Source: a virus. From it: a stretch of DNA of 37,541 nucleotides. The stretch spans positions 1 to 37,541 of IMG/VR virus record IMGVR_UViG_3300042375_000706; one strand, 5' to 3'. The notes under the pieces were generated by a model, which had not been told where the DNA came from, ran no database searches, and saw only the letters and a list, made by a program, of their open reading frames with translations. Numbering within the stretch: position 1 is the first letter of the stretch; the number at the start of each line of letters is the position of its first letter. Positions 1-37,541 of the stretch are shown here, one piece after another. Both the position numbers and the translations under genes were made by a program.

Positions 1-1211
1 CCAACTCCCTGTGTGCCGATGCTGGCTGAAAGTCCGCTTGTGTATATATATGCGTCGTCTCCGTTTGTGGAGATGTGGGCGAAGTTTCCGCCTGTGCTGA
101 TGGAGGCTTCTAATCCGCTTGTGGAGATGCTGGCATAGTCTCCCAGTGTGGAGATGGTGGCGTTGGCTCCGTATGTGAACATTGTGGCGTCGTCTCCGTA
201 TGTTCCAAGTGTTGCGTTGGCTCCAGTTGTGAAGAAATAAGCATTCACTCCAGATGTGCCAATACTTGCGTCAGCTCCTTCGGTGTAGATTTGAGCATCA
301 GATCCGGTTGTAAAGATGTTGGCGTTGGCTCCGCCTGTGGAGATGCTGGCGCCAGCTCCTGTTGTGGAGATGATGGCGTTGGCTCCGGTTGTGCCTATAT
401 TAGCATTGTCTCCTTGCGTGAAGATTGCAGAGTTGATTCCAGTTGTAGCGATGTATGCATCGGTTCCGGTTGTGATTATACTAGCATTGGCTCCTTCCGT
501 GGAGATGGTGGCGTCGTCTCCGACTGTAAAAATATCTGCGTTAGCTCCGCTTGTAGAGATGGAGGCATTGATTCCGCTGGTGGAGATAAATGCGTCGTCT
601 CCAAATGTTGAGATGTATGCCCCAACTCCGCCGGTGGAGATGGAGGCGTTGGCTCCCTGTGTGCCGATGCTGGCATCGGAGCCTTCTGTGTAGATGTTGC
701 CGTAGTTTCCGCTTGTGGAGATGCTACCGTTGGCTCCTGCTGTGCTGATGGTGGCGTATTCTCCGATTGTGGAGATGCCAGCGGTGATTCCGCTTGTGGA
801 GATGGTGCCGTTGGCTCCGGTTGTAGAGATTACGCCGCTCGCGGTAACTGTCGTTGCGGTGGCGGCTCCCAGCGTGGGGGTGGTAAACGATGGTGAGATG
901 AGCGGAGCCTTGAGCGCAAGCGCGTCGAAGACCGCATTGCCTGCGACGGCATTCGCGCTACCGTCGATGATGGTGGCGTCCACGGTGGCTTGGATGCCTT
1001 GGATGCCTTGGATGCCTTGGATGCCTTGGGGGCCTTGGGGGCCGGGGGTAGTGGATGGTGATCCGGTGTTCCCGATAGGCCCGGTGTTCCCGATAGGCCC
1101 GATAGGTCCGGTGGCTCCGGTGGCTCCGGTGGCTCCGGTGGCTCCGGGAATCCCCTGTCTCAATGCGGGAACAACGGTCCCACGGTCGGTGATGCGATCT
1201 TGAATGCTCAT
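1..1211 (-). CDS. Tail fibre with collagen-like and decapeptide repeats (3' end outside window)
   Basis: The frame is open from an ATG at 1211 to base 1, so about 403 residues are visible and the C-terminus is missing. About 20 N-terminal residues are followed by a collagen-like Gly-X-Y stretch (about residues 22-75, [12 protein letters not shown] and GIQ triplets) and a linker to about residue 125. From there to the edge it is a ten-residue repeat of the type GxxAxIxTxG (for example [10 protein letters not shown]), about 28 copies. Collagen-like stretches are common in phage fibres. The regular Ala, Ile/Phe and Thr positions suggest a stacked beta structure such as a beta-helix or trimeric fibre shaft; that is inference. 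It follows the 1215-1628 gene by 3 bp. The receptor-binding tip would lie beyond the window. Confidence 0.85.
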
Positions 1212-1214
1212 GGT

Positions 1215-1628
1215 TTAGCAGCTTGCGCCGGGGGTGGTTGGGACGCGCCCGAGGATCGGGACGGAGAAGGTGATCCGGCACGCCACGTTGGCGAACTGGC
1301 GGGACTCGCCCGTTTTCTGGGAAGACCCATTATTGGAGGAGGTCTTGGTGGAAGTGGAAGACCCGGTTTTATTGGAATTTCCGTTATTGGTGGAGCTCTT
1401 GCTGGAAGTGGAAGATCCGGTCTTGCTGGAGCTTCCGCTTTTGCTGGAGCTTCCGCTTTTGCTGGTGCTTCCGCTCTTGCTGGAGCTTCCACTCTTGCTG
1501 GAGCTTCCACTCTTGCTGGAGCTTCCACTTTTGCTGGAGCTTCCACTCTTGCTGGAGCTTCCACTCTTGCTGGAGCTTGCACTTTTGCTGGATTGCCCGG
1601 CTCTGTTGACGACGTGATTGTAGTCCAT
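1215..1628 (-). CDS. Ser/Lys/Gly hexapeptide-repeat protein
   Basis: A 137-residue protein of unknown function. After about 12 residues it becomes a run of SSSKSG hexapeptides (about 11 copies), passes into STSKSS and SSTSTKTSS variants, and ends with a more ordinary segment of about 30 residues (RQFANVACRITFSVPILGRV and a Cys at the end). The repeat part must be disordered or extended and is strongly basic. It starts 6 bp after the preceding gene and stops 3 bp before the fibre gene, so all three are surely one transcript. Its place among fibre genes suggests a virion or adhesion-related component, but no family was recognised. The DNA repeat has an 18-bp period, which allows copy number to change by slippage. 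Confidence 0.7.
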   Translation of the reverse strand: MDYNHVVNRAGQSSKSASSSKSGSSSKSGSSSKSGSSSKSGSSSKSGSSSKSGSTSKSGSSSKSGSSSKTGSSTSSKSSTNNGNSNKTGSSTSTKTSSNNGSSQKTGESRQFANVACRITFSVPILGRVPTTPGASC

Positions 1629-1634
1629 GCGCGT

Positions 1635-2144
1635 TTATTTGTTGTAGCCGTAGGCGGAGGACTGGTCGGAATCGTATCCGGTCGAGGTGTCGGTGTCCGT
1701 GCCGGTGTCCGTGCCGGTCGAGGTGTCCGTGCCGGTCGAGGTGTCCGTGCCGGTGTCGGTGTCCGTGCCAGTCGAGGTGTCCGTGCCGGTCGAGGTGTCC
1801 GTGCCGGTGTCGGTGTCCGTGCCGGTCGAGGTGTCTGTGCCGGTCGAGGTGTCCGTGCCGGTCGAGGTGTCCGTGCCGGTCGAGGTGTCCGTGCCGGTCG
1901 AGGTGTCCGTGCCGGTCGAGGTGTCTGTGCCAGTCGAGGTGTCCGTGCCAGTCGAGGTGTCCACGGACACCAGCGCGAGAGCGGCGGACTGCCACGCTCC
2001 GATCACCGTCATGTCGAACTGGATTTCCTTCGGCAGCTCCGCCAGCACGCCAGCCTTGCGGGCCAGCGCGATGCCGTCCCGCACGGCGGAGATCGTGCGC
2101 TCCACGAACTCGGGGATGTCTTCAATTCTTACGACGTTTTCCAT
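1635..2144 (-). CDS. Small protein with Thr/Asp/Ser/Gly hexapeptide-repeat tail
   Basis: A 169-residue protein. The start chosen is the ATG at 2144, directly after the stop of the upstream gene (TGA, one base, ATG); longer frames would overlap that gene. Residues 1-60 look folded and helical (MENVVRIEDIPEFVERTISA at the start). The rest is a run of TDTSTG hexapeptides, about 16 copies with occasional TDTDTG variants, ending in a Tyr/Ser-rich tail (YGYNK). The acidic, Thr-rich repeat contrasts with the basic SSSKSG repeat of the next gene. The function is unknown. The position between connector-like genes and the fibre gene suggests a tail or fibre accessory protein. Confidence 0.75.
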   Translation of the reverse strand: MENVVRIEDIPEFVERTISAVRDGIALARKAGVLAELPKEIQFDMTVIGAWQSAALALVSVDTSTGTDTSTGTDTSTGTDTSTGTDTSTGTDTSTGTDTSTGTDTSTGTDTDTGTDTSTGTDTSTGTDTDTGTDTSTGTDTSTGTDTGTDTDTSTGYDSDQSSAYGYNK

Positions 2145-2145
2145 T

Positions 2146-3009
2146 TCAGTATCCGGTTTTGGTTCTCGCGCTGCTGCGCGGGGTGGCGAGAGTCTTGGGG
2201 GCGAGCACTTCGTATTTTTGTTCCGCCGTCTTCGCCTCCTCGCGGGCGACTCCCTTGCTGCCCTCATCGCGCCACATGGCGGAGGTGGCGAGCAGGCCGC
2301 GTGCGACCGGCAGGAGGTAAAGCTCGACGTGCTCGCCGCGCAACGGCAGCTCCGGACCGGGAGTCAGGAGGTCGGAAAACAAAACGCGGGCGGGCGCGAG
2401 GATCACCTCGACCTCCAGCCGATAGGCGCGATCGGAAAGCGTGTCGAAGCGGATCACTGACGGCACTCCCGGCGAGCGGTTCCCGGCGTTCGATTCCATC
2501 CAGTAGAACCGGGGCTCGGCGGTCTGCTTGCGCTGCCACGTCGTCGGGCGGAACTTGTGATGGGTCAGGACGCGCCCGGTTTCGAGGATCCTCGGGTCGC
2601 CGACGAGTTCGGCGTAAGGCTCGGGCATCGCCACCGCGTCGCTGTAAATCACCGCGCTCACGGTGCCTGTCGCTCCGGTGTAGGGGTGCAGCAGCGAGTT
2701 CAGGCCGGAAATCTGGTTGTCGATGTCGTCGCCCGCGATGCGGATCGAGCGCCCGTATTGGTTGGCGCTGAACGCCGTCCCGGTCGTCTCCGTGCTGCCG
2801 TGGGTCACGCCGATGGAGAGGGTCGAGGCGGGTTCGAGGTAGAGCGACGCGGTGGTCGTCTTGGTTTGAAAAGGCGCGATGGCGTCGAGCTTTTGCAGCC
2901 CGCCGTTGATCGCGTCGAGCACCTCCAGCCGGGTGTTCGCCGGAAGGTCGCTCAAGCCGCCCTCGGTGAGGTCGCGGACGAGACGGTTGGCAAGGGCGAT
3001 GGCTTTCAT
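2146..3009 (-). CDS. Putative head-tail connector/adaptor protein
   Basis: A 287-residue protein. The N-terminus (ALANRLVRDL, then LPANTRLEVLDAINGGLQKL) has the helical pattern seen at the start of phage head-tail adaptor proteins. The middle is rich in beta strands, and the C-terminal part is helical and charged (AMWRDEGSKG, EEAKTAEQKYEVLAP). It is translationally coupled to the upstream gene by an ATGA overlap, which suggests linked products. Downstream it runs straight into the TDTSTG-repeat gene. The call rests on this pattern and on the location between capsid and fibre genes, not on a firm family match; a tail-tubular or neck protein is equally possible. Confidence 0.45.
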   Translation of the reverse strand: MKAIALANRLVRDLTEGGLSDLPANTRLEVLDAINGGLQKLDAIAPFQTKTTTASLYLEPASTLSIGVTHGSTETTGTAFSANQYGRSIRIAGDDIDNQISGLNSLLHPYTGATGTVSAVIYSDAVAMPEPYAELVGDPRILETGRVLTHHKFRPTTWQRKQTAEPRFYWMESNAGNRSPGVPSVIRFDTLSDRAYRLEVEVILAPARVLFSDLLTPGPELPLRGEHVELYLLPVARGLLATSAMWRDEGSKGVAREEAKTAEQKYEVLAPKTLATPRSSARTKTGY

Positions 3010-4235
3010 TTAGCGGCCACCTCCACGGCTTCGGGTTGCTTGGCTGGATTCGGGTCCGCCATGCCGATGGACGCCATCGCCATCTGGTAATCCCGTTCGA
3101 TTCCCGGCTTGTGGTCGTTGTCGGCGAACAGAAAGAAGGTGGAGGCGCGGTAGCGGGTGATCGGCATCAGCAGGCTTTCCGCGTAGAGGTGGGGGATTGG
3201 GATGATTCGGCAGTCATTGAGGTCGGAAGATGAATAACTAGGAGCCTCCTTGATTACGTCCAACAGAATGCTTGTCGAACCGATGGTCGCGGGGGTGATA
3301 ATGATGGCGCACTTGGCCGGTTCGACGCCATGCTGGTAGCGGCGGTCGATGTGGTAGGCGACGGGCTCGTCCGTTTCGCCGCCTTCGAGGTAAAGGCTCT
3401 GGAACAATTCCAACTCCGCGAGCGTCGCGACCGGCGACAGCGGGCGCTTGTTGGCGGCGAGGCGGCACGGACCGATGACGTTCTGCACGTTGTCAGGAAT
3501 CGCGGCAACGGTCACCGCGTCGGCGAATTCCAGGGTGAGCGTGCTGACCGTGAAGTAGCGGTGGTCGTCCGCTTGGTTCCATATCGTCTGGATCGCCGAG
3601 TTTAGGTCGTTCATCGCCCTCTCGATCGCAAAGTCAGGAGCGGATTCGCGGCAGGGGATCGCCCACATCAGGAGGATGTCGTCGATCACTTCGCACACGG
3701 TTATTCCCCTGCTGTCACTTGTCCCGGTGAGATTCGCCATGGCGGAGAACACGGTCACTGAGCTTGCCTGCAATGACTTCAACGCGCCAACCAAGAGTGC
3801 CGTGGCGGAAACACCGGTTTCGGCGGAGCCTTGGAAGAAAAGATTGCCCCCGCCGACGTTTGCCGTGGCAGAAACATCGGTTTTGGCGGAGCTTTGGAAG
3901 AAAAGATTGCCCCCGCTCAAGACCGCCGTGGAGGAAACATCGGTTACGGCGGAGCCTTGGAAGAAAAGATTGCCCCCGCTCAAGACCGCCGTGGAGGAAA
4001 CATCGGTTTTGGCGGAGCTTTGGAGAAACTCCGTTTTATTGACTCCTAATGCGGCAACCGCAGTGGTGCCGGTTATCGAGGAGGCTTGAAGAGCCGAGTT
4101 CTGACCGGTAAGCGTTGCATTGGCAGTCGCGGAAACCATGGACGAAGCCGACAGAAGCACAACGGAGGTCATGGAGGTGAAAACTTTCACCTCAAACATT
4201 TCTCTCGCAACACCGTATAATTGTCTGTTAGCCAT
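3006..4235 (-). CDS. Connector-like protein with 21-residue N-terminal repeats
   Basis: A 409-residue protein in two parts. Residues 1 to about 175 are Ser/Ala/Thr-rich and contain about five copies of a 21-residue repeat (GGNLFFQGSA then TDVSSTAVLS). At DNA level the period is 63 bp and three copies between 3838 and 4030 are nearly identical. Residues from about 180 on (CEVIDDILLMWAIPCRESAP onwards) look like an ordinary globular domain with long helices, resembling podovirus head-tail adaptor or gp4-like proteins in pattern. The start is the ATG at 4235, 1 bp from the previous stop, with no Shine-Dalgarno sequence. The repeat may form a decoration or adhesin-like stalk on a connector; that is inference. 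Confidence 0.5.
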   Translation of the reverse strand: MANRQLYGVAREMFEVKVFTSMTSVVLLSASSMVSATANATLTGQNSALQASSITGTTAVAALGVNKTEFLQSSAKTDVSSTAVLSGGNLFFQGSAVTDVSSTAVLSGGNLFFQSSAKTDVSATANVGGGNLFFQGSAETGVSATALLVGALKSLQASSVTVFSAMANLTGTSDSRGITVCEVIDDILLMWAIPCRESAPDFAIERAMNDLNSAIQTIWNQADDHRYFTVSTLTLEFADAVTVAAIPDNVQNVIGPCRLAANKRPLSPVATLAELELFQSLYLEGGETDEPVAYHIDRRYQHGVEPAKCAIIITPATIGSTSILLDVIKEAPSYSSSDLNDCRIIPIPHLYAESLLMPITRYRASTFFLFADNDHKPGIERDYQMAMASIGMADPNPAKQPEAVEVAAK

Positions 4236-4236
4236 G

Positions 4237-5097
4237 TTATAATAAATTCACTTTGCATTCTCCGGCGGGGAATTTCACGGAGTCACCAGCAAAGACCCAT
4301 GGGGCTGCCCATATAGATCCACGGATGATGAGGTCTCCTGCTGTTGGGTGATCGTGAATTCCAAAGTGGGTCGGGGCGTAAGGGGGGTTTATGCTGTTGG
4401 TGTTTAAGGTGAGCTCTCCCACATTAGCCGTAGCCCCATTTATTGGAGAGGAAAATGTGGCTAAAGCTCTGGCATAATTAACCGCATTATACTCCTGATA
4501 ATAAGCTGAGGACTGACCCGCTAACGCATAAAAAGAGCCATACGACACATACAATGCCGATAACGGAGTATGATGAACGCGCCCGAAAACCATGTCCAAT
4601 AACGATCTTGCAATACCTTCTCCAAGGTCAGAGTAACCCTTACTTAAAGGATCGTCGGTTCCACCAAAGCCGGAGTCCTTGTAATCCCCGTTCCACATTA
4701 CGGGTGATATAACGAGGCTGCCCGCCGGGATCTTTACCGTTGCGCCACCACTGACAAGTCTGATGCTACTCCCAATCCAGCCTACGGCTAGTTGCTGATT
4801 GGTCCCACCGATCGCGCTGTCATAGATCGCCCAATGGGTGATACGCCCCCAAGCGGCGGTTGCGGTGGGGAAGGTGATTGCAACGCCGTTGGTCTTGGTG
4901 GGAAGTTCATCGAGCGGGCAATCAGGGAAGGAATTTCGGTCATTGGCTATGGCAGCGCGGGCGTAGCCGCCGCCGGATACTTCCACTGACGAGGAGGTAA
5001 GCAGGCCGATGTGATATGTTGCGACAGGCACATACTGAACACCCCTCAACAGATGGTTGAGGAGGACGGTCGAGAGGTCCGCGTGTAAGTATGCCAT
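4237..5097 (-). CDS. Tail fibre-type protein, paralogue of the next gene upstream
   Basis: A 286-residue protein that opens with LLNHLLRGVQYVP, continues with YHIGLLTSSS and EVSGGGYARAA, and then TNGVAITFPTATAAWGRITH and WAIYDSA. This pattern is typical of a domain found in phage tail fibre and appendage proteins. The second half (from SLLDMVFGRV to the end) repeats the same plan more loosely, so the protein is an internal tandem duplication. It is clearly a paralogue of the 5107-5913 product; a block at 4801-4895 is almost identical in DNA to 5599-5693. The 3' part is richer in A+T than its neighbours. No Shine-Dalgarno sequence precedes the ATG. Confidence 0.7.
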   Translation of the reverse strand: MAYLHADLSTVLLNHLLRGVQYVPVATYHIGLLTSSSVEVSGGGYARAAIANDRNSFPDCPLDELPTKTNGVAITFPTATAAWGRITHWAIYDSAIGGTNQQLAVGWIGSSIRLVSGGATVKIPAGSLVISPVMWNGDYKDSGFGGTDDPLSKGYSDLGEGIARSLLDMVFGRVHHTPLSALYVSYGSFYALAGQSSAYYQEYNAVNYARALATFSSPINGATANVGELTLNTNSINPPYAPTHFGIHDHPTAGDLIIRGSIWAAPWVFAGDSVKFPAGECKVNLL

Positions 5098-5106
5098 AAA
5101 TTACGA

Positions 5107-5913
5107 TTAGTTGAATGTCACCACAATCGACCCCACCGCGAACTTGGCGCTGTCACCAATCGGGACGGACTTTGCGGTTCCCAACGCGCCGAGGACCAAT
5201 GCGTTGCCGAGCAAGGCGTCGTCATAGATCCCGAAATGAGTTAGCGGCCCGGTCACGGAAACGACCGAGTCGTTGAGCGTGAGGACGGCGGTATTGGCCG
5301 CCGCCCCGCCGGATGGAGCGCCAAACGATGCGATTTTGCGGGAATAGCCAGAGTCAGTCCATGCAGCGAGCGATTCCCCGGTCAGCGCCGATCCTACCGC
5401 CACATGGACGGCGGCTGGAACGTCGTAAGAGGTGTTTCCAAAGACGAGATCAAGCAGTTTGCGCTTGGCGAAGTCCGTCAAGCCGCCGCTGTTGGCGTTC
5501 GTCATGGTAATGGATACCGCGCCTACCCCTATTTTCGGCGTGTCGCCGAGTGAGACGTAGCGGGAGCTTGCAAGCGCACCATGAACCAGCATCCCGCTGG
5601 TCCCACCGGTCGCGCTGTCATAGATCGCCCAATGGGTGATCGTCCCCCAAGCGACGGTTGCGGTGGGGAAGGTGATTGCAACGCCGTTGGTTTTAATTGG
5701 CGCGGCACTCAAAGAGCACTGCGGGAAGTTGGTGGCATTTTGAGCGACAGCAACGCGGGCGTAGCTGCCGCCGCTCACTTCGCTGGTAACTCCCGACTCG
5801 CCGGGATCTGCGGTGAAGAGCCCGACATAAAGCGTGCCGGGCGGGGTGTAAGGGGTGGCTCGAAGCAGATGGTTCAGCAGCGAGACTTCAAGGGCATCGG
5901 ATAGGGCGCTCAT
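5107..5913 (-). CDS. Tail fibre-type protein with two tandem domains
   Basis: A 268-residue protein built of two related domains. The first (residues about 1-145) contains LLNHLLRATPYTPPGTLYVG, LFTADPGESG, EVSGGSYARVAVAQ, TNGVAITFPTATVAWGTITH and WAIYDSATGG. The second (about 146-268) repeats it as KLLDLVFGNTSYDVPAAVHV, GYSRKIASFGAP, LTHFGIYDDA and GDSAKFAVGSIVVTF. The domain type is known from phage tail fibre and appendage proteins. It lies 9 bp upstream of its paralogue. The start is preceded by CCTAAAATACC and no Shine-Dalgarno sequence. It probably forms a beta-rich part of the tail or baseplate; its exact place is unknown. Confidence 0.7.
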   Translation of the reverse strand: MSALSDALEVSLLNHLLRATPYTPPGTLYVGLFTADPGESGVTSEVSGGSYARVAVAQNATNFPQCSLSAAPIKTNGVAITFPTATVAWGTITHWAIYDSATGGTSGMLVHGALASSRYVSLGDTPKIGVGAVSITMTNANSGGLTDFAKRKLLDLVFGNTSYDVPAAVHVAVGSALTGESLAAWTDSGYSRKIASFGAPSGGAAANTAVLTLNDSVVSVTGPLTHFGIYDDALLGNALVLGALGTAKSVPIGDSAKFAVGSIVVTFN

Positions 5914-5935
5914 GGTATTTTAGGAATGCGGTTGG

Positions 5936-6424
5936 TTATTGGGGATTGGCGGACAGCCACGCCTCGATGGCGGGGCGGAGGTTAGCGTGCTCGGCGCGGA
6001 CGCGGAGTTGGGAGTCCTCGCCGAAGAGCCCTGCGACGCGCACGCCGCCTTGGAAAATATGCCGTCCCTCAAAGGAGAACTCAGGGGCGGCGGGATCCGG
6101 CGCGATCACTTGCTCATCAACGGCGGCAACGGCGGCGGCTTTTTTGGCGGCCTTGTTGGCGGCGGCAAGCGCCTCCGCCGCATCGGCTTTGTCCTTGGCG
6201 ATTTGGGCTTCGATTTCCGGGCCTACGGCCTGCACCAGAAAGGTGAACCCCTGATTGCGGAACTCGGGAGAAAAGACGGTTTTCGCAGCGTCGTTGAACT
6301 CGCCGACAGTCAACTCCCGCCCGGCGTAGAGATACTTGTCATGATCCATCGAATAAATGAACCCGTCGATGCGGGGGAAATTACCGTGCCGGATCGTATC
6401 GGAAATGAAGATGATGAATTTCAT
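5936..6424 (-). CDS. Hypothetical protein between capsid and fibre genes
   Basis: A 162-residue protein of no recognised family. Residues 1-65 look globular (MKFIIFISDTIRHGNFPRID at the start). A helical Ala/Lys stretch follows (about residues 75-100, EALAAANKAAKKAAAVAA), and then a beta-rich C-terminal part with FEGRHIFQGGVRVAGLFGED. The order globular, alanine-rich helix, small domain recalls small head or neck proteins, but this is only a guess. It lies 63 bp downstream of the capsid gene, and a hairpin stands between them, so it may be expressed at a lower level than the capsid protein. Confidence 0.65.
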   Translation of the reverse strand: MKFIIFISDTIRHGNFPRIDGFIYSMDHDKYLYAGRELTVGEFNDAAKTVFSPEFRNQGFTFLVQAVGPEIEAQIAKDKADAAEALAAANKAAKKAAAVAAVDEQVIAPDPAAPEFSFEGRHIFQGGVRVAGLFGEDSQLRVRAEHANLRPAIEAWLSANPQ

Positions 6425-6448
6425 GCTGGCGGATTGGGGAAAGGGGTG

Positions 6449-6480
6449 GGCAGGGAGGGAGACGAATCCCCCTCCCTGCC
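6449..6480 (-). terminator. Hairpin downstream of the capsid gene
   Basis: A perfect 11-bp inverted repeat (GGCAGGGAGGG / CCCTCCCTGCC, 10-base loop) starts 7 bases after the end of the capsid gene. There is no T run after it on the minus strand, so it may slow or partly stop transcription or protect the capsid mRNA 3' end rather than act as a full intrinsic terminator. Confidence 0.5.
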
Positions 6481-6487
6481 GGGTCGC

Positions 6488-8014
6488 TTAGGCGCGGATC
6501 GGCATTTTGATGCCGGGGTAGGTGATCGCGTGGCGCAAGCGCATCACGCTGGTCACACGGTCCTTGGTGTCCTTCTTGAACGTCTGGCCGAAGACGCTGG
6601 TGCAGTAGCGGTCAGTCACGAACTTGCCGTTGAGCAGGTCGGTGGTGTGCTCGGCGCGGAACTCGCCGTAGCCCCGGAGGATGCCGGAACGACCGAGAGC
6701 CAGCGTGTCGCCGATCGGCACGCCGAGGTTGTTCACCGGGAAGATGAACGAACCGATCGGATGCGCGTCGGTGTTGAGCGCGGCGTTCCACTGCACCCCG
6801 GCGGCGGCATCGCCACTCGCGGTGTAGGTGCCACCAACACCAGCGGTGTTAGCTGCACCGCCGATGACGGTATGGGCAATGCCGGACGCGGCGGAGGCAA
6901 GACGCGCCGTGATGGCGATCTTGGAACCGTTGTTGCCGGTGGTGTAGGCATACATCCCCCACTTGCCAGCGTCCGCACCCGTCAGGTTGTAGATGACGAA
7001 GTAGCGGGTTTTCGCGTCGGCGGTGAACGATCCGGTGTCGATGAACTCGTAAGGCGAACCCTCGAAGTAACGGAAGAACTCGGAGTCATCCATATCGGTG
7101 GTGTTGCCTCCGCCCTTCACGTCGATCGTGGTAGTCCCGGCGGTAATAGCGGCACCGCCAAGGAAGGCTTTCGGGTTGAGGAACGATCCCATCGGGCCGA
7201 CGCCGTCATGGTCGATCGGGTTGTAGGGAACCACGGTGTGACCGTCGATCGAAGGATAGCCGCCCTTGAAGACGGTGTTGCCTTGACCCCGGATGTCGCC
7301 GTTCTTCAAAACGTCGCGCCATGCGCTGTCCAGCTTCAGGCTTGTGAGCGACGGGGTGGTCGCCACGAAGGTCTGAGACCAGATCGGCTGCTTGGAGCCT
7401 GCTCCGGCGATGTCGGCGGGAAGACCTCCCATCGGCATCATCGCTTGGCCCACGGAGACGACCTCGTCCCAGCGGAGCGTGTCGGCGCTTTTCAGGGTGG
7501 CCTCAGTCTTGCCGTTGGCGAACATGACGTTCGCGGCGGGGAGCTTCAGCAGGGTGAGGCCGAAGACTTGCTCGGTCTTGAAGCGACCGAGGTTCTTGCC
7601 GAGCTCGACGTTGACGCCGCTCTCGATGTCTCCGCGCATGCCCATCATCTCCTCCATCCGCTTGTTGGTGCGAACCGCCCAGCGGGCGAAATCGACCGTG
7701 AGTTGGAAGTTGCCTTGCTTGATTTTGTCGAAGTCGCCTGCGGCCTCGAACAACGCGTCGCCGAGCTTCGGCTTCTTGTAGAAGCCCGCTTGGGTGGTGA
7801 AGTTCATGATCGAGCCGTTGCCTTTGCTCAGATCGGTCTGAGCCCAGATCAGCGAGCGTTCCGACTTGCCTTCCATCTCTTGGAAGAAGTCGGTGGATTG
7901 CTCCGCGAGCAGTGCGCCTTTCCGCCAGAGCTGGCGGATGTTGTTCGCATTGCCCAGAGGGGCGGTTTTGAGGGTGCCGTAACTGTTCGGCGTGTTGAAG
8001 TCTTGGTTAGCCAT
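6488..8014 (-). CDS. Major capsid protein
   Basis: A 508-residue protein directly downstream of the scaffold gene. The N-terminal third has the pattern of the DUF4043-type phage capsid family: a helix ending in STDFFQEMEGKSERSLIWAQ, then TDLSKGNGSIMNFTTQAGFY, and later FARWAVRTNKRMEEMMGMRG followed by a helix with LGKNLGRFKTEQVFGLTL. The C-terminus returns to a conserved-looking strand segment (GRSGILRGYGEFRAEHTTDL, then a basic stretch to KMPIRA). Between them, about residues 290-400 form a Gly/Thr-rich insertion that may be a surface domain. The order scaffold, capsid, small genes is standard. The start has no Shine-Dalgarno sequence; CAGAACATCAA lies 17 bases before the ATG. Confidence 0.85.
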   Translation of the reverse strand: MANQDFNTPNSYGTLKTAPLGNANNIRQLWRKGALLAEQSTDFFQEMEGKSERSLIWAQTDLSKGNGSIMNFTTQAGFYKKPKLGDALFEAAGDFDKIKQGNFQLTVDFARWAVRTNKRMEEMMGMRGDIESGVNVELGKNLGRFKTEQVFGLTLLKLPAANVMFANGKTEATLKSADTLRWDEVVSVGQAMMPMGGLPADIAGAGSKQPIWSQTFVATTPSLTSLKLDSAWRDVLKNGDIRGQGNTVFKGGYPSIDGHTVVPYNPIDHDGVGPMGSFLNPKAFLGGAAITAGTTTIDVKGGGNTTDMDDSEFFRYFEGSPYEFIDTGSFTADAKTRYFVIYNLTGADAGKWGMYAYTTGNNGSKIAITARLASAASGIAHTVIGGAANTAGVGGTYTASGDAAAGVQWNAALNTDAHPIGSFIFPVNNLGVPIGDTLALGRSGILRGYGEFRAEHTTDLLNGKFVTDRYCTSVFGQTFKKDTKDRVTSVMRLRHAITYPGIKMPIRA

Positions 8015-8031
8015 GGTAGTAGTTGGTTAGG

Positions 8032-8046
8032 TTGATGTTCTGTGAA
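8032..8046 (-). promoter_or_regulatory. CAGAACATCAA motif before the capsid gene
   Basis: On the minus strand TTCACAGAACATCAA lies in the 78-bp gap between the scaffold and capsid genes. The same core stands before several other genes of this phage (9121, 13305, 13522, 32029, 33376, 35491, 37305). Its role is unknown. Confidence 0.5.
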
Positions 8047-8092
8047 TCACCACTGGTCGCCGCCTGCCGCCAAAGCCGGAAAATCCCCGCTG

Positions 8093-9097
8093 TCAGCCTC
8101 TTCCGAACTTGCGTTCGTAATCTTGAAGAGAGTCCAGCGCGTCAATTTCCGCTTCGAGCGTCCTGCTTGAATCAGTGGAAGTTGTGCTTCGGTTTCCCGG
8201 AGCGGGTTGCATGGGACTTTTTGACGAACGAGAAGGTTTCGCGGGGGCGTTGCCCGGCTTGGTCATGATGACTCCCAGATCACGCGCTGCGGCTTTCGCC
8301 AGCAGGAACGGCTTGTCCGGGGAGTGGTAAAGCGGATCGCCCATGTCGCGCATCTGCGCGTCGAGTTCGACCATGCGATTGACCATGGCGCTGTCCGGGT
8401 TGGTGGTGTCCGGGTAGTAGGTGACTGCCAGCCGCTCCGATTTGACGTATTCAGACTCGAAGGATTGCTGGGCCTTGGTTTCGCTCTCGGCTCGCACCTG
8501 AGATTCCCAGACCTTCAATTCCTCGCGCCGGTCGCGCAAATCGTCGATTTGGTCCGTGAGGTCGCTCACCGTGTCGAACTCCATCTCGGAGGTGGCCTCC
8601 TTGCGGAGCCTCCGGAGTTCTTCGATCTGCGCGTTCACGGACTCGGCGGTGTCACCTTGAGACACCTCTTCTTGAAATTCCTCCGATTCGACTCCGACCC
8701 CGAGGATCAACTCCGCTTTCGCGATGCAGTCCTTCAGGCTCAAGTCTGGATGACGCTTCCGAAGAGCCAGCGCCTCGGCCTCAACGTCGTCTTTCGCACG
8801 AATGCGGAAGCGGTTTGAGTTTCCGGGTTCTGGATCTTCCAGCGCGTCCTCTTCAGAAGACTCCTCGTTCGCATCCTCTCCAACTTCCTCGCCGGATTGC
8901 TCCGCTTCGGTTTCCTCAGCGCCAAACTCATCCTCGGGCTCGTCGCCCGGGAGGTCGTCCAGCGAAAGGGCGGCCACTTCAGCCGCATAGTCGGACAGGG
9001 TGCTAGTCCCATTGTCGTGGGTGTTCTCAGCATCCAAAGGATCTGAGACCGTTGGGTCGTCCGTAGGGTCGGCTTGCGCCTGATCGGTATTGGGCAT
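8093..9097 (-). CDS. Capsid scaffold protein
   Basis: A 334-residue, very acidic, mostly helical protein immediately upstream of the capsid gene, which is the usual place of the scaffold. Residues 1-90 are dominated by Asp and Glu. A helical middle includes a coiled coil (about residues 150-215, AQIEELRRLRKEATSEMEF and DLTDQIDDLRDRREELKVWE). A Pro/Ser-rich linker leads to a final amphipathic helix ending in LQDYERKFGRG, where scaffolds often contact the capsid. The ATG at 9097 was chosen; an upstream TTG at 9133 lies in the CAGAACAT motif and is more likely a -35 element. It does not contain a recognisable protease domain. Confidence 0.7.
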   Translation of the reverse strand: MPNTDQAQADPTDDPTVSDPLDAENTHDNGTSTLSDYAAEVAALSLDDLPGDEPEDEFGAEETEAEQSGEEVGEDANEESSEEDALEDPEPGNSNRFRIRAKDDVEAEALALRKRHPDLSLKDCIAKAELILGVGVESEEFQEEVSQGDTAESVNAQIEELRRLRKEATSEMEFDTVSDLTDQIDDLRDRREELKVWESQVRAESETKAQQSFESEYVKSERLAVTYYPDTTNPDSAMVNRMVELDAQMRDMGDPLYHSPDKPFLLAKAAARDLGVIMTKPGNAPAKPSRSSKSPMQPAPGNRSTTSTDSSRTLEAEIDALDSLQDYERKFGRG

Positions 9098-9099
9098 GG

Positions 9100-9115
9100 G
9101 CAAACACTCGTTTGA
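9100..9115. promoter_or_regulatory. Palindromic operator-like site, copy 4
   Basis: GCAAACACTCGTTTGA fits the palindrome TCAAACG-NN-CGTTTGA seen also at 36264, 36750 and 36825. It lies between the divergent scaffold gene (start 9097) and plus-strand gene (start 9162), where a bound repressor could control both. Confidence 0.5.
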
Positions 9116-9120
9116 AACTT

Positions 9121-9161
9121 TATGTTCTGGCAAGTTTCTCGTTCAGGAATATGCTGCGGTC
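9121..9161 (+). promoter_or_regulatory. Candidate divergent promoters
   Basis: Plus strand: CTGGCA (9127-9132), 17 bp, TATGCT (9150-9155), 6 bp, then the ATG at 9162, so transcription would start at the start codon. Minus strand: TTGCCA (9133-9128) lies exactly 36 bases before the scaffold ATG, but no good -10 follows; CAGAACAT is part of it. The two -35 candidates overlap. Confidence 0.4.
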
Positions 9162-9884
9162 ATGAACTTCAACGAAGACGTTTCGGGAATCCGCAGCGAG
9201 GTCGCCAACTTGGAGCGGAAATTCCGCGATCTTGAACTGCTCATGATGAAGCTCAAGATGTTCAACGAGACAGTCATCCGGCTCCCCTCCGGTAAGCCCG
9301 GATTCGATGCTGTTTACCACATCTGGGGGCAGCAGCACGGCAACGTCCCGGCAAAGGGAGGCCATGTCGGCGCGTTCATCGTCTCAAGGTCAGACAAAGA
9401 AGATGAGGATGGACTGAACATTGGCGGAGGCACGGTTTTCGACGCGAAAAACTCCTCCTGCGATGTTGAAGGACTGCAAAACCAACACCCGGGGGACGGG
9501 GATTATATCACGCTGGAGATCACCCTCGACGATGACAAATATGTCACGAGCGCGAGTTTGGCGGTTGGCGGAGGCGCGGGCGACGGGCTCATTGCCGGAG
9601 GAGGAAAAATCAACATCGCCCAGATCAAGCTGGATACCGAGTCCTCGGAGTATGTGGTCAAGGAGATTTTCCAAATCCAGCACGGAGATGTCCGCCTTCC
9701 GCTGTTTGAAGCCGACAAGGAAGGATCCATTCTCTATTGGAAAGGGACGGCTTGGCAGCTGCTTGAGCCTGCGGGCGAATTATCGGCACTCACGTCCGAA
9801 GGCGAAGAGCTCGAATGGACGGGAACGACCGAATGCGATGACGATGATTCCTCCGGCAGCGAAAGCGAATCCTCCACATATTAA
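9162..9884 (+). CDS. Plus-strand island gene 1: Gly-rich protein with N-terminal coiled coil
   Basis: A 240-residue protein, first of three plus-strand genes inside the minus-strand structural operon. The ATG at 9162 was chosen because it follows a promoter-like sequence by 6 bases; a longer frame from 9090 would overlap the scaffold gene. Residues 5-35 form a helix or coiled coil (GIRSEVANLERKFRDLELLM). The middle is beta-rich with many glycines (GGGAGDGLIAGGGKINIAQI). The C-terminus is very acidic and Ser-rich (CDDDDSSGSESESS). A coiled coil followed by beta-rich sequence would suit a trimeric surface or fibre protein. No family was recognised. Confidence 0.65.
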   Translation: MNFNEDVSGIRSEVANLERKFRDLELLMMKLKMFNETVIRLPSGKPGFDAVYHIWGQQHGNVPAKGGHVGAFIVSRSDKEDEDGLNIGGGTVFDAKNSSCDVEGLQNQHPGDGDYITLEITLDDDKYVTSASLAVGGGAGDGLIAGGGKINIAQIKLDTESSEYVVKEIFQIQHGDVRLPLFEADKEGSILYWKGTAWQLLEPAGELSALTSEGEELEWTGTTECDDDDSSGSESESSTY

Positions 9885-9896
9885 CAACCTTGAGCC

Positions 9897-10391
9897 ATGG
9901 CTACCATCGCAAAGAAAAAAGGCAAAATCATCATCAAAGATGGCAAGGTGAGTTGCGCGTGCTGCGGCTGCGACCCGAACGCGCAGCTGTGGGGGCCGGG
10001 CTATGATAACAGGCCGAGCTCAATTGAAGTATGGGGGCAAACCTTGCCTCGCGTGTATTCATGCTTTTATATGTTACGAGGCGTCACCCTTTCATTACGC
10101 CCAAACGCGGGGGTGATATGGGACGCAACCACCGGCGGATTACTGCTTTCGGCGGCGAGCTTGTTTAGCACCGGAGGCACGAGCGGAGTCCTGAATTTCT
10201 CCACCTTCCCATCCTCCCAATACAGCGTCCTCAGCGAATTCCCCGCATACCAGCCGCTCATGCTCAACGCTTATTATTATCGGCAGAATCTCCCCGGCCC
10301 TAAATTTCCCTACGGGACTTATGCTCTCCAAGAGGATTTAGGTGGGGGCTATGCCGTCGCGCCAGCGACAATCACCATCTCACCGCCATGA
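9897..10391 (+). CDS. Plus-strand island gene 2: hypothetical protein with Cys cluster
   Basis: A 164-residue protein 12 bp after the previous gene and overlapping the next by ATGA. It begins with a basic segment (MATIAKKKGKIIIKDGKV) and a tight Cys cluster (CACCGC, residues 20-25) that could bind a metal or form disulfides. The remainder is beta-rich and aromatic (VYSCFYMLRGVTLSLRPNAG, later LMLNAYYYRQNLPGPKFPYG). It resembles no family that I can name. The coupling to its neighbours suggests that the three products act together. Confidence 0.65.
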   Translation: MATIAKKKGKIIIKDGKVSCACCGCDPNAQLWGPGYDNRPSSIEVWGQTLPRVYSCFYMLRGVTLSLRPNAGVIWDATTGGLLLSAASLFSTGGTSGVLNFSTFPSSQYSVLSEFPAYQPLMLNAYYYRQNLPGPKFPYGTYALQEDLGGGYAVAPATITISPP

Positions 10392-10741
10392 CCTGCCAGT
10401 TTCAATCACCCCGCGATGCCATCGGCTTCACTTGCTCGATCAACCGCTACGGCGGCAAGCCACACGCACTCGCCTGTCAGCAGTGCATCGCGGATGGGAA
10501 AAACACCGAGGCGAGCAAACTCCCCAGCGTGGCAGAGATGGCATCCGGCCTTATCCTATCGGCGGCGGCATGGGGCAAGTCGGGGTTCAAGCTGGCGGAT
10601 GCGGAAACACTCGCCAGCCGCCAGTCAGTCTGCCAGAGCTGCGACCTGTGGAACCCGGCGGGCCGCTGCCGCAAGTGCGGATGCTCTACGCAGGCGAAGC
10701 TGCGGATGGCATCGGAGAAATGCCCGCTGGGAAAGTGGTGA
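10388..10741 (+). CDS. Plus-strand island gene 3: small zinc-ribbon-like Cys-rich protein
   Basis: A 117-residue protein. The N-terminal part has four cysteines (CQF, FTCSIN, LACQQCI). The C-terminal 38 residues carry a dense pattern VCQSCDLWNPAGRCRKCGC, then SEKCPLGKW. This pattern (CxxC, CxxCxC, CP-GKW) recurs in small phage proteins and looks like a zinc-binding module. Its start overlaps the previous gene by 4 bp, so translation is coupled. It ends 52 bp before the convergent end of the minus-strand gene at 10794, and no clear terminator is visible in that gap. The function is unknown; a protein or nucleic-acid contact is likely for a zinc ribbon. Confidence 0.7.
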   Translation: MTCQFQSPRDAIGFTCSINRYGGKPHALACQQCIADGKNTEASKLPSVAEMASGLILSAAAWGKSGFKLADAETLASRQSVCQSCDLWNPAGRCRKCGCSTQAKLRMASEKCPLGKW

Positions 10742-10793
10742 GGTTTCGACAATCCGGCTGCTGCGACTCGGCGCTCAATCCGCCGCAAGACTC

Positions 10794-11078
10794 CTAGCCG
10801 ATCCCGTGCGACCGCAGCACGCTCGTCGCGCCCTGCCGGATCAGCGCCGGGGCCTGCATGACCTCCAGCACCCCCAGCCGCTCGCGCCGCAGCGCCTCGC
10901 GCTCGACGGGGGTGAGCTCGTTGTCATGCAGGATGGCTTCCGCCATCTGGTCCGCCCGCGCCTTGAAGCCGGACATGAACACCTTGAACTCCCGGCAGTC
11001 GCCCAGAAACTCAATGTCGCGGAGGGTGTTGGCGGCGTGATCTGTGGCGATTTTCTCGGATGCTGATAGTTGTTTCAT
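10794..11078 (-). CDS. Small helical protein downstream of the portal
   Basis: A 94-residue, charged, mostly helical protein (MKQLSASEKIATDHAANTL at the start; later a Glu/Arg-rich helix ELTPVEREALRRERLGVLEV). The ATG at 11078 is 2 bp after the portal stop; an overlapping TTG at 11084 is less likely. Its location just after the portal gene and before the scaffold suggests a head-assembly or connector accessory protein, but no family is recognised. It is the last minus-strand gene before the plus-strand island, so transcription of the scaffold and capsid must read through the island or start anew at 9.1 kb. Confidence 0.65.
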   Translation of the reverse strand: MKQLSASEKIATDHAANTLRDIEFLGDCREFKVFMSGFKARADQMAEAILHDNELTPVEREALRRERLGVLEVMQAPALIRQGATSVLRSHGIG

Positions 11079-11080
11079 AA

Positions 11081-13294
11081 TCAATAGAGTGGGTCTTGGG
11101 TGCGGGTCTTGCCGGTGGCGGCGGATGCGGTCGCCTTGGCGTCGGGGAGTCCGCTGCTTCCACCTGCCGGAGCGACGGGGGGTGTCATGAGCGGCTGGAT
11201 GATGTCGTCGGCGTTGGCAACCTGAAGCGCCTTGAGCATTTGCTGGTAGAGCCCCGCCGTGCGCTCCTGCACCTCGGGCCGGACCTCGGCGTAGAACTCT
11301 TGGACCAGTTGCACGGCGCGGATCGAGCTTTCGAGGATCTGCTCGCCCCGGTAGCGGGTCAGCAGGATGCGCGTGTCGATCTCCATGTTGGAGATGTCGC
11401 CCGCGTTGATGGTCATCAGCTCCGCGCCCCCTTCCCCGCCCTCGCCGTCCTCGAAGTAACGATAGACCTCGGTGGGGTCGAGATTGGAGAACACCAGCTT
11501 CGCCATCTTTTCGAGCGTGTCGGAGACGCCGGGCTCGATGTGGCCGATGTGCAGCGAGAACAACTCCTGCCCGCTCTTCTCGATGTTGCGGATGCCGGTC
11601 GCCAGCTTGGTCGAGTCCATCCCGATCGAGTTGCCGTCGTTGGCGTTGGCGATGCCGCTCTCGTTCAACATGAGCTGCATGAAGAACTCGGTGAGCGTCT
11701 GGAGCTGGTCCGCCGTGTTGTTTTCCAGATAGACGCTCTTCAGGCAGTCCTCCGCCGTCTTGCCGGGAGCGGGCGTGTAGGTGCCGCCCCAGTTGAGTTC
11801 GAGATCCGAGTTCGACCGCCCTTCCACCGTGTTGTGGGGGCTCCAGAAATCCACCCGGGCCGCTTTCGAGTTGCCGTAGTTCCAGCGGTTCACCAGCAAG
11901 TCCACGATCTGCTGGGAGGTGTTGAACATCTCCATCGAGCCGATGCCATACCAGCGCCCCGGAACCTCGTTGACGCGCACCACCGAAAACGGACGCAGCC
12001 CGTCCGGCGTCACGTTCGCCTCGTAGTCGTAGAAGATCGGCGTCTTGGTCTTGCGGTCGATCACCAGCATCACGTCTTCAAGAATGCCGTCGCCGTCCGC
12101 GTCGTAACGGAGATGGAACTCCGCGATCTCGATGATAGGCTGGGTCTTGTTGGCGGATCCGGAGCTGTCCCGGGTGGCCGAATCGACCTCCGTGGAGTTC
12201 TGGGCGCTGTTGGATTGCTGTCCGGAAGACGCCAGCGTGCGAAGCAGGTTGATCGCGTCCTGCGTCGCCTTGACCTGCTCCGGCCCGGACGCTCCGGCGT
12301 CGATGCTCTTCTTCCACTGGTCCGCCAAGTCCATCAGCGGCATGTCGTAAAGGTGGACGACGCAATCGGCGAGTTGCACGGTTTCCGCGTCCAGCGGGCA
12401 AAGGAAGTCCTTGAAGTGAACCACCTTCGCCTCCGGCCCCTTGTAGTGGGTGATCTTGCGGGTGATCGGTTTGGCCTGCCAAAGCATCTCCTGCGGCTGC
12501 GGGGTCTGCCCGTCGCGCTTGAGCACCAGCATCCCGGCGGGCATCATCTGCCCGGTTGACGGGTCTTCAATGGTGTCCTCCACCCACAGGTCGTCTTCGA
12601 GGATGTAGTCACCATCCACCCCGAGGATGTCCTTGCCCTGCGCGTCGATGAGCACGGTCGCCTCGGTCTTGTAAATCTGCCCCCGGTTCGCCCACGTCGT
12701 CTTGACGACCGACTCGCCTTGGATGAACGCCCGCTCGATGGAAAGCTCCTCGGTGCGCTTGAGCCCCGCCATGTCCATCTTCCAGCGGATATAGCGGTCG
12801 GTCTTGTCGGCACGGACCTTGTCGAGTTCGCCCACCGGATAGATGGCGAACCACGGGTCGGTCGCAAAAAAGTAGTTCACCGCCCGGGCGATCATCTGCC
12901 GGGTGATCCGGCGGGCGGCGGGAACCACGAGATTGGACTCCGCGAACACCCCGCCTAGCAGGTAGGAGCGGAACTCCACCTCGTTCTTGAAGGTGAGATC
13001 GAACAACTCGCGCTTGCCCATCCACGAGCGCGACGCCCGCGTCAGCCCCTCCATCTCCCCGGAGTCCGCGAACTCGCCGCCCGCGCCGTGCCAGTCGCCG
13101 TTCTTACACACGTCCCGCCCGGTCTCGCTTTCGAGATCCTGGAGCCGCGTCATCGCGTGGTTGATTAGCTCCTCCTCCCGCTCGCGGGTGAGGACGTAGG
13201 AGGTGGGAAAGGGCATGAGCGGCGAGACGCCGTCGTCCTTCTGCGGGATCTCCCCGGCCCTCGGGGTGATGATGCGTTCGATTTGATCTTCCAT
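11081..13294 (-). CDS. Portal protein
   Basis: A 737-residue protein with the size and order of segments of podovirus-type portals. An N-terminal tail leads to a helix (EREEELINHAMTRLQDLESE), then the region VNYFFATDPWFAIYPVGELD and a wing/stem region with IERAFIQGESVVKTTWANRG. Later come AEFHLRYDADGDGILEDVML, VPGRWYGIGSMEMFNTSQQI and VDLLVNRWNYGNSKAARVDF, which match the portal pattern of a conserved hinge before the long stem helices. The C-terminus is a flexible Gly/Pro/Ala tail. Portals form a twelve-subunit ring at one capsid vertex through which DNA is packaged and ejected. The start ATG is 10 bases after CAGAACATCAA; there is no Shine-Dalgarno sequence. Confidence 0.85.
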   Translation of the reverse strand: MEDQIERIITPRAGEIPQKDDGVSPLMPFPTSYVLTREREEELINHAMTRLQDLESETGRDVCKNGDWHGAGGEFADSGEMEGLTRASRSWMGKRELFDLTFKNEVEFRSYLLGGVFAESNLVVPAARRITRQMIARAVNYFFATDPWFAIYPVGELDKVRADKTDRYIRWKMDMAGLKRTEELSIERAFIQGESVVKTTWANRGQIYKTEATVLIDAQGKDILGVDGDYILEDDLWVEDTIEDPSTGQMMPAGMLVLKRDGQTPQPQEMLWQAKPITRKITHYKGPEAKVVHFKDFLCPLDAETVQLADCVVHLYDMPLMDLADQWKKSIDAGASGPEQVKATQDAINLLRTLASSGQQSNSAQNSTEVDSATRDSSGSANKTQPIIEIAEFHLRYDADGDGILEDVMLVIDRKTKTPIFYDYEANVTPDGLRPFSVVRVNEVPGRWYGIGSMEMFNTSQQIVDLLVNRWNYGNSKAARVDFWSPHNTVEGRSNSDLELNWGGTYTPAPGKTAEDCLKSVYLENNTADQLQTLTEFFMQLMLNESGIANANDGNSIGMDSTKLATGIRNIEKSGQELFSLHIGHIEPGVSDTLEKMAKLVFSNLDPTEVYRYFEDGEGGEGGAELMTINAGDISNMEIDTRILLTRYRGEQILESSIRAVQLVQEFYAEVRPEVQERTAGLYQQMLKALQVANADDIIQPLMTPPVAPAGGSSGLPDAKATASAATGKTRTQDPLY

Positions 13295-13304
13295 GATGTT
13301 AATG

Positions 13305-13315
13305 TTGATGTTCTG
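13305..13315 (-). promoter_or_regulatory. CAGAACATCAA motif before the portal gene
   Basis: A perfect copy of the minus-strand motif, 10 bases before the portal ATG, in the 37-bp gap after the alanine-rich gene. It is too close to the ATG to be a complete promoter for that start. Confidence 0.5.
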
Positions 13316-13331
13316 TAAGGTCCGCCCGGCC

Positions 13332-13517
13332 TTAGAGGCTCTTCGCCTTCCCGGCGGCGTCCTTGGCCGCCTGCTCTGCGGCCTTGAAGGCGGCGGCGTG
13401 GGCTTCGGAGGCGGCCTTGACCTCGGCGGCGTGGGCGGCGTGGGCTTCGGTGGCGGCCTTGAAGGCTTCGGTGGCGGCCTTGAAGGCGGCGGCGTGGGTG
13501 TCTGCTTGGTTTTCCAT
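13332..13517 (-). CDS. 61-residue alanine-rich amphipathic helix protein
   Basis: The ATG at 13517 gives 61 residues made almost wholly of an Ala/Lys/Glu/His repeat of roughly 8-11 residues (AAAFKAATEA, FKAATEAHAA, AEVKAASEAH, AAAFKAAEQA, then KDAAGKAKSL). It would form one long amphipathic helix. It lies between the giant gene and the portal, and a perfect CAGAACATCAA copy stands 4 bases before the start, as before other genes here, which supports that it is real. A longer frame from 13793 overlaps the giant gene and is not needed. Candidates are a minor head protein, an internal protein or a membrane-active peptide; none is shown by the sequence. Confidence 0.65.
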   Translation of the reverse strand: MENQADTHAAAFKAATEAFKAATEAHAAHAAEVKAASEAHAAAFKAAEQAAKDAAGKAKSL

Positions 13518-13521
13518 GGTA

Positions 13522-13532
13522 TTGATGTTCTG
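13522..13532 (-). promoter_or_regulatory. CAGAACATCAA motif before the alanine-rich gene
   Basis: A perfect copy in the 29-bp gap after the giant gene, only 4 bases before the next ATG. This spacing argues for a role in RNA (translation, processing or protein binding) or for a promoter of something further downstream. Confidence 0.5.
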
Positions 13533-13546
13533 TGAGGTTCGGGGTG

Positions 13547-16500
13547 TTATTTGGAGAATCGGAAGGCGAGCGCGTCCTTGGTCTTGGACTTGGCTTGCTC
13601 GTAGGCGGATTTGACTTTCTTCACGTCCACCTCGGTGGGGTTGTTGTAGTTGATGAATTGGGTTTTGAGAAGCGCCTTGGTCAGCTTGCCGGACAGCTCG
13701 CGGAAGGTGGCAAGCTGGTCGCCGGTCATCTTCTGCGGCTTGCCCGTGCGCTTGTTCACAAACTCCGCCGTGGTGATGGAGGAAGGGAACCACGCCTTGC
13801 CGGGGTTCTTGTCGCGGAAGCGCAGCAGCATCGCGTCCACCGGGTTGACCGTGTCGGTCCCCATCTCCGTCATGTCGATGATGCGTCCGGCGGCGTTGCC
13901 GGTCTTCGTCACCTCGTCGCCGTAGGGGTCGCGCTTGGCGTTCTTCTGTCCGGCGGGAGCGACCTGATAAAGAACCTCCTGCATGAACGAATCCGACCGC
14001 TCGCGGAAGTTCGCGTCCATCTCGCGGATCGGTTGCTTGATGAGGTTCGGGAAAACCATCGAGAAGCGGGAGGCAAGGAACTGTTGGAACTTCCGGTTAT
14101 CCTTCACGTCCGGCTCGGCGAGGATGTTGGTCCCCAGCGAGATCAGGTCGGAGATCCCCTTCATGAAGCTCTTGTCCTGCGCCTGCGCGGCGAATCCACC
14201 GAGCGCGGCGGCGGCGGCTTGCGAACTGTCGCCCCCTGCGCGGTTGGACCGCTTGACCGACTTCATCAGGTCGATGGTGGCGGCGAGGGTGGTGGCGATC
14301 GGCTCGAACCTGCCGTAGCTGATCCCGAACCGCTCCTTGCCATCCTTGCGGAAGGAAATCCGGTAAGGCCCGACGCCCGAGCGCATCTGCGTCTCGCGCT
14401 CCGCCCGCCCGCGTGGGGTGAACGGCGAGGAGCCGGTGATGATGAACGGCTTGTCCTGATCGTCGTCGTCGCCCTCACCGGCACCCATGGCGGCAAGAAT
14501 CAGCATCAGGGTCGCCCCTTGGAGTTGCTGTCCGACTCGTTCCACGAGTTCAGCATTGCGCCCGTTGGCGTTCCACTTCCAGCTTTTCGTTCCGTCAAGA
14601 TTGTCCTTGCGGGAGTTCTGGTAGGTGCCAAGCAGGATGTCGAAGACCGAGAACGGATTGAGCGTGTGGCGGACGCCCTTGCGGAGGATGTTGAACGGAG
14701 TGCGCTGGAACGGGAAGAACGAGACCCGCACGATGGCGAGTGCCGCCTTGGCGAAGATGTTGTCATGCTCCTGCGCGGCGAACTTGTTGAGGCTGGCAGC
14801 GGCATAGCCGACCACGTCGCCCAAGTCCTTCACTTCGATCTTCTTGCCAGTCGTCGGGTCTTGCTGACTCGGCAGCGGGTTGGAGAAGATGGCGCGGGAC
14901 GCCTTGTTGGCGGCAAGCAGGTAGGACGGACTTCCGGGGGTGTTGACCTCGGACTTGAGGAACGCGGCGAACTCCGGCGTGCCGGGTTTCATCCCCCGCG
15001 CCTTGGCGATGCGGAAAGCGAACGTGCCGACCTCGACGCACGCCATCAGCGTCCGGTTGAAGTCGTCGGTCGCCGCCAGCAAGCGCATCGGGATTCGGAT
15101 GATGTCGCCCTTCTTGCCTGAGATGGAACCGTTGATCCGGTAGCCGCCGCCGCCAAGGATCTTGTCCCAGTCGATTTCATGAGCCAGCACGTCACGGTCG
15201 AACATCGGGTGTTGCGAGATGAACGCGGCCTTGAAGTTGGACATGGCGCGGAGCCATGCGGGCTTGAGGGCTTTGAGGATGTATTTCGACTCGCCAAGCT
15301 GGGCGCTCATCGGGTCTTTGACGATGGCATTCACCGCCAAGTCATACGCCCGCCCGACGGTGACTTCCCATGTCGCCGGGATGATCGCCGTGGCGTTGAC
15401 GAGCATCGTCTGGAGACCGGAGAGCATGTTGGCATAGACCAACTCCGTCGCCTTGTCCACGAAGTCGGCGTCCATGGTGGAAATCATCCGTGCCACCGCG
15501 CCGACATGGTTGATGTCGTTGAGGTCGAATCCGTAGGACTCCACCGATTGCGACGACTCGAAGATGTCCTTCACGTCGGTCCCATACTTGGCGAGGATGG
15601 CGTTGATCTCCGCAACCGCCGCCATCGCCTTGACCTGTTGTCCTGCGTCGAGCGAACCAATCTTGCCGATCGCCCCGGCGAGACCCCGGATGATCTCCAC
15701 GCGCTGCATGATATTGGAGCGGTCTTTCGTGTCGAAGGTGACGCTGTCCATGTTGTCCTTGAAGTCGGGGCGCGACCAATCCGCCTCCATCACGTTGACG
15801 GGCTTCACCTTGGCGACCTTCTTCGGCTTGATGTTCTTGGCGCGGACCTCTTCCGGCAGTCCGAATCCAATCGTCAGGATGCGCTCCACCTCGGCGGCGA
15901 TCTGCTCCGGGGTGAGTTGCTTGCCTGCTCCCAACGGGGCGGATTGCAGCGAGTTGAGTTGCTTCACGATCTCCTCCATGCTCATCCCGGCGGCGACCAT
16001 CGGCGCGATCTTGGCGCGGAGGTCTTCGCGGGCGTCCTTGTTGATCTTCTGCGCCTCTTCGGCGCTCACGTTGAGACGGCGCTTGATGTCCCCAAGGCTC
16101 GCGCCCTGCTGGATCATCTTCAGGACGTTCTGCTGGATTTTCGGGCGGGCCTTTTGCACGTCCTTCATCAGCTTCGAGTTCGCCAGCTTCAGCTTATCGT
16201 TCTCCTTGGTGATGTCGGAGAGCTTGAGGTTGATCTTGGCAAGCTCCGCAGTCACAGAGGCGACGCGGGCATTCGCCGCCTTGGTGATGGCGGCTTTACG
16301 TTCTGACAAGGGCAGGCTGGCAATCGCCTTCTGGATCTTGTCCGATGGCATGTAGATCGCCTCGGTGAGCGCGGCAAGCGCCCGCTCGGCGGGTTTCAAG
16401 TCCCGGTCCCAGCCGATTTGCAGCAAGCGCCCCACGTCACCGCGCATGATGCGGTAGGCGAGCATTCTCGCGCCGTTCTCGGCCTGAAGCGCCTCGTTGT

Positions 16501-19500
16501 TGCCCGCCTGCTCGGTGAGCTGGTTGATGCGGAGTTGCATTGCAACATGGTCCGCCGGGGTGAGTTGGAACGTCTTGTCGGTGGCGGCTCCTGCGAGCTT
16601 CGCGTCGATGTCCGCCGGGTTGTTCACCAGCATCCGCCGTGCTTCCGCCAGATTGTCGGCGTTGGTCTGGATGTCGTTGATCGTGTCGTAATAAGCCGTC
16701 ACCACGTCGAGCTGCTCGCGGTTGGCCGCGCTGCCGAATCCGGCCCGCTCATGCGTCAGGTTCCTGCCGGACGCCTGCTGGTGATCCCTCGCCTCCTCGG
16801 TGAACGCCTGCGGCACGCCACGGGGGAAGGAGTTGGCTTTCGGCAGGGTGGCGGAGCGGAGACTAGGAAACTGATCCTCTTTGCCGGGGTATCTAAGGTC
16901 GTTGATTTCTGCCAAGTCGAGTGCCGCCCGTAAGGTCTGCTCCAGCACGTTGCTATCAAACTTTTCACTGGTGAGTGCAGTTTTGACATTCTGAACCAAA
17001 CGCATAATAGCATCAACAAGAGCATCCCATGACGACTGCGTTTCTCCAGACCGAGTCAGTTTTGGATAAGGGAGCTTTTTAAGAATGGCTTGAAATTCTG
17101 AATTGCTGAACGCCTCCGCAACAAACTCGTGCAGATTTCCAAACCCGTATTCCATGTCGGCTTTCACCGTGTTGTCCGGGTTGTCAAATGTCACATTTCC
17201 CTCGACGTTCTGGAGGTGCTCCCCATTGCCGGTTTTTTCAACCGTGTGGAAAAACAGACGGATCAAATCCTTCATGGGGACCGGAACAGCGTCGTCTTCC
17301 AATGCTTCCCGATAGACGGTGATTGCCTCTTGGCTAGTTTCTGACCCGCCAAGGTGGAGGCTGATTTCTCTAGAGGTGATAGCATGGAGCGTCTCGTGAA
17401 CCAACACAGCCGCCTCCATTTTGGCATCGCTGTCACTACTGACGAATCCCGATCCAATCGAATAGTATGCGCGTGGTCGCCCCGGTTTTTGCCATCCCAT
17501 CCTCACCGGGAAACGTCGAAGAGTTACCAACTTCTGAAAGGTGAGAGCATTTAGCGGGAGCTTGGCTAGTTCCGTTGCGAATGGGTGGTAAAAACTACGT
17601 TTCGGGACAGCCATTAGGGCATCTCTGAGAGATTGCCCGGAGACTTTCACCTTTGGAGTAACGAGGTTATTGATGACCACCCTAACGATTTTCGGCAAGG
17701 CATCAGCCCGGAGCGGAGCGGCGTTCAGTCCAGAAAACTGATCCTCGCCATAGCCATCCAGCATTCTGAGGGCGCGAGGATTGTCGGCGTATTTCACCAA
17801 GACACCTTGAGCGGCGAGCGTGATTTGATCCCCCATCAATACCGGGGAAAGCGCAACGCCATCCGCCTTGCGGCGTTTGATGTATGCCCTCGCATCTTCA
17901 ACGGCAGCTTTGAATGCTGCGGGATCAAGCTCCTTGGCGAGCGCGATAATGTTGGCGGCTGTCTGCGGTGGATTGTTCTTGGTGGCGACGGCGACCGCTC
18001 CATTCAGCTTGGTGCTTGGCGCTACCGTCCACTGGTTTCCGAGTTGCTTTTGGAGATAGGCAACAAGTTCGAGTGAGGAAAATCCCTTCTGGAAATTCTC
18101 TTCGCCTTGGTTTTTGACCCAGAATGATCCCGGCTCGTCAGCGGGGCGCTTGTTCGCGGCGGACTGCACGTTCTGTAAAGTCCTTGCCGAAAAGATTGCC
18201 TGACCGCCGGGTTTCACGATGCGGGCGATGTCAGAGACGATCCCGTTCCTGATATTTAACGGAACGACATTCAGCGCGGAGAAGTTTGTGACCGTGTCGG
18301 CGGATGAGGATGGAACCTTGCCTTGCTCGGTGTAATCCACCGGGGTCTTGCTTGCCCACTTCTCGGGAAACGGCTCCATGGTCGTCACGCTGAAACCGAG
18401 CGAACGCATCACGTCCGCCCCAAGACCAAGCCCTGCGGAGTAATCAACAACCTTGTGACCTTTCGGAATCATTCCTTCCGCCGCTTTGCGGTAGGTGTTG
18501 ACGGTCCCGGCACGCTGCGTGTTCGCGCTTCTGGCGTCAAAATCCGGATTACCATCCTTACGGTTGGCGATGTATTCCCTCCGCTGCTCCTTGCTCATCG
18601 CCTTCCACTCGGGAGAGTCGGCGCGGAGGGGGGCGGAATACAACGTCCCGAATGGTCCCTTGGTGTATCCGTAGGGAGTGGACAAGTCCGCTTTTGCGCG
18701 GACGCTTTCCAATTCGGCGAGTTCCTTTTCAATCGACTCGATCTTGCTCTCAAGCCTTACCCGGAACGAATCAATGGCGTTGAGGTCGTCTTCCCTCTTG
18801 TTTACCGCATCGAATCTGTCTGAAAACTCTTCGCTGGTCTCCCCCTCTTCTCGTTCAAGGTTTTCACGCGCCTCCTGTGCCGCCTCTTGGTCGAATCCGA
18901 GTTTCTCATTCCCAGCGGAATTGCCGTCAGGATATTTCTCCTCGTATCTTTCCATTGCCTTCCTGAGTCCTGCGAGCTGCCGGGTCAGGCGGAGGTATTG
19001 CGGTCCCTTTTGGGATTTCGACTCGAACAGCTTGCCGCCGAAGGTCGGGACTGTGCCGACTCGATCGGTTGTTTCTGGTTCGGCGGGAGGATTCACCCGC
19101 TCCCTTTCCGGAACGGCTGTCAGATTGAACGACCGGATCTGTGTTGCGGATAGCGGGCGGGAGTAATAAATGACGCCGTAGCGTCCGCGCTCGTCCGTCT
19201 CGTCAATCCGAGTGTGATTCTCCGGGGCGGAGTTCGCCAGATCGGTAGGGCGGGCATAGCCGTATTCCTTCACCTTGACGGGCGGGACGAACGGAATCTC
19301 CTCGAACATCTCGTGCTTGGATTCATCGAACACCTTCCGGTAGTCCACCGGGCGCATCCCGTTCTTGTCCTCCACGAGAACCCACCATCCGTTTTCATCC
19401 CAGCGGTGGGCGGCGACATCGTAGGCTTTCCCATCCGCAAGATAGACCAGCGAACCAACCGGAGCGCCTTGTCGCAACCACGAGGGCGGCGAGTGCGGGG

Positions 19501-22500
19501 CGCGGTTGATTTCCGCCTCGATTTGCTGAAACGCCTTCTCTTTCGCCGCGAGTTCATCCATGCGGGTGAACGGGCGCTCGGTCATCGCCTGCAATGATGC
19601 GATGGAAGCGTCGATGGTGTTGTAGCTCTCCTTGAGGTTGTTCAGGGCGCGGGCTTGTCCTCGAAGGTTGTTCTCCATCGAAGCGATGGACAACTTCCCA
19701 AGTGCGACCTTCTCGAACTTTCCTCCTTTGACTGGAATCTTGGCGTAGAAGACGGAAGAAGAAGCCCACGAGGATGGACTCCACTCATGAATCACTTGGA
19801 TTCCGTGGTAGTCGATGACCGCCTTGTTGTTGTCCGCCTGCGTGAGCGACGGGTAAGCGGCGAGGTAGGTTTCCGCTTCCGCACGTTCTGTGAACGTCTT
19901 GCCGTCAATCTTCACCTCGAAGGGTTTTTCACGAGCTTCGGCAATGACTTGGAGCATCTCCTCGGATCTCGCGATCTGATCCTTGTCCCTCTCCTTGCGC
20001 TCCCGCAGTTGCTTGATGTCCTCACGCGCCCGGGCGATTGCTTGGAAGTGGGAATCGCGCTTGCGACTCAGCTTGTCCACGTCGGTCTTGAGCTTGGCGC
20101 GGATCATGATGCGGGGATCGCCCGCAGCGGTGGAAAGCGATTGCTCGAAGTCCGCGACGTTCTCCCCGGTCTCGCCAAGGTCTGCGCCGTCGCCCGTGAG
20201 AACCCGCAAGTCTGAGCCTCCCGCATTCACAAGCATCTCGGTGAAGCGGCTGATGAACTTCACCTTGTTCAGTAGCACCTGCCAGCGGCGAACGTCGTGC
20301 GATCCCTCGGTGTAGTAGCGATACTCGAAAACCGTGTTCCACTGGTTGCCTTGGCGGTGTCCGCGTCCATTGCGTTGCTCGAACTCGCCGGGAGTCCAAG
20401 GGGCATCCAAGTGGTGCATCGCCCGCATTTGCGTTTGGGCATTGACCCCGGTTCCCATGGTCTGCGTGCTGCCGATGGCGAAACGGATCTTCCCTTCCCG
20501 CATGAGGGCGGAAATGTCCTCCTTGGTGATGGTCTTGCCACGGGGGCGAATCACCTTGCGGAGAATGTCGTCCGGGCGCGACGCGATCGTGTCCAGTGAC
20601 ATATTCGAGAACACGGCGATCTCTTCGGGCCGGACGCCTTGGGCGACCAACTTTTCGACCATGTCGCGGACGAGGTTGAACTTGGGGCGACGGCGCTTCT
20701 GTTTGACCGTCTTCCCCTCGGCGTCCTTCACCGTCTCACCCGCATCGTTCTTCACGGCGACCATGGAGTCGGTGTAATCGTTGAATCCCTGCTCCATGAA
20801 GATCATCTGAGTCGATTGATCGTCCTCGATGTAATGCTCGAAGGCATTCTTCAGCATCATGTTCACCTTGCTGTTCGGATCATCCTCCGCGCCCATGAAA
20901 AGCAGGCGGATGTCGAGTGCCGCCTTGGTTCCTTCGCTTTCGAGTTGGATTGGCGTATCCACACCGTTCAGCATCGCTAGTCGCTTACTCTTGCCGTCGA
21001 GGCGCTGGAAGGCTTCATAGCGTTCCTTCACGCTCTCCTTGTGGCGCTTCTGGCGTTCCGTCATCTCCGCCGTGACTGAGCGGATCGTTTTGAACGGGCG
21101 ACCGATGGCATCGGGGGATTTCCCTTCCGTAGTTTCACGGGCGACGAACTCGGGCATGTTTTTCGCCTGCACCACATCGAAGTAGCGTCCGGCGAGGCGG
21201 GCGAGTTCCGGCACGTTGACGAATGAGAGTAGCCGGGTGACGGGTTCGAGCGTTCCGCCCGTCGTCCATTCGGTGTCGGTTACGGATGCGGCGAAGTCGT
21301 TGAACCAGTCATCGAAACCATTGATCCCGACATCCGCCATAGCATCATCCATGACGAATTTCATCATGTTGTAGGCTTCATTCAGGTTGTTCGTCAGCGG
21401 CGTGCCTGTGAATAGGAATACGCCCTTGCCGTTGTTCTTCGCCTTCACGGTGTCGGTGAGAGCGCCAAGCATCCATCCGCGCTCGCTCTCATCCTTGTTG
21501 AGTCCCTTCACTTGCTTGCGGGTGGCGAGTGAGATTTTTTTGAAGATGTGCGCCTCGTCAACCATGATGGCGTCAATTCCAAGATCCTCGAAGAACACAG
21601 CTTTGTCGCCATGGGCTTTCGCCGCCTTATCCTTGATCCGCTTGATGATCCGGTTGCGGGACTTCACGAGATCCTTCGCCGTGTGTGAATCCTTCACATA
21701 CGCCATCTTCTTCCTGAATGCCTTGTCATCGTTCAATTCCTCATCCGTGATGGTCTGACCGAGGGATTCGAGTTCGTCGGCGATCTCGGATTCCAGTTGG
21801 GTGATTTCCTTTTTGGCGATCTGCATCAAGGTCTCTTCGCGGAGCGCAAAGCGGTCGATCAGAGAGTGAGTGACGATCACGGCGTCCCATTCATCCGTGG
21901 CGATTTGGCGCATGGCGTTCTCGCGGACTTCCGGGTTGAGGCTGTTGATGAACAGGAACTTCCCGCCGGGATACGCTGCTTGGAAATCCTTATAGACGGA
22001 TTCCGCATTCGAGTTGTGAGCAAAAAGCAGGGTTTTTCTGAAAACCCCAAGGCGGCGACCTTCGACGGCAAGACCCGCCATGGTGAACGTCTTGCCCGTG
22101 CCGACCTCGTGAGCGCCAACGCCGCGACCGTCCATAATGAACCGCCACACAGCGTCTTTCTGGTGCTGTCTGAAATCGAACTCGGAAGTTCCAAGGGTGA
22201 GCGACAATCCTTCAAAGCGAAGGTGCGAGCCGCTCCGATTGGGGACCACTTCGGAGTTCTTCACGTTGTTGTAGTCAACCCCGAGTTGTCCGGCCCGCGC
22301 CGGGTCCGACCATAGCCATGACGCAAGCTCCTCGCGGATTCCGTCAACCTTGGTGTTGGCAAGCTGGGTTTCGGCGTCGTTGAGATGCTTTACTCCATCG
22401 GAATCGGTATCCCATACCTTGACCGTGGTGCCGTTCATCGCGGCTCCAAAGATTTTCGAGAAACTCAGGCGACGGGTTCCCCATGTCGCCGTGCCGCCCG

Positions 22501-25500
22501 TGCCATCTTCAAGGCGGGCGTTGTTCACTTTGAAATTCCATCCCGACTGAACTTTCGTGAGGTTGAAATCCTTTTCGATGTTTTCCAAGTCTCCGCCTAG
22601 TAGATGGGTGGCGAACTGAAGGTAGTTGGTGCGGGGAATCCATGACGCGCCCATCTGCACCTCAATCTCGAAATACGGGACATCTTTCGGCTGGATCTTT
22701 TCGAGCGCCTCGACGTTGCGCTCCATGTCGAGTCCTTGGGAAAGCGCGTCCTTCGCCTCGTTGAGCTTCCGACGCACGTTTCCGCCAAGGTATTCCTCGC
22801 GTGACTCCCATTCCCCGGTGGGTGTCTGGTAGATTTGGTCGAGCGCCTTGAGCTTGTCGATGACCTCGCTGGCGGGCATTCCTGACAACTCGGCAATGGT
22901 GTCGATGCTGAGAGTCGTGCTTTGGTTGCGCTGGATGGCAAAGGCGTCCTCGATGCTGCCCTTGGCGTCGGTGACAGGACGGCGCATGATGTCCTTGAGG
23001 AGAATGTCGCGGGGGACCATCCCCTTGCCTTCCTTGCGCTCCAGATTCTCCATTATCCGGGACATGGGGTCTTCTGCTTTTGTCAAAGCATCCACCATGA
23101 AGGATTTGGAAATGGTTTTGTGAGTTTTCACATAGGCATCGTATTTCGCCTTGGCGTCGGCACGGATTGTTTCCGTCTCGGAACTTCCTTCGCGCTGCGC
23201 GTCGAGGAGCTTTTGAACGCTATCCCGGAGCCCAAGGAGTTGCTTCAGTTCATCGGTGCGCTTTTCCGTCACCTTCTTGTCGGCGACTCTCCACTTGAAG
23301 ACGGAATCCAACCGCTCCAACTGCTCTCCCCGGACGATATAGAAACCCTCGGGTGTGGATACGTCTCCTTCATTCCAGACCACGCTGTTTTGACCTGCGC
23401 TGGCATTCTTGTTCTGGAATGCGGGCGCGTCGTCTTTCCTTGTGGACTCGGTGAGGATGTCCTTGGGGAGTGATTGTTCAATGCGGGCAAGTGCTTCGGC
23501 GTAGCCGTCCTGACGGTTCACGATCATCCCCGGCTTGCCGCTGGTGGTGCCGTGTCCCCATGTCATTTCTCCCAGCACGTTTTGAGGATTGGCATTCCAA
23601 TACTCGTTCGCATTGAACGTCCGCTCACCGGACCCACGAAGCTGAGTGTTGATCCATCCGTCGTTCTCGATGTCTGCCGATGGCGTTGCCCTCTTTTTGA
23701 GGATAAGAACGTCGGTAACGACCTTAGTTCCTGCGTAGTTGTCAAACGCGCCCGATGGGAAGCGGAATGCTGCCACGAGTTCGGCGCGGCGGGCGAGTTG
23801 GCGGCGGGTGTTCTGCCCCTTCTTGTCCATGGTGCCATTCGACGTGATGCCGATGACCAATCCGCCTGCGCGGGTCTGATCCAGCGCCTTCACAAAGAAG
23901 TAGTCATGGAGGGAGAGACCAAGGCTGTTGTAGCGGGGGTCGCTCGGACCCTCTCGGGCAAACGGCCAATTCCCGATCACAAGGTCATAGAATCCATCTG
24001 CGGTGGCAGACTTCTCGTAACCCATGATGCGGATGTTCGCATCCGGGTAGAGCATCTTCGCCATTCCTCCGACGACGCTATCAAGCTCGATCCCGGTCAG
24101 TGAGCTTTTCGACCGGATGATGTCGGGCATGAGTCCGAAGAACGTCCCGATGCCCATGGATGGCTCAAGGATGCGCCCGCCCTTGAATCCAAGGTGTTCC
24201 ACAATCCGCCAGAGCGCCTGAACGTGCGGCGGGTCCGTGTAGTGAGCGTTGAGGATGGAATCACGAATGCTCTCCCAGCCTTTTTGCCCAAGATGATCGC
24301 GGAGCCATTCGCTCTCGGTCCTGAAATTGTCCTTGGGATTCGGCCTTTCCCATGTCCCCTGAAAGAGTTCCTGCCCAAAGCTGCCCCATCCGATGTAGGC
24401 GGCAAGAATGTTCTGCTCCGCCGGGGTTGGATCGCGGTTTTCAGAGAGAACCGTGTCGTAGGTTTCAAGGGCGAGCTTGTTGCGTGCGAATCGCGCCTTC
24501 GGACCTCCAGCGCCGATGATGCTCTCGGGGTTGGTCAGTCGGTATCCGGCACGAGGTTCTGTTCCAACCACTCCGTTTCCATCTCCGGGTTCGACGGAAT
24601 CAGATCCATCCGCGCTTGGCTCTCCGCCTCGCTCGGTGTCATCCCCGACTCCTCCTTCAGCACCCGTCTCAGACTCAGAACCCGGTCGTGGAGCATTTCC
24701 GCCCACGGTTCCAGAATTTCCGCCTGTTCCAGCGCCTTTGCCATTTTCGGGCAAGACTCCCGGAGCCCCGCCGCTAGGGTCTTTGCCGCCGGACTCGGAA
24801 TCCACGGGGGGTCTTCCAGTTCCAGACTCCAATCCTTCACCTGCTTGCGGACTGTCAGAATCAGTTGAGGTAGGAGGCGCGGTGTTTTCATTGCTACTAA
24901 GGTTGCCATTGGGTGATGTTTTGTCAATTTCAGAATAAGAACTCGCCCAATCGGAGAAGTCGGACAACTCCGGATAGTTCGCCTTTAACATGCTCCACAT
25001 GGCGGCGGAGTAGGGGCGCAACTTGCCATTTCCCGCCTTTTCAAGCGCAATGGCGAGGGCTTCAGGTGTGCGGACGCCCTCATCATAGAGCGTGTCAGCC
25101 ACATTCATGAACGTGGTCCGCTTCTCACGCGGGATACCCTTGGAGCGGTAGAAGTCATCCGGCACGAGCGGAGCGGAGTCGAGACCGTCCACCATGTCGG
25201 AGAACGCATCCTTCAGGGCTTGCTCGCCGGGGGTGAGAGCGGGCTTCGCCGGGGTGGCAGGAATCTCCACAACCGCCTCTTTCTCGCCACGCCCGATCGC
25301 GCCAGTGACGTTGTCTTGGAGGGTTTCGAGCGGGGTGAGCGGCTTGGCGATCGGTTCGACGTAGCTGCGCGGGTTGATATTCTGCTGCGCGTCCTCTTTG
25401 GCTCGCTCCCAGTTCGACCAGTCATCCGGGAATCCGGTTTCCTCGAAATATGCCAAGTCGGCGGTCGCCAGATCGACAACCTGCTGCCATTGCCCCGCCT

Positions 25501-28500
25501 TGATCGCCTTGTTGAGCGCGGTCTTGCGCTTCTTGTATTCCTTTTGGGCGAATGACTCGGGGGCTGCTTCAGGGTCGGATTGACCGGTTGGCGCGGCGGC
25601 TACAGGCGGGTTGATCTGATCCGGCGCAAAGCTGGATTTCGTGCCATCCTCGAACTTTACCGAAACCCTGCCGAAATTCACCCCTGTGACATTGCCGTTC
25701 CGCCCATCAACCGACACGGGCTTACCCGTGTAATTTGAGGCTTCATAGGCATCCTTGGCTTGCTGCTCCTTGGCAGTGAGGTTTCCGGTCAGCTTTCGCA
25801 TCGCTGCGGCTTTTTGCATTCCGGCGGCTTTCCTCATCTGCTCCGCCCTCACTGAATCGGTCTTGGCCCATGAATCTGCGAGTCGAAGGGCGGATTGATA
25901 GTCGGCTTCGATGGATTCCGCTGTGACTCCGTCCGCACTTGTTGCGGGTTTCGCGGATGGTTCTGGCGCAACTGCGGCTGGCGGCGTGGCGACGACCTCA
26001 ATCGTCACCTGATCCAAGAAGAACGCCTTTTTGGGCCTGCCTTCGATGATGAGATTGAACCCGCCGTTCTTCGGGTTGACGACCACGCCATTGTAAGAGG
26101 AGACAATGCCCTCATACCGCACGCCGTCCTTGGTGACGACTACTTGCTGACCTTCGACAAGTGCTGCACCAGCGCCGTTGCCTCCTGTTGGCTCAACCCC
26201 GCCATTGCCACCAGTGCCGCCACCGCTTCCGGGCGGCTTGCCAGTTCCATCACCCTTTTTGCTGGAAGCGGGCTTCTTTGGATCAGCTTTTGGATTTCTT
26301 GGAGCGAATTGCTTGAGGGCGGCGTCGAGGTATTCAATTTCTTGTTGGAGTGCGGGTGAGAGGTTGCCCTTGCGGACAAGGCGCTTGAGTTCGACCAAGA
26401 GCACCTTGAGTTCGTGGTAAAGCGTCTGGGAGATGTCCGTCCAGAGGCGGGCGGCTTCGGTGGCGGACTTGCCGCTCCACCGCTGCTTCATCACACGGAT
26501 GCCTTCGAGCGCCTTGTTGGCGTCCGGCATCACGTCCCACGCGGCGAGTCCGGAGTATTGCGGCATGGCGGCGGACGCGGCCTTGCCTGCGGCGTCCATG
26601 GCGTCCCACGCCTTGCGGTCGGCGGCGGTGGTGCCGGTGTAGAGTCCGCGCACGACCTCTGCCTTGCCCTTGGCGACGAATTCACCCTGCCAGATGGTGT
26701 TGCCGTAGTGCTCCTCGAACCACACGTTGAAGTCGCCGGGGCTTCCCTGCTCTTTCCAGATGGTGACGGCGGAGCGGGTTTGCCCGAGGTGGGAGAGCTC
26801 CTCGTCCAGCACGGTGTTGAAACGGACAATCGCCTGCTCCTCGGTCAACCCGGCGTCGAGCGCCTCTTGGATGATGAGGTCCGGGTTGACGTTGATCTTT
26901 CCGCCCTGCATTTCGCCCCGCGCCCCGTTGTCCACGATGGCGTCGGCGAGTTGCTTGCTTCCCGCCTTGAGTTCCGCGATGCGGGCCTTGGCGTGGGTGA
27001 TGGCGCGGGTGAGGGCGGGAGACTCGATGGCAACAGGCGCGGCGGCAGGCTTCTGTGTAAATCCATCCCACTCGAAAGGATGCGCCATGTTGCTGGCAAC
27101 TTCACGAACGCCATTTCGGGTAACGACAAACTTTCCAAAGTTGTTGTCCACGGATTCCACTACAACCGTTTCTCCGGTTTTTCGGTCAATCAGTAGATCT
27201 CCGGGCTGAAGCACTTGAGAGGCTGCTTGAGTCCTAAGAGACTTGGCTTGTCGCTGATCCATTGGCGGAGTCGCTGCCGGAACTGCTGCGGGCTTTGCTG
27301 CCGGGGCGGCTGCGGGCGCGGCGGCAGGAATCGCTGTCGCACTCATCACCCGGTCCATGTAGGACGCATCCGGGTGTCCGGCGGCGGCTTTACGGGCTTC
27401 CGCCTCGGTCGCGGCGGAGACGGTGATCTTCTTGCCGCTGCTAAACTCAACCTCGAACTGGGGAGTTCCGGGCGTCGCTGCCGGGGTGGCGGGAGTCGAA
27501 AGGGCTTTGGCGCGGGCTTGCGCTTCGTCCATGGTGATCCGGGCGCGGGCGCGGGGGGACGCTGCTTCAACCTGCGCCAAGGCGGCGTCGGTGAGGATGG
27601 GTGCGTTGTTGTGGCCGGGGACCAGCATTTGCGCGGGAACCCCTGCGGCTTCGCGCTCCTTGGGCGACATCTCGGTGAATGACCCCTCTCCCGCCTTGTA
27701 ACCGACGGCTTCAAGCTCGGCGGAGGTGAGATTGTCCATTGGCAACCCGGCGGCGATCTTGAGCACGGCACGGGTGAGCGGAGCACGTCCGGTGGCGACA
27801 CGGGCTTGCGCGACGAGCGCCTCGGCGGCTTTCACGTCGCCGCCGGTGGTCTGCGCCTCATTCAGCGCGGCTTGCGCTTGGGCGAGCGTCTCCGCGTCCG
27901 CCGTTTCCACCCCGACCAGCTCGCGCTCGACGAGCACGCCGTCAGCAACCCCCTCAACGCCCATGTTGGCAGAGGTGAACATCGCGGCACGGGCAACTTC
28001 ATCACTGGTCGCCACCGGAGCTTCCGGGTCGATCGCTTGGAGGGCGGTGTCGATGCGGGATTTCTCCTCTACGGGATCGGCAGGCGTTCCGGATGGCAAC
28101 GCCTTGGAAGCGAGCTTGAGCGCACCACCCGCGCCACCCATGAGACCCATAAGGGCGAGGGTTTGCGGGGCGACCTCCTTGAAGGCATCAACGACGCCCC
28201 CGGCGGACCAATTGGCCTTGATGGCGTTCGGATCCTGGCCTTGGGCGATGGCTTGGGCTTTTTTCTGATCCGCTCCCTGCTCCACCTGCGTCATGGTTTC
28301 GGTGGCAAGCTCGGTGGCAAGCGATCCCGAGCCTGCAACGACCTTGGCCCCGATTGAACCGGCGAACTTCTTGGCGAGACCCTTACCGAGTCCGAAAATG
28401 ATTTGACCAGCCCCCATGGTCACAGCATTGCCGACCGCTTCCGGGCCTGCTTCCCAAAGTGCCGTGTTCTGCGCGATCGGGATCAGCGCGTCATAGGCAG

Positions 28501-30034
28501 ACTGCATCTCCGCCTCATTCATCGGGCGACCGCTCTTCTTCTGCGACTCAGCTTGAAGTTGCTGCCATGACTCGTTGAGGAACGACGCGCCCGCCATGCG
28601 GTAAGCGGCAGTTCCTGACGCCGCCATGCCTGCGGTGACGCCGCCGATGGTTCCACCGATGGATGCTCCAATCGCGGCTCCGGGTGCCGCGCCGACGCCA
28701 GCGGCGGGAGCGCCAATCGCGCCACCAATCGCGCCACCAGCAATCGCTCCGCCTTTCGCGCCAGCCATGGAAGCCGGAATTGCCGCCGCCATCGACCCGA
28801 GCGAGAAACCAAGGCTGCCGCCTGCTTCACGGAACGACTCGCCGACCGATGAGGATGTTCCAGCTGCCTGATTTGCGTCAGTCTTGGCCTGCATCTCCTT
28901 GTTGAACGCATCGGCCTCGGCGAACGCCTTCTTGGCGCTTTCCGAATACTGGTCCGGGCGTTCCATGCCCTCGACCAGTTGGTAAAATGCCGCCGGGGCG
29001 GATGTCCCGAGTCCTTTGACGGCATCCCAGATGCCCGAAACGGTGTCGCCGACGTTGAAGAAATCCTTGGGCGGGGTTTTCCCGTCAGCGTTTGGAGCAC
29101 CTGCTTTTTCCCAATACGCTTTCTCTTTTTCCGCCTCTCCTTGAACCGCCTTGATCGGCGCTTCCGCCTCCACCCGCTTTTGGGCGGCAAGTCCGCGTGC
29201 ATTGGCGATCTCCGCCCGCTCGGCTTGCGCGGCGACCGCTTCCGGCCCGGGCATGCCTGCTGCGAGCTTGGCTTGCAGTTCGGCGTCGCGGCGGGCGGCG
29301 GATTCCTCCACCATGTCCACCTCGCTCCGCTGCGCCTGTGCTGTGGCGACGGTTTGCGCCCGCTGCTCTTGCGCGGTCGGCTGGTTGCGCTGCGCCAGCC
29401 AAGAATCCGGGTCGGTGGACTCGATCTGGTTGGCGCGGGCTTTCGCGTCCCATGACTTTTGCGCCAGCGCGGACTTCTCCGCCTGATACTCGGTGTCAGC
29501 CACCAGCTTCGCCTTGAGTTCGATGTGGCGGGGGTCGGTCTCGGCCAGCATCGAACCTTCCGCCTCGATGGCTTCGCGGTCTTTTTTCGCCAGCCCACGG
29601 GCATGGAACGATGGATCTTTGATGCGTAAATCGGCATCTTCGCTCTCGCGCTTCGCGTCGTTGATGTCGCGGTCCCACACCGACTTGCGGGCGATGCCGC
29701 CAAGCTCCGGGTGATCGAGCAACGACTCGGCGTCATGCTCCTCGGGGATGCCGCGATTCAGGCGGGAAACCTTGCCGTCAACGCCCTTCCAGCTTCCGCC
29801 GGAAGAGGACGAGCGGTTTTCGCTCGCCATCTGGCGCTGGTAGCTTTTCTCCGCGTCGATCGCGCCCTTGAACGCCTTCTGGAAACCCTCATTGTTGACG
29901 AACTGTCGCCACACCGGAACTCCGATGTTGGCGGCGAACCCGCTCTCCTCGCTCGGATCCGCGTCCGTCGCTTCAGATTGAAATCCACGGGAAATATCCG
30001 TGCCTTTTTGACGAAAACCAAGAGAATCAGCCAT
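13547..30034 (-). CDS. Giant polyvalent protein: DarB-like methyltransferase-helicase, second methyltransferase, zincin
   Basis: A single 5495-residue chain. Approximate order: charged helices (1-400); glycine zipper and hydrophobic segments (415-470, 535-580, 623-645); small SH3-like modules near 940-990, 1295-1340 and 1430-1475; N6-adenine methyltransferase with ILEPSMGIGTFFG (about 1952-1965) and NWPF (about 2022); SNF2/DEAH helicase with HEVGTGKT (about 2642), VDEAH (about 2824), FTGTPLTNN (about 2871) and QRNGRGHRQGN (about 3220); coiled coil; class I methyltransferase with VVDYSAGLGLGADV (about 3862); zinc peptidase HETLH (4213-4217); coiled coil (4400-4690); C-terminal part with membrane-type segments. 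The methyltransferase-helicase pair is the DarB anti-restriction plan, and such polyvalent proteins are packaged and injected with the DNA. A short motif repeats at the last domain borders. No Shine-Dalgarno sequence precedes the start. Confidence 0.9.
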   Translation of the reverse strand: MADSLGFRQKGTDISRGFQSEATDADPSEESGFAANIGVPVWRQFVNNEGFQKAFKGAIDAEKSYQRQMASENRSSSSGGSWKGVDGKVSRLNRGIPEEHDAESLLDHPELGGIARKSVWDRDINDAKRESEDADLRIKDPSFHARGLAKKDREAIEAEGSMLAETDPRHIELKAKLVADTEYQAEKSALAQKSWDAKARANQIESTDPDSWLAQRNQPTAQEQRAQTVATAQAQRSEVDMVEESAARRDAELQAKLAAGMPGPEAVAAQAERAEIANARGLAAQKRVEAEAPIKAVQGEAEKEKAYWEKAGAPNADGKTPPKDFFNVGDTVSGIWDAVKGLGTSAPAAFYQLVEGMERPDQYSESAKKAFAEADAFNKEMQAKTDANQAAGTSSSVGESFREAGGSLGFSLGSMAAAIPASMAGAKGGAIAGGAIGGAIGAPAAGVGAAPGAAIGASIGGTIGGVTAGMAASGTAAYRMAGASFLNESWQQLQAESQKKSGRPMNEAEMQSAYDALIPIAQNTALWEAGPEAVGNAVTMGAGQIIFGLGKGLAKKFAGSIGAKVVAGSGSLATELATETMTQVEQGADQKKAQAIAQGQDPNAIKANWSAGGVVDAFKEVAPQTLALMGLMGGAGGALKLASKALPSGTPADPVEEKSRIDTALQAIDPEAPVATSDEVARAAMFTSANMGVEGVADGVLVERELVGVETADAETLAQAQAALNEAQTTGGDVKAAEALVAQARVATGRAPLTRAVLKIAAGLPMDNLTSAELEAVGYKAGEGSFTEMSPKEREAAGVPAQMLVPGHNNAPILTDAALAQVEAASPRARARITMDEAQARAKALSTPATPAATPGTPQFEVEFSSGKKITVSAATEAEARKAAAGHPDASYMDRVMSATAIPAAAPAAAPAAKPAAVPAATPPMDQRQAKSLRTQAASQVLQPGDLLIDRKTGETVVVESVDNNFGKFVVTRNGVREVASNMAHPFEWDGFTQKPAAAPVAIESPALTRAITHAKARIAELKAGSKQLADAIVDNGARGEMQGGKINVNPDLIIQEALDAGLTEEQAIVRFNTVLDEELSHLGQTRSAVTIWKEQGSPGDFNVWFEEHYGNTIWQGEFVAKGKAEVVRGLYTGTTAADRKAWDAMDAAGKAASAAMPQYSGLAAWDVMPDANKALEGIRVMKQRWSGKSATEAARLWTDISQTLYHELKVLLVELKRLVRKGNLSPALQQEIEYLDAALKQFAPRNPKADPKKPASSKKGDGTGKPPGSGGGTGGNGGVEPTGGNGAGAALVEGQQVVVTKDGVRYEGIVSSYNGVVVNPKNGGFNLIIEGRPKKAFFLDQVTIEVVATPPAAVAPEPSAKPATSADGVTAESIEADYQSALRLADSWAKTDSVRAEQMRKAAGMQKAAAMRKLTGNLTAKEQQAKDAYEASNYTGKPVSVDGRNGNVTGVNFGRVSVKFEDGTKSSFAPDQINPPVAAAPTGQSDPEAAPESFAQKEYKKRKTALNKAIKAGQWQQVVDLATADLAYFEETGFPDDWSNWERAKEDAQQNINPRSYVEPIAKPLTPLETLQDNVTGAIGRGEKEAVVEIPATPAKPALTPGEQALKDAFSDMVDGLDSAPLVPDDFYRSKGIPREKRTTFMNVADTLYDEGVRTPEALAIALEKAGNGKLRPYSAAMWSMLKANYPELSDFSDWASSYSEIDKTSPNGNLSSNENTAPPTSTDSDSPQAGEGLESGTGRPPVDSESGGKDPSGGAPGVLPENGKGAGTGGNSGTVGGNAPRPGSESETGAEGGVGDDTERGGEPSADGSDSVEPGDGNGVVGTEPRAGYRLTNPESIIGAGGPKARFARNKLALETYDTVLSENRDPTPAEQNILAAYIGWGSFGQELFQGTWERPNPKDNFRTESEWLRDHLGQKGWESIRDSILNAHYTDPPHVQALWRIVEHLGFKGGRILEPSMGIGTFFGLMPDIIRSKSSLTGIELDSVVGGMAKMLYPDANIRIMGYEKSATADGFYDLVIGNWPFAREGPSDPRYNSLGLSLHDYFFVKALDQTRAGGLVIGITSNGTMDKKGQNTRRQLARRAELVAAFRFPSGAFDNYAGTKVVTDVLILKKRATPSADIENDGWINTQLRGSGERTFNANEYWNANPQNVLGEMTWGHGTTSGKPGMIVNRQDGYAEALARIEQSLPKDILTESTRKDDAPAFQNKNASAGQNSVVWNEGDVSTPEGFYIVRGEQLERLDSVFKWRVADKKVTEKRTDELKQLLGLRDSVQKLLDAQREGSSETETIRADAKAKYDAYVKTHKTISKSFMVDALTKAEDPMSRIMENLERKEGKGMVPRDILLKDIMRRPVTDAKGSIEDAFAIQRNQSTTLSIDTIAELSGMPASEVIDKLKALDQIYQTPTGEWESREEYLGGNVRRKLNEAKDALSQGLDMERNVEALEKIQPKDVPYFEIEVQMGASWIPRTNYLQFATHLLGGDLENIEKDFNLTKVQSGWNFKVNNARLEDGTGGTATWGTRRLSFSKIFGAAMNGTTVKVWDTDSDGVKHLNDAETQLANTKVDGIREELASWLWSDPARAGQLGVDYNNVKNSEVVPNRSGSHLRFEGLSLTLGTSEFDFRQHQKDAVWRFIMDGRGVGAHEVGTGKTFTMAGLAVEGRRLGVFRKTLLFAHNSNAESVYKDFQAAYPGGKFLFINSLNPEVRENAMRQIATDEWDAVIVTHSLIDRFALREETLMQIAKKEITQLESEIADELESLGQTITDEELNDDKAFRKKMAYVKDSHTAKDLVKSRNRIIKRIKDKAAKAHGDKAVFFEDLGIDAIMVDEAHIFKKISLATRKQVKGLNKDESERGWMLGALTDTVKAKNNGKGVFLFTGTPLTNNLNEAYNMMKFVMDDAMADVGINGFDDWFNDFAASVTDTEWTTGGTLEPVTRLLSFVNVPELARLAGRYFDVVQAKNMPEFVARETTEGKSPDAIGRPFKTIRSVTAEMTERQKRHKESVKERYEAFQRLDGKSKRLAMLNGVDTPIQLESEGTKAALDIRLLFMGAEDDPNSKVNMMLKNAFEHYIEDDQSTQMIFMEQGFNDYTDSMVAVKNDAGETVKDAEGKTVKQKRRRPKFNLVRDMVEKLVAQGVRPEEIAVFSNMSLDTIASRPDDILRKVIRPRGKTITKEDISALMREGKIRFAIGSTQTMGTGVNAQTQMRAMHHLDAPWTPGEFEQRNGRGHRQGNQWNTVFEYRYYTEGSHDVRRWQVLLNKVKFISRFTEMLVNAGGSDLRVLTGDGADLGETGENVADFEQSLSTAAGDPRIMIRAKLKTDVDKLSRKRDSHFQAIARAREDIKQLRERKERDKDQIARSEEMLQVIAEAREKPFEVKIDGKTFTERAEAETYLAAYPSLTQADNNKAVIDYHGIQVIHEWSPSSWASSSVFYAKIPVKGGKFEKVALGKLSIASMENNLRGQARALNNLKESYNTIDASIASLQAMTERPFTRMDELAAKEKAFQQIEAEINRAPHSPPSWLRQGAPVGSLVYLADGKAYDVAAHRWDENGWWVLVEDKNGMRPVDYRKVFDESKHEMFEEIPFVPPVKVKEYGYARPTDLANSAPENHTRIDETDERGRYGVIYYSRPLSATQIRSFNLTAVPERERVNPPAEPETTDRVGTVPTFGGKLFESKSQKGPQYLRLTRQLAGLRKAMERYEEKYPDGNSAGNEKLGFDQEAAQEARENLEREEGETSEEFSDRFDAVNKREDDLNAIDSFRVRLESKIESIEKELAELESVRAKADLSTPYGYTKGPFGTLYSAPLRADSPEWKAMSKEQRREYIANRKDGNPDFDARSANTQRAGTVNTYRKAAEGMIPKGHKVVDYSAGLGLGADVMRSLGFSVTTMEPFPEKWASKTPVDYTEQGKVPSSSADTVTNFSALNVVPLNIRNGIVSDIARIVKPGGQAIFSARTLQNVQSAANKRPADEPGSFWVKNQGEENFQKGFSSLELVAYLQKQLGNQWTVAPSTKLNGAVAVATKNNPPQTAANIIALAKELDPAAFKAAVEDARAYIKRRKADGVALSPVLMGDQITLAAQGVLVKYADNPRALRMLDGYGEDQFSGLNAAPLRADALPKIVRVVINNLVTPKVKVSGQSLRDALMAVPKRSFYHPFATELAKLPLNALTFQKLVTLRRFPVRMGWQKPGRPRAYYSIGSGFVSSDSDAKMEAAVLVHETLHAITSREISLHLGGSETSQEAITVYREALEDDAVPVPMKDLIRLFFHTVEKTGNGEHLQNVEGNVTFDNPDNTVKADMEYGFGNLHEFVAEAFSNSEFQAILKKLPYPKLTRSGETQSSWDALVDAIMRLVQNVKTALTSEKFDSNVLEQTLRAALDLAEINDLRYPGKEDQFPSLRSATLPKANSFPRGVPQAFTEEARDHQQASGRNLTHERAGFGSAANREQLDVVTAYYDTINDIQTNADNLAEARRMLVNNPADIDAKLAGAATDKTFQLTPADHVAMQLRINQLTEQAGNNEALQAENGARMLAYRIMRGDVGRLLQIGWDRDLKPAERALAALTEAIYMPSDKIQKAIASLPLSERKAAITKAANARVASVTAELAKINLKLSDITKENDKLKLANSKLMKDVQKARPKIQQNVLKMIQQGASLGDIKRRLNVSAEEAQKINKDAREDLRAKIAPMVAAGMSMEEIVKQLNSLQSAPLGAGKQLTPEQIAAEVERILTIGFGLPEEVRAKNIKPKKVAKVKPVNVMEADWSRPDFKDNMDSVTFDTKDRSNIMQRVEIIRGLAGAIGKIGSLDAGQQVKAMAAVAEINAILAKYGTDVKDIFESSQSVESYGFDLNDINHVGAVARMISTMDADFVDKATELVYANMLSGLQTMLVNATAIIPATWEVTVGRAYDLAVNAIVKDPMSAQLGESKYILKALKPAWLRAMSNFKAAFISQHPMFDRDVLAHEIDWDKILGGGGYRINGSISGKKGDIIRIPMRLLAATDDFNRTLMACVEVGTFAFRIAKARGMKPGTPEFAAFLKSEVNTPGSPSYLLAANKASRAIFSNPLPSQQDPTTGKKIEVKDLGDVVGYAAASLNKFAAQEHDNIFAKAALAIVRVSFFPFQRTPFNILRKGVRHTLNPFSVFDILLGTYQNSRKDNLDGTKSWKWNANGRNAELVERVGQQLQGATLMLILAAMGAGEGDDDDQDKPFIITGSSPFTPRGRAERETQMRSGVGPYRISFRKDGKERFGISYGRFEPIATTLAATIDLMKSVKRSNRAGGDSSQAAAAALGGFAAQAQDKSFMKGISDLISLGTNILAEPDVKDNRKFQQFLASRFSMVFPNLIKQPIREMDANFRERSDSFMQEVLYQVAPAGQKNAKRDPYGDEVTKTGNAAGRIIDMTEMGTDTVNPVDAMLLRFRDKNPGKAWFPSSITTAEFVNKRTGKPQKMTGDQLATFRELSGKLTKALLKTQFINYNNPTEVDVKKVKSAYEQAKSKTKDALAFRFSK

Positions 30035-30061
30035 GTGATTGTATGTGGGGAATGTTCAGCG

Positions 30062-32005
30062 TTAACGACGCGCAAATTTAGGTTTTGCCTTGGCGGAAGG
30101 TTCCGGGGTGGGCTGGATCGCCGGGATTTCACGCGCCTTGCCGTCCTTGCTTTCTTGGGCAGTGGCGGGGCGGCTGGAGACGACGCGGGAAGAGGTCGGC
30201 GCGGTGTTTTTAGTGTCCTCCTTGGTCAACTGCTCTCCGGTCTTGGCGTTGACCCCCCACGCGGCGGCAGTGTGTTCAGGTGTTCCGGGCTTGAAAGAGC
30301 GGTTCACGTCATCCATCGTCGGCTTTTTAGCCTCTTCCGCTTGACGCTTGAACCCTTCCGCCTGCGCGGCACGGGTGCTGGCATAAGCCTCATCGGAAAA
30401 AGCGCCGCCCTTGGCAATGGGGCTCTGATATTTTGGCTCGGGCTGGCTGGCGGGGCCGCGTGGAACCGGTGTTTGGGTGGATTCTCTGGTGGGCGCAATC
30501 CCCATCGAGCGAAGCGCGTTGTTCGCCGCGTCATTTTGGCCCGGAGTATTGTTCTGCGCCGGGATGGCCCGCGACTGGTTGATGCTCTGGCGCATCGCCG
30601 AATCATTTCCGCGCTGCTGCATGGTCGCATCCGCAGACTTCGGCAACGAGTCGCCGGGTTTGAATCCGAACGGAAGACCCGTCAGGCGGTTGACGCGGGT
30701 GAGTCCCGCGCCGTTGTCGCTCTTGATCGCCGGGTCCATGGGAACCCTGCTTGTAACCTTGCCCGCTGCATCCTTCACATCTCCCATCGGCTGTGCCATC
30801 ACGGGCGCTCCGGTGGGGGCGGCTTGAGGAGCACCCGTCGGGCCTTGGTAGCCCGTTGGCGATTGTTGCGCTGCTGCTGGCGCGGTTCCCGGCGCTGGCG
30901 CGGGCGACTGACCTGCTGCTGGCGCTCCCTGCGCGGAGGCTTGCGCCACTGGTTTGCCTGTCACTTTCGCAACCTCGGCGGCACGGGCGGAAGCGGCGGC
31001 GTCTTGCCCTGCCTTGTGACTTGCGTTGGAATCGTCAAGTTGCTTTTTGTCTTTCGCCGCATTGACATCTGATTTGAAAGGCGAGGAAACCCAATTCGCA
31101 GCACCAACCACAGCGTCTTCAGCCATTCGAGCCGTTCCCCATAACGCTCTGGATACAGGCGACGAGTCATCCTTCACCGGAGGAGTGGGGGCGTTGGTCG
31201 GCTTTGACGGGGTCGATGACCGGCTAGCTGCCTCATCTTTCGTTATCACTCCTTGCGCCAGCAATTCCTCAGTTGATGCGCCTGATCGTTTTGCCACGGG
31301 AGTCTTGGCTGCGGGTGCTGCTGCGGAATCCGTCTCAGCCTTGTTCTTTTTCTCCAATGCGGCGGCGGCTGCATCACCTCCTGATCCATTGTCGGCGGTA
31401 TTAGCCCAATCATTCGCGCTGTTCTCCGTCAGCGCCGCAGCACGGGCTTCGTCAGATCCGGGTGCAAAGCCAGCGGAAATCGGCTTGCCGGGACCGTTGC
31501 TCGCCGTGCTTTGATCCGGTTTGCGGGTTCCGACTGGTGTTGTCGGCGCGGTGTATCCGTCATCGTCATCGGCCTTCGGAGCGCCTCCCCTCGGTCCCCT
31601 CGGATTGGCTCCGCTCGGACCTGTCGGGTTGGACCCCCTTGAGCTTTTCCTGTCATCAGACTCCGTCGTCGCCGATGGGTTTGTGACGGTTTTCATCGCT
31701 GGCATGGTTACTGTTTCCGGGCGTAAATCCTTGCCCATCTGCCACATCTTCTCTTTGCCCATCGCCTTCTGCTCGCTCGGGGAAAGCGCTCCTTCCGGCG
31801 AAGCCCGCTTGGCGTATTTGTCTTTGATGGATCCGTCAACATTCGCCCACAAGGTCTCAAAAGCCGCCGTCACCTCTTCGGGAGACTTCCCCTTCATCTT
31901 ACCCTTGGTGTATGTTCCCTTTTTTGAAATCGCGCCTCCGCGTGAAAGGTAGGAACTCAGCGCGGCAGCCTTGCCCGCAGCGAATGGAACTTGTGTCTCA
32001 GCCAT
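30062..32005 (-). CDS. Large low-complexity protein upstream of the giant gene
   Basis: A 647-residue protein from the ATG at 32005; a TTG at 32041 would add 12 residues but belongs to a -35 element. Residues about 5-95 look ordered and basic (AAGKAAALSSYLSRGGAISK, KKGTYTKGKMKGKSPEEV, SPSEQKAMGKEKMWQMGKDL). The rest is mostly disordered Pro/Ala/Gly/Thr-rich sequence (for example GPSGANPRGPRGGAPKADDD, PAPAPGTAPAAAQQSPTGYQ), with short predicted-helix islands and a basic end (KAKPKFARR). It stops 27 bp before the giant gene, so the two are co-transcribed and may be partners, perhaps both internal virion or ejection proteins. No family is recognised. Confidence 0.7.
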   Translation of the reverse strand: MAETQVPFAAGKAAALSSYLSRGGAISKKGTYTKGKMKGKSPEEVTAAFETLWANVDGSIKDKYAKRASPEGALSPSEQKAMGKEKMWQMGKDLRPETVTMPAMKTVTNPSATTESDDRKSSRGSNPTGPSGANPRGPRGGAPKADDDDGYTAPTTPVGTRKPDQSTASNGPGKPISAGFAPGSDEARAAALTENSANDWANTADNGSGGDAAAAALEKKNKAETDSAAAPAAKTPVAKRSGASTEELLAQGVITKDEAASRSSTPSKPTNAPTPPVKDDSSPVSRALWGTARMAEDAVVGAANWVSSPFKSDVNAAKDKKQLDDSNASHKAGQDAAASARAAEVAKVTGKPVAQASAQGAPAAGQSPAPAPGTAPAAAQQSPTGYQGPTGAPQAAPTGAPVMAQPMGDVKDAAGKVTSRVPMDPAIKSDNGAGLTRVNRLTGLPFGFKPGDSLPKSADATMQQRGNDSAMRQSINQSRAIPAQNNTPGQNDAANNALRSMGIAPTRESTQTPVPRGPASQPEPKYQSPIAKGGAFSDEAYASTRAAQAEGFKRQAEEAKKPTMDDVNRSFKPGTPEHTAAAWGVNAKTGEQLTKEDTKNTAPTSSRVVSSRPATAQESKDGKAREIPAIQPTPEPSAKAKPKFARR

Positions 32006-32041
32006 GCGCGAGGAATTAGGGCTTTCCTCACGTTCTGTCAA
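32006..32041 (-). promoter_or_regulatory. Leaderless-type promoter before the 647-residue protein gene
   Basis: On the minus strand TTGACA (32041-32036), 17 bp, TAATTC (32018-32013), 7 bp, then the ATG at 32005. CAGAACGTGAG, a variant of the recurring motif, overlaps the -35. With this geometry the transcript would begin at or one base before the start codon. Confidence 0.5.
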
Positions 32042-32044
32042 TTT

Positions 32045-32386
32045 TCACGCCCGGGAATCCACGTTGCGGGCCTCATCCCGCTCGCGTTTGATCCTAGTAA
32101 CACGAAAGTCTGCATTTCGCACTTGGTTGAGCCAGTCTGCTGCACTATCTTTTCTGGCTTGGATCGCCTCGTCCCGCTCTTTCCTGAGCTTTCTGCCCAC
32201 ACGACGAAGCGTCTCGACCCAATGCATCCGCCATTTCAGTTTCTCCCGCGCCTCGTCGCGCTCGCGTTCAAGTCTGCGGGCAAAATCGGCTAGGTTACGT
32301 TCAAATTCTGGATGGTCTTGGCCCGCGAGCCGATTCCATTCGCCGTCTGTATCCGGGGTGGGTGTTTCGCTTGGCGGGATGTCCAT
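32045..32386 (-). CDS. Small coiled-coil protein
   Basis: A 113-residue, highly charged protein. The first 30 residues are Pro/Thr/Asp-rich. The rest forms a continuous helix with repeated RERDEAR-type units (RRLERERDEAREKLKWRMHW, RKERDEAIQARKDSA, RIKRERDEARN) that should make a coiled coil. It lies between the tmRNA and the 647-residue protein gene. Similar RERDEAR coiled coils are common as small phage proteins, and some act as spanins, lysis or structural helpers, but no membrane segment or signal is visible here. AAGAACAAA just before the ATG is a weak version of the recurring upstream motif. Confidence 0.6.
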   Translation of the reverse strand: MDIPPSETPTPDTDGEWNRLAGQDHPEFERNLADFARRLERERDEAREKLKWRMHWVETLRRVGRKLRKERDEAIQARKDSAADWLNQVRNADFRVTRIKRERDEARNVDSRA

Positions 32387-32410
32387 TTTGTTCTTGAGGC
32401 TTGAGAGTTG

Positions 32411-32452
32411 CCCCCGCCCCCGACAAAGCAGCCAGAAAAACGAGGGCGGGGG
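32411..32452 (-). other. Inverted repeat 5' of the coiled-coil gene
   Basis: CCCCCGCCC (32411-32419) and GGGCGGGGG (32444-32452) can form a 9-bp GC-only stem with a 24-base loop. It stands between the tmRNA end and the next gene and may help terminate the tmRNA transcript, though there is no T run. Confidence 0.35.
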
Positions 32453-32461
32453 ACGCTAACC

Positions 32462-32492
32462 CCTCATCGCTCTGTCCCGAGAAACGATGAGG
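32462..32492 (-). terminator. Hairpin downstream of the tmRNA
   Basis: CCTCATCG (32462-32469) pairs with CGATGAGG (32485-32492), an 8-bp perfect stem 33 bases after the tmRNA 3' end. It has no T run on the minus strand, so it may be an RNA-processing or stability element instead of an intrinsic terminator. Confidence 0.4.
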
Positions 32493-32525
32493 CTAGGGTC
32501 CGGGTGCTTCCCGGCGTGCGAAAAA

Positions 32526-32908
32526 TGGTGGAGATGAGGGGAATCGAACCCCTGTCCTCAACCGACTGACAACTGACTTCAAACATGGTTATATCGGCCC
32601 CTGTTTCCTTGCGGAGGGCGGGACCAACCCATCAGGGCGACGGTTAAGTCGCCTCCACCACTGAATCATCGGCAGGACTCAGACTGTTTTTTGCCCGGTT
32701 TGTAGTCAGGGCGGAGCGGGCGCTTCCCTGACCGTGTTTGCTTAGGCTGGGAGAGCGAGCAACTCTTGCGAGATTGCGCGATTTCCGAACTGTCCGCGAA
32801 TGACGTTGTTGCCATTTGAACTTGTGAGCGGCTTTTTTGGAGGCCAGCCGATCAACCTCCCCATGCTATCAGTTGAAACGTCGATCAAGTCGAAACCAGT
32901 GCATCCCC
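32526..32908 (-). ncRNA. ssrA: tmRNA (transfer-messenger RNA)
   Basis: A complete 383-nt tmRNA. The 5' end GGGGATG (32908-32902) pairs with CATCTCC before the encoded ACCA (32529-32526). This includes the G3-U70 pair that marks alanine acceptance. The T arm (AGGGG TTCGATT CCCCT) is canonical, and GGTTTCGAC near the 5' end matches the tmRNA D-loop region. A pseudoknot of GGAGG/CCTCC and CGGC/GCCG with an A-rich bridge precedes the tag frame. The tag frame ends in GCC TAA (about 32745) and reads GNNVIRG to ELLALPA, about 23 residues if GGC is the resume codon. That is long, and its end resembles the LALAA degradation signal. It rescues stalled ribosomes and tags their products. It starts 8 bases after the 149-residue gene, so it is probably cut from a longer transcript. 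Confidence 0.9.
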
Positions 32909-32915
32909 GAAAGTG

Positions 32916-33365
32916 TTAAGGTTTGAGTCCGTCAGTCTTGGACCCCTTCAGCTCTGAAACAAGGTGTTCGAGATTATCAACTAGCCCATCAAGCAGCTCA
33001 TCAATATCACCCAAGTCTCCTTCAATCTTAATCCGGACTCTAACGCCATCCAGATTGATTGAAATCCTGCCTGACGGATCAGCAACCACGTTGTCGATCG
33101 CCTCAAAGCCTTCTCGGAATTCGTCATCGGTCCACCACGAGACTTTGTCGCCTTCTATCGCGCATTCCTCGCAGTCGCAAAACATCAGCCAGCTCCCGAG
33201 AGGGAAGTGCTCGCCATTGTGGTCGATGCCGCGAAGTGTTTCGCGATCCGGAGGGTTGCAGCCGGTGATCTCCATGATCTTGGCGATTGATTCCTCGTTG
33301 TTGAGGAATTGGACGGCGAAGACCGGGGTTTTGCCTTCTCGGCATCGGTAGTTTGGTTTGCTCAT
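32916..33365 (-). CDS. Hypothetical protein, PVFAVQF-type
   Basis: A 149-residue acidic protein. The first part (YRCREGKTPVFAVQFLNN, then LPLG-type FPLGSWLMFCDCEECAIEGD and WWTDDEFREGFEAID) has the pattern of small phage proteins that begin with YRxKPVxVEAxQF and continue with PGDW and F-TYE segments. Their function is unknown. The C-terminal third is an acidic helix (DLGDIDELLDGLVDNLEHLV). It lies between the large terminase gene and the tmRNA. CAGAACATCAA stands 11 bases before its ATG, and a TTGACG lies 37 bases before it. Confidence 0.65.
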   Translation of the reverse strand: MSKPNYRCREGKTPVFAVQFLNNEESIAKIMEITGCNPPDRETLRGIDHNGEHFPLGSWLMFCDCEECAIEGDKVSWWTDDEFREGFEAIDNVVADPSGRISINLDGVRVRIKIEGDLGDIDELLDGLVDNLEHLVSELKGSKTDGLKP

Positions 33366-33375
33366 GCCCGGAAAC

Positions 33376-33410
33376 CTTGATGTTCTGGAAAGTCTCCGTC
33401 AAGAAAATGT
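33376..33410 (-). promoter_or_regulatory. Extended CAGAACAT motif between large terminase and the 149-residue gene
   Basis: Minus strand: TTGACG, then TTTCCAGAACATCAAG, overlapping the end of the large terminase gene. The extended upstream part (TTC..TGACG..GA) is shared with the copies near 9121, 35491 and 36740, which suggests one functional element of about 35 bp. Confidence 0.45.
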
Positions 33411-35174
33411 TCTCGCCCCGCCGGAAACCTTCCCCCTAGCGCCCCGCAGCGCCTGCAAGTCGCGGGGCAACCACTCGTCGCGCTGAGACTCGCGCCACGG
33501 CGTCGCCATGTCCAACAACTGCACGCCGATGCCCAGCGCCAGCACGTCGTCGTCATGCTTGCCGGAGGACGCCTCCGCCCGCCCGCTCTGCTTCACCACG
33601 AAATGCTTGAGCTGGCTGATCGCCCACGGGCAGCGGACCTCGTAGCCACCCATCCCGCCGCGTCCGGCCTCGCGCAACCTCGCCGCCAGCGTCTCGACGA
33701 TCATCGGGCGCGTCTTGGTGTCCGTCATCCACCCCAGCGCCTTCGTCCGCACGTTCTCGCGGCGGTTGAATATCTCTCGCTGGTAGATGTCCACGTCCAT
33801 CCGCAGCTTCAGCAGCTCCACCATCCCCCGGTCCATGTTCATCTCCGGCACGATGAGCGCCTGCCAGTATCGCGCCATCCGCCAGACCTCCTCCTCCAGC
33901 ACGTCAATGTCCCACCAGCACCCGAAGCGCACCCCGTCCGGCACGAGGATGTTCCGCATCACCAGTGCGGGCTCGATCCACTCGTTGTTGTGGTTAAGGT
34001 AGCCCGCACGGTGGACGAGGACGCTGTGGCTGTCCGGATCAACCCCGCCCGTCTGCGACGCGCCTGTCATCGGATCGACGCTGATGAGGTAGCAGCACCC
34101 TTGTCGCGGCTGCTCCCACCGCACGACCCGTGCCTGCTGCTCCTGCGTCGGCGTCCACTGGATGCGGTCGGCGTGCTCGTTGTGGTCCAAGCACCCGAAC
34201 TCACGCGGGCGGATGGATGAGACGTGGTCCTGATAGTCCAGCCCAGCCTGCTCGAACCTGCATCGGCCCGACTTCAGGAACGCCGTCTCAACGTCGAACG
34301 GGTAGTCCTGACAGAAGCGGTCCCAGTCGCCCTTGCACTCCTCGCGGATGGCGTAGCGCATCCACGCAACCTGCCACAAGTCCAGCTTCCACCTCGCGGC
34401 GAGCCTCTGCTCCTCCTCGGTCAAGTCCGCCATCGAGTCGATCCCCTCGCTCGACGGGTCAAGTCGGCTGTCATCGAACTGATACCACGCCGCGAACACG
34501 AGGACGTAGCCATTGCGCCCGGCCTTGAACTCGTCGAACGTGATCGCGCCTTGGCAGGTCTCGTAGAAGTCGCCCGTCGCGCCCTTGGCCGTGCTCTCTT
34601 GAAAGATCAGCGTGTCCGGCTCCATCGGCACGCACTTGAGGAAGCCATTGAGAACTTGGGTGGCATTGGCGACGCCCTCCTCGCTGAGATACGCGACCTC
34701 GGTGATGACCATCACCTGATACGTCCCGCTTCGTCCCGCATTGGCATTGGCGAGCGTCACGCGCTCTAGCGACGAGCCGTTCTTGAACCTCGCCTCCATG
34801 TCCATCACCTTGCACGAGTCCGGATCCCGCTCGTCGTTGCCTGCGTAGGTGCCGAGGATCTTGAAGAGGTTCTGGCCTTGGAAGTGAGCGCCGCCCGCGA
34901 TGACGCCCCGCCCGCGCTTGGCTTGCAGGCGTCGATACGCCGCAGCGACGCCGAACGTGCTGCTACCCTTCTGCCGGGGCTTCAGTCCCACGATGCGGCA
35001 TGGCCTGCCGTGCTCGTGCGCCCATTGGATGATCTCGCTGATGCGGGACTGATACACGTTGGCGACGGGGCTCACGATCTCACCGCCTTTGCGCTCGATC
35101 TTGCCATAAGCCTCGAACCATGCGGCTGTGTCCCACTCGGTGGCGTCTCTGAGTGCGTCGGTGAGCGTGCTCAT
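33399..35174 (-). CDS. terL: Terminase large subunit
   Basis: A 591-residue packaging motor and nuclease. ATPase part: Walker A KPRQKGSST (residues 65-73), Walker B region YQVMVITEV (152-160, with T-E in place of the usual D-E), and coupling motif FQESTAKG (191-198). Nuclease part (RNase H fold): first Asp in ISVDPMTGA (about 365-372), second site around VPEMNMDRG (442-450), third in KHDDDVLALGIG (539-550). It cuts concatemeric phage DNA and pumps it through the portal. The start ATG follows a strong hairpin by 14 bases. The small subunit candidate lies 1.1 kb upstream, separated by the recombinase, the tRNA and a tiny peptide gene, which is an unusual separation. Confidence 0.9.
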   Translation of the reverse strand: MSTLTDALRDATEWDTAAWFEAYGKIERKGGEIVSPVANVYQSRISEIIQWAHEHGRPCRIVGLKPRQKGSSTFGVAAAYRRLQAKRGRGVIAGGAHFQGQNLFKILGTYAGNDERDPDSCKVMDMEARFKNGSSLERVTLANANAGRSGTYQVMVITEVAYLSEEGVANATQVLNGFLKCVPMEPDTLIFQESTAKGATGDFYETCQGAITFDEFKAGRNGYVLVFAAWYQFDDSRLDPSSEGIDSMADLTEEEQRLAARWKLDLWQVAWMRYAIREECKGDWDRFCQDYPFDVETAFLKSGRCRFEQAGLDYQDHVSSIRPREFGCLDHNEHADRIQWTPTQEQQARVVRWEQPRQGCCYLISVDPMTGASQTGGVDPDSHSVLVHRAGYLNHNNEWIEPALVMRNILVPDGVRFGCWWDIDVLEEEVWRMARYWQALIVPEMNMDRGMVELLKLRMDVDIYQREIFNRRENVRTKALGWMTDTKTRPMIVETLAARLREAGRGGMGGYEVRCPWAISQLKHFVVKQSGRAEASSGKHDDDVLALGIGVQLLDMATPWRESQRDEWLPRDLQALRGARGKVSGGARTFS

Positions 35175-35188
35175 GCTGGAGATGGATT

Positions 35189-35214
35189 GCTCGCAGGGCC
35201 GGAACCCTGCGAGC
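35189..35214 (-). other. Strong hairpin in the leader of the large terminase gene
   Basis: GCTCGCAGGG (35189-35198) and CCCTGCGAGC (35205-35214) form a perfect 10-bp stem with a 6-base loop between the tiny Lys/Gly peptide gene and the terminase ATG at 35174. It could act as an attenuator, a tRNA-transcript processing site or a partial terminator; there is no T run. Confidence 0.5.
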
Positions 35215-35220
35215 GACGGG

Positions 35221-35283
35221 TCAGTAGCAACCTTTGCCTTTGCCTTTGCCGCCTTTGCCTTTACCTTTTGGTTTCGGTGTCAT
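35221..35283 (-). CDS. 20-residue Lys/Gly peptide
   Basis: ATG at 35283 and TGA at 35223-35221 enclose a 20-residue peptide: MTPKP followed by alternating Lys and Gly and a CY end. It lies between the tRNA and the large terminase gene. A regular KG repeat in frame with a start and a stop, in a 150-bp gap that is otherwise a hairpin, argues for a real small gene but does not prove it. The strongly basic charge suggests binding to nucleic acid or to an acidic protein surface. No family is recognised. Confidence 0.4.
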   Translation of the reverse strand: MTPKPKGKGKGGKGKGKGCY

Positions 35284-35324
35284 GGGGTGCTTGTCTCGGG
35301 GTTTGCGGAGTGTCCGCGAAGGTG

Positions 35325-35398
35325 TGGTTGCAGGGGGGGGAATCGAACCCCCGATGCCGGAGTATGAACCCGGTGCCTTACCTCTTGGCGACCCTGCG
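35325..35398 (-). tRNA. tRNA with CAU anticodon (Met-type by anticodon)
   Basis: A 74-nt cloverleaf with encoded CCA (35327-35325): D arm GCC/GGC, anticodon stem CCGGG/TCCGG with loop TTCATAC (anticodon CAU), T arm GGGGG TTCGATT CCCCC. Acceptor pairs 2-7 are GCAGGG/CCCTGC, while position 1 (C) faces A72, an unpaired C-A. The body (GCCAAG.GGTAAGGCACCGG and CCGGCAT) looks like a glutamine tRNA, not like a usual elongator tRNA-Met. By anticodon it reads AUG; if C34 is modified to lysidine it would read AUA. The C1-A72 mismatch is typical of initiators, but the anticodon stem lacks the three strict G-C pairs. It lies between the recombinase and the terminase genes. Confidence 0.85.
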
Positions 35399-35471
35399 AT
35401 TGGAGCGGCGAGGACGAAGCAGGGAAACGAAACGACCAGAAACAAAACCTGCCGCGCCCTCGCGCAGCCGA

Positions 35472-35501
35472 GTGATAGGCGGCGGGCTCACGTTCTGGCA
35501 A
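35472..35501 (-). promoter_or_regulatory. Candidate promoter upstream of the tRNA
   Basis: Minus strand TTGCCA (35501-35496), 18 bp, TATCAC (35477-35472), about 75 bases before the tRNA. The -35 overlaps a CAGAACGTGAG copy of the recurring motif, whose extended upstream part (TTCCCCGACGAGACC) is also present. Confidence 0.45.
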
Positions 35502-35520
35502 GGGTCTCGTCGGGGAATCG

Positions 35521-36195
35521 TCAACGCTTGAGGATGTCTTGCACGCTCGACGGTCCCCAAGGACGACCTGAGCGCGATGGGATACCCTCCTCGTTGAGAG
35601 CGTCGGCGATCTTGGCGTAGCTCATGCGCTTGGCCTTGCCGATTGGCTTGCGCCTGAGCGCCTTCATCCTCGCGACGGCTTCATCCTCGCCGGGAAGCGT
35701 GCCGAACGGCTTCACGCCCTCGCAGCGCCCGGTCTCGATGCGTTTGCGAGCTCGCGCCTTTCGCAGCTTGGCGACGATGGATGTCTTCTCAAACTGCGAG
35801 ACGACGGAGAGGATCTGCCGAACCAGTGTCGCCGTCGCGTTGTCCGGATCGTCGGCTGTCAGGTCGATGCCGCTCTCGCTCTCGATGACCCTGACGCCCT
35901 CCTCGCGAAACTGGGACAGTAGGATCTCGCCGACCATCACGTCCCGCGCCAGTCGATCCGCCCTCTCGATGAGGACGACGCGCACGCCATTGCCGACGAT
36001 GGCCGCGAACAGGTCCGAAAGCGCGGGGCGCTCGTCCAAATCCTTGGTGCCGGAAATCCCGGCGTCGATGAACTCGGCGACGATCTCGAACCCGTCGGCC
36101 TTCGCCCGCTTCGCGATAGCGTCGCGCTGCCGATCGAATCCATCGCCCTCGATCTGTCCTTTGCCGCTAACCCTCAAGTATGAAAATGCCTTCAT
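35521..36195 (-). CDS. Serine recombinase (resolvase/invertase family)
   Basis: A 224-residue serine recombinase. The catalytic domain begins MKAFSYLRVSGKGQ with nucleophile Ser10 and Arg8, and contains DAGISG (45-50), IERADRLARD (76-85, Arg78 and Arg81) and the long helix from about 115 to 150. The short C-terminal part (SYAKIADALNEEGIPSRSG, then RPWGPSSVQDILKR) is the helix-turn-helix type seen in recombinase domains. The protein lacks the large zinc-ribbon domain of phage integrases such as phiC31, so it may act as a resolvase or invertase instead of an integrase. The ATG at 36195 was chosen because MKAFSYLRVSG is the usual start and a promoter-like sequence ends 6 bases before it. Confidence 0.85.
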   Translation of the reverse strand: MKAFSYLRVSGKGQIEGDGFDRQRDAIAKRAKADGFEIVAEFIDAGISGTKDLDERPALSDLFAAIVGNGVRVVLIERADRLARDVMVGEILLSQFREEGVRVIESESGIDLTADDPDNATATLVRQILSVVSQFEKTSIVAKLRKARARKRIETGRCEGVKPFGTLPGEDEAVARMKALRRKPIGKAKRMSYAKIADALNEEGIPSRSGRPWGPSSVQDILKR

Positions 36196-36201
36196 GCGTT
36201 G

Positions 36202-36229
36202 AAGATAGGACCATTGCCGGCGAAAGCAA
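36202..36229 (-). promoter_or_regulatory. Leaderless-type promoter of the recombinase
   Basis: Minus strand TTGCTT (36229-36224), 16 bp, TATCTT (36207-36202), 6 bp, then ATG at 36195. An operator-like palindrome lies 35 bases further upstream. Confidence 0.4.
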
Positions 36230-36263
36230 CCGGGAAACTTCAAAATCCCGGTTAAAATGACAG

Positions 36264-36279
36264 TTAAACGACCGTTTGA
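36264..36279. promoter_or_regulatory. Palindromic operator-like site, copy 1
   Basis: TTAAACGACCGTTTGA, a near-perfect palindrome that overlaps the last codons and the stop of the small terminase gene and lies 69 bases before the recombinase start. Confidence 0.5.
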
Positions 36280-36692
36280 CTTTCGACCTTGGCGAGCGTG
36301 GCGGCGAGCGATCGGCGAAGCGACGGGGATTTGGCAAGGCGCTCTTCGATGTCCGCGACGGGATCCGACGAAATCGTTTTCGTGATGATCTGCTGCCGCT
36401 CGATGGGTTTTCCGATGGAGTAGGCCAGCGCCAGCTTCAGCCCCGCCTCGTTTGCCCGAACATCATCCTCCTCGTTGCCGTCCTTCATCCGCCGCTTGGC
36501 TTCGCAGAGTCGCCAAACGCGCTCGGCGAGGTAGTCAGGTGGGCAGCGGGCCAATAGCGCGTCCAGCACGGCGTTGTTGATTTTCGCCGGATCCGCGATG
36601 TCGAACGTCGGCGAGCCGCTGGCAGCGCCGACGATCTGGTCAATCTCCGCATCGACCATGGCGGCCTGCGCGGGCGTGCGTGAGCCGTCCAT
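36264..36692 (-). CDS. Terminase small subunit candidate
   Basis: A 142-residue protein from the ATG at 36692 (a TTG at 36728 is part of a promoter-like sequence). It is helical, with VDAEIDQIVGAA near the start, a middle with PPDYLAERVWRLCEAKRRMK, and LALAYSIGKPIERQQIITKT toward the end. The motif of a helix, then GKP and IIT(K/R), is often seen in the C-terminal half of phage small terminases. The final part is DIEERLAKSPSLRRSLAATL. It precedes the recombinase by 68 bp and the large subunit by about 1.1 kb. It could also be a DNA-binding regulator; the assignment rests on pattern and position. Confidence 0.5.
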   Translation of the reverse strand: MDGSRTPAQAAMVDAEIDQIVGAASGSPTFDIADPAKINNAVLDALLARCPPDYLAERVWRLCEAKRRMKDGNEEDDVRANEAGLKLALAYSIGKPIERQQIITKTISSDPVADIEERLAKSPSLRRSLAATLAKVESQTVV

Positions 36693-36699
36693 GACTTTG

Positions 36700-36728
36700 G
36701 GATAAGCCCCCCGCCCCCTGCCCGTCAA
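36700..36728 (-). promoter_or_regulatory. Leaderless-type promoter of the small terminase candidate
   Basis: Minus strand TTGACG (36728-36723), 17 bp of G-rich sequence, TTATCC (36705-36700), 7 bp, then ATG at 36692. Just upstream stands CATTTTCCTGAGCGCGAAAG, which resembles the extended part of the CAGAACAT element. Confidence 0.45.
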
Positions 36729-36749
36729 CTTTCGCGCTCAGGAAAATGC

Positions 36750-36765
36750 TCAAACGACCGTTTGA
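36750..36765. promoter_or_regulatory. Palindromic operator-like site, copy 2
   Basis: TCAAACGACCGTTTGA: two 7-base arms (TCAAACG and CGTTTGA) that match perfectly around a two-base centre, 22 bases upstream of the -35 of the small terminase promoter. Confidence 0.6.
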
Positions 36766-36824
36766 AAGTCTATCGGAAAAGACCCCTGAAAAGCCTAATA
36801 TTTCGTGAGCTGGGGAGGGTATTT

Positions 36825-36840
36825 TCAAACGATTGTTTGA
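36825..36840. promoter_or_regulatory. Palindromic operator-like site, copy 3
   Basis: TCAAACGATTGTTTGA, one mismatch between arms, 75 bp from copy 2. The two copies could bind a repressor cooperatively. Confidence 0.55.
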
Positions 36841-37043
36841 TTTCCGCCTGAGAGCCGATTTCAGCCCTCCGCTCCCGCCTTGTGGCACCTTGTCGCGCTC
36901 ATGCCCCGCAACAGCCTTGGCGACCCCCCAGCGTGCGGGAAATCGGCATTACTGAATTGTAAGCTAATCTTAATTTCTTCCCCCCCCCATTTGCGCCCCG
37001 CCCCTAGCCTAGCCGCCTCGACCCACATACGCCCCCCCCACTA
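36841..37043. other. Noncoding control region, left part
   Basis: No gene is seen here. It contains several runs of 6-9 C (G on the minus strand), an A+T-rich patch near 36950-36980 (TTGTAAGCTAATCTTAATTT) that could hold a promoter, and no convincing start codon. Confidence 0.5.
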
Positions 37044-37076
37044 GCGCCCCTCCCCCCTTAAAAGGGGGAGGGGCGC
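37044..37076. other. 13-bp GC-rich hairpin
   Basis: GCGCCCCTCCCCC (37044-37056) and GGGGGAGGGGCGC (37064-37076) pair perfectly with a 7-base loop CTTAAAA. It may be a terminator for transcription coming from either side or a structural element of a replication or packaging region. Confidence 0.55.
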
Positions 37077-37159
37077 GGTGGTGGGGGGGCGATGTGTGGA
37101 GGCGTAGGCGGGCGCGTCCGCGTGGGGGAGTGGGGCGGGAAAAAGAGAAAACCCTAGAG

Positions 37160-37262
37160 CCGTATAGGTTTGCGGGCAAAAACCGTTATACGTCGCGTTA
37201 TACGCAAGGTAGAAACCAAGGTTATAACCAGCGTATAACGCCCGTATAACACGAGGTATAAA
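37160..37262. repeat. Cluster of GTTATAC / GTATAAC iteron-like repeats
   Basis: Within about 100 bp there are two GTTATACG, one GTTATAACC, one CGTATAACG, one CGTATAACA and one GGTATAAAC, plus CCGTATAGG at the left edge. They are in both orientations, with spacings of about 10-20 bp. Such clusters are typical of replication initiator or repressor binding sites. Coordinates are within a base or two. Confidence 0.5.
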
Positions 37263-37305
37263 CAGCAACCGGAATAGGGAGATACCAAAGTATTTAATTT
37301 TTTTC

Positions 37306-37334
37306 TTGATGTTCTGGAAAGCCTGCCGTATCAG
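37306..37334 (+). promoter_or_regulatory. Candidate promoter of the rightmost gene
   Basis: TTGATG (37306-37311), 17 bp, TATCAG (37329-37334). The same stretch read on the minus strand is a CAGAACATCAAG motif followed by an A+T-rich TAAATA at promoter spacing, so transcription in both directions is possible. Confidence 0.4.
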
Positions 37335-37337
37335 AAG

Positions 37338-37362
37338 GGCCAACCTGACAAACGGGTTGGCC
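37338..37362 (+). other. Inverted repeat in the leader of the rightmost gene
   Basis: GGCCAACC (37338-37345) and GGTTGGCC (37355-37362), a perfect 8-bp repeat with a 9-base loop, lie 23 bases before the ATG at 37386. It could be an mRNA hairpin or an operator. Confidence 0.45.
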
Positions 37363-37385
37363 GAAACACCAAACCAAACGAACCA

Positions 37386-37541
37386 ATGAGCGCTTACAAA
37401 ATGACCAAATCAGAGCTGACCGACCGGGCCAAAAGCCTTGGCTATTGCATCAGAATTCAGGACGGTGAGATTGAAACATACCCCAAGGGAATGCGCGGCG
37501 ACGCCTCCATTTTTGAGCACGACGACGCCGACGGTAGCGGG
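37386..37541 (+). CDS. Hypothetical small early protein (3' end outside window)
   Basis: The first 52 residues of a plus-strand gene cut by the window edge. It starts MSAYKMTKSELTDRAKSLGY and continues with CIRIQDGEIETYPKGMRGDA and an acidic DDADGSG. The pattern of a helical KxELxxRAxxLGY start followed by a strand with GEIxxYPKG is seen in small phage proteins of unknown function. The leader is A/C-rich (CACCAAACCAAACGAACCA) without a Shine-Dalgarno sequence. It is divergent from the packaging genes and follows the repeat-rich control region, so it may be the first gene of the early or replication module. Confidence 0.7.
   Translation, partial: MSAYKMTKSELTDRAKSLGYCIRIQDGEIETYPKGMRGDASIFEHDDADGSG

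Follow-up and report, generated by a model that had tools for sequence, protein, structure and literature searches.

Giant phage polyvalent proteins appear to exchange a methylase-translocase engine between fixed ends

The window analysed here, the whole 37,541-base stretch of an IMG/VR record classed as linear, carries from right to left the genes for a serine recombinase and the terminase large subunit (TerL), small genes, a gene for a 659-residue low-complexity protein, a single giant gene and the gene for an SU10-type portal protein (Table 1). Past the portal follow a scaffold-like protein, the major head protein and gp80-type fibre proteins. With TerL upstream and the portal directly downstream, the giant gene, whose product is called W below, occupies the packaging-gene setting expected of a DarB-type polyvalent protein. 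Searches by tblastn against 50,697 phage records recovered no match to the portal and head proteins (E 1e-5) and distant matches only to the terminase. The window therefore represents an uncultivated podovirus-like lineage. The N-terminal ~90 residues of the 659-residue companion protein are conserved and also found ahead of the giant gene in relatives; by eye, they have an HMG-box-like look. A tRNA-Met gene (35325-35398) adjoins the serine recombinase gene (35521-36243), both upstream of TerL, and this pairing may be a sign of integration. The recombinase has a homolog of 49% identity in one relative (G013). At the left end of the window lie a frame of TGTDTS repeats (1635-2267) and a collagen-like fibre protein (3-1211) whose IST-type domain is long and repetitive.

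Table 1. Position of W, its parts and the neighbouring genes in the window. aa: residue numbers in W.
Feature	Position	Strand	Evidence or remark
Giant polyvalent protein W, 5495 aa, single ORF	13547..30034	-	ATG start, 5495 codons, no internal stop
N-terminal chassis, aa 1-846	27497..30034	-	40-64% identity in G001, G003, G007, G009, L029
Glycine/alanine-rich zipper-like stretch, aa ~391-480	28595..28810 (aa ~409-480)	-	Low complexity, inside N-terminal chassis
EExxH domain, aa 1035-1250	26285..26932	-	Here DEELSH; invariant EExxH in alignment
Last conserved block before engine, aa 1482-1719	24878..25591	-	47% identity in G003
Engine/payload slot, aa ~1720-4390	16865..24877	-	No blastp match to G003 middle (E <= 0.01), flanks homologous
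Adenine N6-type methylase	23615..24529	-	LPD36-like GAGG near start; motif IV GNWPF at aa 2021
SNF2-type translocase	20255..22177	-	GTGKT aa 2645, DEAH aa 2825, QRNGRGHRQGN aa 3220
DarA_C-like short match, aa 3609-3642	19109..19210	-	24.7 bits vs curated cut-off 27
Second class I methylase, aa 3814-4004	18023..18595	-	Methyltransf_23 E 2e-6
Gluzincin-like peptidase	17075..17437	-	HETLH aa 4213; EFVAEAFS aa 4303
C-terminal chassis, aa 4398-5495	13550..16843	-	50-57% identity in G003/G007; 32-33% in G012/G013
Portal protein (SU10-type)	11081..13294	-	Pfam E 2e-19; directly downstream of giant gene
Terminase large subunit	33399..35174	-	
Major head protein	6488..8014	-	
Companion protein, 659 aa, mostly low complexity	30062..32041	-	Directly upstream of giant gene

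The stop-free frame of 16.5 kb was already described in the initial annotation, and relatives with the same order of blocks bear it out. The block order of W is repeated in G007 within one frame of 7210 residues, both ends of W sit in one 4889-residue frame of G003, and in G001 the N-terminal part is joined to the DarB core as in W. Because these relatives carry matching blocks and joins, W is not a chimaeric artefact.

The core of W matched PHROG_10089 (“DarB-like antirestriction”) with E-values of 2e-257 and 5e-176 from aa ~1701 to 3520, and Pfam SNF2 and Helicase_C also matched. According to Pfam and the motifs, the SNF2 ATPase lies C-terminal of the methylase, as in DarB-type proteins. In an alignment with eight relatives, the SAM site LEPSMGIGTF, GNWPF, GTGKT, DEAH and QRNGRGHRQGN of W were all intact. 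These matches agree with the DarB-type N6-adenine methylase and SNF2 helicase named in the initial annotation. Motif IV reads NWPF in W, G001 and phage USP_18, NFPF in G007 and NPPF in the remaining aligned relatives, so that W departs from the NPP(Y/F) of DarB-type methylases. Adenine methylases of the KsgA/Erm type have the motif NLPY; a non-proline second residue therefore need not mean a loss of activity. Profile searches recovered the DarB methylase, SNF2 and the second methylase, and left LPD36, LPD38 and a lytic transglycosylase unmatched. For LPD36 (consensus GXG(G/A/S)), a GAGG is visible before the methylase with no Pfam match for the domain; an LPD38-type C-terminal domain had been suspected and found no Pfam support; the lytic transglycosylase domain, an N-terminal feature of Bcep22-like giants, gave no Pfam, PHROG or NCBIfam match in either half of W.

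The second class I methyltransferase, which had likewise been predicted, was detected at the Pfam level. Its relatives in other phages form part of large proteins whose genes lie near those for portal or head, and it resembles Roseobacter phage CRP-3 gp36 and Mycobacterium phage Myrna gp97, annotated there as tape measure. The predicted HExxH peptidase was recognised by motif as HETLH, and EFVAEAFS contains a plausible third metal ligand that would complete a zincin set. The HExxH is missing from G003 and G007. A further domain has an invariant EExxH where HExxH would be expected in W, G001, G003, G007, G009 and L029, and reads like an altered HExxH; it could be a zincin that has lost activity or a metal site of another kind. 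The glycine zippers of the initial annotation correspond to the glycine-rich stretch of the N-terminal end, in a region conserved in eight relatives and with hydropathy under the transmembrane threshold. A membrane-type C-terminus had also been proposed and was not borne out: no 19-residue window of W reached a Kyte-Doolittle mean of 1.6, hydropathy gave no transmembrane segment, and the C-terminal structure model was too poor for use. Structure prediction by segments, suggested as a check, was uninformative, AlphaFold models of the two ends (from 5 and 9 sequences) having mean pLDDT values of 46 and 61 and no Foldseek match at E <= 0.001. Sequence searches of solved structures with both ends and both methylases yielded nothing convincing.

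Giant DarB-like proteins are known from cultured phages, including BcepIL02 gp70 (4667 aa), Atu_ph08 gp21 (4877 aa) and the USP_18 protein (4947 aa). In 2021, Pavtok gp27 (5007 aa) was described as the longest phage protein then known (PMC8402733), and JC1 gp69, a homologous giant of 4515 aa, was found in virions by mass spectrometry with 51 unique peptides (PMC9144972). Because this class of ~4,500-5,550 residues is established in cultured phages, the size and content of W alone are not new. W also sets no record, since BKO1-TP3 gp55 (5553 aa), the G007 protein (7210 aa) and a plasmid polyvalent protein of 12,242 aa, published by Iyer et al. 2017 (PMC5512222), are all longer. The G007 protein, a single frame on a 38.4-kb contig (IMGVR_UViG_3300005582_000033, L030:7902-20000 and L031:1-9531), also exceeds the Pavtok protein. 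The initial annotation was right that W is more than twice as long as P1 DarB, but the length is not exceptional when set against the fitting comparison, the giant DarB-like class represented by BcepIL02, Pavtok and BKO1-TP3.

P1 DarB has the same methylase and SNF2 plan as W, whereas it is a protein of about 250 kDa with the partners DarA, Hdf, Ulx and DdrA/B, none of which was named in the window, itself a fragment. DarB is located in the P1 head (PMC9024508) and protects DNA from type I restriction (PMC9024508, PMC5512222). The Bcep22-like and related giants (BcepIL02 gp70, JC1 gp69, Pavtok gp27 and Atu_ph08 gp21) resemble W in their ~4,500-5,000 residues and in the combination of DarB methylase and SNF2, but their ends have no detectable relation to those of W, no lytic transglycosylase was found in W, and the genes of Bcep22-like giants lie elsewhere in the morphogenesis module, not between terminase and portal. 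The giant of Pseudomonas phage vB_PaeM_USP_18 has the closest engine among cultured phages, with GNWPF in both proteins, whereas its ends are not detectably related and its HExxH sites are other ones. All belong to the general class of polyvalent proteins, for which Iyer et al. 2017 describe methylase-helicase dyads with SNF2 and, rarely, Strawberry-notch helicases (PMC5512222).

Searching IMG/VR with both ends of W, which we call the chassis, uncovered a set of relatives, and the N-terminal chassis was also present on one 5-kb contig of a Prosthecobacter MAG. Beyond that MAG, 195 family genomes gave one very weak match to the N-terminal chassis, and the C-terminal chassis had no match in the genome-collection scan. 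Neither chassis end had a tblastn match at E 0.1 among the 50,697 phage records, and chassis HMMs gave no significant match to BcepIL02, Pavtok, Atu08, Mwe07, VvAW1 or USP18. G003 has aa 7-837, 1042-1119, 1372-1474, 1482-1719 and 4439-5495 of W in common, with nothing between the last two blocks; its ends are 54% (N-terminal) and 50% (C-terminal) identical to those of W. The ends of G007 are 55% and 57% identical, and this protein carries in addition a zeta-toxin-type domain (Pfam E 8e-27) and ART-PolyVal (E 5e-12). In G009, the N-terminal end is followed by a ResIII-type helicase and then a methylase, in reversed order. G012 (L057) and G013 (L054) retain the C-terminal end at 32-33% identity with no recognised methylase or helicase, indicating that an engine is not obligatory; G012 carries ART-PolyVal and DUF7178, and therefore the slot can hold other cargo. 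A smaller protein of 2713 aa (G010, L034:5857-13995) has only the glycine-rich core of the N-terminal chassis in common with W, at 70-74% identity. It also matches internal-virion-protein and endolysin PHROGs, which hints at a part for this core in the virion.

In chassis relatives with that region available, the giant gene adjoins the portal gene. Portal identities to W were 71% for G003, 59% for G007 and 44% for G013, which is the order of the chassis identities for the distant G013, and head-protein identities likewise drop with distance. Both chassis ends track the capsid genes, and the centre does not. GC at third codon positions (GC3) rises from 0.70 upstream to 0.86 in the C-terminal chassis of W, the best single change point falling at codon 4391; the level reached is that of the portal (0.89) and TerL (0.88) genes, and the C-terminal ends of G003 and G007 have a like trend.

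Between these ends, the middle differs in kind. The slot of G003 is occupied by a methylase and a Strawberry-notch helicase. The W engine is ~39-41% identical to that of USP_18 (39% over aa 1833-3585), a phage with unrelated ends, and only 29% identical to the G007 engine despite ends at 55-57%. In the engine tree, W and G001 were sister to USP18 (support 100/100), and a clade of the W, G001 and G007 engines was rejected (cost of 191 log-likelihood units, AU p 1.7e-4). The link between the W and USP18 engines is firm in this tree, and the exact place of G007 is unsure because of its long branch. By these sequence comparisons, the history of the W engine differs from that of its chassis. Among the records tested, Helicase_C_4 (Strawberry notch) exceeded its cut-off only in G003 and phage BS-TP4, SNF2 occurred in a giant only in W, G007 and phage BKO1-TP3, and none had both helicase types.

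BS-TP4 and BKO1-TP3 are cultured Bacteroides phages, the former having turned up through the G003 engine and the latter through the W engine. As in W, their giant gene lies one position upstream of the portal gene, and as in the lineage of W, an SNF2 and a Strawberry-notch engine are swapped between homologous ends; unlike these features, their chassis is not detectably related to that of W. The giants of BKO1-TP3 and BS-TP4 (5391 aa) share 80% identity across aa 71-2454 and 62% across the ~1240 C-terminal residues; the portals are 95% identical, whereas the engines (~1850 and ~1700 residues) had no similarity (best E 0.30). BS-TP4 and its IMG/VR sister L079 resolve the joints at the DNA level. 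Their sequences are 96-100% identical over the ~400 bases before the left joint, fall to ~40% past it, where unrelated engines of ~1,700 residues follow, and return to 92-98% (~95%) from the right joint on. At the DNA level, the L079 engine shares 85% identity with that of BKO1-TP3. Sharp joints between near-identical flanks therefore indicate replacement by recombination and not gradual divergence. A survey of 45 loci (IMG/VR loci with a complete Bacteroides-type left flank plus BKO1-TP3 and BS-TP4, some being near-copies) gave SNF2 in 35, Strawberry notch in nine, both in none, and neither in one, whose contig stops soon after the flank. The flank tree implies at least two changes of engine type on starred branches, and parsimony counts five; a single Strawberry-notch clade was rejected.

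What is new here, as read from the alignments, is the combination of fixed ends with an engine exchanged between them, in two unrelated chassis. The available portion of Iyer et al. 2017 (PMC5512222) contains no description of engine-for-engine exchange inside one conserved chassis. In the literature searched, only that article joins polyvalent proteins, Strawberry notch and phage, and engine exchange may have been noticed elsewhere. Phages seem, from these comparisons, to trade the motor of a protein that is probably carried into the cell. We consider it quite likely that such proteins have a dedicated engine slot, in which whole methylase-translocase engines of different helicase families are swapped by recombination, with sharp joints to the conserved packaging/ejection ends on either side; this would happen in unrelated lineages and switch antirestriction while the delivery part is kept. 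The giant itself is probably a virion-carried polyvalent protein consisting of a fixed chassis and an exchangeable engine. Its packaging is suggested by the gene order and by the relatives of the engine; the chassis itself shows no detectable similarity to any protein with a proven place in virions. The chassis parts, ~850 residues at the N-terminus and ~1100 at the C-terminus, belong to the phage lineage and most likely serve packaging and ejection. The slot would hold a methylase and dsDNA-translocase dyad that enters with the genome, moves along the dsDNA as it comes in and, in the manner proposed for DarB, modifies it or shields it from restriction, and the second methylase and the zincin may be further cargo or processing parts. 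Within one lineage, the whole engine is replaced by recombination, and DarB/SNF2 and Strawberry-notch types occur at one address in proteins that are otherwise homologous. The sequences themselves show the domains, the chassis and the exchange with its sharp joints, whereas packaging, ejection and DNA protection are inferred. Two translocase families alternate, and each brings its own methylase; this fits a slot function of “methylase plus dsDNA translocase” and supports the dyad as the working unit. The initial annotation had described W as a capsid-carried defence kit with probable membrane passage. The terminase/portal placement and the detection of JC1 gp69 in virions (PMC9144972) make the capsid-carried kit the best current functional reading, whereas hydropathy lent the membrane passage no support.

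Three other explanations were weighed. Phage methylases can also act during replication, which would allow the giant to be made late and to work inside the cell that makes it, for instance as an epigenetic or anti-defence factor acting on new DNA, instead of being carried in virions. This is unlikely, given that the giant gene adjoins the portal gene in the chassis relatives with that side available and that the JC1 homologue was detected in virions (PMC9144972). A quite unlikely alternative is an ejection motor, in which the chassis holds an SF2 translocase in the envelope of the cell while the engine pulls the genome in, methylation being secondary. Two helicase families alternating in one slot do suggest that a dsDNA translocase is demanded there, and short-tailed phages are known to eject proteins that form a passage for the entering DNA (PMC8402733); however, a methylase accompanied both engine types in the cases examined, G012 and G013 have no recognised engine, and hydropathy gave no clear membrane anchor. 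Finally, it is highly improbable that ordinary slow divergence of DarB-like proteins, with a middle evolving faster than the ends and no replacement, explains the pattern: the methylase-SF2 plan common to all engines and the DarB engines at 29% identity in both W and G007 would fit it, but SNF2 and Strawberry-notch engines are mutually exclusive, the W engine is nearer to that of a phage with an unrelated chassis than to that of G007, and the near-identity of BS-TP4 and L079 DNA right up to the joints already contradicts it in the Bacteroides case.

The division into chassis and engine allows the carrier part to be told apart from the active part in the largest phage proteins, whose workings are almost unstudied, from sequence alone. 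Under the slot model, engines should be transferable between carriers, the delivered engine should decide which restriction systems the phage evades, and the two ends should be enough for packaging. Since BKO1-TP3 and BS-TP4 are cultured and have one engine type each, these predictions are directly testable.

The window also contains short elements upstream of genes. A CAGAACATCAAC element found upstream of some genes was enriched in the window, yet it was absent from the relatives and was discarded. Likewise absent from the relatives, CAGAACATCAA(C/G) occurs at 8031, 13304 and 33376, ~9-17 bases before the starts of the major head protein, the portal and a 149-aa gene, and its matches with up to two mismatches numbered 14 in the window against 2.6 expected. 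An obvious Shine-Dalgarno sequence is missing from most genes of the window. The head protein gene (start at 8014) is preceded by an A/C-rich leader of the AACCAACYAACCACYAYY-ATG type that has no Shine-Dalgarno sequence, and such a leader was also found in G003, G007 and G013.
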